NCBI RefSeq assembly: GCF_013408925.1
Contig: NZ_JACCAB010000001.1
Location: 1,426,001 to 1,490,000 of the forward strand
Length of the DNA: 64,000 nt
Direction: 5' to 3'
From: Pedococcus badiiscoriae
GTDB taxonomy: Bacteria; Actinomycetota; Actinomycetes; Actinomycetales; Dermatophilaceae
Below the pieces are notes generated by a model. That model saw only the letters and a list, made by a program, of their open reading frames with translations, made no database searches and was not told the origin of the DNA. Below are positions 1 to 64,000 of the stretch, piece after piece. A program made the position numbers and the translations under genes. Within the stretch, counting starts at the first letter, position 1, and each line of letters opens with the position of its first letter.

Positions 1-107
1 CGACCACGACCACGGCCAGCCGGCCCTCCGTGGCCATCGCCACTCCCATGCCGCACAAACCCGCCCACGCGGGCCACGGCAAGGGCAAGGGGGGAAAGAA
101 GAAGTGA
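1..107 (+). CDS. C-terminal end of the gene upstream of pknB (truncated by the window edge)
   Basis: An open frame enters from the left edge and stops with TGA, sharing a 4-base GTGA overlap with the pknB start, so the two are translationally coupled. The visible residues are Thr/Ala/Pro-rich and then Gly/Lys-rich, ending in KKK. In many actinobacteria the gene before pknB is pknA, whose product has a low-complexity tail, or pbpA. The visible 34 residues cannot decide between them. The identity is inferred from position only. Confidence 0.5.
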   Translation, partial: TTTTASRPSVAIATPMPHKPAHAGHGKGKGGKKK

Positions 108-1939
108 CTGCACCACGCCTGCTCGGGGGACGCTACGAGGTCGGGGAGCTCCTCGGCCGCGGTGGCATGGCCGAGGTCCACCTCGGGCACGACACCCGTC
201 TCTCGCGTCCCGTGGCGATCAAGATGCTGCGCTCCGACCTCGCCCGGGACCCGGCGTTCCTGGCCCGGTTCCGCCGTGAGGCCCAGTCCGCCGCGGGCCT
301 CAACCACGCCTCGATCGTCGCGGTCTACGACTCGGGGGAGGACTACGCCACCGAGACCGGCGGCGCCAGCGTGCCCGTCCCGTTCATCGTCATGGAGCAC
401 GTCGAGGGACAGACCCTGCGCGAGCTGCTCAATGACAGCTCACCACTGGCACCGGCTGAGGCCGCGCGGATCACCGAGGGCGTGCTGGACGCCCTCGCCT
501 ACAGCCACCACATGGGCATCGTGCACCGCGACATCAAGCCTGCCAACGTCATGATCGGTCCCCAGGGACAGATCAAGGTGATGGACTTCGGTATCGCCCG
601 CGCGGTCGCCGACGCCAACGCGACGATGACCCAGACCCAGGCCGTCATCGGCACGGCGCAGTACCTCTCCCCGGAGCAGGCACAGGGCCACCACGTCGAC
701 GCCCGGTCCGACCTCTACTCCACCGGCTGCCTGCTGTTCGAGCTGCTGACGGGGCGCCCGCCGTTCCAGGCCGACTCCCCGGTGGCGATCGCCTACCAGC
801 ACGTCGGGCAGCCCCCGCCGCGTCCCTCGACCCTGCACCCGGGCATCGACCACAGCCTGGACGCCGTGGTCCTGCACGCCCTGGCCAAGGACCGCGAGGC
901 GCGGTACCAGGACGCCACCTCCTTCCGCGCCGACCTCCAGGCCGCGCGCCTGGGGCGACCGATCAGCGCGGCCGCCCGGGGCACTGCCGCCGGCGCCGCC
1001 GACGCGACGGTGGCCCTCGCACCGGTGGGCGCTGCCGCAGCCACCACGGCACTCCCGGTCGCCGGGACGTATGCCGGCCCGCCGGCCGCCGTGGGCTCCA
1101 ACACCGCCACCCTCCCCGCCATCGGTCACGACCCGGACGACGAACCACGCAAGCGTCGTGGGCTGGCGTACTTCCTGCTCGTCCTGGCCGTGCTCGGGGC
1201 CCTCGCGGTGATCTTCGTGGCCGGCAAGGCCTTGATCGACCGCCCCGGGCAGAACCAGCCGAAGGTCGCGGTCCCGTCGGTGATCGACCTGCCCGTCGCC
1301 ACGGCCGAGGCCAAGCTCCGCGCCATCGGCCTGGTGCCGGTGGCGAGCTCCGTGGCGAGCCCCAAGGAGGTCGGCCTCGTCGTCGACCAGACTCCCGGGG
1401 CCGCCGAGATGGTGGCGACGGGGTCGAAGGTCACCATCAGCGTTTCCGGCGGTCCCGACACCGTCGACCTGCCAGACCTCAAGGGCTTCACCAAGGACGA
1501 GGCGGCCACCCGGCTGGCCGATCTGAACCTGAAGGTGGGGACCATCAAGGAGGTCGACGACACCGGGCTCGACAAGGGCAAGGTCGCCTCGACCTCGCCC
1601 GCGTCCGGCGGTGCCGTGCCGGTGGGCTCTGCCGTCGACCTGAACGTGTCCTCGGGCAAGGTCACCGTGCCCGACGTCGTGGGCAAGACCCGGAACGAGG
1701 CGGCCGACCTGCTCGGCCAGGTCGGCCTGAGTGTGAAGACGACCTACGTCGACAGCACCCAGCCGGAGAACACCGTGCTCAAGCAGAGCATCAAGGCCAC
1801 GACGAAGGTCAACGACGGATCCACCATCACCCTGACCATCGCGCAGCCACCACCCCCGACCCCGACGACGACCACCGCACCCCCGACGACCAGCGCGGGC
1901 CCCACCCTGCCCACCGTCACGACGACGACGCTCCCGTAG
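104..1939 (+). CDS. pknB: PknB-type serine/threonine protein kinase with PASTA domains
   Basis: This is a transmembrane Ser/Thr kinase sensing peptidoglycan and controlling growth and division. The kinase domain occupies about residues 10-280, with the glycine loop GRGGMAEVHLG, catalytic HRDIKPANV, DFG, and an activation-loop threonine cluster (ATMTQTQA). A basic juxtamembrane stretch precedes one TM helix near 350-370. Outside are three PASTA repeats (about 385-450, 452-520, 520-590), one fewer than the four of Mycobacterium PknB. The tail is a Pro/Thr-rich spacer. Start GTG overlaps the upstream stop. In relatives it sits in the pstP-rodA-pbpA-pknA-pknB operon. The 611-residue length fits the family. 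Confidence 0.95.
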   Translation: MTAPRLLGGRYEVGELLGRGGMAEVHLGHDTRLSRPVAIKMLRSDLARDPAFLARFRREAQSAAGLNHASIVAVYDSGEDYATETGGASVPVPFIVMEHVEGQTLRELLNDSSPLAPAEAARITEGVLDALAYSHHMGIVHRDIKPANVMIGPQGQIKVMDFGIARAVADANATMTQTQAVIGTAQYLSPEQAQGHHVDARSDLYSTGCLLFELLTGRPPFQADSPVAIAYQHVGQPPPRPSTLHPGIDHSLDAVVLHALAKDREARYQDATSFRADLQAARLGRPISAAARGTAAGAADATVALAPVGAAAATTALPVAGTYAGPPAAVGSNTATLPAIGHDPDDEPRKRRGLAYFLLVLAVLGALAVIFVAGKALIDRPGQNQPKVAVPSVIDLPVATAEAKLRAIGLVPVASSVASPKEVGLVVDQTPGAAEMVATGSKVTISVSGGPDTVDLPDLKGFTKDEAATRLADLNLKVGTIKEVDDTGLDKGKVASTSPASGGAVPVGSAVDLNVSSGKVTVPDVVGKTRNEAADLLGQVGLSVKTTYVDSTQPENTVLKQSIKATTKVNDGSTITLTIAQPPPPTPTTTTAPPTTSAGPTLPTVTTTTLP

Positions 1940-2058
1940 CGTCCCAGCCCGCGGCGTCCCAGCCCGCGGCGTCCCAGCCCGCGGCGTCCCAGCCCGCGGC
2001 GTCCCAGCCCGCGGCGTCCCAGCCCGCGGCGTCCTGACCCGTGGCGTCCTAGCCCGCG
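1939..2058. repeat. 15-bp tandem repeat, eight copies, between pknB and pabA
   Basis: The unit GCGTCCCAGCCCGCG is repeated head to tail. Six copies are exact, and the last two carry changes (CCTGACCCGTG, CCTAGCCCGCG). The array begins at the last base of the pknB stop codon. The stop codon of the opposing pabA gene lies in the eighth, diverged copy. A period of 15 is a multiple of three, so copy-number change would not shift frame if the array were ever translated. Confidence 0.95.
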
Positions 2059-2705
2059 GCGACGGCCCGGGCCACGCCCTCGGCGTCGTGCACCAGCGGG
2101 CTGAGCCCGGCGGACCGCGTGACCGCGTCGTCCAGGCCGCACAGGACCAGCCAGTTGGCGAGGATGCGGTGCCCACCCTCGGTCAGCACGCTCTCCGGGT
2201 GGAACTGCACCCCGTGCAGGGGGAGGTCGCGGTGGCGCGCGGCCATGATGATCCCGGACTCCGTGTGCCCGTTGGCGACCAGCGTCTCAGGCACCGTCGA
2301 AGGGTCGATCGTCAGCGAGTGGTACCGCGTCGCGGTGAACGGGGACGGGAGCCCCTCGAGCACGCCCGTGTCGTCGTGCACCACCCGGGACGTCTTGCCG
2401 TGCAGCAGCTCCGGCGCCCGCCCGACGATGGCCCCCGTCACGACCCCGAGGGCCTGGTGACCCAGGCACACGCCGAGCATCGGCTGGGCGCGCTCGCCGC
2501 AGGCCTCGATCATCGCCATCGAGACGCCCGCCTCCTGCGGGGTCCCCGGCCCGGGCGAGATCAGCACGCCGTCGAACTCGGCACCATCGGGGGGACGCAC
2601 GGCGTCGTTGCGGACCACCTCGCACTCCGCACCGAGCTGCTGGAGGTAGCCGACGATCGTGAAGACGAAGCTGTCGTAGTTGTCGACGACGAGGATGCGG
2701 GTCAT
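2049..2705 (-). CDS. pabA: Glutamine amidotransferase of anthranilate/aminodeoxychorismate synthase (PabA/TrpG)
   Basis: This is a class I glutamine amidotransferase that releases ammonia from glutamine for chorismate amination, in folate or tryptophan synthesis. The start is MTRILVVDNYDSFVF, the usual family N-terminus. The nucleophile Cys lies in GVCLGHQAL, and the His/Glu pair in VQFHPESV. Length 218 matches the family. The ATG overlaps the stop of the small membrane gene upstream (ATGA), so it is the last gene of the DUF881-sortase-small TM-pabA operon. In actinobacteria this copy beside the sortase and pknB is usually called pabA or trpG; sequence alone does not separate the roles. Confidence 0.92.
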   Translation of the reverse strand: MTRILVVDNYDSFVFTIVGYLQQLGAECEVVRNDAVRPPDGAEFDGVLISPGPGTPQEAGVSMAMIEACGERAQPMLGVCLGHQALGVVTGAIVGRAPELLHGKTSRVVHDDTGVLEGLPSPFTATRYHSLTIDPSTVPETLVANGHTESGIIMAARHRDLPLHGVQFHPESVLTEGGHRILANWLVLCGLDDAVTRSAGLSPLVHDAEGVARAVAAG

Positions 2706-2905
2706 CGGGCTCCCTCGACCAGGTGGGTGGACACGTGCAGGGCACTGGGCTCCACGGTGTTGTCGTTGAACGGCATGTACGGGGCGATGCGCGGGAAGAG
2801 CCACAGGAAGCAGAAGGCGACCACGAGCAGCACCAGCACCGCGGCGATCAGCACCCGCACGACGAGGGGACCGGGCAGCGCCCGCCAGATCGCGGCATAC
2901 AACAT
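2702..2905 (-). CDS. Small single-pass membrane protein
   Basis: A 67-residue protein with one strong hydrophobic segment (about residues 17-40) and a hydrophilic C-terminal tail. It starts 3 bases after the sortase stop and overlaps the pabA start by 4 bases, so it is clearly part of the operon. Small membrane genes between sortase E and pabA are common in Micrococcales. I do not recognise a functional family. Confidence 0.8.
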   Translation of the reverse strand: MLYAAIWRALPGPLVVRVLIAAVLVLLVVAFCFLWLFPRIAPYMPFNDNTVEPSALHVSTHLVEGAR

Positions 2906-2908
2906 CGG

Positions 2909-3586
2909 TCAGGCTCCCTTCGGGGCGGCGAGCGTGCCGGCGGGCAGGCCCGCGGCGTGGGGGTAGGTCTTCACCAGCTGCGCGAACACGACGTAGCGCT
3001 GGGCCGCGCTGTACTTCGGGTGGCAGGCGGTCATCGTGAGCCAGCGCTCGGTCGGCGTCACGCCCGGCTGGTCGGGGACCGGGTCGATCACCTTCACGTC
3101 GGTCGGCGCGACGATCTCGTGCCGCTTCACGGCATACACGCTGTATGCCGTCCTGGTCTCGATCACGACGAGGTCACCGGGGCGCAGCGTGTCGATGTCG
3201 TGGAACGGTCGCCCGTAGGTCGTGCGGTGCCCGGCGATCGCGAAGTTGCCCACCGCGCCCGGACCCGCCGTCCCCACGTAGTGGCCGATGCCGTTCTGCA
3301 GGACGTCGCGCGTGGTGCCCTCGAGCAGGGGGCGGGCGTACTGCGCCCCGAACCGCGGGATCCGCACGATCGCGAACGCAGTGCCGAACGGCACGGCCCT
3401 GGGCTGCTCGCCGGGGGTCGGCGCCGCCGCGAAGTCGCGGGTCAGCCTCGTGACCGTGGCCTCCTGGGCCCGGTTGGCCGTCACGTCGGTCCACCACAGC
3501 TGCCAGCCGACGAAGAGCAGCAGCAGCAGCCCCGCCGTGACCAACACGTCGCCGACGACACCCACCGTCCAGCGGGCGACCTTCAT
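2909..3586 (-). CDS. srtE: Class E sortase
   Basis: This is a membrane-anchored transpeptidase that cleaves LAxTG-type sorting signals and attaches proteins to peptidoglycan. There is an N-terminal TM helix (about residues 8-28). The catalytic His is in AGHRTTYG, and the catalytic Cys and Arg are in LTMTACHPKYSAAQRYVV. Length 225 fits class E. The start MKVARWTVG was chosen because it overlaps the DUF881 stop by 4 bases. No LAxTG substrate was noticed in the window. Confidence 0.93.
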   Translation of the reverse strand: MKVARWTVGVVGDVLVTAGLLLLLFVGWQLWWTDVTANRAQEATVTRLTRDFAAAPTPGEQPRAVPFGTAFAIVRIPRFGAQYARPLLEGTTRDVLQNGIGHYVGTAGPGAVGNFAIAGHRTTYGRPFHDIDTLRPGDLVVIETRTAYSVYAVKRHEIVAPTDVKVIDPVPDQPGVTPTERWLTMTACHPKYSAAQRYVVFAQLVKTYPHAAGLPAGTLAAPKGA

Positions 3587-4335
3587 CGTCCCGCCCTGGC
3601 GTGCTGGAGGTTGATCGAGCCGGCGTACGCGGGGAAGGTCTGCTGGGCGCTGGTCCGCACGTCGAACCCGACGCCGACGGCCCCCACCCACTGTCGGTAG
3701 ATGGTGACCGCGGGGCTGCGGTCGAGGGCAGCCCTGAGGTTGTCCTGGCTGCCGATGGCGGTGATCACGTACGGAGGGGAGTAGACCCGCCCCTGGAGGA
3801 TGAGGGTGTTGCCGACGCATCGGACGGCGCTGGTGGAGATGATCCGCTGGTCCATCAGCATCATCGCCTCGGCACCTCCCTGCCACAGTGCGTTGACGAC
3901 GGCCTGGACGTCCTGCTGGTGGACCACGTAGTCGTCCACCGAGATGCCGTCCGGCAGGACTGAGGGGACGTTCTTGGCATCGGTCAGCGACACCCGCACG
4001 GTGGGACCCGCGACCGCCTGGGTGCCGGCCGCCAGCGCCAGCTTGTCGGCCTGAGTGGTCAGCTGGGTGATGCGCAGGTCTCCGGGGGCCCGCTGCCTGG
4101 AGAGCCGGTCGACCTCCGCGCGCAGCTGCGCGAGCCGACGCGCGACGACGGTGTTCTGGCGGGTCTGCTGCCGGATCAGGCCCGGGAGGTCACCGCCCGA
4201 CGAGCGCAGGTCAGTCCCTCGGGCCGTGGTCGCACTGAGGGCGAAGAGGAGCCCTGCACCCAGCGCCACCAGCGGAACCAGGGCTGACCAGGGGGTGGGG
4301 CGCCGCGTCAGCCACGTCAGCCGCTGGTCCACCAT
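3583..4335 (-). CDS. DUF881 family membrane protein
   Basis: A 250-residue protein with a TM segment near residues 18-36, a coiled-coil-like stretch rich in Arg/Gln/Leu (about 50-95), and the DUF881 domain with GPTVRVSLTDA and DYVVHQQDVQAVVNALW. DUF881 proteins are conserved near crgA and sortase in actinobacteria and are linked to division or the envelope by context. No enzymatic function is established. It is the first gene of the operon running to pabA, divergent from crgA. Confidence 0.88.
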   Translation of the reverse strand: MVDQRLTWLTRRPTPWSALVPLVALGAGLLFALSATTARGTDLRSSGGDLPGLIRQQTRQNTVVARRLAQLRAEVDRLSRQRAPGDLRITQLTTQADKLALAAGTQAVAGPTVRVSLTDAKNVPSVLPDGISVDDYVVHQQDVQAVVNALWQGGAEAMMLMDQRIISTSAVRCVGNTLILQGRVYSPPYVITAIGSQDNLRAALDRSPAVTIYRQWVGAVGVGFDVRTSAQQTFPAYAGSINLQHARAGR

Positions 4336-4401
4336 GGCACTACGCTATGCCACACGTCGCGACGGCTGACGCAGTCGTCCGAGTTTCGAGGAGTGTTGTC
4401 C

Positions 4402-4650
4402 GTGCCTGAGTCCAAGGGTCGCGCCAAGCGCGTCTACACCCCGCCCAGCAAGCCCGCGAAGGCGAAGGTGGGCAACCCGCCCTGGTTCGTGCCGGTGATG
4501 CTGACCCTCATGGTCCTCGGCCTCCTGTGGATCGTCGTCTTCTACATCACCAGCCAGCGGTTCCCCGTGGAGTCGCTCGGTCGCTGGAACCTCGGCATCG
4601 GCTTCGGCCTGATGATCTCCGGGTTCGCGATGACGACCCGCTGGCGCTGA
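4402..4650 (+). CDS. crgA: Cell division protein CrgA
   Basis: CrgA is a small actinobacterial divisome protein that interacts with FtsZ, FtsI and PknA-type partners. The 82 residues contain a basic N-terminus (ESKGRAKRVYTPP), then two TM helices (about 30-50 and 64-80) around VPVMLTLMVLGLLWIVVFY and GFGLMISGFAM. GTG at this position is preferred to an in-frame GTG 9 bases earlier because the GAGGAG ribosome site lies 9 bases upstream of it and would touch the earlier one. Confidence 0.93.
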   Translation: MPESKGRAKRVYTPPSKPAKAKVGNPPWFVPVMLTLMVLGLLWIVVFYITSQRFPVESLGRWNLGIGFGLMISGFAMTTRWR

Positions 4651-4811
4651 CCCACTGCCTGCTGACCACGGGCGCTGACCCGGCTCAGCCGGACTGGTCC
4701 AGCCTCCGACCCGAGAGTTGTCCACAGGGTTGTGCACAGCTGGGGACAAATGACAGGCGTGTAATACCGGCCCCCACCGCCGTCAGTGCAGGGAACAGCG
4801 CGGGGAGGTCC

Positions 4812-5693
4812 TCAGCCCAGCAGCGATGCCGGCGCCGTGGCGTACTTGCCGATCGCGACGGCCACCACGACGAGCAGCACCAGGGCCACCCCGGGCCACT
4901 GCCAGCGTCGCGTCTCCCGCGAGGAGGTCGCCGCGATGACCCCGGCAACAGCAGCCCCGGTGAGCAGGCCACCGAGGTGGGCCTGCCACGCGATGCCGGG
5001 CACCACGAAGCCGATGACCGCGTTGATGCCGATCGTCGCGTACATGCCGGCCGAGGACCGCCCGAGGTGCCGGTTGAGCACGAGGAGCGCGCCGAACAGA
5101 CCGAAGACGGCCCCCGACGCACCCACGGCGCCGATGTACCAGGAGCTGGGGTTGAGCTCGTCGAAGGGAACCGCCGGCGACAGCAGCAGGTAGCACGACG
5201 AGCCGCCGATGGCGCTGACGAGGTAGACCGCGGCATACCGCGCGCGACCGAGCAGCCGCTCGAGGTACTGGGCGCCCACCATCCACAGCGCGAGCATGTT
5301 GAACAGGATGTGCGTGATCGTCGCGTGGGCGAATGCTGAGGTGATGAACCGCCAGGGCTGGCTCTTGCCGAGGTAGGGCACGAACGAGATGTCGCCACTG
5401 ACGCCCGGCCGGGCCGTCTGCAGCACGAAGACCAGTGCACAGATCGCGATGATCGCGTACGACACCACAGGGGTGTCGGTGACGTTGCCGCCGAAGACGG
5501 TCCGCGCGGTGCGGACCGTCTTCGCCTGCTCCTTCACGCAGTCGACGCACTGGACGCCGACCGCCGCGGGTCGCTGGCACTCTGGGCAGACCGGTCGCGA
5601 ACACCGCTGACAGCGCACGTACGAGACCCGGTCGGGGTGCCGCGGGCAGACCGGTGTCGTCTGCTGCTGCGGGTATGCCGTGGGCTCACTCAT
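4812..5693 (-). CDS. Rhomboid family intramembrane serine protease with N-terminal zinc-ribbon
   Basis: The N-terminus (residues 16-60) has a B-box-like Cys/His cluster (CPRHPDR, CQRCSRPVCPEC, CVDC) likely binding zinc. The rhomboid core follows, with HILFNMLALW, the catalytic Ser in GASGAVFG and the catalytic His in AWQAHLGG. About six or seven TM helices are visible. Length 293 is usual for actinobacterial rhomboids of this class, and location next to the cyclophilin is conserved in the order. Substrate is unknown. Confidence 0.93.
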   Translation of the reverse strand: MSEPTAYPQQQTTPVCPRHPDRVSYVRCQRCSRPVCPECQRPAAVGVQCVDCVKEQAKTVRTARTVFGGNVTDTPVVSYAIIAICALVFVLQTARPGVSGDISFVPYLGKSQPWRFITSAFAHATITHILFNMLALWMVGAQYLERLLGRARYAAVYLVSAIGGSSCYLLLSPAVPFDELNPSSWYIGAVGASGAVFGLFGALLVLNRHLGRSSAGMYATIGINAVIGFVVPGIAWQAHLGGLLTGAAVAGVIAATSSRETRRWQWPGVALVLLVVVAVAIGKYATAPASLLG

Positions 5694-5768
5694 GCGCGGT
5701 CCTCGCCTTCACGGGGTGCCATGGACCGGGGCCTGGGACCGGTGCCTTCGAGGTGATGCTGGTCGACG

Positions 5769-6287
5769 TCAGTCGTTGACGACGACCGACTCGATGACAA
5801 CGTCCTCGACCGGCTTGTCGTTCGCGCCGGTCGGCACGGCCGCGATCTTGTCGACGACCTCGCGGCTCGGACCGTCGGCCACCTCGCCGAAGATCGTGTG
5901 CTTGCCCTGGAGCCAGCTCGTGTCGCCGACGGTGATGAAGAACTGCGACCCGTTCGTGCCCTTGCCCATTCGCTTGCCGGCGTTGGCCATGGCGAGCATG
6001 TACGGCTTGGTGAAGTCCTTGTCGGGACTGATCTCGTCGTCGAAGGTGTAGCCCGGGCCACCGAAGCCCTGACCGAGTGGGCACCCACCCTGGATCATGA
6101 ACCCGGGGATGATGCGGTGGAACACCAGGCCGTCGAAGAACGGCGTGGGGTTGGATCGGCCGGCGTCGTCGCGGTACTCCTGCTCGCCCTTGGCCAGTCC
6201 GACGAAGTTCTTGACGGTCTTCGGGGCGTGGTCGGGGAACAGCGTGACGTTGATGTCGCCGTGGTTGGTCTTGAGGGTGACGTCCAT
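5769..6287 (-). CDS. ppiA: Cyclophilin-type peptidyl-prolyl cis-trans isomerase
   Basis: This is a cytoplasmic prolyl isomerase of the cyclophilin family. Landmark motifs are FHRIIPGFMIQGG with the catalytic Arg, NGSQFFIT, and a shortened HTIFGEV. No signal peptide is present. Start MDVTLKTNHGD is preferred over the ATG 9 bases earlier because GGAAGG lies at proper spacing from it. Length 172 is typical. Confidence 0.94.
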   Translation of the reverse strand: MDVTLKTNHGDINVTLFPDHAPKTVKNFVGLAKGEQEYRDDAGRSNPTPFFDGLVFHRIIPGFMIQGGCPLGQGFGGPGYTFDDEISPDKDFTKPYMLAMANAGKRMGKGTNGSQFFITVGDTSWLQGKHTIFGEVADGPSREVVDKIAAVPTGANDKPVEDVVIESVVVND

Positions 6288-6471
6288 GGTGGCCATCCTT
6301 CCATGCGGGGTGACCCGAGATGGCGCTCAGTACCCCCGCGGGCTTGCCCACCAGCGGAAACAAGGCAGGATGGGTCGGGAGAAGTCGTCCGTCCGATCGT
6401 CGTCCAGGCCCTCAACAGCACTGCTTCGCCGACCGGAGGAAATCCCCCAACGCCAAGTCACAGGAGGCACG

Positions 6472-7302
6472 GTGTTCCGCACCAAGACCAAGACTGAGCA
6501 GGCCAGCGAGGCTGTCAGCAGCTCCGCGCAGACCGCCGCCGAGTACGCAGCATCCCTCAAGGAGCGCGTCGGTCCGGCCGCCGAGGTGGCCAAGGAGCGC
6601 GCCGTCCAGGCCAAGGACTGGAGCAAGCCGCACGTCGAGGCCGCCCGCGAGTGGGCCAAGCCGCACGTCGAGCACGGTATCGAGGTCGCCGCCCCCAAGC
6701 TCCAGGGCGCCGTCGAGGGCCTGGCGCCCAAGGTCGACACCGCGCGGGACACCATCGTCGACACCCTGCTGCCCAAGGTCGCCGAGGCCATCGCGGCCCT
6801 GGCCGCAGCCTCCGCCGCCGCCAAGACGGCCGCCGGCGAGACGGCGGACCGGTCCTCCGACGCCTACTCGGTGCTGACCGGCAACGCCGTCGCGAAGCCG
6901 CGCCGGCGCAAGCGCAAGATCTTCATGTTCTTCGGGCTCGCCGCGGCCGCCGGGGCAGCCCTCGCCGCGTTCAAGAAGTCCACACCGCGCGAGGACCCGT
7001 GGGCGACCCCGCTCGACGACCCCTACACCGCACCGTCGACCGGCCGTGACTCGAGCGTCAGCGCGAGCAGCAAGGTGGCCAGCCTGGCCGACGCCGCCAA
7101 GGACAAGGCCGGCAGCGCCGCCGAGACGGTCAAGGACAAGGCCGCCGAGGCCAAGGACAAGGCCGCCGACGCCGCGTCCGACGCGAAGGACAAGGTCACC
7201 ACCAAGAGCAAGGATGCCGCCGTCGACGCCGCCGATGGCGTGAAGGACGCCGCGGACACCGTCTCGGACACCGCGCAGGACGCCAAGGACACGGTCGACT
7301 GA
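6472..7302 (+). CDS. Ala/Lys-rich membrane-associated protein with apolipoprotein/LEA-like repeats
   Basis: 276 residues. The first 140 form a long amphipathic helical region, then a short basic stretch (KPRRRKRK) precedes one hydrophobic segment (about 148-165). The C-terminal third is made of degenerate 11-mer-like repeats (AAKDKAGSAAETVKDKAAEAK and similar), characteristic of LEA/apolipoprotein-like helices. Similar proteins in this order are annotated hypothetical. GTG start is supported by a GGAGG site 5 bases upstream. A perfect-arm terminator follows. Confidence 0.85.
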   Translation: MFRTKTKTEQASEAVSSSAQTAAEYAASLKERVGPAAEVAKERAVQAKDWSKPHVEAAREWAKPHVEHGIEVAAPKLQGAVEGLAPKVDTARDTIVDTLLPKVAEAIAALAAASAAAKTAAGETADRSSDAYSVLTGNAVAKPRRRKRKIFMFFGLAAAAGAALAAFKKSTPREDPWATPLDDPYTAPSTGRDSSVSASSKVASLADAAKDKAGSAAETVKDKAAEAKDKAADAASDAKDKVTTKSKDAAVDAADGVKDAADTVSDTAQDAKDTVD

Positions 7303-7319
7303 CCCGTCGCGCCCACCGC

Positions 7320-7382
7320 TGACCGGGGGCTGCTCGACACACAGGACCGAGAGGTGCCGTCGTGTCGAGCAGCCCCCGGTCA
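7320..7382 (+). terminator. Stem-loop with perfect 21-bp arms
   Basis: Perfect inverted repeat TGACCGGGGGCTGCTCGACA... with a 21-nt spacer, starting about 18 bases after the stop of the preceding gene. No U-tract follows on the plus strand, so it is a candidate terminator or processing structure. It ends 19 bases before the MauE start. Confidence 0.7.
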
Positions 7383-7401
7383 TTGGGTACCGTGGGCACG
7401 G

Positions 7402-7959
7402 ATGTGGAACTTGGCCGCGGGACCGTTCCTCGCTGCGGCGGGGCTCCTCGTGCTGGCTGGGGTCCCCAAGGTCCGTGACCCCCTCCCGCTCGTGCGGTCG
7501 CTGCGCGCCGCAGGGATGCCGGCCGGTCGCGCGCTGGTCCGAGTCTTAGCCGTGGTCGAGATCGGCGTGGGCAGCTGGGGCGTGGTCGCGCCGGGCAGGC
7601 TCAGCGCCGCCCTGGTGGCCACGGCATACCTCGTCTTCACGGCCTTCGTCGTCCGCGTCCTCTCGCGCGGGGGCGTGCTCGGGTCGTGCGGCTGCTTCGG
7701 CAAGCCGGACACCCCCGCGACCCGGACCCACGCCGCCCTGACCGGCGTTGCGGCCCTCGCCGCGCTCGCCGTCGCCCTGGACCCCCCGACCGGAGCCTGG
7801 TCAGGCGTCGACGCGGCCGCCCTCACGACCGTCGGGCTCGCGGGCGTGATCGGGTTCCTCGCCTGGCAGGTGATGGCCGTGCTGCCGACCACGTCCCCCG
7901 CAGCCGTCCGCAGCACCGTCCCCCCGACCTCCCGCGTCCGACCTGGAGACACCGCCTGA
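7402..7959 (+). CDS. MauE/DoxX-like membrane protein
   Basis: A 185-residue four-to-five-TM protein with a Cys motif GSCGCFGKPDTP after the third TM. This is the signature of MauE-type proteins, which belong to the DoxX-like superfamily and assist disulfide formation of the methylamine dehydrogenase light chain. The stop overlaps the next start (TGATG). Function in disulfide delivery is inferred from family and from the thioredoxin-like gene that follows. Confidence 0.85.
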   Translation: MWNLAAGPFLAAAGLLVLAGVPKVRDPLPLVRSLRAAGMPAGRALVRVLAVVEIGVGSWGVVAPGRLSAALVATAYLVFTAFVVRVLSRGGVLGSCGCFGKPDTPATRTHAALTGVAALAALAVALDPPTGAWSGVDAAALTTVGLAGVIGFLAWQVMAVLPTTSPAAVRSTVPPTSRVRPGDTA

Positions 7960-8879
7960 TGCTTGCCGCCGTCATCGCCGAAGCCGTGGCCATCGTGCTG
8001 CTCGGCGTGCTCGTCCTGGGGTTGCTGCGCAGCCACGCGCTCATCCTCAAGGCCCTGCACGAGCTCGGCGCCGGGCTCGAGCTGGAACGAGAGGCCGGCA
8101 CCGGTGTCACGACGGCCACCACCGGGGGCACGCCCGGACCGGTGCCCGTCGAGCTCGAGACCGGGGTCGTCCAGGCGACCCGCAAGGACTCCGCCACCGC
8201 CCACGACATCATCGGCACCGACCTGGACCGGGTGGAGCAGCAGGTTGTCGTCACCGCCGCGGGGTCGCGGACGCTGCTGGCCTTCCTCACCAGCGGGTGC
8301 AGCGTCTGCCAGACGTTCTGGGACGAGTTCCAGGGCCCGGTGGATGTCCCCGGAGACGGGGACCTGCGGATCATCGCCAAGGGTCCCGCCGAGGAGTCGA
8401 GCTCGAGCCTGCGCTCGCTGGCCGGCGACCGGGACGTCATCCAGTCCTCGGGGGCGTGGGTCGACTACGACATCCCCGGCTCGCCGTACTTCGTCTACGT
8501 GGAGGGGGGCGTGGTCACCGGCGAGGGTTCGGCGACCACCTGGGGCCAGGTCCGCGACCTGATGGCACAGGGCGTGGCCGACAACGCCGAGGCCCGCGCC
8601 GCGGCAGGCCGGACCGGGCCCGGACTGCTCGCCGGCGCGGACGTCGGGCCCGGCGAGCGCGACAGCCTGCCCCGGATGGACGCCGAGCTGCTGGCCGCGG
8701 GCATCGGTCCGGGCAACCCGAGCCTCTACCAGTCGCCCGACGCCGAGCACGACGCCTCGGAAGCCCAGCCGGACGCCGACGCAACCCCCGGTCCGCACCC
8801 GCAGCACGACCACCGGCACGGACAGCACGACCACGAGCCCTCCCAGCACGACCACCGGCACGACCACCACGGTCACTGA
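7959..8879 (+). CDS. MauD-like membrane-anchored thioredoxin-fold protein with His-rich tail
   Basis: 306 residues with an N-terminal TM anchor (about 3-24) and a thioredoxin-like domain (about 85-215). The redox motif is SGCSVCQTF, and the cis-Pro region is GSPYFVYV. The last 45 residues are very rich in His/Asp (HDHRHGQHDHE), a likely metal-binding tail. MauD proteins are thioredoxin-like and partner MauE in methylamine dehydrogenase small-subunit maturation. Coupled to the MauE gene by a 1-base overlap. Confidence 0.85.
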   Translation: MLAAVIAEAVAIVLLGVLVLGLLRSHALILKALHELGAGLELEREAGTGVTTATTGGTPGPVPVELETGVVQATRKDSATAHDIIGTDLDRVEQQVVVTAAGSRTLLAFLTSGCSVCQTFWDEFQGPVDVPGDGDLRIIAKGPAEESSSSLRSLAGDRDVIQSSGAWVDYDIPGSPYFVYVEGGVVTGEGSATTWGQVRDLMAQGVADNAEARAAAGRTGPGLLAGADVGPGERDSLPRMDAELLAAGIGPGNPSLYQSPDAEHDASEAQPDADATPGPHPQHDHRHGQHDHEPSQHDHRHDHHGH

Positions 8880-8880
8880 C

Positions 8881-8961
8881 ATGTCGGTGACCGTGCTCGC
8901 TCTCGCCCTCGGTCTGCCGATGGCGGCGATCGCGGCGGTCCGGGCGACCTGGTCCCCTTGA
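8881..8961 (+). CDS. Possible 26-residue hydrophobic peptide
   Basis: A short ATG frame fills the gap between the thioredoxin-like gene and the next membrane protein. It starts 1 base after the upstream stop and ends 9 bases before the next ATG. The product is one hydrophobic helix beginning MSVTVLALALGLPM. No ribosome site is visible, so reinitiation would be needed. It could be a coupling leader peptide or chance. Confidence 0.35.
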   Translation: MSVTVLALALGLPMAAIAAVRATWSP

Positions 8962-8970
8962 GGTGAGTCG

Positions 8971-9570
8971 ATGCTCTCCAGCATCAGCCCGCTCGGCGAG
9001 CGGGCCAGACACTCGCGGTGGTGGCTGACCACCACGGCATACCTCCTCGGCTCGCTGGCGGGAGGACTCGCGGTCGGAGGACTCGCCGCCCTGCTCGGTG
9101 GGCTGTTGCCCGACCCTGTGCGCGACTCGCGCTGGACGCTCGTCGTCGTCGCCGGACTCCTGGTGGTGGGGCTGGTGCTCGACCTGCGCAACCAGCGCTC
9201 GGTGCCCTCGTGGCGCAGGCAGGTCGACGAACAGTGGCTGACCCGCTACCGCGGCTGGGTGTACGGGGTCGGCTTCGGCGCCCAGCTGGGGTTCGGGCTG
9301 GTCACGATCATCACGAGCACGACGACGTATGCCGCGGTGCTGCTGGCCGCGCTCACGCACCACCTCGGCGCGGGGCTGGCGATCGGTGCGACGTTCGGGA
9401 TGGTCCGCGCGCTGCCGTCCCTGCTGATGGCTCGGGTGCTGGACCGGGCCGACCTGCACCGGGTCTTCATCCGCGTCGAAAGATGGGCAAATCCGGCAGG
9501 AGTCATGGCTAAGGTGGCTCTAGGAGGAGCGGCGGCGATCCTGCTGGCCGCCGCCGCCTATGGGAGCTGA
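8971..9570 (+). CDS. Polytopic membrane protein, MauF-like by position
   Basis: 199 residues with five or six hydrophobic segments and glycine-rich motifs GVGFGAQLGFGLVTIITS and GLAIGATFGMVRALP. This resembles the CcdA/DsbD/MauF fold but has no cysteines. In mau operons MauF is a DsbD-like membrane protein needed for the dehydrogenase subunits. GAGGTGAG lies a few bases upstream of the ATG. The family assignment rests on topology and context, not on a firm motif. Confidence 0.65.
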   Translation: MLSSISPLGERARHSRWWLTTTAYLLGSLAGGLAVGGLAALLGGLLPDPVRDSRWTLVVVAGLLVVGLVLDLRNQRSVPSWRRQVDEQWLTRYRGWVYGVGFGAQLGFGLVTIITSTTTYAAVLLAALTHHLGAGLAIGATFGMVRALPSLLMARVLDRADLHRVFIRVERWANPAGVMAKVALGGAAAILLAAAAYGS

Positions 9571-9587
9571 CGTGGGAGTTGAGACCA

Positions 9588-10100
9588 GTGGCTGACCACT
9601 ACGGCCTGCGGGCTGACACCCCGCCGGGCTGGCAGGTGGCCGTGAGCCGTAGGGCAGGTGCCGAGCCTGCGGCGGCCGCGGCACGCAGCGCGGTCGCCGA
9701 CGCCGACGTGTCCAGGCCGGTGCTGCACGCCTGCACCCGCCCGATGCCCGCCGACCGCGGCGACTTCGGCACCAACGTCGTCGACCTGCTCGGCCCCGAC
9801 GACGTCTTCGTGGCGCTGGTCGACTACGGCACCGAGGTCGCCGACCAGGGCCTGTTCGAGAAGCAGGGCCTCCCTCGGCTGGCCCCGTCACAGTTCGGAC
9901 CGAACCGGTTGCAGCGGCCGCTGCCGGGGTTGAGCGCCTCCCAGCACTTCTTCAGCTCCGGCGGACGGGCCTTCTGCCTGTTCACCGTCGTGGGCAGCCA
10001 CGCCCGCCGGATGGCCTCCGTCCCCCGCGCGGCGGCCCTCGTGTCGAGCATCAGGATCACCGACCGGGCCACCCTGGCCCGCCAGGGAGGACGGCCGTGA
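9588..10100 (+). CDS. Hypothetical protein of the mau-like cluster
   Basis: 170 residues, soluble, no signal peptide or TM seen, no motif recognised. Start GTG (MADHYGLRADTP) has GGGAG 9 bases upstream and is preferred to TTG three codons earlier. The text contains VVDLLGPDDVFVALVDYG and RAFCLFTVVGS. Its stop overlaps the start of the Cys-rich Tat protein by 4 bases (GTGA), so it is co-translated with it and may be dedicated to it. Confidence 0.75.
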   Translation: MADHYGLRADTPPGWQVAVSRRAGAEPAAAAARSAVADADVSRPVLHACTRPMPADRGDFGTNVVDLLGPDDVFVALVDYGTEVADQGLFEKQGLPRLAPSQFGPNRLQRPLPGLSASQHFFSSGGRAFCLFTVVGSHARRMASVPRAAALVSSIRITDRATLARQGGRP

Positions 10101-11497
10101 GCACGCTCGACGACCTCAATGCCGGGCCTCGCGGGATGGCCGGCTTCGTCAGTGCGCTGTCGCGGCGGATGCGTCCGGTGTCCCGGCGCGACGTGCTGGT
10201 CGGCGCCACGGTGGCCGCGGCCGCGCTGGCCACCAAGCCCAAGGAGTACGCACTCACTCCCGTCGCGGCATACGCCACCATCTGCGGACCGGGCAACACG
10301 GCCGCCAGTGGCTGGACGGTGTTCTGCGCCACGGTCAACAAAGGCGTCAACGCCTGTCCGCCGGGCAGCTTCGCGGCCGGCTGGTGGAAGGCCGCCGACT
10401 CCTCGTGGTGCGGGGGCGGCTACCGGTACATCGTCGACTGCAACGCCTCCTGCTCGAAGTGCACGACAGGGTGCAGCGACCACCTGTGCGACAGCCGGTG
10501 CTGGAGCTGTTCGTGCGGGTCCGGGTCGACGGCGACCTGCGACCAGCGGCGGGTCTGCTGCAACGCCTTCCGCTACGGGCAGTGCAACACCCAGGTCAGG
10601 TGCAGCGGTGGCGTCCACTGCCGGGTGGTCAGCTGCGTGGCCCCCTACCAGTGGACCAACTGCACCACGACGTCGCTGGTCGACAACCGGACCAGCGAGC
10701 ACAGCGCCCCCAGCCTGCCCGCGTGGGGGCCGATCGAGCAGCGCTACATCGCGATGGGTGCCCAGGGGTCGTTCCTCAAGGCGTCGATGGGGCCGGTGCG
10801 CGCCGTCGGAGACGGCGTCGGCACGTACGTCACCTACCAGGGGGGCACGATCTACCGGACGGCTGCGACGGGTGCGGTGCCCGTGACGGCCAGCGTCAAC
10901 GCCATCCTGCTGGGGAAGGGAGGCGTGCGTGGCCCGCTCGGCTACCCGACCGCCCCCCACCAGAGCGGCCTCGTCAACGGCGGGTGGATCCAGCTCTTCC
11001 AGCATGGCGCGCTGACCGACAGCGTGGGCACGACCCCCCAGATCGTCACCGGTGACGCCTACACGGTCTGGGTCGCGAACGGTCGCGAGCGCGGCGTCCT
11101 CGGCTACCCCACGGGGCCGATGGTCACGCCGACGGTCCGAGGCTGGGTGCAGGCCTTCGAGCACGGCGCGATCGCCGACAGCAACAGCACCCAGCCGCTC
11201 GTGGTCGGTCCCACGATGATCGCGGCCTGGAACGCCGCCGGCGGAGCCGCCGGGGTGCTCGGTTACCCCCGCACCGCGCTGGTCAGCGATGCTCGGGGTT
11301 CGCACCAGCTGTTCCGCACGGGCGAGCTGTGGGGGCTGGGGACCGGAGCGGTCCGACGGGTCTACGGTCCCGTGCTCACGCAGTGGCAGAGGGCCGGCGG
11401 GAGCACCGGCGCCTACGGCTACCCCCTGACCGACACCGTGTCCACCCCGAGCGGCCAGCTCACCTGCACGTTCGAGGGGGGCACCATCACGGTCTGA
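10097..11497 (+). CDS. Tat-exported Cys-rich protein: methylamine dehydrogenase light-chain-like domain plus LGFP repeats
   Basis: 466 residues. The Tat motif SRRDVLVGA is at 29-37, after a long leader as in methylamine dehydrogenase light chains. Residues 60-192 hold 20 cysteines, with CPPG, DCNASC, CCNAF and several Trp (97, 104, 136, 186), resembling the disulfide-rich light chain whose two Trp form the TTQ cofactor. From about 270 to the end there are four LGFP-type repeats (LGYPTAPH, LGYPTGPM, LGYPRTAL, YGYPLTDT) with FQHGALTDS and FEHGAIADS partners, a cell-wall-binding module. No heavy-chain (mauB) gene is nearby. Convergent with selA; the stops overlap by 11 bases. Confidence 0.8.
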   Translation: MSTLDDLNAGPRGMAGFVSALSRRMRPVSRRDVLVGATVAAAALATKPKEYALTPVAAYATICGPGNTAASGWTVFCATVNKGVNACPPGSFAAGWWKAADSSWCGGGYRYIVDCNASCSKCTTGCSDHLCDSRCWSCSCGSGSTATCDQRRVCCNAFRYGQCNTQVRCSGGVHCRVVSCVAPYQWTNCTTTSLVDNRTSEHSAPSLPAWGPIEQRYIAMGAQGSFLKASMGPVRAVGDGVGTYVTYQGGTIYRTAATGAVPVTASVNAILLGKGGVRGPLGYPTAPHQSGLVNGGWIQLFQHGALTDSVGTTPQIVTGDAYTVWVANGRERGVLGYPTGPMVTPTVRGWVQAFEHGAIADSNSTQPLVVGPTMIAAWNAAGGAAGVLGYPRTALVSDARGSHQLFRTGELWGLGTGAVRRVYGPVLTQWQRAGGSTGAYGYPLTDTVSTPSGQLTCTFEGGTITV

Positions 11498-12788
11498 CGT
11501 CGCGAATCGCCTGCGCCACCACCGGATCCGCGTCGGACGGTAGACAGCGCAGGTCGACCAGGCACCGGCCGCGCTCGACCCGGGCGAGAACGGGACGGTC
11601 GTGCAGGCGCAGCGACGCGGCATACGACTCAGGGAGGGCGACGGCCCAGCCCGGCAGGGCGTGACCGGGTGCGCCGCCGCCGCCCACCACGCCGTCGGCG
11701 GGAACCGTCGAGGCCAGCCCCGGGGGCAGCGCGGCGACGAGCGCGTCGCAGCGGGCACGGAGGCGGTCGGGATCCGCCTCGAGCGCCTCCCACACCGGGG
11801 GTCGGGGACCGCGGACGGTGGCCTCGAGTGCGGCCAGGGTGGTCTTGTCGGCGCGGACCGCCCGGGCCAGCGGGTGCCGACGCAGCCTCGTCACGGTGTC
11901 GGTGCGGCCGAGGACGAGGCCCGCCTGGGGGCCGCCGAGGAGCTTGTCGCCGCTGCAGGTCACCAGTGCGGCGCCGTCGGCGAGCGATCGCGCGGCGTCG
12001 GGCTCGCCGGGCAGCAGGCGGTGCGGGCGCAGCAGGCCGCTGCCGATGTCGTGCACCACCGGTGGCCCGAGCACGGCGAGCGCTGCGACCGGGACGGCCG
12101 AGGTGAACCCCTCGACGCGAAAGTTGCTGGGGTGCACCTTGAGGATGCAGCCGGTGTCTGGACCGACCGCGGCCTCGTAGTCGGCCAGGGTCGTGCGGTT
12201 CGTCGTGCCGACCTCGCGCAGTCGGGCGCCAGTGCTCGTGATGAGGTCGGGCAGGCGGAAGCCGTCGCCGATCTCCACCAGCTCACCGCGGCTGACGACG
12301 ACCTCACGCCCGGCCGCGAGGGCCGTGGTGGCCAGGACGAGCGCCGCCGCACCGTTGTTGACGACGAGGGCGGCCTCGGCCTCGGGCACCACCTCGAGGA
12401 GAGCGGTAAGGGTGCCGCGCCCTCGCGTGGAGCGACGCCCGGTCGACAGGTCGAGCTCGACGTCCACAGTGCCTGCGGCGGCGGTCATGGCCTCGACAGC
12501 CGCATTCGACAGGGGTGCCCGACCGAGGTTCGTGTGGATGACGACACCGGTCGCGTTGAGCACGGGCTGCAGGCTGGTGGTGCGGGCCGGGAGTGCCGCG
12601 AGGGCGGCTGCCACCACCTCGTCCGGCGCGATCACGCCGCTCCTGGCCGACTCCTGGGCGGCCTGGACGACAGCGCGCACGGTGTCCCGGCCGAATCGCG
12701 AAACAGCTTGCGCCACAGCAGGTTCCGCGAGCACGGTGTCGGTGCGCGGCACGAGGCGACGCGCGTCCGCGGGGGGCGGTTGCGGCAT
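11487..12788 (-). CDS. selA: L-seryl-tRNA(Sec) selenium transferase
   Basis: A PLP enzyme converting seryl-tRNA(Sec) to selenocysteinyl-tRNA(Sec). The N-terminal part carries QPVLNATGVVIHTNLGRAPLS, and the PLP lysine is in CSGDKLLGGPQAG. Length 433 fits. Start MPQPPPADARR has AGGAGG upstream. No selB, selD or selC was found in the window, so the rest of the selenocysteine machinery must lie elsewhere or be absent. Confidence 0.92.
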   Translation of the reverse strand: MPQPPPADARRLVPRTDTVLAEPAVAQAVSRFGRDTVRAVVQAAQESARSGVIAPDEVVAAALAALPARTTSLQPVLNATGVVIHTNLGRAPLSNAAVEAMTAAAGTVDVELDLSTGRRSTRGRGTLTALLEVVPEAEAALVVNNGAAALVLATTALAAGREVVVSRGELVEIGDGFRLPDLITSTGARLREVGTTNRTTLADYEAAVGPDTGCILKVHPSNFRVEGFTSAVPVAALAVLGPPVVHDIGSGLLRPHRLLPGEPDAARSLADGAALVTCSGDKLLGGPQAGLVLGRTDTVTRLRRHPLARAVRADKTTLAALEATVRGPRPPVWEALEADPDRLRARCDALVAALPPGLASTVPADGVVGGGGAPGHALPGWAVALPESYAASLRLHDRPVLARVERGRCLVDLRCLPSDADPVVAQAIRDVRP

Positions 12789-12938
12789 ACGGCCTCCTCT
12801 CGTGGGTGGCGCCGGCTCGACGACCGGGACGGTCACCAGGCGCCTGTGCTCCTCCGTTCGCGAGGTTAGCGCAGGGCTCGCAGGGCTCGCAGGGCCGAAG
12901 GCCTTGTGGGCGACTGCCGTTCTGCGCACGCTGGGTGC

Positions 12939-13259
12939 ATGGCCAGGTACGAGCTCATCGCGCACAACCGGGCCGGACAGCCGCACGGCCGTCCGGTCTT
13001 CGTCACCGCGGACAGCCCCGCCGAGGCGGTGATGATCGGGGCCCAGACGTTGCGTCGCGTGACCGAGCGCGACCACGTCCATGCCGACGTGTATGCCGTG
13101 TACCGCCATCGTCGGGTGCGCGGGCGCCGGCTCGTGGGGGCCTTCTCGCCGGACGACCCGGAAGCCGGGACGGCGGGGGTTCGCGAACCGCGCAGACCGC
13201 TGCCGACCCCGCCGAGCCTGCGGGCGGAAGCCGACTTGCCGGCATACCCGGACAACTGA
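12939..13259 (+). CDS. Hypothetical protein
   Basis: 106 residues with a basic middle (YRHRRVRGRRL) and Pro-rich C-terminus. It starts MARYELIAHNRAGQP without a clear ribosome site. Codon third positions are GC-rich, as in neighbours. No family recognised. It is divergent from selA, with a 150-bp gap containing three GCAGGGCTC-type repeats. Confidence 0.6.
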   Translation: MARYELIAHNRAGQPHGRPVFVTADSPAEAVMIGAQTLRRVTERDHVHADVYAVYRHRRVRGRRLVGAFSPDDPEAGTAGVREPRRPLPTPPSLRAEADLPAYPDN

Positions 13260-13327
13260 CGCGGGCCCTCCTGCGTGCGGCGCGCAGGCAGTAGCGTGTG
13301 CCCACTTCACCTTCTTCGGAGGCCACC

Positions 13328-13762
13328 ATGCCGCAGTTCTCCCACACGCTGTCCGTCAGCGCTCCGCCGTCGACCATCTTCGCCATCGTCGACGACTTCA
13401 CCAAGACCCCGCAGTGGCTGTCGCGGTGCACGGGGATCGACAAGCTGTCCGAGGGCGCGAACGACGTCGGCACCCAGCTGAAGTACCACTACGACGACGG
13501 CCGGCGCAGCGGCACGATGGACGGCCAGATCATCGCCCGCGAGCCCGACCGGCACTTCGCGATGAAGTTCACCGACAAGATGATGGACGTGACCGTCGAC
13601 TTTGTCGCGGCGTCCGACGGGGTGGGCTCCACGCTGACCCACAGCATCGACATCGCGACCAAGGGCTTCGGCAAGCTCCTCACGCCCCTGATCAAGCGCG
13701 ACCTGCCCAAGCAGACGATGGACGCGATGACCAAGCTCAAGGCGATGGCGGAGGCTTCCTGA
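13328..13762 (+). CDS. SRPBCC (START/polyketide cyclase-like) family protein
   Basis: 144 residues beginning MPQFSHTLSVSAPPSTIFAIVDD, the usual first strand-helix of the SRPBCC fold, with WLSRCTGIDKLSEG and a long C-terminal helix. These proteins bind hydrophobic ligands; the ligand here is unknown. GGAGG lies 6 bases before the ATG. Confidence 0.85.
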   Translation: MPQFSHTLSVSAPPSTIFAIVDDFTKTPQWLSRCTGIDKLSEGANDVGTQLKYHYDDGRRSGTMDGQIIAREPDRHFAMKFTDKMMDVTVDFVAASDGVGSTLTHSIDIATKGFGKLLTPLIKRDLPKQTMDAMTKLKAMAEAS

Positions 13763-13850
13763 GGCTCGGCGCGAGGGGGTGTACGCGGCATACCCGCGGC
13801 CCTAGGCTGCAAAGGTTCGCTCGTGCCGGATCACACACGGAGGTGCACTG

Positions 13851-14033
13851 ATGGCGGGGAAGTTCGAGCTCTATCAGGACAAGTCAGGCAAGTACCGCTT
13901 CCGGCTCAAGGCCGGCAACGGCCAGGTGATCGCCGTGGGCGAAGCCTATGAGTCGAAGTCCGCTGCCCAGGACGGCATCGCCTCGGTGCAGAAGAACGCG
14001 CCCGGAGCCGCCATCGTCGAGGTCGACGGCTAG
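13851..14033 (+). CDS. YegP/DUF1508 family protein
   Basis: 60 residues, one DUF1508 unit: KFELYQDKSGKYRFRLKAGNGQVIAVGEAY, then SKSAAQDGIASVQKNAP. Function unknown; the family is small, cytosolic and widespread. Ribosome site GGAGGTG upstream. A GC-rich hairpin terminator follows. Confidence 0.93.
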   Translation: MAGKFELYQDKSGKYRFRLKAGNGQVIAVGEAYESKSAAQDGIASVQKNAPGAAIVEVDG

Positions 14034-14049
14034 CAGACGAAGCACGGGC

Positions 14050-14094
14050 GCGGCCCCGCTCGGCATCCACTTCGGTATGCCGCGGCGGGGCCGC
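14050..14094 (+). terminator. GC-rich stem-loop after the DUF1508 gene
   Basis: Arms GCGGCCCCGC and GCGGGGCCGC with a 25-nt loop, 17 bases after the stop. A weak T/G tract follows. Likely intrinsic terminator. Confidence 0.65.
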
Positions 14095-14179
14095 GTCGTG
14101 TGGCCGGTAGCTTCTGCGGCGGGGACTGTGTCGAGCTCAGGCGTTCGCCGGAGTTGCGGGGGGCACGGATGCCACGAGG

Positions 14180-14689
14180 ATGGGCCCGGTGAGCGCGGAG
14201 CAGTGGAAGCCGTGGGCGGCCCGCATCGCCGTGGTCGTGGCGGTGGTCGTGGTCTACGTCGCGCTGTCCCGGTTGTGGACCTTCGCGCACACGGACAACC
14301 CTGCTCTGGTCGAGGACGACACCATCGTGCGCGTGGCGTCGAGTGCGTGCGCGCAGATGCGTGATGCTGCGGCGGCCGCGGCCGTCCCCCCGACCGCGCC
14401 CATCCCGCAGCGGGTCGGCGCCATCAACGCCGAGAACGACGCCGTCACCCAGCTCGTCGCGACGATGAACGGGCTCGGACAGGCTCGGCTCCAGGCGGAC
14501 CAGCCGGCGTCCCAGTGGCTCGAGGACTGGGGACGCCTGGTGACGGCTCGCGACGCCTACGCGCGTGCCCTGGCCGCCGACAGACCCAAGCCCCTGGTGC
14601 TGCCCACGATCGACGGGAAGGGTCTGGTCGACCGCCTCAACAACGTCGGCCTGAACTGCCGCGTCCCCCTGGTGATGCTCGCGCCCTAG
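14180..14689 (+). CDS. Membrane-anchored hypothetical protein
   Basis: 169 residues with one TM segment near the N-terminus (about 14-31) and an extracytoplasmic Ala-rich helical domain with two Cys (about 57 and 161) that may pair. The start is either ATG here or GTG 9 bases later, which sits better from GAGG. No family recognised. Confidence 0.7.
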   Translation: MGPVSAEQWKPWAARIAVVVAVVVVYVALSRLWTFAHTDNPALVEDDTIVRVASSACAQMRDAAAAAAVPPTAPIPQRVGAINAENDAVTQLVATMNGLGQARLQADQPASQWLEDWGRLVTARDAYARALAADRPKPLVLPTIDGKGLVDRLNNVGLNCRVPLVMLAP

Positions 14690-14703
14690 CTCGGACTCCT
14701 CAC

Positions 14704-14753
14704 GCCCGCCCGCCCGCCCGCCCGCCCGGCCGCCCGGCCGCCCGGCCGCCCGC
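14704..14753. repeat. Low-complexity CCCG/GGCCGCCC array
   Basis: About five copies of CCCG followed by four copies of the 8-mer GGCCGCCC, just after a stop codon and before the toxin gene in convergent orientation. Likely slippage-prone. Confidence 0.9.
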
Positions 14754-14764
14754 TCCAGCGTGGT

Positions 14765-15046
14765 TCAGAACGGGCGGTAGACGTCGCGTCGGTGTTCGAT
14801 CCGGAGGACGACGACCTCACGCTGGGCCTCGTTGATCCGATAGAGAACCCGGTACGTCCCGCGTCGCGCAGACCAGATTCCGGCCAGGTCGTCACGCAGT
14901 GCCTTGCCGACCCTCTGGGGGTTGCCGATGAGGGCCGTGGTGAGGAACTCGATGACCGCGACGGCCACGGGTTCCGGGAGTTTGTCCCGCAGGGCTCGGG
15001 TGGCGGGGGGAGTGAGGACGAGCTCGTAGGGCTCCCCCTCGGTCAT
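14765..15046 (-). CDS. RelE/ParE-superfamily toxin
   Basis: 93 residues with the RelE fold sequence: helix LPEPVAVAVIEFL, LIGNPQRVGKALRDDLAGIWSARRGTYRVLYRI, then VVVLRIEHRRDVY. RelE-type toxins cleave mRNA on the ribosome. It overlaps the antitoxin stop by 4 bases (ATGA), antitoxin first, the normal order for this class. Confidence 0.92.
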   Translation of the reverse strand: MTEGEPYELVLTPPATRALRDKLPEPVAVAVIEFLTTALIGNPQRVGKALRDDLAGIWSARRGTYRVLYRINEAQREVVVLRIEHRRDVYRPF

Positions 15047-15309
15047 CGACGAATTTGCCGCGCGGCGTCCGTGCCGCGAACCACGTCACCCCGCGAGTAG
15101 GCGGCATCGGCTTCGCGGATGTCAGCCAGGGCCTCCGGATTGCCCAGGACGTCCAGAGTGTCCTCCAGTTGGGCCAAGTCCTCGGGGCTGATGAGCACGG
15201 CGGCCGCGTGACCGTTGCGGGTCACGATGACTCGCTCATGGTGGAACTCGACCCGGTCGACCACCTCGCTGAAGTGGTCTCGGACGGCGCGCAGCGGCTC
15301 GGTGCTCAT
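15043..15309 (-). CDS. Phd/YefM-type antitoxin
   Basis: 88 residues starting MSTEPLRAVRDHFSEVVDRV, with RVIVTRNGHAAAVLISPEDL, the Phd/YefM signature. The N-terminal domain binds DNA and autoregulates; the C-terminal tail wraps the toxin. The start is the internal ATG; the longer frame lacks support. The 216-bp stretch upstream shows no gene and should hold the promoter and operator. Confidence 0.92.
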   Translation of the reverse strand: MSTEPLRAVRDHFSEVVDRVEFHHERVIVTRNGHAAAVLISPEDLAQLEDTLDVLGNPEALADIREADAAYSRGDVVRGTDAARQIRR

Positions 15310-15525
15310 GGCCACAATTGTGGCGCATGCCGTTCCCGGTCGCAACGACATGATGACGAGGCGTTCTTGCTGCGAGTCGAGTGTCCGATGGCTGCGCTAA
15401 CTGCCAGTAGCCCCAACGGCCCAGGCGCAAGCGTCGGACGCCACCACTTCAGACGAGGCGGCCGTAACCGAATACATGGCAGGTCAGCACGTCGATCTCG
15501 CGCCGGGGTTCGCCGAAGAAGGCGC

Positions 15526-15996
15526 TCATGCGATGCTGACCCGCAGGAACGGCCGCTCCCGCGCGCGACCGTGTTCCTTCCAATTGGAATTCGGCACGAT
15601 GAGGAACAGGTGCTGGGCATCCGGGGCGATGTGCGCCTTCCAGATGTCCTTGAGGTCGTGATTGTTGTTCACGGTGCCGCCCCGCTCGACCTCCGCGATG
15701 ACGCCTTCGCCGGGACCCAGCCGATAGAAGAAGTCAGGCCTTGGCCGCGAGACGATCCCATCCTCGGCAGTGAGAAGGACCTCTTCGTCGAATCCAAGGC
15801 GCCCCTTGAGGATCGCCGGAACGATTCCTTGGATCGCCAAGCTCTGCGCACCGTGGATGTGGGCCGCATCAATCGCCGTCGTCTCGAGCTCTAGGGCAGT
15901 GAGGAGTTGGGCGGCCAGGATGTCCACTGACCGGATCGACTCCACGTGGTGGTCCTCGAGGGCGGAGCGCTGAAAGCGCTGGTACTCGACGGCCAC
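15526..15996 (-). pseudogene. PD-(D/E)XK-like protein, probably frameshifted near its C-terminus
   Basis: 156 residues. The middle contains RPRPDFFYRLGPGEGVIAEVERGGT, a strand-turn-strand with Asp and Glu pattern like PD-(D/E)XK nuclease cores, though with Glu-Val-Glu instead of E-x-K. The frame stops at TGA inside GCATGAGC. The overlapping ATG opens a 26-codon frame (to about 15449) with FFGEPRREIDVLTCHVFGYG, which reads like the missing end. One lost base would explain it. It lies outside the distal att repeat. Confidence 0.5.
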
Positions 15997-16085
15997 GTCG
16001 CGCAGCTTCGCAGCTGAGGCGTGGAGAAGCTAGTTCTTACCGGCTTCCAGTGTCAGCGAGCAGCGACGGGCGGCCTCTGACCTGT

Positions 16086-16129
16086 GGTGGAGCCAAGGGG
16101 ACTCGAACCCCTAACCCCCTGCTTGCAAA
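16086..16129. repeat. Distal attachment repeat of the genomic island (tRNA-Ala 3' half copy)
   Basis: 44 bases identical to the tRNA-Ala(TGC) 3' half at the other end of the island, from the anticodon loop to the 3' terminus plus two bases. Homology ends abruptly on both sides. It marks the island's far end, giving an element of about 24.9 kb. Confidence 0.93.
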
Positions 16130-16255
16130 CTCGGCGCGAGACCTCCGGGCTGCGTCGTTCGCGCCTGATCAGCGCCGTGGATCGGATGGTGACAGCACCG
16201 CCGGGGACACCCGTTGCAGTACTTCGCTGCAGTACATCGCCCGAGGCGGGTTCAG

Positions 16256-17625
16256 TGTCGACGGCGCTCGAAAACTGAACAGTTTCGGCGGGGTGGTTTC
16301 CAGTGATCGTCGCAACGTGGTCACTCATGTTGGAGGTCATGTTGTCGTCACGTCGCGTTCGCAAGGGTCCGGGTCGAAGGCCGAAGTCGTTGGCTCGGAA
16401 GCGGTTCATGGAGTTGCTCGGACAGGGGTGGCCGATGGCTGCGGCGGCCCGCGAGGTTGGCGTGAGTCGATCGGCCGCGAACATCTGGAAGAACGGCACG
16501 ACGGTGCGACGCAAGGATGGCACGGTGAAGATCGTGCCACCGCTCGAGCCGCTCTCGCTCCGTCCGCTCTCGCCGAGGTTCCTCTCCGAACAGGAGCGGA
16601 TTCAGATCGCCGACCTAGCCAGCCGAGGCGCTGGGCCGACGGAGATCGGGAAGCAACTTGGTCGATCACCCTCGACGATCAGCCGGGAGTTGCGCCGCAA
16701 CGAGCACGGATCTGGCCAGTATCGGCCGTTCCACGCGCACAGCATCGCTGCGACTCGTCGTCGCCGGCCCAAGCCATTGAAGCTGTCGTTGAATCCGCAG
16801 CTGCGCTCTTATGTGACCGCGCGGTTGAAGGAGCGCTGGAGCCCTCAACAAATCAGCCGTGCCCTGCGTGGGGTCCACCCGGACGACCCGGCGATGCGAA
16901 TCGCGACAGGGAGCATCTACCTCGCGATCTATCGGCCCGGATCAGGGCTTCTGCGTAAGCCGGACACGTCGCCGTTGCGAACCGGTCGTGACCATCGTCG
17001 CGCGCACACCCGGATGATCCGTGCGGGGCGACGGTTCGCTCAGCCGATGCTGTCTATTCATGATCGCGATTTCGGACCCGCGGATCGCAGCGTCGCGGGG
17101 CACTGGGAGGGCGATCTCATCCTCGGTCCGCACAACCGGTCCGCGATCGGGACGCTGGTCGAACGGCAAACCAGATACGTCAAGCTGCTGCACCTGCCAG
17201 CCCACACCTCCGCGGGGCTCCACGAAGCAGTGGTCAGATCGTTCGGCCACCTCCCGCCCGGGTTACGTAGGTCGATCACCTGGGACCAGGGCACCGAGAT
17301 GGCCAAGCACCTCGACATCGCGAACGACACCGGCGCGAAGGTCTACTTCTGCGACGCCGCCAGTCCCTGGCAGCGCGGCAGCAACGAGAATACGAACGGG
17401 TTGCTGCGCCAATACTTCCCGAAGTCCACCAACTTGGCCGTCCACTCGCCAGGCGACCTCGCCCGGGTCGCGCACGAGCTCAACCGTCGCCCACGAATGA
17501 CTCTCGGTGATCGAGCGCCTGAAGACCTGTTCGACCGCCTGCTACTGTCCCAGAATCCGCCGCCGTTGCGATGACCGCTGGAAACCAAGCCGCCGAAAGC
17601 GACCAGTTTTCGGGCGCCGTCGACA
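16256..17625 (+). mobile_element. Complete IS30-family insertion sequence
   Basis: About 1370 bp. The ends are imperfect inverted repeats of nearly 48 bp, both beginning TGTCGACGGCGC and ending GGTTTCCAG internally. The five bases TTCAG stand directly outside both ends, a target-site duplication. One intact transposase gene fills it. Insertion is about 125 bp inside the island's distal att repeat. Confidence 0.92.
16303..17574 (+). CDS. IS30-family transposase
   Basis: 423 residues. An N-terminal HTH covers about 25-60, and a second HTH (EIGKQLGRSPSTISRELRRNEHG) is characteristic of IS30. The DDE catalytic core has HWEGDLILG (Asp), WDQGTEM (Asp) and SPWQRGSNENTNGLLRQYFP (Glu). No stop or shift is seen, so it may be active. 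The annotated GTG overlaps the left inverted repeat; an ATG 24 bases later (MLEVMLSSRR) is an alternative start. Confidence 0.93.
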   Translation: MIVATWSLMLEVMLSSRRVRKGPGRRPKSLARKRFMELLGQGWPMAAAAREVGVSRSAANIWKNGTTVRRKDGTVKIVPPLEPLSLRPLSPRFLSEQERIQIADLASRGAGPTEIGKQLGRSPSTISRELRRNEHGSGQYRPFHAHSIAATRRRRPKPLKLSLNPQLRSYVTARLKERWSPQQISRALRGVHPDDPAMRIATGSIYLAIYRPGSGLLRKPDTSPLRTGRDHRRAHTRMIRAGRRFAQPMLSIHDRDFGPADRSVAGHWEGDLILGPHNRSAIGTLVERQTRYVKLLHLPAHTSAGLHEAVVRSFGHLPPGLRRSITWDQGTEMAKHLDIANDTGAKVYFCDAASPWQRGSNENTNGLLRQYFPKSTNLAVHSPGDLARVAHELNRRPRMTLGDRAPEDLFDRLLLSQNPPPLR

Positions 17626-17630
17626 TTCAG

Positions 17631-18020
17631 CGCACGTGCCCCCAGTAATAGTGACGGCGCAACGTGGTCGCTCCGGGAGGCTGAGGACAACTTGCGGTCG
17701 CTGACGGACCGCCATTCGTTCACCGCCCTGAGCGATCGGTTACGGGGCATCGCCTGGGCTTTGCCGCACTGTTCGCCGCTGCCTTCACCGGCGTCGTTCG
17801 CAAAGCCTGAGAGCGACCGAGACCGATCGCCAAGAATCCTCACCCCCCTGGGCTCGTCAGGACTGGGGACGGAAGGTGCCAGGAATCGGGTGGCTGCGAG
17901 GTTCGAGATGCGAGCCGGCGCCCTCGAAACATGGGCCGGACGCTCCCAAACAGCCGTGATCAGCACAAAGGTGTGGTGCTGTCGGCAGATTGCCGACACC
18001 CGCCTTAGGAGCGAGCCCGG
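17631..18020. other. Non-coding or decayed stretch right of the IS
   Basis: About 390 bp between the IS30 duplication and the next small frame. Short frames exist on both strands, but none has a recognisable family, ribosome site or neighbour support. I see nothing definite here. Confidence 0.5.
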
Positions 18021-18431
18021 CTAGAAGAGGCCGCGTGGATTCCATTGTGCTGCAACGGTTCCTGCCTTACTTTGTGTCGGGTTGTTCGGGCTGTTTCGGA
18101 CCTTGCAGGTACCTCTGAGGTACCTATCGAGTATGGGTGCCCGCGGCGGGGGCCTCCGCCGCGTCCTCCACCTCGTCTGGGGTGGCGGGCTCGCGATATG
18201 CGCGAAAGCCACAGCTACGACCAAGACGATGAAGCCCACGGTTTCCCCGTGCTGAGAGGTCGCCATACGCCCAGGCTTATGGCCCGCAAGGTGGACGAGG
18301 AGCCATCGCCTGCCGGCCCAGGTGGTGACGGTCCACACGGTGGCTCCCCGCACTCCCCGCCAGCTGCGGAACCCAAGTCGACGCACGCGCGTGCGATACG
18401 GGACGCAGATAGGTTCGCGCTGCCATTCCAT
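18021..18431 (-). CDS. Doubtful small membrane protein
   Basis: A 136-codon frame with one hydrophobic segment (GFIVLVVAVAFAHIA, about 66-80) followed by an Arg/Pro-rich tail. It lies 96 bp downstream of the next gene on the same strand. The Arg-rich composition and lack of a ribosome site make it uncertain. The 5' half looks like the complement of a high-GC frame. An internal start at MATSQHGETVG would give a more sensible 81-residue product. Confidence 0.3.
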   Translation of the reverse strand: MEWQREPICVPYRTRVRRLGFRSWRGVRGATVWTVTTWAGRRWLLVHLAGHKPGRMATSQHGETVGFIVLVVAVAFAHIASPPPQTRWRTRRRPPPRAPILDRYLRGTCKVRNSPNNPTQSKAGTVAAQWNPRGLF

Positions 18432-18527
18432 GATGTGGGACGGCCAGGGAGAGCCACCGACCCGATAGCGGAGAGTGGAGCGCAGGGTCGGCGGCGGGGT
18501 GAGGTTGCCCGAACAGATCGCGATGAC

Positions 18528-19139
18528 CTAGTTGTCATCAGGCAAGGCGTAGACGTCCACGGGCCCCCGCTTACGCAGTTCGCGAAGGTGGTTGGCGAAA
18601 TCGCGCCTGGCATCGGAGAGGCTATTGGTGGCGTCCTGGACTTTGTGTGCTTCGGGTCCTGGCAAGCCGCGCGCGGCCGTGACGACAAACCCCGTTGGGC
18701 CTCGTCGCTGTCCCGGCAGAACGGCAACCGCCAGAGCCTTTGCGGCCCGGAGTACTTGGTTGCAGAGGACGACGGTCTGCTGGTCTGCGTGAAGGACGAC
18801 CCGCGCGCCGGCCATGTGCATTTGCTCTTGGTCGTCAATGAGCGGCGCAAGTATGTCCAAAGGGTCGGCGGCGCGGCGGAGTCTCGCAAGGACGGCGAAG
18901 TTCCCGGCCGGGTGGCTTTGCCCTTGGAGTACCGCGGACCACAGGCGGGAGCGGTCGATCATCGTCAGCCCCTTCGTCAGGACGACTTGAGCCGCAGCGA
19001 AGAACTCATCATCTTGTGCCGCTCTGGCGCGACGCCGCTCTTGCAGTAGAACGGCCCCGACCGATGCGGCTCCCGTGATGGCGGAGGCGAGCAGTGCAGC
19101 TCCGGCGCTGATCAGGGCAATGGTGATTATGTCGGACAC
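18528..19139 (-). CDS. Hypothetical membrane-anchored protein
   Basis: 203 residues with an N-terminal TM helix (ITIALISAGAALLASAITGAA, 5-25), then a cytosolic helical domain with HMAGARVVLHADQQTVVLC and a charged C-terminus. Start GTG. Proteins of this layout are common on actinobacterial mobile elements, but I know no function. It is divergent from the HD/ATPase gene. Confidence 0.65.
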   Translation of the reverse strand: MSDIITIALISAGAALLASAITGAASVGAVLLQERRRARAAQDDEFFAAAQVVLTKGLTMIDRSRLWSAVLQGQSHPAGNFAVLARLRRAADPLDILAPLIDDQEQMHMAGARVVLHADQQTVVLCNQVLRAAKALAVAVLPGQRRGPTGFVVTAARGLPGPEAHKVQDATNSLSDARRDFANHLRELRKRGPVDVYALPDDN

Positions 19140-19247
19140 GCAGGCAACGTATCGGGGCGGGGTGACATACGGGCATGGGTGGCTTGAACGCAGACGTGGT
19201 TGCCGGAGCGCTCATCCAAACGGGTGGGCGCTTTGTGTGTACGGGCG

Positions 19248-19340
19248 TGGGGTGCGGTGGGGTGCGAGCAGGGCGCGAAGCGCCGGTAGCGCGGGGCCAC
19301 ATCGCGGGGTCCCACGGCTCCCGGCGAAGCCGCGCTTGAG
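19248..19340 (+). repeat. Hairpin-rich intergenic repeat, copy A
   Basis: About 93 bp sharing a common pattern with copy B downstream of the next gene: GGGTGCGGTGGGGTGCG, then CAGGGCGCGAAGCGCC, then CATCGCG, then CGGCGAAGCCGCGCTTG. It contains the tight hairpins GGCGC-GAA-GCGCC and CGGC-GAA-GCCG. Both copies are in the same orientation as the gene they flank. Confidence 0.8.
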
Positions 19341-19465
19341 CCAGTAGAGAAGTCCTCACGAAGGCGGCAGTTTCTGGACGTCAGGAACAAAGATGCACGT
19401 TACGGCTAGATTGTGGCGGAAACGGCGCCGTGGCCGCCGGGTGCCAAGCGTGGCGGAGGAGCAGG

Positions 19466-22219
19466 GTGTACACGGACAGCGAAACTTGGAAGCGGACCCT
19501 GGCAGACGGGCCCGAGGGCTCACCTCATCAGGCTGAGCGACAGTTCTTTCGCGATAGATACGAACAGTTCAGATCCCGGGTGGAACCACTCGCGAGCGAA
19601 ATTGCGAGCAGCGTTCCGGGCTACACGGATCATTCAATCTTGCATTGCGACAGCCTGTGGGACATCACCGACGTTGTTGTGGGGCTCGACCTGCCACTGA
19701 ATCCCGCCGAGGCATTTGTTCTCGGTGGCGCGTTCCTCGTTCATGACCTTGGCATGGGGTTGGCTGCCCACAATGTCGGCCTGCGGGGCATTCTTGAGCG
19801 TGAAGACTGGCTAGACCTTCTCGCGGGCATGTATCCCGATGACTTTCGCGAGTTGCAGAGAGTGGCGTTATCAGATTCCGAGTCCAACCCAAATTGGGAC
19901 GGACTCACAAACCAGCGGGTCAAGACCGCACTCACCGTATTCTTGCGAGAGCACCATGCCGAACAGGCCGAAAAGATCCTTACCCAGCAATGGAAACTGA
20001 CGAACAACGACAACTTCTACCTCTTGGAAGACTCCGAACTCCGTCACTGGTATGGAGACTTGATCGGGCGGATCGGCCGCAGCCACTGGCAGTCAGTGGA
20101 GGAGTTGGCGTCCCTCTTTCCTCAAGCGCTCGGAGCCCTGCCGCGAATGCCTCCTGCTTGGACTGTGGAGCCCCTCAAGTTGGCCTGTATCCTCAGATGC
20201 GCAGACGCAGCACAGATCGATGCGCGCCGGGCGGACCCACTTCATACGCCATTCCGCAATCCTCAAGGTGAGTCGCGAGATCATTGGGTCTTTCAGGAGC
20301 GACTGCTGCATCCGCAAATAGCCGAGGGACGGCTCGTCTATACCAGCAGCGTGGACTTCACGGTTGAACAGGCGTCTGCATGGTGGTTGGCATTCGATAC
20401 CGTGCGAATGGTGGACTCTGAGCTGGGCAAGGTGGATGCTCTGTTCGCGGATCTTAACCGGCCACGCTTCCTGGCTCGCGGGGTAGCAGGCGCGACTTCG
20501 TCGAAGCGCTTCGCAAATTATGTTGGCGCGGAAGGGTGGGACCCGATTGACGCCCGTCCTGTCATCTCCGACACGAGATCCGTTATCAAGAGTCTTGGAG
20601 GCAGGGCTCTCTATGGGGGGCGTGACGAAGTCGTGTTGCGTGAGCTAGTCGCGAACGCTGTTGACGCTACCCGCCTTCTGGAGGCCGCATATCCCTCGGC
20701 CCGAACTAGACCGGTGCGCGTGAGTGTGAATAGAATGGAAGATGCAGACATTCTGACCATTCAGGATTTCGGAATAGGAATGTCTGCACAAGAAGTCGTT
20801 TCCTATCTTTGCGACTTTGGTCGCTCCGGATGGGTTAGCCATGCCACTAGAGGCCATTACCCCGGCGCCTTAGCGTCGGGGTTTAGGTCTACTGGTCAAT
20901 TCGGGATCGGATTTTACAGTTCCTTTATGGTCGCAGACGACGTCACGGTGGTAACCCGGGAAATGACCGGAGGACCTGGTGACACCGTAATTCTCCATTT
21001 TGCGGATGGTCTGGATTCTCGACCCATCTTGCGTGAGGCAGCGAGAAGTGAGTGGCTCCTTGAACCTGGTACCCGTGTGACGCTGCGGCTGCGGGAGCGC
21101 ATGGAGGGACGACATGGGGTCTTCGCGGGCACGGCCCCCGAGCGCACGCAGGAGGTGCTTGTCGAACGGGTGCAGAAGTTAGCTCGTCTAAGTGATCAGC
21201 CTATTGAGGTGACCGTTAACGACGCCGAGCCGCGAGCTTGCGAGTTGATTGGTTCACGTTGGCTGGACATGCCGGCTGTTGAGTTCTGTGCGTTGCTGCT
21301 GGGTCTCGGACCCGATTCAAGGTCGGCGCCGGGGCTTGACGAGTTGCTAAGTGAACTTGCACGCCGCATGTCGCCGATTCACGACAAGGGCGGAGTGGTT
21401 GTGGGTCGTTTGGCGCTCACGATTGGTCTCGAAGAGGCAATGCCACGGAGTCGGGAACGTGGGGCGACCATCTATTGCGGCGGGTTCGAGAGCGGTCAAT
21501 TGTCAGGTGCCCTTGGGATACTGACGGGGAAGCCGGAGACGGCCGCTCGGGAGTCGTCCACGCTCGAACTGAGTAGGGATGAGGTGTGGCGCTGGTTTCG
21601 CGATCAGGTCTCATTGATTGCTGAAGAAAATCTCACTGACTCGGATAGATTCACGCTCCAGCGGGAGGCCCTCTCAATGGGCGAGCGTATGGACGACTGG
21701 CCGATCGGATGGACGTCCGCGGGCCCTATCACAGCCGATCAGTTGGTTGCTTGGGCAAAGGCGCGTAGCGAGGTGACCATCCTGGACGAACTCTCGTCCG
21801 TATTCGACCTCGCCGAGGGTACGTTTGGATTTTTGGATATTGAGGCCCAAGGATATGTGGAAATACCTGACGATGCGGTCGGAATTCCATGGGGATTTGA
21901 CTTCTTCTTGGCGCACGAGATAGATGGTCGGCAACAAGATGAGTTGGATGGCCTTGAGGCGATCAACCGTGATGTTGAGCCCGGAATATCTCTCGCGAGC
22001 TGGTGGGTACTAGCGAACGACGAGCCGGTGGGTGAGATCTTGCGCCTTCTCTCGAAGACGTGGGACAGAGATCTTGTTTCTCTCATGCAAGATATTGAGT
22101 TCCGCCAAAACTATTCAGAAAAAGGCCCGATTTTGCTCCAGGCGCACAATTCGAGGACTGGCAGATTCAACGGACTGATCGTTAGGCGCCGCCCGCACGG
22201 GGAGGGTGGATCCGACTAG
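19466..22219 (+). CDS. HD-domain protein fused to an Hsp90-like (GHKL) ATPase, probable defence protein
   Basis: 917 residues from GTG, chosen because GGAGGAG lies just upstream. Residues 50-255 form an HD-type phosphohydrolase domain (H56/H60, H93-D94 in FLVHDLGMG, distal D247 in RCADAAQID). Residues 370-580 carry a GHKL ATP-binding fold: LRELVANAVDATR (E393, N397, D400), IQDFGIGMS and GQFGIGFYSS, as in Hsp90/HtpG. The remaining 330 residues have the Hsp90-like middle pattern and a unique end. Similar HD + Hsp90-like fusions are found in bacterial conflict loci. Codon GC is clearly lower than in the core. Target and activity are unknown. Confidence 0.8.
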   Translation: MYTDSETWKRTLADGPEGSPHQAERQFFRDRYEQFRSRVEPLASEIASSVPGYTDHSILHCDSLWDITDVVVGLDLPLNPAEAFVLGGAFLVHDLGMGLAAHNVGLRGILEREDWLDLLAGMYPDDFRELQRVALSDSESNPNWDGLTNQRVKTALTVFLREHHAEQAEKILTQQWKLTNNDNFYLLEDSELRHWYGDLIGRIGRSHWQSVEELASLFPQALGALPRMPPAWTVEPLKLACILRCADAAQIDARRADPLHTPFRNPQGESRDHWVFQERLLHPQIAEGRLVYTSSVDFTVEQASAWWLAFDTVRMVDSELGKVDALFADLNRPRFLARGVAGATSSKRFANYVGAEGWDPIDARPVISDTRSVIKSLGGRALYGGRDEVVLRELVANAVDATRLLEAAYPSARTRPVRVSVNRMEDADILTIQDFGIGMSAQEVVSYLCDFGRSGWVSHATRGHYPGALASGFRSTGQFGIGFYSSFMVADDVTVVTREMTGGPGDTVILHFADGLDSRPILREAARSEWLLEPGTRVTLRLRERMEGRHGVFAGTAPERTQEVLVERVQKLARLSDQPIEVTVNDAEPRACELIGSRWLDMPAVEFCALLLGLGPDSRSAPGLDELLSELARRMSPIHDKGGVVVGRLALTIGLEEAMPRSRERGATIYCGGFESGQLSGALGILTGKPETAARESSTLELSRDEVWRWFRDQVSLIAEENLTDSDRFTLQREALSMGERMDDWPIGWTSAGPITADQLVAWAKARSEVTILDELSSVFDLAEGTFGFLDIEAQGYVEIPDDAVGIPWGFDFFLAHEIDGRQQDELDGLEAINRDVEPGISLASWWVLANDEPVGEILRLLSKTWDRDLVSLMQDIEFRQNYSEKGPILLQAHNSRTGRFNGLIVRRRPHGEGGSD

Positions 22220-22711
22220 TCATCCAGGCGCGCGCCGGCCCCCTCCTCCCCAGCGCAGTAGGAGGCGATGACCGCCCTATCTGAGAGCAGGGTCCTGGTA
22301 CAGAAGCGAGCGCTGCTCTGCTGTTTGCGCTGGGTGCGGTGGGGTGCGCACAGGGCGCGAAGCGCCCGGACCGCGAGGCGCCATCGCGCCCCGCGCTTTC
22401 GCGGCGGAGCCGCGCTTGTGTCGACGACGCTTGAAAGCGAGGCCATAGCGTCGCAACGGCCTCATATTCGAGCGACGTCGACAGCTTGAAACCCAGTAAG
22501 GAAATTCCTCACGAGACATCCACGTAGGCACGCCGACCTTGGCCGTCACCCACCAACTGGCCAGGCACGCCCAGCTCGCTCGGTGAGCCCAGTGCCCAAC
22601 CCCAGCCGGCGTGCGTGCCTCATTCGGAGGCCATTTCTGTGGAAAGAGAGAGGCCGGCGCGGCGACGGGTAAGCGGCCTTGCCGGACTCTGGCGCGTAGT
22701 AGCCTCACAGG
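22220..22711. other. Intergenic stretch between the HD/ATPase and the two-TM gene
   Basis: 492 bp. The first third contains repeat copy B. The rest has no credible frame on either strand. Promoters for the plus-strand gene that follows are expected here, but no confident -35/-10 pair can be named; TAGTAG about 10 bases before the ATG could serve a near-leaderless start. Confidence 0.6.
22332..22418 (+). repeat. Hairpin-rich intergenic repeat, copy B
   Basis: About 87 bp matching copy A upstream of the HD/ATPase gene in order and spacing of its blocks: GGGTGCGGTGGGGTGCG, CAGGGCGCGAAGCGCC, CATCGCG, CGGCGGAGCCGCGCTTG. The hairpins GGCGC-GAA-GCGCC and CGCGGC-GGA-GCCGCG are kept although bases differ, suggesting selection on structure. 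It lies about 110 bp after the gene's stop. Confidence 0.8.
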
Positions 22712-23722
22712 ATGTACGACGGGGACGGGGAGTGGGTCTGGACCGAAGAAGAGGAGCTTGCCTCCCAATCCTTCGGTCAGTTGATGGATGCCTGGACGGA
22801 TGCCGCCAGTCGCGTACGTGCGAATGCCCAGACGATGTCAGACGACGAGTACAAACAGGCCGTGCTCACTTTCGTCAATCAGGTCGAACGAATATTGGGC
22901 GCCTTCGCGCAAGAAGGGCGCGGAAGCGCCGCCATTCTGGAACTCGGGCTCCTTGACTTGATCGTAAACATGACGAGCAACCTCGTTCCGCAGTCCATGG
23001 ACATGAGGGCCTTCCTCCAAAGCAGCTCTGAGGTAGCAGCAATACTCAGCGACTTCTTCGCTCGGTCGCTAAACAACATTGCCTCCAACTCCAATCCCGT
23101 GGGCGTGCAGATGCAGCGCCGTTTTCCACAGTTGATCGACGCCCTGAGTACTGGTCGACAGAGCGCCATACTCCTGTCGGAAGAGATGGGTCAGCAGCAA
23201 TTGGGCCACCTGCTCGAACGAGCAAACGAGGTGGCAGACACCCTTGAGCAGACCGCGGGAGACAAGGCTTCCGAAGCTCTGTGGCACCACTTTGATCAGT
23301 ATGCAAGCGCCGAAAAGGGGCGAGCGGACGCGCTCCAGTTCATCGGCGTGGTCCTCGTGGCCGCGGGAGTTGTCTCGGCGGCCTTTGTCTTGAAGATGGC
23401 GGGTCCGAGCCTGGAATGGTCCGCTGAGCTTGCGCGGGTTTTTCTGACGCTGCCCATCTTCGGCCTATCCGCGTACGTGTTCAGAGAATCCGGTCAACAC
23501 CGTGTGGCCGCACGGCTCGCACAGGAAACGTCTGTCAGGTTGAAGACCTTCAAGCTGTTTAGCGAGGACCTCCCAACGGAAGCGCGTCACGAATTGCGCG
23601 CCGACTTCGGACGGCAGATCTTCTCCCAGTCTCCACTGGTGCTATCCGACGTGGGGAGTTCAGAGTCCGCGGCGATCACAGCAGCTATCGGGACCGTTGC
23701 TACCCTGCTTGCTCGAAAGTAG
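22712..23722 (+). CDS. Helical protein with two central TM segments, unknown function
   Basis: 336 residues. An acidic start (MYDGDGEWVWTEEEE) is followed by about 190 residues of amphipathic helices. Two TM helices follow (IGVVLVAAGVVSAAFVL about 211-227, and VFLTLPIFGLSAYVF about 243-257), then a 75-residue C-terminal cytosolic helical part. No catalytic motif is visible. The helices-plus-2TM layout resembles membrane-disrupting effectors of defence loci, but this is inference. It converges on the HEPN gene with a 51-bp gap. Confidence 0.7.
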   Translation: MYDGDGEWVWTEEEELASQSFGQLMDAWTDAASRVRANAQTMSDDEYKQAVLTFVNQVERILGAFAQEGRGSAAILELGLLDLIVNMTSNLVPQSMDMRAFLQSSSEVAAILSDFFARSLNNIASNSNPVGVQMQRRFPQLIDALSTGRQSAILLSEEMGQQQLGHLLERANEVADTLEQTAGDKASEALWHHFDQYASAEKGRADALQFIGVVLVAAGVVSAAFVLKMAGPSLEWSAELARVFLTLPIFGLSAYVFRESGQHRVAARLAQETSVRLKTFKLFSEDLPTEARHELRADFGRQIFSQSPLVLSDVGSSESAAITAAIGTVATLLARK

Positions 23723-23773
23723 TCGGGTACAAGCGCAGGACAGGTCCCTCATTGCGCTTGTCCTTGCTGGTAG

Positions 23774-24406
23774 CTACGGGCGTGAAGTCAGTTCCGCGTC
23801 CAGCCAGAGTAGAAAATCGCGAAGGACCAGGGCAGACGTATCCAGCCCCGTCCGCGTAACGCCTAAGCGATTAGAGGACGGTGAGATGTTGTAGCCAGCA
23901 GCCTTTAGTTGAGCTCTGGTATTGACTAGTTTGGGGCCTCGTAGTTGCCTCGGGGTGAATGAACCAACTCCGTGCACCACGGCGTTTCTGGCCTCAATGA
24001 TGGCTTGCAGTCGCTGGTCTTGGGAAAAGTTGGAGAATTTCACACCACTCGCCCACTGTTCATACGCCGCTCTCATGCGTGGCCAGCTGGACGTCGAGAC
24101 TTCTTCTGTCTGCGTGTACATGTGTTCAATCAGTGAAGTTCGCGGGGGAGGAGCGCCGCGCTCAAGTCGCCGGATAAGTTCAGCGCTAGCGAACGACTCC
24201 GCTATCGAGACAAGTCTCACGAGGCTCGACTCGCGCCGGACTTGTCCTGCCGCAGCGTCGGTCGGCAGAACGCTCAGCCGTCCCGCAATTCTGCCTCCGC
24301 CCGCGAGTGCGACTTCCGCTCGACGATGCTGAGCCAGGCTCGTCATGAGAGACCTAACGTACGTTTCGCACCGAGCGGAGGTGACGGGAGGAAAAGCCGC
24401 CGTCAT
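23774..24406 (-). CDS. HEPN-domain ribonuclease-like protein coupled to a reverse transcriptase
   Basis: 210 residues. The HEPN signature R-x4-H is present as IIEARNAVVHGVG (R140, H145), with upstream helices including LVSIAESFASAELIRRLERG and a conserved-looking SWPRMRAAYEQWASGV, as in RiboL-PSP-type HEPN proteins. HEPN proteins are commonly metal-independent RNases acting as toxins or abortive-infection effectors. The ATG overlaps the RT stop as ATGA, so the two are translated in a fixed ratio. A frame extending 25 codons further upstream is not needed. In AbiA a HEPN domain is fused at the RT C-terminus; here it is separate. Confidence 0.85.
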   Translation of the reverse strand: MTAAFPPVTSARCETYVRSLMTSLAQHRRAEVALAGGGRIAGRLSVLPTDAAAGQVRRESSLVRLVSIAESFASAELIRRLERGAPPPRTSLIEHMYTQTEEVSTSSWPRMRAAYEQWASGVKFSNFSQDQRLQAIIEARNAVVHGVGSFTPRQLRGPKLVNTRAQLKAAGYNISPSSNRLGVTRTGLDTSALVLRDFLLWLDAELTSRP

Positions 24407-26031
24407 AGCTGCGCTGGCTTTCGGCGAATGATTCGGGACGGCCGCCCCCACGGTTGCTCGGCCGCCCAAGCCGCCTGCCACCTTTCGATCTGTGTGTCAG
24501 CCTCAACCGGGAGCTTGCTCACGCCGCGCGCCGCGGCCAGGGCGATGAGAGCGGTCGGTTTGTGTACTAGCGGCAGGCGCTGGTATGCCTCCGCGGCGAC
24601 GACGGGATCGAGCTTCCGCCGTTGCGCCAGTGCGAGAATCGCTTGGGCAGCGACGGCGGGGTGTTGGCCGTCTACCTGATCGCGAAGCCACTCAATGTGC
24701 GCGGTGCCGCCACGGGATCCGGTCACGGTGCCCGCGCAGTGACTGACCCAAAGGGCCTGCCACACGCTTACGATACGGCGGTTGCAAACAAGGTCCAGCG
24801 TCTCGCTGATCATCGTGGGCTCATCGGCAGAAAGAGCGGTGAGGTAGTTGCACAACTGTGGCGTCATGTGTGGTTCGCGCACCAAGATGGAGGTGACGTG
24901 GGGCATCGCGGCTGGGTCATTGCCCGCGCCAAGGACAAGAAGCGCCTTTTGGATGAGAGCTGACCTAGTGGTTCGGCTCCACGCAATCCCCGCAGTGGTG
25001 GCTGCATCCTCGTCGTTCCAGTAATGGACGACCAGAGCGGCAGCCTCTAGTTGCGTCGAGGTTGGCTCAAATTCTTCGTCGCCGCCGGAGGGTGGGGGAT
25101 CGATCTCGTCGTCATTTACGCCTGGCGACGTCACCCCGAGGGAATCGCTCTCGTCCTCCTCGGCCGTGTCTTCGTAATGAACTTCGGGAAAGAAGAAGTC
25201 CTCCAACTCGGTGTCGTTTTGGCCGTCCTTGAGAGCCGCAAAGATGTCACGTTCGGCGGAGTCCGTTTCTTTGAGGCTCGCCTCGTAGGTCTCGCGGTGG
25301 GGGGTAGTCGTCTTGGCCTCGTTGAGTACGAGGCCAAGTTCGTGCGCGCTGCGCTCAGCAAGTTCAAGAGCAGCCAGTGCTTCGTTGTACGTCCGGCACG
25401 CGACTCTGAAGTCGTCGGCGTAGCGGACCGTGTCGAACTGACCGCGAAGCAGGCTCCGGCGGATCGGCTCGACATACAGGTCGCCAAGCACGTCCGACGG
25501 CTGAGTCATTTGTGGGAGCCCAAATTTGCGCCTGCTCACCGCCTGCAAAATGCCCAAGGCACCCGTGATAGCCACGTCATCACCGGTCTGCGCAACGACC
25601 TCGTCGGCGAGCCGCTCGTGGTCCACATATTGATAGAACGCCGCAATGTCGGTCTTCAACACAAACTTGCATTCGTCGCGCGTCAGGGGAAACTGCACGA
25701 AGTCGTTGTAGGCTTCCCGTCCACGCTCCGGCCGAGGAACCCGATCCGCGATCAGTGCGACGAGTGCGCGATACAGGAGGCGGTCTTGTAGGGCTATGTA
25801 GGGGAGCGGCCGCGAGCCTCCGCCAGATTTTCTCGCCATGACTGTGTCCATCAGGGCGGGAGTTAGGTCGCGCCTCGCCAGAGACTTGAGTGAAGCCGTG
25901 AGCTCCTTCTTCCTCGGCGTTAGCGCAAGATCGCCGTAGTTGGGGGGCATAAACCTATTGACGGACGCCAGCTCCGCCGCCACGGCGCCTCCGTAATCGA
26001 TTTCGTCGACGAGGGTATTCGGGAGTCGCAT
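24403..26031 (-). CDS. Abi/UG-type reverse transcriptase with C-terminal helical repeats
   Basis: 542 residues. RT motifs are in order: KSGGGSRPLPYIALQDRLLYRAL (69-90 region), catalytic KTDIAAFYQYVDHERL with D128, FGLPQMTQPSDVLGDLYVEPI (170-190), RYADDF with D206-D207, then LGLVLNEAKT. No maturase (X) or HNH domain follows, so it is not a group II intron enzyme. Residues 260-325 are an acidic linker, and 326-535 are repeated helices like the alphaRep part of AbiA/AbiK/UG class 1 enzymes. Ribosome site GGAAGGAA precedes the ATG. The HEPN partner follows directly. A role in phage abortive infection is inferred from the family. Confidence 0.9.
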   Translation of the reverse strand: MRLPNTLVDEIDYGGAVAAELASVNRFMPPNYGDLALTPRKKELTASLKSLARRDLTPALMDTVMARKSGGGSRPLPYIALQDRLLYRALVALIADRVPRPERGREAYNDFVQFPLTRDECKFVLKTDIAAFYQYVDHERLADEVVAQTGDDVAITGALGILQAVSRRKFGLPQMTQPSDVLGDLYVEPIRRSLLRGQFDTVRYADDFRVACRTYNEALAALELAERSAHELGLVLNEAKTTTPHRETYEASLKETDSAERDIFAALKDGQNDTELEDFFFPEVHYEDTAEEDESDSLGVTSPGVNDDEIDPPPSGGDEEFEPTSTQLEAAALVVHYWNDEDAATTAGIAWSRTTRSALIQKALLVLGAGNDPAAMPHVTSILVREPHMTPQLCNYLTALSADEPTMISETLDLVCNRRIVSVWQALWVSHCAGTVTGSRGGTAHIEWLRDQVDGQHPAVAAQAILALAQRRKLDPVVAAEAYQRLPLVHKPTALIALAAARGVSKLPVEADTQIERWQAAWAAEQPWGRPSRIIRRKPAQL

Positions 26032-26676
26032 GGTTCCTTCCGTTTCTTCGGGAATGACTTGGTTGCCTCAGGTCTCGCTCTCCGGCCGTGCCTGGGTCGA
26101 CCGAGCCGCGCCGACGATTAATCGCATTCTGGTCGAATCGCGAAGGGTCCGCCTGGCGGAGTGCGCGACTTCGGTGACTGCCACAGTCAGTGAGGTAGGG
26201 GGCAGAGACGCGTGCTCGGAAGGAGTATCCAGACGATGGTCGCCCAAAGCCGAAGGGCCTGAAACACCAACGCGCGGTGCAGGGTTGGGGGCCTCGTGGA
26301 CAAAGCATCGCTCAAGTTCTTCCCCGGTGCCTTCGTGACGTCACGGGGCAGGCGCTTGGTGGTCGCATCGACCGGGATCACGGAGCCGACCCAACTCGAG
26401 GCTGGCCCTTGTCTGGATGAGTCGTGACCCCCGCACGCTCGTATGTTGTCACGATCGGATGGCGCTTGGGCCTGTTTCTACACATTTGGGAGTCGGTCAG
26501 AGGCTCAACGAGGGCATCGCATCGCGAAGTCGCTGGAGAAACCAGGACGTACCACTGACGAAAGACGCTCACAGCTAACCCATCGAAGGTCTGTGGCCTC
26601 CGTCGTCTCCTGTGCCGAGGGTGTCTCCCGGCTGCATCGGGGAGGTCTGATCGGTGCGCTGCCATGGCCGGATGCC
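26032..26676. other. Gap upstream of the RT gene
   Basis: About 645 bp without a credible gene. Frames on both strands are Arg/Ser-rich and lack ribosome sites. The stretch should contain the RT-HEPN promoter and possibly an RNA used by the RT. I cannot identify either by eye. Confidence 0.5.
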
Positions 26677-26915
26677 TCACGGTCGGCGATGAAGGCGGCG
26701 CATGGCTGGTCGTTCGCGAACGACGGTCCCTCGTCGTCGAACCGGGGTCACCAGACCCTCGGCCTCGAGGAGGGCAACGGCGTTGCGGCCGGTCTTGACG
26801 TTGACCCCGAACTCGCTGCCAGGTCGTCCTGCTTGGCGGAGTGACCCGGGGCTGTACTCGCCCGCTTAATCTCGACGCGCAACTGCGCCGCAAGCACTCG
26901 ATCGCCACGCCGCTC
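26677..26915 (-). pseudogene. Decayed GntR-family regulator (winged-helix part only)
   Basis: Two frames joined give a typical GntR winged helix. RVLAAQLRVEIKR and QDDLAA are in one frame, then EFGVNVKTGRNAVALLEAEG and LVTPVRRRGTVVRERP in the next, ending at TGA after about 45 codons. A single missing base near 26815 separates them. No proper start codon and no effector domain remain. GntR regulators are frequent on actinobacterial integrative elements, so this is probably the element's lost regulator. Confidence 0.7.
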
Positions 26916-26962
26916 CGAGCAAGGAGTGTTAAGAATTACCCGGACCTAACGTCCCGCCTATC

Positions 26963-28450
26963 TCAATCTGCATCGCTTAGACGTGCTTCCAAGGCAGCGG
27001 CGACAGCCTCGAACTCGGCCAGTGCGGCGGTCAGGTCCTCGACGATCTCCCTGGCGATGACCTCGGGTGCGGGCAGGTTGTCGAGATCCTCGAGTGAGTC
27101 GTCCTTGAGCCAAGTGATGTCGAGGTTGGCCTTGTCACGGGCGACGATCTCGTCATATGTGAACGACCTCCAGCGCTCGCTCTCCTGCCGCTCCGACCGA
27201 GTCTCTGACGTCTTGTATGCCGCGACGAAGTCCTCTAGGTCGGCCCGGCGCAGCGGATTCTGCTTCAGGGTGAAGTGCATGTTGGTGCGCAGGTCGTAGA
27301 CCCACAGCCGCTCGGTCCACGCCTTGCTCGGGCGGGCGACCTTCTTGTCGAAGAACAGGACATTGGCCTTGACGCCTTGGGCGTAGAAGATGCCGGTGGG
27401 TAGGCGCAGCACTGTGTGCAGCTCGTAGTCGTCGAGCAGCTTTCGGCGGATCGTCTCGCCTGCTCCGCCCTCAAAGAGCACGTTGTCGGGCAGCACGACG
27501 GCCGCGCGACCGTTGCTGTCGAGGATCGTCATGATGTGCTGGATGAAGTTGAGCTGCTTGTTGCTCGTCGTAGCGACGAAGTCCTGACGTTCGATTTCAC
27601 GGTCCTCGCGGACGTCGCGCCCGTCCGCCCCGACCATTGTGACCGACGACTTGCGCCCGAAGGGCGGGTTCGACAGGACCACAGACCAGCGCCGGCCGGG
27701 GTCGACAATCAGCGAGTCCCCGACCTCGATGAGCGAGTCCCCGTTGGACGTTCCCATGCCGTGCAGGAGCAGGTTCATCGCTGCCAGGCGTGCGGTGCCG
27801 TCGACGAGCTCGTAGCCGCTGACCAGCCCATCGCGGAGGTGGTCGCGCTGCGTGGGAGTCATGGATGCGGCTCCCTGCCCCGCGTGGTCGTGGGCGACGA
27901 GCAGGAATCCTCCCGTGCCGCATGCGGGATCGACGACCGTGTCGGCCACGGTCGGTTGGATGACGTCGACGATTGCCTGGATCAGTGCGCGGGGTGTGAA
28001 GTACTGACCGGCTCCGGATCCCTTGTCCGATGCGCCCTTCGAGAGGAGCTCCTCGTAGGCGTCACCCTTGATGTCCGTCCCTGCTTGTGACCAGTTCTCC
28101 TTGTCGATGAGGTCGACGATCAGACGCCGGAGCTTTGCGGGGTCCTGGATGCGATTCTGGGCCTTGCGGAAGATGGTGCCGATGACGCCCTTCTCGCGAG
28201 CCAGACCGACGAGGATCTTGGTGTAGGTCAACTCGAGCTCGTCACCTTGGGCATCGAGCACCCGCTGCCACGAGTACTCGTCAGGGACGATCTGTTCGGC
28301 CGCGAGCTTCCGCGTCGCGCGCTCGTGAGCCATCTTGAGGAAGAGCAGGTAGGTCAGCTGCTCCGTGTACTCGATGACGCCAACACCGTCATCGCGTAGG
28401 ACGTCGCAGTACGACCACAGCTTGTCGACGAGTCGCCGTGCGTCGGTCAT
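26963..28450 (-). CDS. hsdM: Type I restriction-modification DNA methyltransferase subunit
   Basis: 495 residues. N-terminal helical HsdM domain (LWSYCDVLRDDGVGVIEYTEQLTYLLFLKM), SAM-binding motif I DPACGTGGF (174-182) and catalytic NPPF (261-264) for N6-adenine methylation, preceded by GQYFTPR. It forms M2S with HsdS for host protection and target recognition. It is the last gene of the operon hsdR-hsdS-nuclease-fic-hsdM and overlaps the fic stop by 4 bases, so it is placed after two unusual insert genes. Confidence 0.95.
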   Translation of the reverse strand: MTDARRLVDKLWSYCDVLRDDGVGVIEYTEQLTYLLFLKMAHERATRKLAAEQIVPDEYSWQRVLDAQGDELELTYTKILVGLAREKGVIGTIFRKAQNRIQDPAKLRRLIVDLIDKENWSQAGTDIKGDAYEELLSKGASDKGSGAGQYFTPRALIQAIVDVIQPTVADTVVDPACGTGGFLLVAHDHAGQGAASMTPTQRDHLRDGLVSGYELVDGTARLAAMNLLLHGMGTSNGDSLIEVGDSLIVDPGRRWSVVLSNPPFGRKSSVTMVGADGRDVREDREIERQDFVATTSNKQLNFIQHIMTILDSNGRAAVVLPDNVLFEGGAGETIRRKLLDDYELHTVLRLPTGIFYAQGVKANVLFFDKKVARPSKAWTERLWVYDLRTNMHFTLKQNPLRRADLEDFVAAYKTSETRSERQESERWRSFTYDEIVARDKANLDITWLKDDSLEDLDNLPAPEVIAREIVEDLTAALAEFEAVAAALEARLSDAD

Positions 28451-29460
28451 TTGATCCTCTTACCCTTGATCTTTCGGTACACGTCGACTGCCTTGCCTGA
28501 GCTGCGCCAGACCCCGTCCGAGCCTTGGAATGCGTCCAGCCTTCCTCGCTGAGCCGCCTGCCGAAGGGCCGCAAGACTGAACTCGTCACTCACCAGTGCC
28601 GCCAAGGGCACCATGCGAGCAGGACCAGCGACATTCGGCACGATGAAGCGGTTGAGGTTGTCATACATCGCTCGGGCGAGCAGCTCTCCGAGAGGTCCGT
28701 TGTCGCCATCGTCAGCCTTCTGGAGTGCGGAGAGGTATGCCGCGCGCTGCTGCTTCAGGATGACGACCGGTGGGTAGCCGAGCCGGACGAGTACGAGGTT
28801 CAGGACGAGCCGGCCGCTGCGACCGTTGCCGTCGATGAACGGGTGGATCCGCTCGAACTGGTTGTGGACCCGCGCCAGCATCTCGGGGAGAGGCGAACCG
28901 GGTTGTGGGATACGGAGGCTTTCCTCTTGCGTCCTGAGCTGGTCGACCCAGGCGAGAATCTCCGCATCCACGAGGGTCCACGCCGGCGGCGTCATCCCCG
29001 CCCCGAACGGGTGGATGTCGTGCTGGCGGAAGTTGCCCGGGCCCTCGCCGTCGTGGGCGTCCTGATGCGGAGCAACTTGCCACACTGGGTTCATCGCGAG
29101 GAGATGGATGTTGCGGATCTCGTTGACGGAGAGCAAGGACCCGTCGTGCCAGTCGCCCGGTTCCAACGCCTGTGCGTACACCCACTTGGCGGCGTCGGCG
29201 TAACCCTTGACTTCGAGGTACTCCTTGAGCGGCTTGGCCCCCACTGTCTTGCCACGGTCGAGAAGCTCTTCGACCTCGCGCAGGACCAGGGTGTTGCCTT
29301 CCAGGGCTGTGGAGTGGTGGGCCTCCAGGTGCCATATGTCGGACCAGATTGCCTCGGACTCCTTCGGCGAAGGCAGGCCACCAAGGCGCTCGCGCAGATC
29401 TGCGAGCGCGGAGTCGAGGCGGGCATACACCGTTGCTCGTGATGGTCGACCACGCTGCAC
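28447..29460 (-). CDS. Fic-domain protein (AMPylase family) within the type I restriction operon
   Basis: 337 residues. The inhibitory motif STALEGN (50-56) is N-terminal, marking class II Fic proteins. The catalytic loop HPFIDGNGRSGR (206-217) is intact, with the catalytic His. The C-terminal 90 residues (LVSDEFSLAALRQAAQRGRLDAFQG) look like a small DNA-binding/HTH-type extension. Fic proteins mostly transfer AMP to target proteins. Here it overlaps the hsdM start and follows an AT-rich operator-like gap, suggesting it regulates or is regulated with hsdM. Its target is unknown. Confidence 0.93.
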   Translation of the reverse strand: MQRGRPSRATVYARLDSALADLRERLGGLPSPKESEAIWSDIWHLEAHHSTALEGNTLVLREVEELLDRGKTVGAKPLKEYLEVKGYADAAKWVYAQALEPGDWHDGSLLSVNEIRNIHLLAMNPVWQVAPHQDAHDGEGPGNFRQHDIHPFGAGMTPPAWTLVDAEILAWVDQLRTQEESLRIPQPGSPLPEMLARVHNQFERIHPFIDGNGRSGRLVLNLVLVRLGYPPVVILKQQRAAYLSALQKADDGDNGPLGELLARAMYDNLNRFIVPNVAGPARMVPLAALVSDEFSLAALRQAAQRGRLDAFQGSDGVWRSSGKAVDVYRKIKGKRIK

Positions 29461-29553
29461 GAGTGCTCCCTAAGTTGATATGGGCTTGAGCGAGCTAAAG
29501 TATCTTATCGACTCTGTTGATAGAGCATGAACGTGCCCAATTGATCTAATCAA
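29461..29553 (-). promoter_or_regulatory. AT-rich operator-like region upstream of fic-hsdM
   Basis: An unusually AT-rich 90-bp gap in an otherwise tightly packed operon. It holds repeated GTTGAT-type half-sites (29474-29479, 29516-29521) and the palindrome TTGATCTAATCAA (29541-29553) that overlaps the stop of the nuclease gene. A palindrome plus extra half-sites is typical of an autoregulator operator, and an internal promoter for fic-hsdM is likely. No binding protein is proven. Confidence 0.6.
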
Positions 29554-30485
29554 CTTGCCTCGTAGCTCAAGTGGATTAACGGCTGGGCGCGCGCCAAGTC
29601 CGCCGCGTTGCGCACCCGGATCTCCAGATCGCCAGTCCCGTAGTGCCCGACCTGACGCACGTCTCGCGTGAAGCCCTCGACGAGGTCCACCGTGTCGGGA
29701 TCGACCTTGACGTAGAGAGCCAGCTCACGACTACGGGACAACACCTCCACACACAGGAAGTTCTTGAGCCGGCGGTACGCCACGTAGTACTTGAGCGTCT
29801 TCTGCGTGACGTCGTCACCCAAGGCCGCGGCATAGGCGTCGAGCTCCAGGTAGAGGTCGCGCAGGTCCGGCGGCGACTGCTCTAGGTACTCGGTAACCGT
29901 CTTGTATGTCTGCGACCCCCCGGGAGGGGTCATCGAGGGGGCGACGGCATCAGGCGCGCCGGTCGACGACGTCGCGTCGATCCGGCTGGAGTGGACGAGC
30001 TCGAGGGCTAGGAGCTCGCCAGAAAAGTCCCGGTAGCGCACGAGGTCAATGCTGCGGTTGATCTGCTGGACGGCGTGCTCGTCGTACTTCGTGAACCCGC
30101 TTGCGACGCAGATGAGGCGCGGGTTGCGCCAGTCGATCGCCGCCGCGGCATCGGGCCCAAGGCGATCGTGGACGAGGACCTGGAAGTCGCCACGGTGATC
30201 CATCAGCCAGTCGAGGTAGAACAGGCCTTGGTTGATTACGCTCTCGTTGACGGCGCGCTTGTACTCGAAGATCACCGGGGACGAGTTCTCGTCGATCCCG
30301 ATGGAGTCCATGCGGCCGCCGTGCCTTGGCCCGGTGGAGAACTCCGACTGCAGCAGGCGCACCCCGAACAGCGTCTCCATGTTGTCTTCGATGACTGTCT
30401 GGAGCGACTTCTCCAGCGCAACCGACGCACTTGGCAACTCAGTCGCCGTGCCGTGGATCAGGCGAAACAGCTTGAGGTCAGACAT
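29550..30485 (-). CDS. PD-(D/E)XK-fold protein with DUF5655-like C-terminus
   Basis: 311 residues from MSDLKLFRLIHG; a longer frame is not needed, since this start overlaps hsdS by 8 bases. Residues 25-100 show a nuclease-like core: GRMDSIGIDE (D60) and VIFEYKRA (E74, K76), then NQGLFYLDWL. The C-terminal half (about 205-305) carries the DUF5655 pattern LDAYAAALGDDVTQKTLKYYVAYRR. Such proteins are often found in restriction operons, function unproven. It may act as an accessory nuclease or a DNA-end sensor. Confidence 0.8.
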   Translation of the reverse strand: MSDLKLFRLIHGTATELPSASVALEKSLQTVIEDNMETLFGVRLLQSEFSTGPRHGGRMDSIGIDENSSPVIFEYKRAVNESVINQGLFYLDWLMDHRGDFQVLVHDRLGPDAAAAIDWRNPRLICVASGFTKYDEHAVQQINRSIDLVRYRDFSGELLALELVHSSRIDATSSTGAPDAVAPSMTPPGGSQTYKTVTEYLEQSPPDLRDLYLELDAYAAALGDDVTQKTLKYYVAYRRLKNFLCVEVLSRSRELALYVKVDPDTVDLVEGFTRDVRQVGHYGTGDLEIRVRNAADLARAQPLIHLSYEAS

Positions 30486-31821
30486 CCGCGAGCTCCTCGA
30501 TGACCTCTTGATCGGCATGCCGACCGGTCAGCCTTCCCGAGAACGCGGCGGCAAGCAGCGCCCGACGGAGCCCCAGACACCTGGTCCGCGCCGATTTCAA
30601 CTCTGCTGCCACTCGGTCCACTGACGCGAGCTGGCCGTGCAGCTCCTCAACGATTGCGCGCGATAGGTCCCCTGGAGGGACTATGACGGGCATTCTGCGG
30701 ATCATCGAGAGGCTAATGGAAGCGAGGTTCACGCTCTGCTTGCCGTTGCGCTCGGCCCAGCGCCCCCCGATCGTGTTTGCGGTCCACGAGAGGAAGTACG
30801 GGTCCAAGTCGCCACGGACCCGAGCGCGGAAGACGTGGTTCTGATGGATGCAGTCATCGACCTGTCCCGCCCAAACCCATCCCCGAGCAAGCTTGTCCCT
30901 GTCGCCGCCCTCGTTCAAGAGGACGTCTCCTGGCTCCAGCCTTAGCGCCTCCGCCTTGGAGGGAGCGACGCGAATCGTGGTCACATTCTCGAGTCTGAGC
31001 TCGGCACGCTGAACGTTCGCCACGCGGAGGTAGGGCACCTCAACGAAATCCGGATTGGACTGCTTGTTGGCGTCCTTGGTAACGCCCCCGGCCACGTCCG
31101 CAACCTCGCCGAGCCGGCGCCACGCCCAGCCAACCGGCAACGTGGGCAAGTCACCGTCTCGCGTTCCCGCCTCGATGAGGTCAGGTGCGTGACGCTGGCC
31201 CGAAACGCCTGAGCCTGTGATGGCATCTCTCACGAGTCGCTCACGGAGGACTGCCATACGGCGCTGTGCATCGACCAACCCAGCGTCCGCCGCGTCGAGG
31301 CGGGACAGGTGGTCCTCGAGGATTTCGACGATCCGCCGCTGTTCGTCCAGGCAAGGCAATGGAACTTCGAGGCGCACGTACTCGCTAGCCTTAATGTTCC
31401 GGATGTTGGTGGACGCGGTTTGCATCGTCGCCGTTAAGCCCGAGGCGTGGAAGTGGTTCAGGTAGAAGTGTAGGAACCTAGGTTCGACTTGGTCTTGATC
31501 CGGCCGAAGCAATTGCATGAAGTTGGCACAGATTGAAGGTTCTTCGAGCCCCATCACCAGCCCGACTCGACCGACTGGCGTCGTTGGCCCACCGCCAGAC
31601 TTTTCTAGAAGTAGGTCACCCGGACGCAGTTCGCGTGTGAGCAGTTGGCGCTTGGAGATCGACCGAAGGGCGGCTGTTGAGACGTTCAACCTTCCATGGT
31701 TCTTCAACTCGGTCACGCGAATGACTCTGACGTCGACCTCACCCGAGCCAGCCTCACCACCCCAAACACCACCAATGGTTGTCTCCAAGAGCGCCGCAAG
31801 GGTCGCGCGGTTCCAGCTCAT
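30478..31821 (-). CDS. hsdS: Type I restriction specificity subunit
   Basis: 447 residues with two target-recognition domains. TRD1 spans about residues 1-150, then the central conserved helix (PCLDEQRRIVEILEDHLSRLDAADA). TRD2 begins LPTLPVGWAWRRLGEVADVAGGV and is followed by the distal helix ending in LRRALLAAAFSGRL. The halves recognise the two parts of a split target sequence, which cannot be read from sequence. It overlaps hsdR by 4 bases. Confidence 0.93.
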   Translation of the reverse strand: MSWNRATLAALLETTIGGVWGGEAGSGEVDVRVIRVTELKNHGRLNVSTAALRSISKRQLLTRELRPGDLLLEKSGGGPTTPVGRVGLVMGLEEPSICANFMQLLRPDQDQVEPRFLHFYLNHFHASGLTATMQTASTNIRNIKASEYVRLEVPLPCLDEQRRIVEILEDHLSRLDAADAGLVDAQRRMAVLRERLVRDAITGSGVSGQRHAPDLIEAGTRDGDLPTLPVGWAWRRLGEVADVAGGVTKDANKQSNPDFVEVPYLRVANVQRAELRLENVTTIRVAPSKAEALRLEPGDVLLNEGGDRDKLARGWVWAGQVDDCIHQNHVFRARVRGDLDPYFLSWTANTIGGRWAERNGKQSVNLASISLSMIRRMPVIVPPGDLSRAIVEELHGQLASVDRVAAELKSARTRCLGLRRALLAAAFSGRLTGRHADQEVIEELADV

Positions 31822-34577
31822 GCTGTGAGCTCCGTGTTGAGCTGCAGCAGGATCGATTCGGCGTGGTCGCCGAGGTCTCGCAGGGCTCCGTCAACGCCAC
31901 CTCGCTCGGTGAAGGGTGCCTCGTCGAGGTCCTCGGTCGAGATGCCGGCTGACGACGCGATCACTTCCACCATACGGTCCAGCCACCACCTCTCCAAGGG
32001 CGAGAACGACGTCCCAGCCTGCTCCTGCTGGGCCAGCCACGCGGCATACCTCTCCTGCACGCGCTCGGCGTAGGGCACCAGCTCCGTGTCGAGCCCGACC
32101 GTATAACGAAGCAGGGAAACCAGGTCTGTCAGGGTGTGCCGTTCGCTGCGCCGCACCCTGTCGGTGTCGGTGACCTCGTAGGCGTTCCAGATGACCTCGG
32201 GAGTCCAGTTGAGGGGTGGCCTCGAGATGCGGTCCGCGAGGTTCTGGATATCGGCGAAGGTGACGCGTTGTTCACGCGCCTCGGTGAGGAGCTGGACCGC
32301 CGTGATCTCGTCGCGGTGCTCGTCGAGATAGGCCCGCCATGACTTGACGACGGACGTGGCCCGGGTGGGGTCGACGACACCACCAGCGTCGAGCAAGGTG
32401 TCCCGGTTGACCTCGTCGATGACACGGTCATGTGTGGCGCGCAGCTCGAGGATCCGGCCGCGCAGCGCCGGAGCAGACGCGATCGGTCGCACGGCCCGCT
32501 CGAGCAGGGCCGCGACGGCGGCATCCGGGTCGGCCGCCCCCGCCCGCGCACGCGCCTGGATGTCGGGCTCGACCGCGTCCACGAGTCCGCGCACGATGTC
32601 CCGCACCGGGACCCCCGCCACCTCGTCGAGCTCCGCACGCTCGGCCGGCGTCAGCTCGAGCTCCAGCTTGGCGAGCCGCGAGGCGAGGGTCGCGGTCTCG
32701 TCCTCGGTGAGGGTCAGGGCAGCGGCCTTGTCGAGCAGCTTCTTCAGGGGCATGGACTTGTCGCGGTTGAGGGGAGGGTCGACGAAGTCGTGCTCGGTCA
32801 CCCCCACCGCGTCGACGATTACGAACCGCGTCTTTGCTTTGGCATCGGGCGTGAGCGCCTGGAAGTCGGCTGGCGCGATGGTCCGTGCGCCGCGGCCCTT
32901 CATCTGCTCGAAGTACTGCGCCGACCGGACGTCGCGCATGAAGAACACGCACTCCAGCGGCTTGACGTCTGTGCCCGTGGCGATCATGTCGACGGTGACC
33001 GCGATGCGCAGGGTCGGCGACGTGCGGAACGCCTTGAGCTGACCCCTCGGGTCCTTGGCGTGGTACGTAATCTTGGCTGCGAAGTCGTTGCCCTTGCCGA
33101 ACACCTCACGGACCGTGGTCACGATCTCCTCGGCGTGGGCGTCGTCCTTGGCGAAGATCAGCGTCTTGGGCACCTCGCTGCGCCCCGGGAAGATCTCGGT
33201 GAACAGGCGGTCACGGAAGGTCTCGAGGACAAGCCGAATCTGGCTTCTCGACGTGACGGCCCGGTCGAGCTGCTTGTGGGTGTACTCGAAGTCCTCGTCG
33301 ATCGCCTCGAGTCGCTCGATGCGAGTTCGCCGGTCGACTTTCGGGACGATCGTGCCCGCCTCGATCTCCCCACCCTTCTCGGAGATCTCGGTGCGGATCC
33401 GGTAGAGGTCGAAGTCGACATTGACCCTGTCTGCCACCGACTGCGGGTACGTGTACTCCGAGACGAGGTTCTGTCGGAAGAACGCGAAGGTCTGCTTGCC
33501 CGGCGTCGCCGTGAGTCCGATGACGTGGGCGTCGAAGTACTCCAGCACCCCACGCCACAGCCCGTAGATCGAGCGATGCGCCTCGTCGACGATTACGAGG
33601 TCGAACGTTTCGGGCGGCAACGTTGAGCTGTAGGCGACCGTGACCGGCGCATCCGGCACGTAGTCGTCAAGCCCGGGATCGTCCTCGCCGGTCACCTCCT
33701 CGTTCTTGATTGCCTTGAAGACGCGCTGGATCGTAGAGATGACGACCTCACTGGATGAGGCGAGGCCGGCAGAGGTGAGCTTGTCCACGGCATACAACTC
33801 GGTGAAGAGGCGCCCGTCGTCTGGTGTGCGGTAGGTGCCGAACTCACCGATCGTCTGGTCGGCCAGGTTGTTCCTGTCGACCAGGAAGAGGATCCGCCTG
33901 AAGCCGCCGTACTTCATCAGTCGGTATGCCGTGGTGACAGCGGTGTACGTCTTGCCGGCTCCCGTGGCCATCTGGACCAGGGAGCGGTCGAAGCGCTGCT
34001 CGACCAAGGAGCGCTCGATGCCCTCTATCGAGGTGATCTGCGCCGGACGCAGGGGAGTCACGTCGAGCTCAGGGAGGTGACGGACCTTGGCCCGCCAGGT
34101 GGGGCTTTCGGGCTCGGCCTCGGCGTCGCGCAGGATTCGAGCCAGGCTCGACGGCTTGGGGAAGTTGAAGATGCGGCGGGCGCGGGCATCGGGGTCATAT
34201 CCGTTGGTGAAGTGAGTCTCCGTGCCGCTCGCCTCGAACACGAACGGCAGGCGGCCGTCCACCGTCAGGGCGCTGAGCCGGACCTCCGCCGGCAAGCCCT
34301 CGGCATACATCGCCGACTGCCACTCGACACCGCTGAGGGTCGTGCCCGCAGACTTGGCCTCGATGACGCCCACGACCCGCTTCTCCACGTAAAGCAGGTA
34401 GTCGGCCCGCCCATGGCCAGGCTTCATGACGACCTCGCGGCAGGCGACGCCGTCCTCGTAGAGGTTGAGGTCTCTCTTGTCCTGGACGGACCATCCGGCA
34501 TCAGCGAGCTGGCGGTCGATAAGCACGCGCGCACGCTGCTCTGCGGCCAGCCGGTCTGTGTCGTTCCCAGGCATCAT
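31818..34577 (-). CDS. hsdR: Type I restriction endonuclease/translocase subunit
   Basis: 919 residues. N-terminal PD-(D/E)XK nuclease part GRADYLLYVEKRVVGVIEAKSAG (D59, E73, K75). The SF2 helicase motor has Walker A MATGAGKTYTA (203-213), DEAH in IVIVDEAHRS, and GLTATP. The C-terminal helical domain binds the M2S core. Length fits the shorter EcoEI-like HsdR subgroup. It is the first gene of the operon, so the complex promoter should lie in the 52-bp gap or further upstream. Confidence 0.94.
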   Translation of the reverse strand: MMPGNDTDRLAAEQRARVLIDRQLADAGWSVQDKRDLNLYEDGVACREVVMKPGHGRADYLLYVEKRVVGVIEAKSAGTTLSGVEWQSAMYAEGLPAEVRLSALTVDGRLPFVFEASGTETHFTNGYDPDARARRIFNFPKPSSLARILRDAEAEPESPTWRAKVRHLPELDVTPLRPAQITSIEGIERSLVEQRFDRSLVQMATGAGKTYTAVTTAYRLMKYGGFRRILFLVDRNNLADQTIGEFGTYRTPDDGRLFTELYAVDKLTSAGLASSSEVVISTIQRVFKAIKNEEVTGEDDPGLDDYVPDAPVTVAYSSTLPPETFDLVIVDEAHRSIYGLWRGVLEYFDAHVIGLTATPGKQTFAFFRQNLVSEYTYPQSVADRVNVDFDLYRIRTEISEKGGEIEAGTIVPKVDRRTRIERLEAIDEDFEYTHKQLDRAVTSRSQIRLVLETFRDRLFTEIFPGRSEVPKTLIFAKDDAHAEEIVTTVREVFGKGNDFAAKITYHAKDPRGQLKAFRTSPTLRIAVTVDMIATGTDVKPLECVFFMRDVRSAQYFEQMKGRGARTIAPADFQALTPDAKAKTRFVIVDAVGVTEHDFVDPPLNRDKSMPLKKLLDKAAALTLTEDETATLASRLAKLELELTPAERAELDEVAGVPVRDIVRGLVDAVEPDIQARARAGAADPDAAVAALLERAVRPIASAPALRGRILELRATHDRVIDEVNRDTLLDAGGVVDPTRATSVVKSWRAYLDEHRDEITAVQLLTEAREQRVTFADIQNLADRISRPPLNWTPEVIWNAYEVTDTDRVRRSERHTLTDLVSLLRYTVGLDTELVPYAERVQERYAAWLAQQEQAGTSFSPLERWWLDRMVEVIASSAGISTEDLDEAPFTERGGVDGALRDLGDHAESILLQLNTELTA

Positions 34578-34629
34578 CAGACGTCACAGTAGGCCGAACG
34601 CCGTCTACCTTGCGCAGCTTTGCGCCGAT

Positions 34630-35874
34630 TCACGAGCCCTGCTGACCGTCCTTGGGCTGACGGAATGCTCGCTCCGTGATCCCACTGGAGAGCTTCCCCG
34701 TCACCGAGCGGGCCCTGTCTCGGGTCTCTAGGCCGAGGCGCTTGCCGGCGTCGACGCCCTCCGCCCCTCGGACCAGCACTGTGTCTCTAACCTCTGTGGC
34801 CGCGTCCGCCCACCGCTTGGCGGCCAAGGACTGGCGGCCCGACTCGATCCCCAGCCGCTCGTGGAAGTCGACTACGCCCACGGCAACCCGGTTCGTCGAG
34901 TGCACCACGGTCTTGGCAGCAGCCGGGTGCAGCAGGACCTTTGCGTTGGCCGTACCTGCGGCAGCGTCCATGCGGGCCATCAACCGCTCTGTGCTCCGCG
35001 AGATCAGGTCGCGCCGGTTCTGGCGCGCGATCCGCAGTCCGACGCGGTGCCGGCCCAGCTCATCAGGCGAGCCGTCCAACACACGATCGAGCTCGAGCAC
35101 GGCGATCGCGTCCTGCAGCTGGAAACACCGGGCCAGCACGGTGAGCCAATCCTGAACCGTGGACTCCGCCTCTCTGGCGGCCTTGGCGAGGTCTCCCATC
35201 GCCTTCTTGCCCTCCAGCTTCTCGGCGAGTGCATCGAGCTGCCGCAACGCGTACGCCTGAGTCCGCGCGAGCGTTGCCGACGTCGCCTGGACCTTGGACC
35301 AGGTCACGTCCGACACGTGGCCGACCTGCTCCCGGATGGTCATGGCCTCCTCGATCACGAAATCGACCCCAAGCATGTCCGCCACCACGGCATCCTTCTG
35401 AGCTCGGAGCACGTCTTCGACCTTCTCGTCGATCGCGGCGAGGTAGTCGGTGATCTCGTCCATGGACTGCTGCATCGCAAGCTGGGCCATGATCCCGGCA
35501 GCACCGGCCAGCAGCGCAGGGTTGGCCAGGTGGGTTCCCGGACCTTTGGCGAATTCGACGAATCCCTTGACCTGACCGCGGTCGCCCTTGATCACCCCCG
35601 TCCTGAGACCGCCGCCGCTCTCCCGGAGTCCGTGCTTCTGGACCAGGTCGGCGGACTTCTCGGTCAGCTTCACCCATCGGCCTGAGCTCGCGGCGATCTC
35701 CGAGCCAGCCCGCGCAGTGGCAGCCCCCACGCCCAAGGCGCTTCCCAGCCGTGGAAGCCCGAGGTCCGTCGACGACGACAGGCCCTCAGAGACGAGAAAG
35801 CGCTCGACGTCTTTGGGGTTTCCGATGACAGCCAGTCCCTCGCCGTCACTGATCAGCTCGATGTCGGTGTCCAT
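34630..35874 (-). CDS. Conserved hypothetical protein beside the restriction operon
   Basis: 414 residues starting MDTDIELISDGEGLAVIGNP, with GAGGAG 6 bases upstream; a longer frame of 435 codons is unlikely. The N-terminal part looks globular. A hydrophobic Ala/Met-rich segment (LANPALLAGAAGIMAQLAM) lies near 120, and the remaining 250 residues are helical, coiled-coil-like and Arg-rich. Similar sequences occur near restriction loci in actinobacteria in my experience, without known function. It is transcribed in the same direction as hsdR, 52 bp upstream. Confidence 0.7.
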   Translation of the reverse strand: MDTDIELISDGEGLAVIGNPKDVERFLVSEGLSSSTDLGLPRLGSALGVGAATARAGSEIAASSGRWVKLTEKSADLVQKHGLRESGGGLRTGVIKGDRGQVKGFVEFAKGPGTHLANPALLAGAAGIMAQLAMQQSMDEITDYLAAIDEKVEDVLRAQKDAVVADMLGVDFVIEEAMTIREQVGHVSDVTWSKVQATSATLARTQAYALRQLDALAEKLEGKKAMGDLAKAAREAESTVQDWLTVLARCFQLQDAIAVLELDRVLDGSPDELGRHRVGLRIARQNRRDLISRSTERLMARMDAAAGTANAKVLLHPAAAKTVVHSTNRVAVGVVDFHERLGIESGRQSLAAKRWADAATEVRDTVLVRGAEGVDAGKRLGLETRDRARSVTGKLSSGITERAFRQPKDGQQGS

Positions 35875-36167
35875 CGTCGGCTCCTCATTTGGCCTCTCGA
35901 CAGGAGAGGAAGGTTTGGGGGCCGGTGCGACCACCAAGCAAAGGCGGAGAGCTCAGAAGGATGAGACACCTACCCCACCACACCTGAATCCCCCAACGCG
36001 CGCCACGTTACCTCTGGGCCGCACCCGACTTCAGGGCGTTCGGCCAGCTTGCGCGCTCGGCCTCCTGCTGAGACCCGAAGGCTAGGTGCAGAACCGCCGA
36101 ATGCCTGAGGGGCGTTTTGCTGAGCCGCCTGTCGTCGCAGTCGCGTCATGGGTAGCGCGCCCTCGGG
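35875..36167. other. Gap between relaxase and hypothetical gene
   Basis: About 290 bp between two same-strand genes, with no credible frame. It probably holds the promoter for the hypothetical gene and the relaxase terminator. No structure stands out. Confidence 0.5.
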
Positions 36168-39080
36168 TCAGAGCTCGATCGTTGGGGCGTCCCTGCTTGG
36201 GGGCCGAGTCCGAGTCAGGTCACGCGCGGCCGCACCCTGTGCACGACGCCATACGTCCGTGGCTGCGACATCTGCGCTGCTGGTGGCGATGGCCTTCTGC
36301 AGGACCTCGACTGGCTCGACCGCGGCGGCCTCCGGATGCGCCGTCGCCGATGTCCGCACGCACGCTGCGTCAATGTAAAGCCGGTTCAAGTCCCGGCCTC
36401 GAGAAGCCATCACGTAGAGCGGTTCGCGGGTGATTTCGTCGGTGACGAAAGCATGGGCGGCATCGACCGTGCGTCCTTGGGCGCGGTGGGCCGTGGAGGC
36501 GTAGCCGAGCTCGACGTGTTCGGTCACGTAGTCGGCCGGCAGGAAGGACGTGGTCTCGCTTCCGGGACGTGTCACCTCGAGCGACCCGTCGTCGCGGACT
36601 TGGTTGACGATCCAGTCGTCACCATTCTTGACCCACCCGCGGCTGGTAGCCAGGGTACGTCGGTTGAGCCTGGTGACGATGGAGTCGCCGATGCCTGCGG
36701 TGGTGCCGTCGGCAAGGTGTACCCCGTCTGCCATGACGTGGCCGGTGCGGACGAGGTAGCCGCGCGCGCGTTGGTTGAGGTCGGTGACTGTCTGGGTGTC
36801 GACGGCGAGCATGAGCGATGTTCGCCCGGCTTGGATGTCTGTGAGCCAGGCGTCGAAAAGAAGGTCGAGCATGTCCTCCCGCGCCCCATACTCGATGCGC
36901 CCGTTGGCGACGTAGGTGTGGCCGATGTCGGCGTTGCCGAGGCGGAGCTGAAGTGAGGCGTCGCGTTCCCAGTCGTGGCTGAAGCGGTGCACCTCGTGCA
37001 GGGTCGGGGTGTCGGTGCCGCGGTCGTCGGCGAGGAGCTTGAACGCGCCCCCGGCTTGGACGGGTGACAGCTGGGCCCAGTCGCCGACGAGCAGCACCTT
37101 CGCCCCGGCTTGGCGTGCTTGTGTGGTGATGTGGTCGAGGTCTTTGGTGGCGGCCATCGAGGCTTCGTCGAGGATGACCAGCTGGCCCTTGTCCAGGGAC
37201 CAGCGCTGGTGCTCAACCAGCGCGGCCTTGGCGCGCAGCTGCAGCTGACGGGTGGCCACGCAGGGGTAGGCGTAGGCCAGTTTCGCGGCATACCCCTCCA
37301 ACGCCTCCCGCCGTTCGGGTGTGCGCTGGTTCTCAGCGATCCACTTCGCGGTGTTCTCCGTCGGGACCCCGACCGCATCAGCGAGCACCTCCGCGGCCGC
37401 GGCCGACGGTGCAAGCCCGACCACAGACCCACGTCCGTGCTCGGCCTCCCACGCCGCCCGCACGGTGGCCATGGTTGTGGACTTCCCGCTCCCGGCCGGC
37501 CCCACCAGCACATCCAGCACCCGGCCCGAGGTGATGATGGCCGCGACCGCGGACGCCTGTTCCGCGGATAGCACATGCTCCCGGCCAGGGGCGACCATCC
37601 GGCCCAGCTGTGCGGCCACCTCTCGTCCGACGACAGGCCCGTCCACAGCCCGCCCGGCCTCGAGAAGGCGGGTTTCGGCGTCGAGGATCTCTGCGGTGGC
37701 GTAGACCTCGCTGTTACGAGCCCGCAAACGCGAGGTGCCGTCCGGGCGACGCAGATGCTCGGGTAGCAGGTCAGGCTCAACCGGCGTGAGCATCACCGAT
37801 CTCTTCGTCGCGAGCGTTGCCACGTGCTCCGTCACCGCAATCCGGTCGGTGGGGGTCGCGAACCGAACACCGGCCAGCTGCCGGCTGGTCTCGGCGAGCA
37901 GGTTGACCCGGGTGAACGTGGCCCGCTTGTCCGCCACCGTGTCCACGACGACGCCGGCAAGGTCGCGCAGCATCCCATCTTCAAGGTCGCCTGCGGTCAG
38001 GAGTCGCTGGGTGTGCCGACCGCCCAAGGCGGCCACCCAACCCTCCTGGCGGCCGGCGTCGCGGATCGAGTCCGCTCGATCACGCCACCCGCTGATGAGG
38101 TCGTTGAGTGGTTTGACGTCCTTGTCAGGGCGGGTGGCGAGGGTCGCTTGTTGGCGCAGCTTGATCACCTCTGGACCGGACGGCGCCCGCCCGCGCGCGG
38201 CCACGAACTCGTTGACGAGCTGGTCCTTGGCGGTCTCGATCGCGGTCGACCGTTGCGAGAACTCGTCCCGCAGTTCGGCAGTGACCCCGTCGACCTCCCA
38301 CTTCGGCACCTGCGACCGACGCCGCGCTTCGGGCACCCACGCCCACCCGAGGTCACGGGTCAGCTCGTCCGCGAGCAGCCCGTTGTACAGCTCCGACATC
38401 CCGACCGACGCGGCAAACAGGGTCTTGGAGTCCAACGTCTTCCACGCCCCGTCGACAACGGACTGTGCCCGGTTGAGCACCACAACATGGGTGTGCAGCT
38501 GAGGGTCCCCGGCCCGCGAGTCCCAGTGGTCGAACGCGGTCGCGACGATGCCGCGAACGTCCTCGGACACGGCGCCGGCATGGCCGCTGCGCGTGGCGAA
38601 TACCTGCGCTTCCCCGTACGCGATCACCTGCTCCAGTGCGCGCCGGTGCGCGGCGTGGATCCGCCCACGGGTCGGCTCGTCCGCCAGCGCCCACGCCACC
38701 GACACGGACTTGGGGGCGGAGAACGTCAGGTCGAACCCGGCCACGCTCGCCGGGGCCTTGCGCACCCGACCGAGGTGGTCGACGAACACCGTCCCTCGGC
38801 CGCGCGGCAAGCGTCCGAGCGCCTGTCCGGTGACTGGGTCCCGGAGCATGCCGAGCATTCGCCACAGCGCCTCTTCCGAGACCGGGGATCCCCCGACCAC
38901 GCTCCGTCCATCGTTCAAGCCGGCGAGACCAGCACCCAGGAACGTGCCTGGCGGCGTCCCCTTCGCGGCGTAGTAGTCCGTCAGTCCCCGTGCCGGACCG
39001 GCCTCGTCCATGCGGGCCACCGAGGACATCAGGTACCGGTATCCGGCACCCAAGGTCATCCGGCGGATGGACATGGTCAT
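36168..39080 (-). CDS. MobF-type conjugative relaxase with RecD-like helicase (TrwC/TraA-like)
   Basis: 970 residues from MTMSIRRMTLGAG. The TrwC relaxase domain (about 1-290) has the tyrosine pair LTDYYAAKG, FDLTFSAPKSVSVAW, and the metal-binding HTH in DPQLHTHVVVLNR. The helicase domain has Walker A GPAGSGKST (527-535), Walker B LVILDEASM, and late motif YASTAHRAQGRTVD. Relaxases nick oriT and pilot the strand during conjugation. No TraD/FtsK coupling gene or mating-pore genes lie on the island, so it depends on helpers. It is divergent from xis-int across a 440-bp gap. Confidence 0.93.
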   Translation of the reverse strand: MTMSIRRMTLGAGYRYLMSSVARMDEAGPARGLTDYYAAKGTPPGTFLGAGLAGLNDGRSVVGGSPVSEEALWRMLGMLRDPVTGQALGRLPRGRGTVFVDHLGRVRKAPASVAGFDLTFSAPKSVSVAWALADEPTRGRIHAAHRRALEQVIAYGEAQVFATRSGHAGAVSEDVRGIVATAFDHWDSRAGDPQLHTHVVVLNRAQSVVDGAWKTLDSKTLFAASVGMSELYNGLLADELTRDLGWAWVPEARRRSQVPKWEVDGVTAELRDEFSQRSTAIETAKDQLVNEFVAARGRAPSGPEVIKLRQQATLATRPDKDVKPLNDLISGWRDRADSIRDAGRQEGWVAALGGRHTQRLLTAGDLEDGMLRDLAGVVVDTVADKRATFTRVNLLAETSRQLAGVRFATPTDRIAVTEHVATLATKRSVMLTPVEPDLLPEHLRRPDGTSRLRARNSEVYATAEILDAETRLLEAGRAVDGPVVGREVAAQLGRMVAPGREHVLSAEQASAVAAIITSGRVLDVLVGPAGSGKSTTMATVRAAWEAEHGRGSVVGLAPSAAAAEVLADAVGVPTENTAKWIAENQRTPERREALEGYAAKLAYAYPCVATRQLQLRAKAALVEHQRWSLDKGQLVILDEASMAATKDLDHITTQARQAGAKVLLVGDWAQLSPVQAGGAFKLLADDRGTDTPTLHEVHRFSHDWERDASLQLRLGNADIGHTYVANGRIEYGAREDMLDLLFDAWLTDIQAGRTSLMLAVDTQTVTDLNQRARGYLVRTGHVMADGVHLADGTTAGIGDSIVTRLNRRTLATSRGWVKNGDDWIVNQVRDDGSLEVTRPGSETTSFLPADYVTEHVELGYASTAHRAQGRTVDAAHAFVTDEITREPLYVMASRGRDLNRLYIDAACVRTSATAHPEAAAVEPVEVLQKAIATSSADVAATDVWRRAQGAAARDLTRTRPPSRDAPTIEL

Positions 39081-39522
39081 GACAGGACAACGGGCTACCG
39101 GGGGCACCACGTGGTCCGCACGGCCCACCGTTGGTGCCAGACGTGTGAAACGAGATTGGCCGTGGACGAAGTGGGGGTGCGGCGCTGGGGTCGTGTCGTG
39201 GAGGGGGCGGGGCGAGCTGAGCGGGCCGGCGATGGGGGAGGTCAGCTAGGGAGTGGAGCAGTCGAGGTGGCCAAGAGGGATGCGACCAGTGAATCGGGGT
39301 TGGGGTCGCGATGTGCGGATCGTCGTGCACGTCCGGCCCCAGACCTGTGTCAGCAGAGACGTCGGTGTTCGCCTTATCCACAGTCGCCAGCAAGGACCTT
39401 GACCGAGGGGCTGTCCGATGGCGAACTCAGATGGTGCCCCCTACGAGCCGTTGTCTAGCTAGTGGCGAAACCAAGCGTTCGATGACGGTGGACGCGGTCA
39501 CCACGGACGAAAGGAGAAGTTC
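39081..39522. other. Divergent promoter/possible transfer-origin region between relaxase and xis
   Basis: 442 bp without a gene. It should carry promoters for the relaxase and for xis-int, and is a natural place for oriT. A perfect DnaA-box-like TTATCCACA occurs at about 39374. GGAG lies before the xis ATG. No inverted repeat strong enough to name oriT was found by eye. Confidence 0.5.
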
Positions 39523-39726
39523 ATGTCTGATGTGGTGCTGACGAGGCGCTGGCACACGGTCGCGGAGGTCGCCGAGATGCTGGGGTACGGCGAGACAAAG
39601 GTCCGCATGGCGATCTTGTCCGGCGACCTCAAGTCGGTGAAGGACGGCAAGCTCCGCCGGATCCTGCCCGAGTGGGTGGACGAGTACGTCGCGCTCAAGG
39701 TCGCGGAGTCAGAGGCCGACCGCTGA
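39523..39726 (+). CDS. xis: Excisionase / HTH-type DNA-binding protein
   Basis: 67 residues with the small MerR-like/excisionase helix-turn-helix: HTVAEVAEMLGYGETKVRMAILSGDLKSVKDGKLRRI. These proteins bend DNA and direct the integrase to excise the element. The stop overlaps the integrase ATG by one base (TGATG), an arrangement typical of xis-int modules. AAGGAG lies 6 bases before the ATG. Confidence 0.88.
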   Translation: MSDVVLTRRWHTVAEVAEMLGYGETKVRMAILSGDLKSVKDGKLRRILPEWVDEYVALKVAESEADR

Positions 39727-40931
39727 TGGCCAGGCGGCACAACGGCGAGGGGACGATCTACCCCTACCGCAATGGCTACGCCGCGCAGGTGTGGGTGACG
39801 ACGCCGCAGGGACGGCGCGAGCGCAAGACCGTGTACGGCAAGACGCGCGAGGTGGTCCACGACAAGTGGGTCCAGCTGCAGGAGCAGGCGCGCCGCGGGC
39901 CGGTGACGACCAAGGTCCCGCGGCTCGAGGAGTTCGCCCTGGGCTGGCTACGGGACGTCGTCTCGCCCAACCTGGCACCGACCACGGCCGCCAACTACGA
40001 GCTGTTCACCCGCCTGTACATCGCCCCAGACCTGGGGATGAAGCGTCTCGACCGGCTGAGCGTCCGCGACGTGCGGCTCTGGCTCAACGAGCTCAAGCAA
40101 CGGTGCCAGTGCTGCGCGCAGGGCAAGGATGCGGCGCGCGAGAGCCCGCGGTGCTGCGCGGTCGGCCGGTGCTGTCACCAGGTCGCCTCGGAGTGGACTG
40201 TCCACCAGGCCTGGACGGTTCTCCGCAGCATGCTCAGCGAGGCCATGCGGGAGGAGCTGGTGTCGAGGAACGTTGCCGGGCTGGTCCGCGTGCCGGTGCC
40301 ACGAGCCGGGAAGCGCGTGATGTGGACCGTCGAGGAGGCGAGGCAGTTCCTCGAGTCCGCACGCACCGACGACGACCCGATGTACGCCGGCTACGTCCTG
40401 CTGCTCATCCTCGGACTGCGTCGCGGCGAGCTCCTCGGACTGGCCTGGGAGGACCTCGACCTCGACGCCGGCGAGGCACGCATCGCTTGGCAGGTCCAGC
40501 GGGTCAAGGGCGAGCTGGTCCGGCGACAGACGAAGACACCATCATCCGACGCGCCCCTTCCGCTGCCGGACCTCTGCGTCCGCGCCCTCGAGGACCGCCG
40601 TCGGATGGAGGCGCGGCTGCGGCTGGCCTCGGGCGAGGCTTGGGCGGGCACCGGCCTCGTCGTCACCACGCGCTTCGGCGATGCCCTGGATCCTCGGAAC
40701 TTCCACCGCGCCTTCAAGACGCGGGCCAGCAAGGCCGGCGTTCCCGTCATCCCTGTCCACGCCACCCGCCGCACCTGCGCGAGCCTGCTGGTCGCGCTCG
40801 ATGTGCACCCACGAGTGGCGATGGCGATCCTTCGGCACAGCAAGATCGCGGTGACGATGGACATCTACTCCCAGGTGTCAGCCGCGTCGACCCGAGAGGC
40901 GCTCAAGCGTCTGGGGGAGGCCTTCGGATGA
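39726..40931 (+). CDS. int: Tyrosine recombinase (site-specific integrase)
   Basis: 401 residues from MARRHNGEGTIYPYRNGY, the AP2-like arm-binding start usual in actinobacterial integrases. The SAM-like core-binding domain is about 60-170, including an unusual Cys-rich insertion (RCQCCAQGK...CCAVGRCCHQ). The catalytic domain has Arg in LRRGELLGL, HATRR, LRHSKIA and nucleophile Tyr in DIYSQV. It lies about 100 bp from tRNA-Ala(TGC), whose 3' half is duplicated at the far end of the island, so the tRNA is the attB target. Confidence 0.95.
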   Translation: MARRHNGEGTIYPYRNGYAAQVWVTTPQGRRERKTVYGKTREVVHDKWVQLQEQARRGPVTTKVPRLEEFALGWLRDVVSPNLAPTTAANYELFTRLYIAPDLGMKRLDRLSVRDVRLWLNELKQRCQCCAQGKDAARESPRCCAVGRCCHQVASEWTVHQAWTVLRSMLSEAMREELVSRNVAGLVRVPVPRAGKRVMWTVEEARQFLESARTDDDPMYAGYVLLLILGLRRGELLGLAWEDLDLDAGEARIAWQVQRVKGELVRRQTKTPSSDAPLPLPDLCVRALEDRRRMEARLRLASGEAWAGTGLVVTTRFGDALDPRNFHRAFKTRASKAGVPVIPVHATRRTCASLLVALDVHPRVAMAILRHSKIAVTMDIYSQVSAASTREALKRLGEAFG

Positions 40932-41026
40932 GCCAAACTGCAGTACTTATTTGCAGTACGAGGCTGAAATCAACGGCATCGGGGACATTGCTCGGGATCT
41001 GCAAGCCTCTGAACTGCGGAAATGTG

Positions 41027-41070
41027 GGTGGAGCCAAGGGGACTCGAACCCCTAACCCCCTGCTTGCAAA
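41027..41070. repeat. Proximal attachment repeat inside tRNA-Ala
   Basis: 44-bp copy of the att core, covering the 3' half of the intact tRNA-Ala gene. It is identical to the distal copy and offset by 24,941 bases. Integration at this position keeps the tRNA whole because the element brings its own 3' half. Confidence 0.93.
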
Positions 41071-41101
41071 GCAGGTGCGCTACCAATTGCGCCATGGCCC
41101 C
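41029..41101 (-). tRNA. tRNA-Ala, anticodon TGC
   Basis: 73 nt folding into a full cloverleaf. The acceptor arm is GGGGCCA/TGGCTCC, with G3:U70, the alanine identity pair. The anticodon stem-loop is CCTGC-TTTGCAA-GCAGG (anticodon TGC), and the T arm is GGGGTTCGAGTCCCC. It serves as the island's integration site. Confidence 0.97.
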
Positions 41102-41105
41102 CGTC

Positions 41106-41130
41106 GATGCCCCGGACGGGCCGGGGCATC
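41106..41130 (-). terminator. Stem-loop between DLW-39 and tRNA-Ala
   Basis: Arms GATGCCCCGG and CCGGGGCATC, with a 5-nt loop, 10 bases downstream of the DLW-39 stop. No clear U-tract; possible terminator or tRNA-leader structure. Confidence 0.55.
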
Positions 41131-41139
41131 AGGATGCTG

Positions 41140-41259
41140 CTACTGGGGGGAGTCCGTGGCCTCGGCCCAGAGGTCCTTCTCGGCCTGCTGGGCCTTGAGC
41201 TTCCGCTGGATTGCCGTGGCACCGATGGCCGTCACGATGAGGAGCAGGAGCTTCTTCAT
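41140..41259 (-). CDS. DLW-39 family small protein
   Basis: A 39-residue protein too short for most gene finders: MKKLLLLIVTAIGATAIQ, then RKLKAQQAEKDLWAEA. The Asp-Leu-Trp triplet and length are the family name-giving features. One hydrophobic helix then a charged tail. It is conserved between tRNA-Ile/tRNA-Ala and gyrA in many Actinobacteria; function unknown. Confidence 0.92.
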   Translation of the reverse strand: MKKLLLLIVTAIGATAIQRKLKAQQAEKDLWAEATDSPQ

Positions 41260-41305
41260 GGGCCGTCGCCTTCCCTCGCTGAGCAACCGCGGGGATCGGG
41301 ATTGG

Positions 41306-41379
41306 TGGGCCTAACAGGACTTGAACCTGTGGCCTCTTCCTTATCAGGGAAGCGCTCTAACCGTCTGAGCTATAGGCCC
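41306..41379 (-). tRNA. tRNA-Ile, anticodon GAT
   Basis: 74 nt. Acceptor GGGCCTA/TAGGCCC, D arm with AGCTCAGACGGTTAGAGCG, anticodon stem CTTCC-CTGATAA-GGAAG (anticodon GAT), T arm ACAGGTTCAAGTCCTGT. It stands in the conserved gyrA-tRNA-Ile-tRNA-Ala order. Confidence 0.97.
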
Positions 41380-41498
41380 GTGAGCCCAATCTCCGCTGCG
41401 CCACGGGAGGTGGCGCGAGGCACGAGGTTACATCACCGGCATACGCACGACCAAAACGGTTCCCGTGCACCCGCCTCGACGGCCAGAGGCCATGCAAA

Positions 41499-41558
41499 AC
41501 GGCAGTTGCGTCGTCCCCCGCCCAGCAATAGATGGGCGGGGGACGACGCAACTGCCGT
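41499..41558 (-). terminator. Very strong intrinsic terminator of the gyr/DUF3566 transcript
   Basis: Perfect 26-bp inverted repeat (arm begins ACGGCAGTTGCGTCGTCCCC) with an 8-nt loop, about 30 bases after the DUF3566 stop. On the minus strand it is followed by TTTT. Confidence 0.9.
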
Positions 41559-41588
41559 GTCGCGAGCGAGGTGCGGAGCGAGGCCGGA

Positions 41589-42106
41589 TCAGTCGTCGGT
41601 CAGCGTGAGCTGGAGCCCGCCGACGAGGGCCGAGCAGATGTTGTAGAGGAACGCCCCGAGGGTCGACAGGGCGGTCATCAGGATGACGTCGATGACCCCG
41701 ATCACGATCGACAGGGACAGCACCCGGCCGAAACCGACGAAGTCCATGATGTTGAACGGGTTCTGCGCGTCGCTGATGATCGTCCCGACCAGGCGGTTGA
41801 CCTCGCTGAAGACCCCCATGCCGGACAGGATCATCCACAGGACCGCCACCATGACCACGCCGGCGATGCCGAGGGCGACCGAGATGAGGAACGACATCTT
41901 CATCGCCGACCAGGGGTCGACCCGCGAGACGGTCAGCTTGACGCGACGAGCTCGCGCGGCGGCCGCCGCGTTCTGGGCGCCCGGGGGACGACCCGGTGCA
42001 CCGGCCGGTCGCGAGCCGGCCGGGGTCGACCCCGCCTGGCCCGTGCTCACAGTGGGGGCGGAACCTCCCTGGGGGAGGGCCGACCTGCTGGTCTGGCCTG
42101 CCGTGC

Positions 42107-42110
<4 letters not shown>
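41589..42110 (-). CDS. DUF3566 membrane protein
   Basis: 173 residues. A disordered Gly/Pro/Ala N-terminus (1-52) precedes the DUF3566 domain, with [19 protein letters not shown], two TM helices (about 70-92 and 130-152), and [16 protein letters not shown]. Conserved directly after gyrA in Actinobacteria and inferred to act with the envelope or DNA gyrase region; function not known. It overlaps the gyrA stop by 4 bases. Confidence 0.92.
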
Positions 42111-44785
<2,675 letters not shown>

Positions 44786-44841
44786 GAATTCCCTTGTCCC
44801 TCAATGCAGTTCAACGATCTCGGGGTATGCCGCCCGCGTGC

Positions 44842-44855
44842 GTTCCACGTGAAAC
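44842..44855. promoter_or_regulatory. parS-like site with one mismatch between gyrB and gyrA
   Basis: GTTCCACGTGAAAC differs from the parS consensus GTTTCACGTGAAAC at one base. It lies in the 133-bp gyrB-gyrA gap, about 15 kb from the exact sites near parA. ParB may bind it weakly. Confidence 0.65.
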
Positions 44856-44918
44856 GTGCGCCGGCGGCATACGGCACGGCGGTCAGCTGTCGGTCAGATC
44901 TCGGTCAGGTGTCAAGGC

Positions 44919-47144
<2,226 letters not shown>

Positions 47145-47323
47145 TCATGGCACGCGACCAGACTGGAGACCAGCTGGTCGCGAATTCACCTCACAGTCTA
47201 CCTGTCGCCACCGTCAGATCTCACGTCAGGAGGCCCGGGAACGCGGATTTGGGACAAAAAACTGCCCTTTCACGGGTGGGGATACGCGGACCGCCCCCTG
47301 AGCGCCCGATTCTCGCGTTTCCG

Positions 47324-48787
47324 TCAGTCACCCAGGGTGCGCTGGAACAAGTCGCGCACCGGCTCCGGTATGCCGTGCTCCGGCAGCGTGATCTCCTCCC
47401 CATCCGGGGGGCACGCCACGTGGTACGTGAAGGCGTCCGGGACCGCCCGGTCGGGCGGGGACGCGGCCAGCTCGCGCAGGCGGTCGTCGGCCAGCAGTGA
47501 GCGCCATCCCTGCGCGTCCTCGTCGGGCAGGTCATCGAGGGCAACTGTGCGCGCCCTGCGCAACCCGGCCAGGCCACCCGTCCGCCGGACCTGCACCTGC
47601 GTCGCGGTGGGGGCCGAGCTCCCCGCGGGGGCGTCGCCGGCCGACCCCACGCCGCCCCCCACACCTCCGCCGGGGGCGTTCCCCGCCACCTGGCCAGCAG
47701 CGAGCACGCCGACCCGCTCCCACGCGGCCTGGATCGCCCCCGCCTGGGGTGAGCCAACGGCATACTGGCTCTCGGCGGCGGCCACGGTCAGCCGCGCGAA
47801 CGCCGCGAAGTCGGCGGTGGCGGGCAGCCGGCCACCCGTGAGCACGTCGAACCAGACCTGTCCTGCGCCCTCCCAGGCGTTGCCGCCGATCGCGGTCGCG
47901 GCCAGGTAGAAGGCGTGGTTGGGGATGCCCGAGTTGAGGTGCACGCCGCCGTTGTCGTCGGTGGTCTGGACGTAGTCGGCCATCCTCGCGGGCTGCGGGT
48001 CCTTGCCGAGCTGGGGGTCGTCGTAGGCGGTGCCGGGGGCCTTCATCGAGCGCAGGGCCACGCCCTTGACCTGCGCGTTGAACAGTCCGGCGCCGATCAG
48101 CCAGTCCGCGTCGGCGGCCGACTGGCCGAGCGTGCGCTGCTTGACCAGTGACCCGAAGACGTCGGACAGGCTCTCGTTGAGCGCGCCGGACTGCCCCGAG
48201 TACTGCAGGGCGGCGGTGTGCTCGGTCACCCCGTGGGTGAGCTCGTGCCCGATCACGTCGAGGGCGATGGTGAAGCGGTTGAACACCGTGCCGTCGCCAT
48301 CACCGAAGACCATCTGGGTGCCGTCCCAGAAGGCGTTGTCGTAGCCGGTGCCGTAGTGCACGGAGCCGAGCAGTGGCAGGCCCCGGCCGTCGAGGGAGTC
48401 CCGGCCGTACACCTGGTCGAACAGGCTCCAGGTGTGCCCGAACCCGTCATAGGCCTCGTCGGCAGCCGGGTCGCCGGTGGCCGGCTGGCCCTCGGTGCGG
48501 ACGGTCGTGCCGGGCGTGGTCTGAGTGCCGTGGGCGTCCGCGATGGTGCGCTGGGGTCCGGTGCCGTCGTCGGCGTGCGGCGCCCGGATCCCGCCCTGGT
48601 GCTCCACCGGGTGGTCGGTCGTCGAGGAGGTGCGGGGCGCGGTCGCCGAGCGGTGGCTGCGCAGGGACCGGTCGCGTTCCAGCGATCGCCGCGCGCACTC
48701 CGCGACGGCCTCGTCGCGGTGACCGGTCAACGCCGCCAACAGGTAGGGCGGGACGATCCCGCAGGGGTGGCTCGGGCGATCGGTCAT
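47324..48787 (-). CDS. Protealysin-like M4 metallopeptidase with C-terminal emfourin-like inhibitor domain
   Basis: 487 residues without a signal peptide. The short pro-region has the PLP motif CGIVPPYLL. The catalytic domain has VIGHELTHGVTEH (HELTH 181-185) and the third zinc ligand in NESLSDVFG (204-212), with HLNSGIPNHAFYLAA later. After a Gly/Ala linker (about 370-395), the last 95 residues (TQVQVRRTGGLAGLRRARTV, ALDDL, FTYHVACPPDGEEITLPE) match the emfourin pattern, a protein inhibitor of protealysin normally encoded separately. Cytosolic location is inferred. Confidence 0.85.
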   Translation of the reverse strand: MTDRPSHPCGIVPPYLLAALTGHRDEAVAECARRSLERDRSLRSHRSATAPRTSSTTDHPVEHQGGIRAPHADDGTGPQRTIADAHGTQTTPGTTVRTEGQPATGDPAADEAYDGFGHTWSLFDQVYGRDSLDGRGLPLLGSVHYGTGYDNAFWDGTQMVFGDGDGTVFNRFTIALDVIGHELTHGVTEHTAALQYSGQSGALNESLSDVFGSLVKQRTLGQSAADADWLIGAGLFNAQVKGVALRSMKAPGTAYDDPQLGKDPQPARMADYVQTTDDNGGVHLNSGIPNHAFYLAATAIGGNAWEGAGQVWFDVLTGGRLPATADFAAFARLTVAAAESQYAVGSPQAGAIQAAWERVGVLAAGQVAGNAPGGGVGGGVGSAGDAPAGSSAPTATQVQVRRTGGLAGLRRARTVALDDLPDEDAQGWRSLLADDRLRELAASPPDRAVPDAFTYHVACPPDGEEITLPEHGIPEPVRDLFQRTLGD

Positions 48788-48839
48788 GGCTTCATCGTGC
48801 GCCGGGGGACCGACACCCGCATCCCGTGACAGGTCCGGA

Positions 48840-49943
48840 TCAGAACTCGATGACCTGCCTGACTGCCCGTCCAGCGGCCAGCTCGTCCATCGCGTGGTTC
48901 ACGTCGTCGAGCCCGATCCGCGCAGACACCAGCGCCTCGACCGGGAGCCGGCCCTCACGCCACCACTGGGCGAGCACCGGGATGTCGCGCGACGGCACGG
49001 CCGAGCCGAGGTAGCTCCCCATCACCGTCGTGGCCCGGGCGACCAGGGCCAGCGGCGAGATGCTCGCCCGGGCGTCGGGGTGGGGCAGACCGACCGTCAC
49101 CATCCGTCCCCCCGGCGCGGTCGCCGCGAGCGCCGCCTCGAAGGCCGGGACCACCCCGGCGGCCTCGACCACCACGTCCGCCGTGGTCCCATCGCCGGCG
49201 AGCTCCTCCGGGCTGAGCGCCCGGCTCGCCCCGAGCGCGAGGGCCTGCTCGCGCTTGGCTGCGACCGCGTCGACGGCCACGACCTCACCGGCGCCGATCG
49301 CGACGGCGGTGAGCACCGCGGCCATCCCGACGCCGCCGAGCCCCACCACCAGGACCCGCTGCCCGGGCGACGGGGGAGCCGCGTTGAGCAGGGCTCCGCC
49401 ACCGGTGAGCACGGCGCACCCGAGCACCGCTGCCACCGCGGGCGGCACGTCGTCGCCGACAGCCACCACGGAGCGCGTGTCCACGACCGCGTGCGTCGCG
49501 AACGCCGACACCCCGAGGTGGTGGTGCACGGGTATGCCGCGGCGGGACAACCGTCGCCCGCCCCCGAGCAGCTCGCCCGCGTTGTTGCTCGCCGAGCCCG
49601 GACCACACGGCATACGCCCGTCGGTGCCGCAGCCGGCGCACTCGCCACACCGGGGAAGGAAGGTCATCACCACCCGCTGGCCCACCGCGAGGTCGGTGAC
49701 GCCCGGGCCGAGCCGTTCGACGCGACCGGAGGCCTCGTGGCCGAGCAGCATCGGCACCGGCCGCGCGCGGTTGCCGTCGACGACCGAGAGGTCGGAGTGG
49801 CAGACGCCGGCTGCCTCGATCCGCACCAGCACCTCACCGGCCTCGGGCGCGGCCAGGTCGAGCGGGCCGACGGTGAGGGGCCGGCTTCGACCGAAGGGAG
49901 CGTCGCGCCCGACCTCCTCGAGGACCGCCCCGACGATCTCCAT
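48840..49943 (-). CDS. Zinc-dependent alcohol dehydrogenase family protein
   Basis: 367 residues. GHEASGRVERLGPGV is the medium-chain dehydrogenase signature. The catalytic zinc site is Cys in AGVCHSDLS, with His in GHE. The structural zinc Cys cluster is CGECAGCGTDGRMPCG. The nucleotide-binding Rossmann motif is VVGLGGVGMAAV. Closest in style to NAD-dependent class III/mycothiol-linked alcohol dehydrogenases. The ATG overlaps the thioesterase stop (TGATG). Confidence 0.9.
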   Translation of the reverse strand: MEIVGAVLEEVGRDAPFGRSRPLTVGPLDLAAPEAGEVLVRIEAAGVCHSDLSVVDGNRARPVPMLLGHEASGRVERLGPGVTDLAVGQRVVMTFLPRCGECAGCGTDGRMPCGPGSASNNAGELLGGGRRLSRRGIPVHHHLGVSAFATHAVVDTRSVVAVGDDVPPAVAAVLGCAVLTGGGALLNAAPPSPGQRVLVVGLGGVGMAAVLTAVAIGAGEVVAVDAVAAKREQALALGASRALSPEELAGDGTTADVVVEAAGVVPAFEAALAATAPGGRMVTVGLPHPDARASISPLALVARATTVMGSYLGSAVPSRDIPVLAQWWREGRLPVEALVSARIGLDDVNHAMDELAAGRAVRQVIEF

Positions 49944-50389
49944 CAGCGCGCCGCCACGGCCTGCTCGAGCAACTCTCGCACCGTGGCCGGCATCGGCACG
50001 GAGGCACGCGAGTCGCGGTCGATGTACACGTGCACCCAGTGGCCCAGCGCCGCGAGCTCGGCGCTCTGCGCGTCGAAGAGCCCGAGGGAGTAGGTGATGC
50101 TGCTGCGCCCCAGCCGCTCCACCCGGACCGCGACGTCGAGGGGACGCGGGTACTCCAGCTCGCGGAAGAACCGGCAGCCGGACTCCGCGACGACCCCGAG
50201 CTCGGGCGAGGCCATCACGTCGAACTCGGCCCCGGTGACCAGCCACCCGTTGATCGCCGAGTCGAACAGCTCGTAGTAGACGGCGTTGTTGAGGTGGCCG
50301 TACATGTCGTTGTCCGACCAGCGGGTCGTGACCCGCACGACGTGGTCGAAGTGGTCGCGCGTGAGGTTTCGGTCGGCGTCGGCCGTCAT
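49943..50389 (-). CDS. 4-hydroxybenzoyl-CoA thioesterase-type hotdog protein
   Basis: 148 residues. Hotdog-fold motif VRVTTRWSDNDMYGHLNNAVYYELFDSA, with the catalytic Asp, as in YbgC/4HBT acyl-CoA thioesterases. Coupled to the dehydrogenase that follows. Substrate is unknown. Confidence 0.92.
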   Translation of the reverse strand: MTADADRNLTRDHFDHVVRVTTRWSDNDMYGHLNNAVYYELFDSAINGWLVTGAEFDVMASPELGVVAESGCRFFRELEYPRPLDVAVRVERLGRSSITYSLGLFDAQSAELAALGHWVHVYIDRDSRASVPMPATVRELLEQAVAAR

Positions 50390-50444
50390 ACCTCGATCCT
50401 AGGGAGCGACCGGAGGGTCACGCTCGCGACCGGCACCGGCCGGG

Positions 50445-51032
50445 TCAGCCGTAGGTGTCGCGCGGACCGGGACCGGTGGAGCGCCGTGGACCCTTGGACC
50501 ACGACGGCGCGCTGGGGCCGACGATCTTCAGGGCCGTCACAGTGTCCTTGCCGACCTCCCCCTCCAGCCTGGACATGATGGATGACTCCAGGAGCTTGAG
50601 CTGGGTGGCCCAGGCGGTCGAGTCGGCGCGGACCGTGAGGACCCCGAACTCGAACGTCACCGGCGTGCAGTGCTGGGCGACCTCTTCCCCGACGATGGCC
50701 GGCCACCGGCCCATCACCGAGCCGACGGCCACGTCGACCTTCCAGCCGCGGTCCGCCATCAGCCGGTCCATCTGGTCGCCGAGCAGCAGCGGGTCGCGAC
50801 GGTCGGCCTTGGAGCCCGGCGTCTGGACGCCGATCTGCCGCCGCCGCATGGGCTTGAGTCCCGGTCGCAGCCCTTTCTCACGGGCGGCCGCGCGGGCTCG
50901 CGCCAGTGCGGCCTCCGCGGCGTCATCGACCAGGGCCGTCGGGTCCGGTCCACCTGCGGACTGGTCGACGCCCACCTGGTCGACGCCCGCCTCCGGCTCC
51001 AGTGCCCCCTGCCGCTCCGTCTGGTCACTCAC
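50445..51032 (-). CDS. DUF721 family protein (DciA-like) after recF
   Basis: 195 residues. A charged N-terminus precedes the DUF721 fold, with [46 protein letters not shown]721 proteins of actinobacteria stand between recF and gyrB and are related to DciA, a helicase loader. That role is inferred here. It overlaps recF by 8 bases. Confidence 0.92.
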
Positions 51033-52227
51033 GACGGGCCACCTCTCCCAGGGTCACCGCGAAGGTCTGGCCCACCAGGCTCCGGGGCACGTCGGCGTCC
51101 ACGGCCGCGGTGATGAGCACCTGCTCGCAGTCCGCCACCATAGCCGCGAGCCGCTCGCGTCGGCCGGTGTCGAGCTCGGCGAACACGTCGTCGAGGATGA
51201 GCACCGGGTCCTCACCGAGGTCGTGTCGCAGCAGCTGGTATGCCGCGAGCTTGAGTCCCAGCGCGAAGGACCAGCTCTCGCCGTGGCTGGCGTAGCCCTT
51301 GGCCGGCAGGTCGCCGAGCGACAGCACGAGGTCGTCACGGTGGGGGCCTGCGAGGGAGATGCCCCGCTCGATCTCCTTGTCCCGCGCCTCGTCGAGGGTC
51401 GCCAGGAGCTCGGCCCGCAGCGCGTCGATCTCGGGCACCTCGCCGGCGGCCAGCGACGCCGCGGCCGCCTCGCGCAGGGAGCTCTTGTAGGACACCCGGG
51501 CGTCGGACTGGCCGGCGCTCACCTCGTCGTAGGCCTTGGCCAGGTAGGGACCGAGGTCGCGCAGCAGCCGGAGCCGGGCGTAGAGCAGCTGGGAGCCGAC
51601 GGTGCTGAGGTGGTCGTTCCAGATGTCGAGGGTGTGCAGGGCCGAGGCGCGGGCGTCGTCGCCGGGTTCGTCGCCGGTTCGCGAGGGGGGCCTGCGCCGG
51701 GACCCCTTGCGCAGCAGTGGTTGCGCGGACTTGAGCAGCGCGTTGCGTTGTCTGAGGATCTTGTCGTAGTCGCTGCGCACCGCGGCCCAGCGCGGCTGGC
51801 GGGCGACGAGCAGGTCGTCGAGGAAGCGACGGCGCTCCGACGGGTCACCCTTGACCAGGGCGAGGTCCTCCGGGGCGAAGAGGACCGTGCGCAACGTGCC
51901 CAGGACCTCGCGTGGTCGCGACACCGGGGAGCGTCCGAGTCGCGCCCGGTTGGCCCTGCCCGGATTGAGCTCCAGCTCGAGCATGGTCTCGCGGCCGCCG
52001 CGCACCACGGCCCCGCGGATCACCGCCTGCTCGGCACCGAAGCGCACCAGCGGCTGGTCGGTGGCCACCCGGTGGCTCGACAGCGTGGCGAGGTACCCGA
52101 TGGCCTCGACGAGGTTGGTCTTGCCCTGACCGTTCAGTCCCACGAGGGTCGTAACGCCGGGCTCCAGGGGGAGCTCCGCCGCGGTGTAGCTGCGGAAGTC
52201 GGCGACGGTCAGGTGGCGGACGTGCAT
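51025..52227 (-). CDS. recF: DNA replication and repair protein RecF
   Basis: 400 residues from [14 protein letters not shown]. Walker A is [10 protein letters not shown]; signature [10 protein letters not shown] and Walker [12 protein letters not shown] are near the C-terminus. It loads RecA at gapped DNA with RecOR. The start was chosen at the family-typical residue, though an in-frame extension of 51 codons exists. Downstream gene overlaps. Confidence 0.96.
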
Positions 52228-52279
52228 GGTCGCCCGATCGGGTGCTCGAGGGATCGGCCGCTGGGCGCGGGGCGCTGGG

Positions 52280-53350
52280 TCAGCTGGACTTCTTGGCGGC
52301 GCGCTTGGTGGTGGACCCGGTGCCGGAGGACGGGCCGGCACTGGCTGCCTTGCGTCCCTTGGCAGCCGCCTTGGCCGCACTCTTGGTCGGCTTCTCCTTC
52401 GTGGCAGCCTTGGCCGCGACGGCCTTCTCGTGCTTCGGCGCCCCTTCGGCGCGCAGCTTCTCGCCCTCGGCGACGGACATCACCTGGTGCCCACCGAACC
52501 CGCCGCGCAGCGCCGCCACGGCCTGCATGGTGGGGGACTCCTGCTGGCGGGAGGCGAACCGGGCGAACAGCGACGCGGAGATGACCGGCATGGGGACGGA
52601 GTTGGCGATCGCCTCCTCGACGGTCCACCGGCCCTCGCCCGAGTCGACGGTGTAGCCCGAGACGTCCTCGAGGTGCGGGTTCTTCTCCAGGGCGGCGACC
52701 AGCAGGTCGAGCAGCCACGACCGGACGACGGTGCCGCGGGTCCAGGCCTTGAAGGCCCCCGGGACGTCGGTCACGATGTCCTTGGCCTCGAGCAGCTCGT
52801 AGCCCTCCGCGTACGCCGCCATCAGGCCGTACTCGATGCCGTTGTGCACCATCTTCGTGTAGTGCCCCGCGCCGACCTTGCCGGCGTGGACGAAGCCCTC
52901 CTCGCGCGGACCCTCGGGGCGCAGCGCGTCGAAGATCGGCATCGCCTTGCGCACGTTGGCCGCCGAACCGCCGACCATCAGGCCGTAGCCGTTCTCCAGG
53001 CCCCAGATGCCACCGCTGACGCCGCAGTCGAGGTAGCCGACGCCCTCGGCCTTCAAGAGCTTCTCGTTCTCGAAGTCGTCGGTGAACCGGCTGTTGCCGC
53101 CGTCGATGACCATGTCGCCCTTGTCGAGCAGCTTCGCGAGCTGGGTGACCGTGTCCCGCGTCGGGGCGCCGGACGGCACCATGACCCACACGGTCCGGGG
53201 GGCGTCGAGCGCCTTCACCAGGGCAGCCATCGACTTCACGTCCGACACCGCGGGGTTACGGTCGAAGCCGACCACCTCGTGCCCCGCGCGGCGCAGCCGC
53301 TCGCGCATGTTGCCGCCCATCTTGCCGAGACCGATCAGACCGAGCTGCAT
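52280..53350 (-). CDS. gnd: 6-phosphogluconate dehydrogenase, decarboxylating (short Gnd type)
   Basis: 356 residues. N-terminal NAD(P)-binding [25 protein letters not shown], and catalytic [19 protein letters not shown]. It is the shorter NAD-type 6PGDH class (about 300 residues) extended by a 55-residue Lys/Ala-rich tail like a histone-H1 tail, which is unusual. It stands in the conserved dnaN-gnd-recF order of actinobacteria. Confidence 0.94.
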
Positions 53351-53460
53351 GGAACGACGCCCTTTCGAATGGGTGGAGCGTGTGGGTGGTGCGGTGTGCC
53401 GCGAAGCCGGCTACGCGGCATACCCCGTGGTGCGCGTGCTCAGGCTACGCCCGGGGGTGG

Positions 53461-54594
53461 TCAGCTCGCGAAGCGAACAGGCATCAGCACGTAGCGGTAG
53501 GAGGTGTCGGCCTCGCCGTCCAGCTCGTCCTGGCCGGACAGCACCGCCGGGCGCGAGGGCTGGGTGAAGGAGAACCGCGAGTAGTCGGTGCCGACCGCGC
53601 CGAGGCCGTCGAGCAGGAACTGCGGGTTGAACGCGATCTCGAGCTCGGGCCCGGTCAGGGTCGACTCGACCGCCTCGGACGCCTGGGCGTCGTCACCGGT
53701 GCCGGCCTCGATCGCGACCTGGCCGTCGGTGAACTTCAACCGGACCGGGGTGTTGCGCTCTGCCACGAGGGCGACGCGCTTCACGGCCTCGGTGAGCTCG
53801 GAAGTCTTGAGGACCGCCTCGGTGTCGACGGTGGTGGGGAAGATCGAGGTGACCTTGGGGTACTCGCCGTCGAGCAGTCGGGTGGTGGTGCGGCGCTGCC
53901 CGGCCTCGAAGCCGACCAGCCCGTCGCCACCGGCCGAGGATCCGAGGGCGACCTCGATCGACCCTGAGGCGCCGAGGGCCTTGGCCGTCTCGGACAACGT
54001 GCGCGCCGGGACGAGCGCGAGGTGGCTGGCGTCGGTGGCCTCGGGGTTCCAGGTGAGCTCGCGCATGGCCAACCGGTAGCGGTCCGTCGCGAGCAGGGTC
54101 ATCTTGTCGCCGTCGATCTCGACCCGCACGCCCGTGAGAATCGGCAGGGTGTCGCCGCGGTCGGCCGCGATGGCGACCTGGGCGACGGCCTGGGTGAACA
54201 CGTCACCGGCGATGGTCCCGCTGGCCGTGGGGGAGGTCGGCAGGGTCGGGTAGTCGTCCGCCGGCATCTGCATCAGGCTGAAGCGCGAGGAGCCGCACAC
54301 CACGGAGACCTTGGATCCCTCGGTGGCGATGTCGACCGGCTTGCCGGGCAGGTTGCGCGAGATGTCGGCCAGCAACCGGCCCAGGACGAGCACCGTGCCG
54401 CCCTCGGCGACCTCGGCAGCGACGGTGATCTTGGCCGAGACCTCGTAGTCGAAGGCCGAGAGGGTCAGGGTGCCCTCGTCGTTCGCCTCGATGAGGACAC
54501 CCGCCAGGACCGGGACCGGGGGGCGGGCCGGGAGGCCGCGGGCCACCCAGGTCACGGCGTCGGCGAGGACTTCACGTTCGACCCGGAACTTCAC
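53461..54594 (-). CDS. dnaN: DNA polymerase III sliding clamp (beta subunit)
   Basis: 377 residues. Starts MKFRVEREVLADAVTWVARGLP and ends YVLMPVRFAS, the usual clamp termini. Three clamp domains are readable. It stands directly after the origin region in the dnaA-oriC-dnaN order. Confidence 0.97.
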   Translation of the reverse strand: MKFRVEREVLADAVTWVARGLPARPPVPVLAGVLIEANDEGTLTLSAFDYEVSAKITVAAEVAEGGTVLVLGRLLADISRNLPGKPVDIATEGSKVSVVCGSSRFSLMQMPADDYPTLPTSPTASGTIAGDVFTQAVAQVAIAADRGDTLPILTGVRVEIDGDKMTLLATDRYRLAMRELTWNPEATDASHLALVPARTLSETAKALGASGSIEVALGSSAGGDGLVGFEAGQRRTTTRLLDGEYPKVTSIFPTTVDTEAVLKTSELTEAVKRVALVAERNTPVRLKFTDGQVAIEAGTGDDAQASEAVESTLTGPELEIAFNPQFLLDGLGAVGTDYSRFSFTQPSRPAVLSGQDELDGEADTSYRYVLMPVRFAS

Positions 54595-55328
54595 CGTGAC
54601 TACCTGCCCTTCGCACGCGGCCCCGCCGCCGAAACTTCAAGAATGTGACTCACGAATGTGACTGCGCACTGACCCTAGTGCTCAGGGTGCACTCGGCCAA
54701 CCCGGATGGGTCAATCCGGGTCGCTGATCGTCGCTGCGTTTTGTTCTTGTCATTCGTGGGTCTGGAGCTGGTGCTCGTCAGGGTTGGTACTCGGGGCTGG
54801 ATCGCTGAGTGGAGATGGGTAGTCGTTGTCATAGGGGGTGTGGATCCTGTGGACGACGCGCATCGGTGCAGGTCACGGCGGCGCGTCCGGTGTGTATGCC
54901 GGGTGGACAACGCAGCGGACAACCTGGTGCGGGCTGTGGAGACGCCGACGCCGCCCACACCCTCTCCACACGGCATACCCCGTTGTCCACAGGCAGGGCG
55001 GACCTCGTGCACGGGTTGTCCACTGTTTGTCCACAGCCCTGGTTGCCGACGGCGAACGGGCGGGGAACGGAAATCAGCCGTTCGGTGGATGGCGGGACGG
55101 ACAGTCCACATACCCACAGAGTTGTCCACAGGTGTGGACCATGGGCCAGGTTCCCGAAATGTCCGGATGTGGGGCGCGATCCACGCTCGGCTGAGCACGA
55201 GATGCGCGAAGGTCGCGCGGAGGTGAACAGGCCCGCACACCTGTGCACAAGCCTGTGGAGAACCCGTCGGCGGGTGGGGAGATCTCGGTGGATCCGGCCT
55301 GGATCGGCCCCGAGTCGGGCGGAAGATG
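54595..55328. other. Chromosomal replication origin (oriC) between dnaN and dnaA
   Basis: 734 bp without a gene and rich in DnaA boxes. Exact TTGTCCACA occurs at 54983-54991, 55027-55035 and 55122-55130. Close variants are at 55016-55024 (TTGTCCACT), 55102-55110 (CAGTCCACA), 54848-54856 and 54902-54910 (reverse) and 55242-55250 (TTGTGCACA, reverse). No long AT-rich unwinding element stands out; the stretch at 54725-54760 is the least GC-rich. Confidence 0.92.
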
Positions 55329-56831
55329 TCAGCGGGACTGCTGCTTGATCCGGTTCGTGAGCTCGGTGACCTGGTTGTAGATCGCCCGGCGCTCGGCCAT
55401 CAGCTGACGGATCTTCTTGTCCGCGTGCATGACCGTCGTGTGGTCGCGTCCACCGAACTGCTGGCCGATCTTGGGCAGCGAGAGGTCGGTCAGCTCGCGG
55501 CAGAGGTACATCGCGATCTGGCGGGCGGTCACCAGGACGCGCGAGCGCGAGGTGCCGCAGAGGTCCTCGATGGTCAGGCCGAAGTAGGCGGCGGTCTGGG
55601 CCATGATCGTCGCGCTGGTGATCTGGGAGCCCTGCTCGTTGGGGATGAGGTCCTTGAGCACGATCTCGGCCAGGCCCATGTCGACGCTCTGCCGGTTCAG
55701 GCTGGCGAAGGCGGTGACCCGGATCAGGGCGCCCTCGAGCTCGCGGATGTTCGTCGAGATCCGGCTCGCGATGAACTCGAGCACCTCGTCGGGCGCACTC
55801 ATGCGCTCCTGGATGGCCTTCTTGCGCAGGATCGCGATGCGGGTCTCGAGGTCGGGCGGCTGGACGTCGGTGAGCAGGCCCCACTCGAACCGGCTGCGCA
55901 TCCGCTCCTCGAAGCCGGACAGCAGCTTGGGCGGGAGGTCACTGGTGATGACGACCTGCTTGTTGGCGTTGTGCAGGGTGTTGAACGTGTGGAAGAACTC
56001 CTCCTGCGTCTGCACCTTGCCCTGCAGGAACTGGATGTCGTCGATGAGCAGCACGTCGACGTCGCGGTAGCGGCGCTGGAACCCGGCCGCCTTGTCGTCG
56101 CGGATGCTGTTGATGAAGTCGTTGGTGAACTCCTCGGAGTTCACGTAGCGCACCTTGACGTGCGGGTAGAGGTTGCGGGCGTAGTGCCCGATCGCGTGCA
56201 GCAGGTGCGTCTTGCCGAGCCCGGACTCCCCGTAGACGAACAGCGGGTTGTACGCCTTGGCCGGCGCCTCGGCCACGGCCACCGCGGCCGCATGGGCGAA
56301 CCGGTTGCTCGCACCGATGACGAACGTGTCGAAGGTGTACTTGGGGTTGAGCCTGGTCGCCGACTCGTCGGTGATGCTCGGGACCTCGTCGCGGGGGCGG
56401 CGCTGCGGCTCGGCGGCCGGGGTGAGCGGGTAGACGTTGTCGACCGGGGCATGGTGGGCGGGCTGGCCGTGCTGCGGCGGGAGCTGGTGACCGAGCTCGT
56501 GCTGGGCCGCGCCCAGCTGCTGGTCGCCGACGAACCCCGTCGTGTCCTCACCGTGGTGGGACTCGTCGAGGGACGTGTCGACCGTGACGGCGAGCTGGAC
56601 CGGCTCGCCGAGCTGGGAGGACAGCGCCTGGGTGACGGCGTCGCGGACCCGCTGCTCGACGACGTCCTTGGTGTAGTCGTTGGGCACCTTGACCAGGGCG
56701 GTCCCGTCGAGCAGGCCGGCGAGGCGGGCCAGGGTGAGGAACGCGCGCTCCCGGGCGGGGAGGCCGTCGGCATCGAGGGTGGCGATGGTGTTCTGCCAGA
56801 TCTGTGTGAAGTCCAGATCTGTCTCACTCAC
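55329..56831 (-). CDS. dnaA: Chromosomal replication initiator protein
   Basis: 500 residues from GTG ([13 protein letters not shown]). Domain I is 1-90, followed by a His/Gln-rich linker. AAA+ Walker A is [15 protein letters not shown]; Walker B is LLIDDIQFL. Domain IV has the signature [15 protein letters not shown]. It initiates replication by binding the boxes beside it. Two DnaA boxes upstream suggest autoregulation. Confidence 0.97.
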
Positions 56832-57319
56832 CGGTCCCACATCCCCTTCCGACTGTCTGGCTGCTGCGTGACGCAAGGGCCGTCGTGCCTGGTCCGCCGT
56901 GCCCGACCATCACTGTGCCTTATCCACATAGTTATCCACAACCTGTGGGCAAGGGATGGGACGAGGAGGGACGCTAACAACCGCGGGCTGGCCGGGCAAG
57001 CGAAACGGCGGAAATTGGGTGCCCCCCTGCGGAAAATGAGCCTACCTCCACGGCGTGTCTGGGGGAAATGCGCCAAAGTGGGTGCTATTGACGTTTCACG
57101 ACCCCCTCGTATGCCGCGTGGCCGGCGCTGGTTTGACCCTGCCGTGGGCGCTCGCGTACCTTGGAACCGGCCTGTCGGCCGTTTTCGCATGCCCGTGACG
57201 CCCTCGATCGCCGGTGCCAACCACCGAAGATCGGCTTTGCGGGTCTCCGATTGCGGCCGACCCCCAGCCGCCCATGCACTCAGCAGGCCACCCGGGCCTG
57301 ACCAGTAACGGAGATCCTC
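56832..57319. other. dnaA-rpmH divergent intergenic region
   Basis: 488 bp with promoters for dnaA (minus) and rpmH (plus). A DnaA box pair lies near 56920-56940. Otherwise no gene; long frames on both strands lack support. Confidence 0.75.
56920..56940 (+). promoter_or_regulatory. Pair of perfect DnaA boxes upstream of dnaA
   Basis: TTATCCACA occurs twice, at 56920-56928 and 56932-56940, 12 bases apart. Their place about 90 bp upstream of the dnaA start suits DnaA autorepression and may extend the origin. Confidence 0.9.
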
Positions 57320-57457
57320 GTGAGCAAGCGTACTTTCCAGCCGAACAACCGTCGTCGGGCCAAGACCCACGGCTTCCGCCTGCGCATGCGCACCCGCGCC
57401 GGTCGCGCCATCCTGTCGGCCCGCCGCGCCAAGGGCCGCACCGAGCTCTCCGCCTGA
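57320..57457 (+). CDS. rpmH: 50S ribosomal protein L34
   Basis: 45 residues beginning [20 protein letters not shown] and ending in TELSA. All features of L34 are present. Start GTG, ribosome site GGAG 6 bases upstream. First gene of the rpmH-rnpA-yidD-yidC-jag-rsmG-parA-parB run. Confidence 0.98.
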
Positions 57458-57467
57458 GGCCGACCCC

Positions 57468-57836
57468 GTGCTGCCCGCGGGGCACCGGCTCCGTGCGAGT
57501 TCGGACTTCGCGGCGACCTTTCGGGGGCCCAGGGGAGCTCGAGCTGGCTCCACGCTGATCGTGGTTCACGCCAACCAGGCCGACGCGCGTGCGGGACAAC
57601 CGCCGCGGGTCGGTTTTGTTGTCTCCAAAGCCGTGGGTGGAGCGGTCGTCCGGAACCGGACCAAGCGTCGCCTGCGCGCGCTGATGGCTGCTCGGGTGGG
57701 CTCCCTGCCCCTGGGGGTCGACCTCGTGGTCCGGGCGAATCCTTTTGCAGCACAGGCGAATTCGTCGTCACTCGGCCTCGAGCTGGACGGTCTCCTCGCA
57801 CGGGTGACCGCACGACTCGGCGGAGTACGGGCATGA
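57468..57836 (+). CDS. rnpA: Ribonuclease P protein component
   Basis: 122 residues with the RNR motif [26 protein letters not shown] and N-terminal [12 protein letters not shown]. It assists RNase P RNA in tRNA 5' maturation. GTG start 10 bases after rpmH; the 3' end overlaps yidD by 4 bases. Confidence 0.96.
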
Positions 57837-58084
57837 GCGTGCTCACGAAGGTCGTCGCCGCGCCCCTGATCGGGCTGCTGGTGTTCTACCAGCGCTTCAT
57901 CTCCCCCATGACTCCCCCCAGCTGCCGGTACTACCCCTCCTGCTCGGCCTACGCGCTCACCGCGATCAGGCGCTTCGGGCCGGTCAAGGGAACCTGGCTG
58001 GCCGCCAAGCGGTTGGCTAGGTGCCACCCCTGGGCCGCGGGTGGGGTCGACCACGTTCCAGCACGACCAGCTCACGCCGCCTAG
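57833..58084 (+). CDS. yidD: Membrane protein insertion efficiency factor YidD
   Basis: 83 residues, with [34 protein letters not shown], the YidD signature with its conserved cysteines, and [11 protein letters not shown]. Small, amphipathic, aids YidC insertion. Confidence 0.95.
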
Positions 58085-58185
58085 CGGCGGGCACCAGACC
58101 TGCCGGCCGCGCGGCATACCCGTCGCACGGCCGGAACCACCGGTGAACCGTCACCTCGACGGCCCACCACCAGATTGAGGACGAC

Positions 58186-59208
58186 ATGAGCTTCAGTGAC
58201 CTGATCTACCCGTTCGAGTGGATCGTGTCGTGGATCCTGTGGGGTTGGCACTCCCTGTTCACGACCCTCGGCATCCCGTCCGACTCGGGCGTCGCGTGGA
58301 CGTTGTCCATCGTCGGCCTCGTGGTGGTGATGCGGGCCGCGATGATCCCGCTGTTCGTCAAGCAGATCCACGCCTCGCGACGGATGCAGCTCATCCAGCC
58401 CGAGATGCAGAAGATCCAGGCGAAGTACAAGGACAAGAAGGACCCGGACTCCCGTCAGGCGATGACGCAGGAGACCATGGACCTGTACAAGCGGACCGGG
58501 ACCAACCCGTTCAGCTCGTGCCTGCCCATCCTGCTGCAGTCCCCCTTCTTCTTCGGGCTGTTCCGCGTGCTCAACGGGCTCAAGAACATCTCCAACGGCA
58601 CGATCGCCCCCATCGGCCCGATCACCCGCAAGCTCGCGGGCGAGGCCGAGACGTCGACGTTCTTCGGTGCCCAGCTGTCCGACAAGTTCATCGGCGCCAA
58701 CAGCATCACCGTGCAGATCGTCACGATCCTGCTCATCGTGCTCATGTCCGCCAGCACCTTCACCACCCAGCGCCAGCTGATGATGAAGAACATGCCGGCC
58801 TCGGCGCTGGACAACCCGTTCGCCAAGCAGCAGAAGATGCTGCTCTACCTGATGCCGTTGTTCTTCGCCATCTCCGGCGTGAACTTCCCCATCGGTGTGC
58901 TGCTCTACTGGCTCACCACCAACGTCTGGTCCATGTGCCAGCAGTTCTACGTGATCCGCAAGATGCCCGCACCGGGGTCGCTGGCCGAGAAGGCCATGCA
59001 GGAGCGGCGTCGCAAGAAGGGCAAGCCGGTCGAGGAGTTCACCGTCAAGGGCCTGGACAAGGCGGAGGACACCGAGGCGCCCAAGCCGAGCGGCCAGCGG
59101 GTGCAGCCCACGCGGAACAAGAAGAAGAAGGGCGCTGCGGTGGGTTCGGCCAAGAAGCCGACCACCGGCGGTGCCACCACCGACCCCAAGCCCCAGACCG
59201 ACAACTGA
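58186..59208 (+). CDS. yidC: Membrane protein insertase YidC (Oxa1 family)
   Basis: 340 residues. Five TM helices, with the conserved Arg in VMRAAMIPLFVKQ, a cytosolic loop LIQPEMQKIQAKYKDKKDPD, and NPFSSCLPILLQSPFFFGLF. The Lys/Gly-rich tail is ribosome-binding-like. The 100-bp gap before it holds GGCATAC and no gene. Confidence 0.96.
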   Translation: MSFSDLIYPFEWIVSWILWGWHSLFTTLGIPSDSGVAWTLSIVGLVVVMRAAMIPLFVKQIHASRRMQLIQPEMQKIQAKYKDKKDPDSRQAMTQETMDLYKRTGTNPFSSCLPILLQSPFFFGLFRVLNGLKNISNGTIAPIGPITRKLAGEAETSTFFGAQLSDKFIGANSITVQIVTILLIVLMSASTFTTQRQLMMKNMPASALDNPFAKQQKMLLYLMPLFFAISGVNFPIGVLLYWLTTNVWSMCQQFYVIRKMPAPGSLAEKAMQERRRKKGKPVEEFTVKGLDKAEDTEAPKPSGQRVQPTRNKKKKGAAVGSAKKPTTGGATTDPKPQTDN

Positions 59209-59219
59209 GAGTGACCACC

Positions 59220-59906
59220 ATGACCGAGCAGAACAACACCGTGGTGGACGACACCCAGACCGACCCCAACCAGACCAACCCCAGCCAGACCACCGAAGCC
59301 CAGACCGGTGAGACGGTGCCGGCGCTCGACGCCCCCGCCCCCGACGCTCCGGCGACCGCTGAGCCCGCGGGAGACGACGACGACACGGTTGACGACACGG
59401 TTGACGAGGCGGGCGAGGCCCGCCGTCGCCCGACGAAGGTGGCCGACCTCGAGCGCGAGGGCGAGGTCGCGGCTGACTTCCTGGAGACCCTGCTCGACAT
59501 CGCGGACCTCGACGGTGACATCGACGTCGATGTGGACGGCGATCGTGCCGCGGTATCCATCGTCGACTCCGACGAGGGCCGCGTGCCGCGTCGGCTGGTC
59601 GGCCAGGACGGCAAGGTCCTGGACGCGCTGCAGGAGCTGACTCGCCTCGCCGTGCAGTCGGCCACTGGTGAGCGCAGCCGTCTGATGCTCGACGTCGCCG
59701 GCCACCGGGCCGAGCGTCGGGCATCCCTGGTCGAGGTGGCCCACGCGGTCATCGAGCAGGTCAAGGCATCGGGCGAGAAGGCCGAGCTGGAGCCCATGAC
59801 GGCCTTCGAGCGCAAGGTCGTGCACGACGAGGTGCTCGCTGCCGGCCTCACATCCGAGTCTGACGGTGTCGAGCCCCGGCGCTTTGTCGTGGTGCTGCCG
59901 GCATGA
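59220..59906 (+). CDS. jag: Jag/KhpB-type RNA-binding protein (R3H domain)
   Basis: 228 residues. An acidic Gln/Thr/Asp-rich N-terminal half (1-70) precedes the KH-type domain, with RLVGQDGKVLDALQELTRLAVQ, and the R3H domain near FERKVVHDEVLAAGL. It follows yidC by 11 bases; a GTG 9 bases upstream is an alternative start. Confidence 0.93.
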   Translation: MTEQNNTVVDDTQTDPNQTNPSQTTEAQTGETVPALDAPAPDAPATAEPAGDDDDTVDDTVDEAGEARRRPTKVADLEREGEVAADFLETLLDIADLDGDIDVDVDGDRAAVSIVDSDEGRVPRRLVGQDGKVLDALQELTRLAVQSATGERSRLMLDVAGHRAERRASLVEVAHAVIEQVKASGEKAELEPMTAFERKVVHDEVLAAGLTSESDGVEPRRFVVVLPA

Positions 59907-59924
59907 CCACGGTCGACACCTGCG

Positions 59925-59940
59925 TGTTTCACGTGAAACA
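59925..59940. promoter_or_regulatory. parS site, perfect
   Basis: TGTTTCACGTGAAACA, the full 16-bp palindrome. It lies in the 40-bp gap between jag and rsmG, ending 6 bases before the rsmG ATG, so ParB binding could affect rsmG expression. Confidence 0.95.
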
Positions 59941-59946
59941 GGACGC

Positions 59947-60717
59947 ATGACGTCGCACGAACGCACTGACGACGGGCGCGGGACCGGTGAGACCGGGACC
60001 GCGCCCGTCGCGTCGTCCGAGGGTGCTCCCCCCGCCGCCCTTCCGGCTCCCACCGCGCCGGCTGCCGCCGCGGTCGTCTTCGGACCCCATGTGGCCCTGG
60101 CCGAGCGATTCGCTGCGATCTTGGCTGACACCGGGGTGTCGCACGGGCTGATCGGTCCGAGGGAGGTGCCGATCCTGTGGGACCGGCACATCCTGAACTG
60201 TGCCGTGGCGCACGAGGCCTTCCCTGAGGGTGCAAGCGTCGTCGACGTGGGTTCAGGCGCGGGACTGCCCGGCCTGGCCCTGGCCATCGTGCGACCCGAC
60301 CTTCACCTCCACCTCGTGGAGCCGATGTTGCGTCGGACCACCTGGCTCTCGACCACCATCGCCGAGCTCGGGCTCGAGAACTGCACCGTCCACCGCGGGC
60401 GGGCCGAGGAGTTCGCCGGGACGCTGACGGCGCCGTATGCCACGGCACGGGCGGTCGCCCGGATCGACAAGCTCGCTCGGTGGACGTTCCCGCTACTCGC
60501 CGACGGCGGCACGCTCGTCGCCCTCAAGGGGGAGTCCGCCCCGGCCGAGCTGGCAGCTGAGGAGAAGGTGCTGCGCAGGTTGGGGATGGTCGAGGCGAGG
60601 GTCGTGACCTATGGCGCGGGGTTGCTGCCTGTGGCGACGACCACGCTCCAGGTCACCCTGGGCGCCCGTCCGGCTCCCCGGCGCGCCTCCGCCCGTCGTT
60701 CCGGGAAGCGCTCCTGA
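59947..60717 (+). CDS. rsmG: 16S rRNA (guanine527-N7)-methyltransferase
   Basis: 256 residues. A low-complexity Ala/Pro N-terminal extension (1-45) precedes the methyltransferase domain: LWDRHILNCAV, SVVDVGSGAGLPGLALAI (SAM site) and VARIDKLARW. It methylates 16S rRNA G527. Start ATG just after parS. Confidence 0.96.
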   Translation: MTSHERTDDGRGTGETGTAPVASSEGAPPAALPAPTAPAAAAVVFGPHVALAERFAAILADTGVSHGLIGPREVPILWDRHILNCAVAHEAFPEGASVVDVGSGAGLPGLALAIVRPDLHLHLVEPMLRRTTWLSTTIAELGLENCTVHRGRAEEFAGTLTAPYATARAVARIDKLARWTFPLLADGGTLVALKGESAPAELAAEEKVLRRLGMVEARVVTYGAGLLPVATTTLQVTLGARPAPRRASARRSGKRS

Positions 60718-60805
60718 TGGACTCGTGCGTCCGGCGCCGCCTCCCGCGTTGTGACCCTCGCGCGATCTAGGGTTGGATGATGTCCATGGCCAACGAGGTA
60801 AGTGC

Positions 60806-62125
60806 GTGAGCACAGCAACACTCCAACTGACCAAGGGACTCGGATGGCCGCGGCGGCCAGACCGCCCCAGCACCCCTCTCGGCTGGCCCCTCGATGGCCG
60901 GCAGCCGAAGGTCGAGGCGGTTTCACGTGAAACGGCCTCGATCCCCGTCCGCGAGACCGAGCGGGACGAGCACTCCACGAACGGCACGAATCTGACGGCA
61001 GGGGATGACTCGGTGACCGGAATCGGCGCAGGGGACGGCAGCGCCGTCACCGTTTCACGTGAAACGGATGGTCTCGACGAGGCTGAGGTCGGGACCACGC
61101 CGGCCGGCAGCTCCAGAGTCGACTCGGCGGCGGCCGAGGAGGCCTTGGCTGCTGTCGTTTCACGTGAAACGGAGGAGCGCGAGGAGCTGGCTTCCTCTCT
61201 CCCCGTCGCTGACCGGGACACGCCTCTGGCTCAGGCGGTCGCGGAGGATGCGCGCAAGCGGATCGCCCTGACCGGGCGGGTCTTCCCGAAGCCGACGGCC
61301 ACCCGCGTCCTCACGGTGGCCAACCAGAAGGGAGGGGTCGGCAAGACGACCACGACGGTGAACGTGGCCGCCGCGCTGGCGCAGGCCGGGCTCACCGTGT
61401 TGGTCATCGACATCGACCCCCAGGGCAATGCGAGCACTGCCCTCGGAATCGACCACCACGCCGAGGTGCCGAGCATCTACGACGTCCTCGTGGATGGCAC
61501 GCCGATGGCCGACGTTGTCCAGGAGTGTCCGGATATCGCCGGGTTGTGGTGTGCTCCCGCCACGATCGACCTCGCCGGTGCCGAGATCGAGCTGGTCTCG
61601 CTGGTGGCCCGCGAGACGCGCCTGCAGAAGGCGATCGCGACCTACCTGCGTGAGGCCACCGAGAATGACGGCCCGGCGCCCGACTACGTCCTGATCGACT
61701 GCCCGCCGAGCCTCGGCCTGCTCACCGTGAATGCCTTCGTCGCGGCGCAGGAGGTCTTCATCCCGATCCAGTGCGAGTACTACGCGCTCGAGGGCCTGTC
61801 GCAGCTCCTCAAGAACATCGAGCTGATCCGCAACCACCTGAACCCGTCGCTGCACGTGTCGACCATCCTGCTGACGATGTATGACGGTCGGACCCGGCTC
61901 TCGGCGCAGGTCGCCGAAGAGGTCCGCAACCACTTCCCCGCGCAGGTCCTGCGCAACACCGTGCCTCGTTCCGTGCGCATCTCCGAGGCGCCGAGCCATG
62001 GCCAGACCGTGATGACCTACGACCCCAACTCCAGTGGCGCCCTGTCCTACCTCGGGGCCGCTGCCGAGCTTGCCGACCGCGGCGCCGCCACCGCCGACCA
62101 CTCGACCGCGTCCACCCAGAACTGA
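60806..62125 (+). CDS. parA: Chromosome-partitioning ATPase ParA with long N-terminal extension
   Basis: 439 residues from GTG ([11 protein letters not shown]), with GAGG upstream. The core, from about 165, starts [21 protein letters not shown] (deviant Walker A 175-184). Signature motifs [10 protein letters not shown] and [11 protein letters not shown] follow. The first 160 residues are disordered and have three VSRET pentapeptides (39-43, 83-87, 118-122), each encoded by a parS palindrome. Whether the extension is translated as drawn is uncertain, but the frame is open and GC3-rich throughout. Confidence 0.94.
60920..60933. promoter_or_regulatory. parS site inside parA coding sequence (first)
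   Basis: GTTTCACGTGAAAC, exact consensus, read in frame as Val-Ser-Arg-Glu-Thr. Confidence 0.95.
61052..61065. promoter_or_regulatory. parS site inside parA coding sequence (second)
   Basis: GTTTCACGTGAAAC, exact consensus, in the same frame as the first, 132 bases later (44 codons). Confidence 0.95.
61157..61170. promoter_or_regulatory. parS site inside parA coding sequence (third)
   Basis: GTTTCACGTGAAAC, exact consensus, in the same frame again, 105 bases after the second (35 codons). Confidence 0.95.
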
Positions 62126-62136
62126 GAGAAGACACC

Positions 62137-63294
62137 ATGAGCGAGAAGCGCCGCGCACTCGGCCGGGGCCTGGGTGCCCTCATCCCCAACGCCCCGACCT
62201 CCCCCAACGGCCGTCCCGTGGACGTCTTCTTCCCGGACCAGCGCCCCGGCGCCACTGCCACCATCGACGCTCCCGTCGACGCCCCGGAACGCCAGGCTGA
62301 CGGCTCCGCCGGCACGGAGGGCTCGAACGGTACGGCGCAATCCAACGTCACAGCGGACTCGAACGGCACGGCGGACTCGAACGGCCGGGCGAGCTCGGAT
62401 GACTCGGCGCCCTCTGCCGCGACGGACAACCCGCACGGCCTGGCGCCGGTGCCCGGGGTGTCCTACGGCGAGATCCCGGTGGAGCAGATCCGCCCGAACC
62501 CGCGTCAGCCCCGGTCGGTGTTCGACGAGGACGACATGGCCGAGCTGGTCCACTCCATCACCGAGATCGGCGTGCTCCAACCCATCGTCATCAGGCCCAT
62601 TCCCGCAGGTCAGGGGCCTGACCAGCTCGGCCACGCCCCCGATGGCGTCCTCTACGAGCTCATCATGGGAGAGCGTCGCTGGCGCGCCTCGCAGGAAGCC
62701 GGCCGCGCCACCGTGCCCGCGATCGTCAAGGAGACCGAGGACGACGACCTCCTGCGGGACGCCCTCCTGGAGAATCTGCACCGCAGCGAGCTGAACGCGC
62801 TCGAGGAGGCCGCGGCATACCAGCAGCTGCTCGAGGACTTCGGCTGCACGCACGACGAGCTGGCCGCCCGGATCGGCCGCTCGCGGCCGCAGATCTCCAA
62901 CACGCTGCGACTCCTCAAGCTGCCCCCACTGGTGGCCCGTCGGGTCGCCGCCGGCGTCCTGTCAGCCGGTCACGCGCGCGCCCTGCTGGGGCTCCCGGAC
63001 AGCGCCGCCATGGAGCGAGTGGCCCAGCGGATCGTGGCGGAGGGACTGAGCGTCCGCAATGTCGAGGAGATCGTCGCCGTGGGCGGACCGGACGACGTGG
63101 CGAAGCCGCGTCGCCCGCGGGCCGGCAACCGGCATCCGCAGCTCGACGACCTCGCGGCTCGGCTGTCCGACCGGTTCGACACGAGGGTCAACATCGCCCT
63201 GGGACAGCGCAAGGGCAAGCTGACGGTGGAGTTTGCCTCGGTCGAGGACCTCAACCGGATCGTCGACATGCTCGGCCTCGACCGCAGCAGCTGA
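62137..63294 (+). CDS. parB: Chromosome-partitioning protein ParB
   Basis: 385 residues. N-terminal ParA-binding [11 protein letters not shown], a low-complexity Ser/Asn/Gly insert (50-105), the CTPase/ParB box with [14 protein letters not shown] and [14 protein letters not shown], and the [26 protein letters not shown]. It binds parS and spreads along DNA. 11 bases after parA. Confidence 0.96.
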
Positions 63295-63370
63295 CGCGGG
63301 CCGCTCGCCAGCGCACCCCGCCCTTCCGCGCGCGGAATTTCGTTGGGGGAGTAGCGGATTCGCCGCAGGA

Positions 63371-64000
63371 TCAGCCGTGGGAGGCGAGGTAGTCGCGCAG
63401 GTCCCCGAGCCGCAGGACACCGGTGGTCGCCGTGTCGTCGTCGCCGAGGTACAGCCGCTGCAGACTGACCAGCACGGCCTCGGCGAGGGTGTCCCGGAAG
63501 GCGGGGTCGGCCAGCCGTGCGGCGTCGGCGGGGTGCGACAGGTAGCCCGCCTCGATGCGCACGGCCGGCATCCGGGTCTGCTGCAGCAGGGCCCAGGAAC
63601 GGCCGTGCGAGCGGCAGTTCTCCAGGCCCGTGCGGGCCACGACCTCTCGCAGCACGAGGTCGGCGAGGTGCTCGCCGACGGCGGACCACGAGGTCTTGCG
63701 GTCGCGGCCGAAGAAGAAGGTCGCCACCCCGCTGGCCCCCGGGGCGCCGTGGGAGTCACAGTGCAGCGACAGGACCAGGTCGGCTCCGGCGTCGTTGGCC
63801 AGGGCGGCGCGCTCGTCCTCGGTGGGGCAGGTGTGCTCGGTGCGCGTGTAGAGGACCGTGACGCCGATGGCCGTCAGTCGACCCTCGATCCGGCGAGCGA
63901 GGTCCATGACGAGCTCGGACTCGACGAGTCCGTGGGCTGTCGCGCCGGTGTTGCTGCCGCCATGGCCGGGATCGAGCACGACCGTGCGGCCGGTGAGGCT
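63371..64000 (-). CDS. N-acetylmuramoyl-L-alanine amidase (Amidase_3), N-terminus outside the window
   Basis: The reading frame runs off the right edge. The visible part starts inside TVVLDPGHGGSNTGA and contains the zinc site His (DPGHGG), Glu (VESELVMDLA), His (LSLHCDSH), and the catalytic Glu in RIEAGYLSH. It resembles CwlM-type amidases located near parB in Actinobacteria; an upstream peptidoglycan-binding part is likely. Convergent with parB. Confidence 0.9.
   Translation of the reverse strand, partial: SLTGRTVVLDPGHGGSNTGATAHGLVESELVMDLARRIEGRLTAIGVTVLYTRTEHTCPTEDERAALANDAGADLVLSLHCDSHGAPGASGVATFFFGRDRKTSWSAVGEHLADLVLREVVARTGLENCRSHGRSWALLQQTRMPAVRIEAGYLSHPADAARLADPAFRDTLAEAVLVSLQRLYLGDDDTATTGVLRLGDLRDYLASHG

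Follow-up and report, generated by a model that had tools for sequence, protein, structure and literature searches.

A predicted UG22-group reverse transcriptase coupled to a separate HEPN gene in Pedococcus badiiscoriae

The window, that is the whole stretch of 64,000 nucleotides that was analysed, carries a two-gene module: a reverse transcriptase (RT), predicted to be a Class 1-type defence enzyme, and, coupled to it, a HEPN protein that is encoded separately and has its RNase motif intact. The two appear to be inherited as a unit (Table 1). Profile searches with PADLOC-DB 2.0.0 (2023) assigned the RT to RT_UG22 (465.4 bits, 6e-140) as the best match, followed by UG21 (101.1), UG20 (82) and DRT8 (79.5), and assigned the HEPN protein to RTasHEPN (120.3 bits, 1.7e-35), a profile filed under DRT. 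Both assignments are far above chance. They support the original prediction that a defence RT of the UG/Abi type, bearing a helical domain, is coupled to a separate and conserved HEPN gene. The label of a split or unfused AbiA, which the same prediction had given to the module, is too narrow, because the AbiA profile scored 25.9 bits versus 465 bits for UG22 and the RT-HEPN pair forms a catalogued group of its own. Membership of AbiA itself is ruled out by this low score and by the location of RT and HEPN in two ORFs rather than in one polypeptide. The presence of RTasHEPN in the 2023 library indicates that RT-associated HEPN proteins were already known to its makers. Judging from the profile matches, the pairing is already catalogued and the window holds one more member of that group; it resembles the UG22 RTs with RTasHEPN in PADLOC in that both profiles are the best matches and the genes are neighbours, and no difference was found. 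The relatives that we scanned also matched RT_UG22 or RTasHEPN, including 7 of the 7 HEPN proteins in one set of homologues (A2). The UG/Abi classes were reportedly introduced by Mestre et al. in 2022. A limited literature search found no experimental study of a UG22 RT or of RTasHEPN.

Table 1. Positions of the RT-HEPN module and of the element around it, in window coordinates
Feature	Position	Strand	Basis
UG22-group RT gene, 542 aa	24403..26031	-	PADLOC RT_UG22, model, fold match
RT domain ~1-267, disordered acidic linker ~268-324, helical domain 325-525 (RT residues)
YADD motif of RT, residues 204-207	25411..25422	-	translation; D206/D207 invariance
Acidic linker, residues 268-324, with single linker tyrosine Y286 (codon 25174-25176)	25060..25230	-	low pLDDT; tyrosine conservation
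HEPN-domain protein, 210 aa, R140-x4-H145	23774..24406	-	PADLOC RTasHEPN, model, structural match, conservation
RT stop overlapping HEPN start by ATGA (translational coupling)	24403..24406	-
Gap upstream of RT, 931 bp	26032-26962
Integrative element with module, ~25 kb	16086..41070	.	44-bp repeats, tRNA, integrase, relaxase
Tyrosine integrase, beside tRNA-Ala	39672..40931	+	Pfam Phage_integrase 3.3e-14
TrwC-type relaxase, next to integrase	36168..39128	-	Pfam TrwC 1.7e-76
Type I restriction-modification cargo	26963..34577	-	Pfam/PADLOC
hsdM	26963-28450	-
hsdS	30478-31821	-
hsdR	31818-34577	-

Translation of the RT gene confirmed the presence of D128, GLPQ (residues 171-174) and YADD, the motifs that had been described as intact. 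The catalytic D128, D206 and D207 were kept in 48/48 aligned homologues, query counted (alignment A1, from which 8 of 56 proteins were left out as short or partial), which indicates that the active site is preserved rather than destroyed in most homologues. The structural model of the RT was confident (mean pLDDT 88.6), and its C-terminal part (residues 325-525) was all-helical, so that the acidic linker and the helical part expected after the RT motifs are both borne out. The model was aligned with DRT6, DRT4, UG15, AbiK, Abi-P2 and AbiA over 372-435 residues, and the matches to group II intron and DGR RTs comprised ~220-265 residues, mainly of the RT domain. As modelled, the fold is of the Class 1 DRT/Abi polymerase type along its whole length. 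The model and its alignment to DRT6, DRT4 and AbiK place a HEAT-like helical domain after the RT domain, which is the architecture given for Class 1 UG/Abi RTs in the available part of the defining source (PMC12489045). RVT_1 was the only Pfam family above cut-off, and no NCBIfam model exceeded its cut-off for either the RT or the HEPN protein; the group II RT/maturase model (TIGR04416) gave 62.8 bits against a cut-off of 300. An RT/maturase of a group II intron is thus ruled out, in agreement with the earlier remark that a maturase part is absent, and with RT_UG22 as the best match the protein was not placed among the group II intron RTs.

The HEPN gene overlaps the end of the RT gene by ATGA, as had been noted. 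The mechanically called ORF begins further upstream, at a GTG at 24481, and the ATG within the overlap was taken as the start because it fits the relatives. No match to a sigma-70-type promoter was found in 23600-27000. R140 and H145 are present in the motif RNAVVH, and the R-x4-H motif, also claimed before, was intact in 21/21 HEPN sequences (15 in the HEPN alignment A3 and 6 from further loci; P0058 was left out of A3 because we regarded it as a duplicate of the 178-aa HEPN of locus L040). R140, N141 and H145 were all kept in 12/12 intact loci. Together with the RTasHEPN profile and a moderate structural match, the invariant motif corresponds to the R-x4-6-H in a HEPN fold that marks HEPN RNases. 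This conservation favours an active RNase without proving it. The HEPN model had a pLDDT of 88.5, and its top rows in VIA-align were HEPN-fold proteins, mostly toxins; AbiA was not among the HEPN rows, an absence that excludes nothing. With the same model, Foldseek returned nothing at E <= 0.001, and weak matches to gasdermins headed its list. Sequence searches of the HEPN protein against PDB returned nothing credible, Pfam gave no family for it, and a protein search with the single sequence gave nothing at E <= 0.001, whereas a profile search yielded 9 matches.

Homologous loci were compared to see how regularly the two genes occur together. The 18 loci (the window, L002, L038-L044 and L064-L072) were those in which the RT matched a profile of the 48 aligned homologues. 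A HEPN gene lay downstream on the same strand in 13 of them, and no HEPN was detected by profile in the other five (L041, L042, L069, L071 and L072). The pair therefore recurs, and the HEPN gene is far from being absent beside all close homologues. It was immediately adjacent in 12 of the 13 loci and separated from the RT by an insertion in L065. Comparison of L065 (genome G1183) with L066 located this insertion of ~1.5 kb near RT codon 404, with flanking matches that overlap by 4 bp; the HEPN gene of L065 is intact despite the broken RT, and the insertion may also silence it. With the starts as chosen, the distance from RT stop to HEPN start in the 12 intact loci ranged from -28 to +4 bp, the genes overlapped in 11, and the overlap was exactly 4 bp in 6. 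In an RT-domain tree containing 11 of the 47 non-query homologues of A1, the 13 loci with HEPN formed one clade (98/89) and the five without HEPN another (98/89), while 22 other RTs, taken from some weaker-match genomes and two viral contigs, separated with 96/79, which is below the support threshold. The five HEPN-less loci have GDD at the active site, whereas A, N, S, T or V precedes the aspartates in the others. PADLOC still assigned the five to RT_UG22, with 252-376 bits.

The distances among RTs and among HEPN proteins were correlated (Mantel r 0.862; none of 9999 permutations reached this value), a pattern that joint descent of the two genes would produce. The RT gave dN/dS values of 0.16 and 0.24 in two locus pairs, and HEPN gave 0.25 and 0.28; these values are rough, given the high dS (0.97-1.81), and suggest purifying selection on both genes. 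The RT family is rare: at E <= 1e-40 it was found in 4 of the 396 genomes searched within the order (own genome counted), in 9 of 298 genomes of a second order at 1e-30, and, by single-sequence search, in 2 of 394 genomes of the class at 1e-30 (own counted). In one of the genome searches, HEPN was looked for in the 4 genomes with an RT of at least 250 bits (own counted); the RTs of the other 94 genomes with a match scored at most 117.7 bits. When 396 genomes of the phylum were searched with RTasHEPN, 5 matches were obtained at 1e-5; the two strong ones (120 bits for the window itself and 108 bits for G316, a genome of the same order) both adjoin a UG22 RT. The weak ones in G342, G105 and G347 (28.6-37.2 bits) were rejected as other HEPN proteins, with no RT found by profile within 5.9-7 kb. 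Two Rhodococcus plasmids carry the pair as well, and two scans of viral contigs gave no close relative and only two distant RTs.

The linker between the RT and helical domains is acidic. In the RT model the pLDDT was below 50 at residues 282-307 and 314-318. Counted over residues 262-327 of the 48 aligned homologues, which are related by descent and hence are not 48 independent observations, the linker contains on average 32% D/E and 2.4% K/R. A tyrosine was present in 48/48 (mean 1.10 each), fell in one aligned column in 42 of the 46 rows having a residue there, and was followed within two positions by an acidic residue in 44/48. Residues of similar overall frequency were not universal in the linker (N 29/48, H 31/48, R 33/48, I 38/48). 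Among the loci with HEPN, 12 of 13 have at least one linker tyrosine; L070 has none, and L068 has three in a linker that is not acidic. In the five relatives without HEPN, the aligned region likewise contains a tyrosine, its surroundings being less acidic (~22% D/E, ~11% K/R). A strongly acidic linker thus goes with HEPN in nearly every examined locus, L068 excepted, and this acidity is far less pronounced in the HEPN-less UG22 clade. For AbiA, the main priming residue, Tyr298, is reported to lie in the loop that separates the RT and helical domains (residues 290-310; PMC11077055, in part), and Tyr44 in a long loop of AbiK is a reported precedent (PMC9508834, in part). Y286 is therefore a candidate priming residue, the parallel to AbiA being one of position. 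The tyrosine could alternatively belong to a docking motif. Its occurrence in the five HEPN-less relatives speaks more for a role in priming generally than for one tied to HEPN. A simple electrostatic pairing of HEPN with the acidic linker is unsupported, since the net charge of HEPN ranges from -4 to +10 in the 12 intact loci and is not consistently positive.

Known systems offer partial precedents for the way in which the two proteins may work together. AbiA of Lactococcus likewise has an RT domain, a helical domain and HEPN, and its RT part is similar in overall fold; its HEPN is fused, whereas here it is separate, and carries R-x6-H instead of R-x4-H. Excerpts of the AbiA study (PMC11077055) report that its HEPN had no RNase activity in vitro and that R-x6-H mutants still defended, so that the analogy with AbiA does not support a toxic RNase. 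By the same analogy, a HEPN motif alone is insufficient as proof of RNA cleavage. The proposal that DNA synthesis or the state of the RT controls a toxic RNase is a plausible, unproven inference, for which DRT1 and the type IX retron would be closer precedents. In DRT1 (UG1), untemplated protein-primed DNA is reported to activate a nitrilase and, as an adduct, to keep the nitrilase in a dormant filament (PMC13275509, in part). DRT1 thus combines an RT with an enzymatic effector that is controlled by protein-primed DNA, as may be the case here; it differs in being a Class 3 protein with the nitrilase fused in one polypeptide and a serine primer. The type IX retron-Kva2, also an RT operon with a HEPN effector, is described as holding the HEPN dimer in the RT complex until a phage protein frees it (PMC13405049, in part), and it differs in needing a non-coding RNA/msDNA and a winged-helix protein and in having a HEPN without the canonical motif. 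HEPN-MNT toxin-antitoxin pairs share the HEPN fold, the two-gene layout and a possible regulator; membership is ruled out, because the coupled gene here encodes an RT and not a minimal nucleotidyltransferase.

We give even chances to an anti-phage UG22 module in which a HEPN RNase dimer would be controlled by DNA that the RT makes. This DNA would be template-independent and primed by Y286 in the linker of the RT itself, as that of AbiA is by Tyr298. The HEPN protein would form an RNase dimer, held in check by either the RT or its DNA adduct. Phage infection would alter the DNA synthesis or the adduct and free the RNase, which would then cut host RNA (tRNA or mRNA) and end the infection. Such a system would resemble DRT1 and type IX retrons, except that it would consist of two proteins and lack a non-coding RNA. 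A more specific version, which we regard as tentative and on the whole doubtful, is that UG22 is a two-protein, RNA-free counterpart of retrons, in which the acidic, disordered linker, with the DNA extended from its tyrosine, would dock on the HEPN RNase dimer and lock or unlock it; the non-acidic linker of L068 lowers the chances of such linker docking. If this version were true, interference of the phage with the DNA would lead directly to RNA cleavage. For several Class 1 RTs, the route from untemplated protein-bound DNA to phage defence is open, as is stated for AbiA and AbiK in the available parts of the sources. Here the active site of the candidate effector can be recognised in a gene of its own, and a single conserved tyrosine lies in the long disordered loop of the RT; this would make the question more approachable by point mutants and binding than in fused or single-gene systems.

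A template RNA encoded beside the RT, as in retrons or Class 2 systems, would be a different basis for DNA synthesis, and we consider it very improbable. The gap upstream of the RT could accommodate such an RNA, and DRT2, 3, 9 and 10 are reported to use one (PMC13213688 and PMC12632851, both in part). Between L038 and L039, the collinear homology detected by BLASTN set in 15 bp ahead of the RT and ended with HEPN; between L066 and L067 it set in 15 bp ahead of the L066 RT and reached into HEPN, with no collinear upstream match in either pair and none past HEPN. The two plasmids have further stretches in common, at positions that do not correspond; two of these stretches abut one RT on its upstream side. 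The window gave no BLASTN match at all with L043. When seven upstream regions were aligned with MAFFT, 4 columns were invariant and no conserved block could be discerned by eye. Rfam had no match in 22000-29500. The RT fold is, moreover, modelled as Class 1. The unit thus comprises two genes without an adjacent conserved RNA detectable here, because collinearity was limited to the genes and ~15 bp and the Rfam search was empty. Membership of the retrons is unsupported by these searches, as no msr-msd was seen by Rfam or as a collinear upstream stretch in the two locus pairs; other kinds of RNA could be missed in this way. This accords with the original prediction, for which a placement with retron RTs would have been adverse. 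Two ORFs in the upstream gap had no Pfam match.

The remaining explanations keep both proteins and give one of them a different task. HEPN might be a structural subunit as in AbiA, dimerising the RT and being needed for polymerisation without cutting RNA, so that the DNA product alone defends. This is possible, and we think it rather unlikely. According to the excerpts of PMC11077055, the AbiA HEPN dimerises the enzyme and its removal abolishes the polymerase, in addition to its lack of RNase activity and its dispensable R-x6-H; DRT4, a single protein whose fold is among the closest to the window RT, is reported to defend by making ssDNA (PMC13213688, in part). Against a purely structural role stand the invariance of R, N and H in the intact loci, the R-x4-H in all 21 HEPN sequences, and the preponderance of HEPN toxins among the top structural rows. 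Effectors are, moreover, often encoded as separate genes, as HEPN is here. The overlap of the genes, their co-inheritance and the closeness of the HEPN fold to the toxins of HEPN-MNT pairs would also suit a plain toxin-antitoxin pair, in which the RT fold serves as the protein antitoxin of HEPN and its polymerase activity matters little. We judge this to be improbable, as the RT catalytic aspartates are retained in all 48 aligned homologues, the RT dN/dS is 0.16-0.24 in two pairs, and L065 keeps HEPN with a broken RT. The reading that we prefer is the one in which the DNA of the RT would control the HEPN RNase.

The module lies within an element delimited by two copies of a perfect 44-bp direct repeat in the window (16086-16129 and 41027-41070), of which the right one is the 3' end of tRNA-Ala. 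With the integrase and relaxase listed in Table 1, the element is integrative and probably mobilisable. In 2-kb steps, the G+C content was 0.58-0.67 at 16-36 kb and 0.67-0.69 at 36-42 kb versus 0.68-0.71 outside. The presence of tRNA-Ala, tRNA-Ile, gyrA and gyrB together beyond the element (41027-47135) shows that the element was inserted beside the gyrase genes. The location on a mobile element with other defence genes supports a defence role of the RT-HEPN module by association only. Next to the module, a 929-aa protein that combines an HD-CE domain and an HSP90-like HATPase domain (19430-22219) is followed by a 336-aa protein with no family above cut-off (22712-23722), and the two are a possible further defence pair. 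Between hsdM and hsdS (28447-30518) lie a gene for a Fic-domain protein and a DUF5655/PDC-S18 candidate. Just inside the left repeat, a 423-aa protein (16303-17574) has HTH and rve integrase-core domains as found in transposases.
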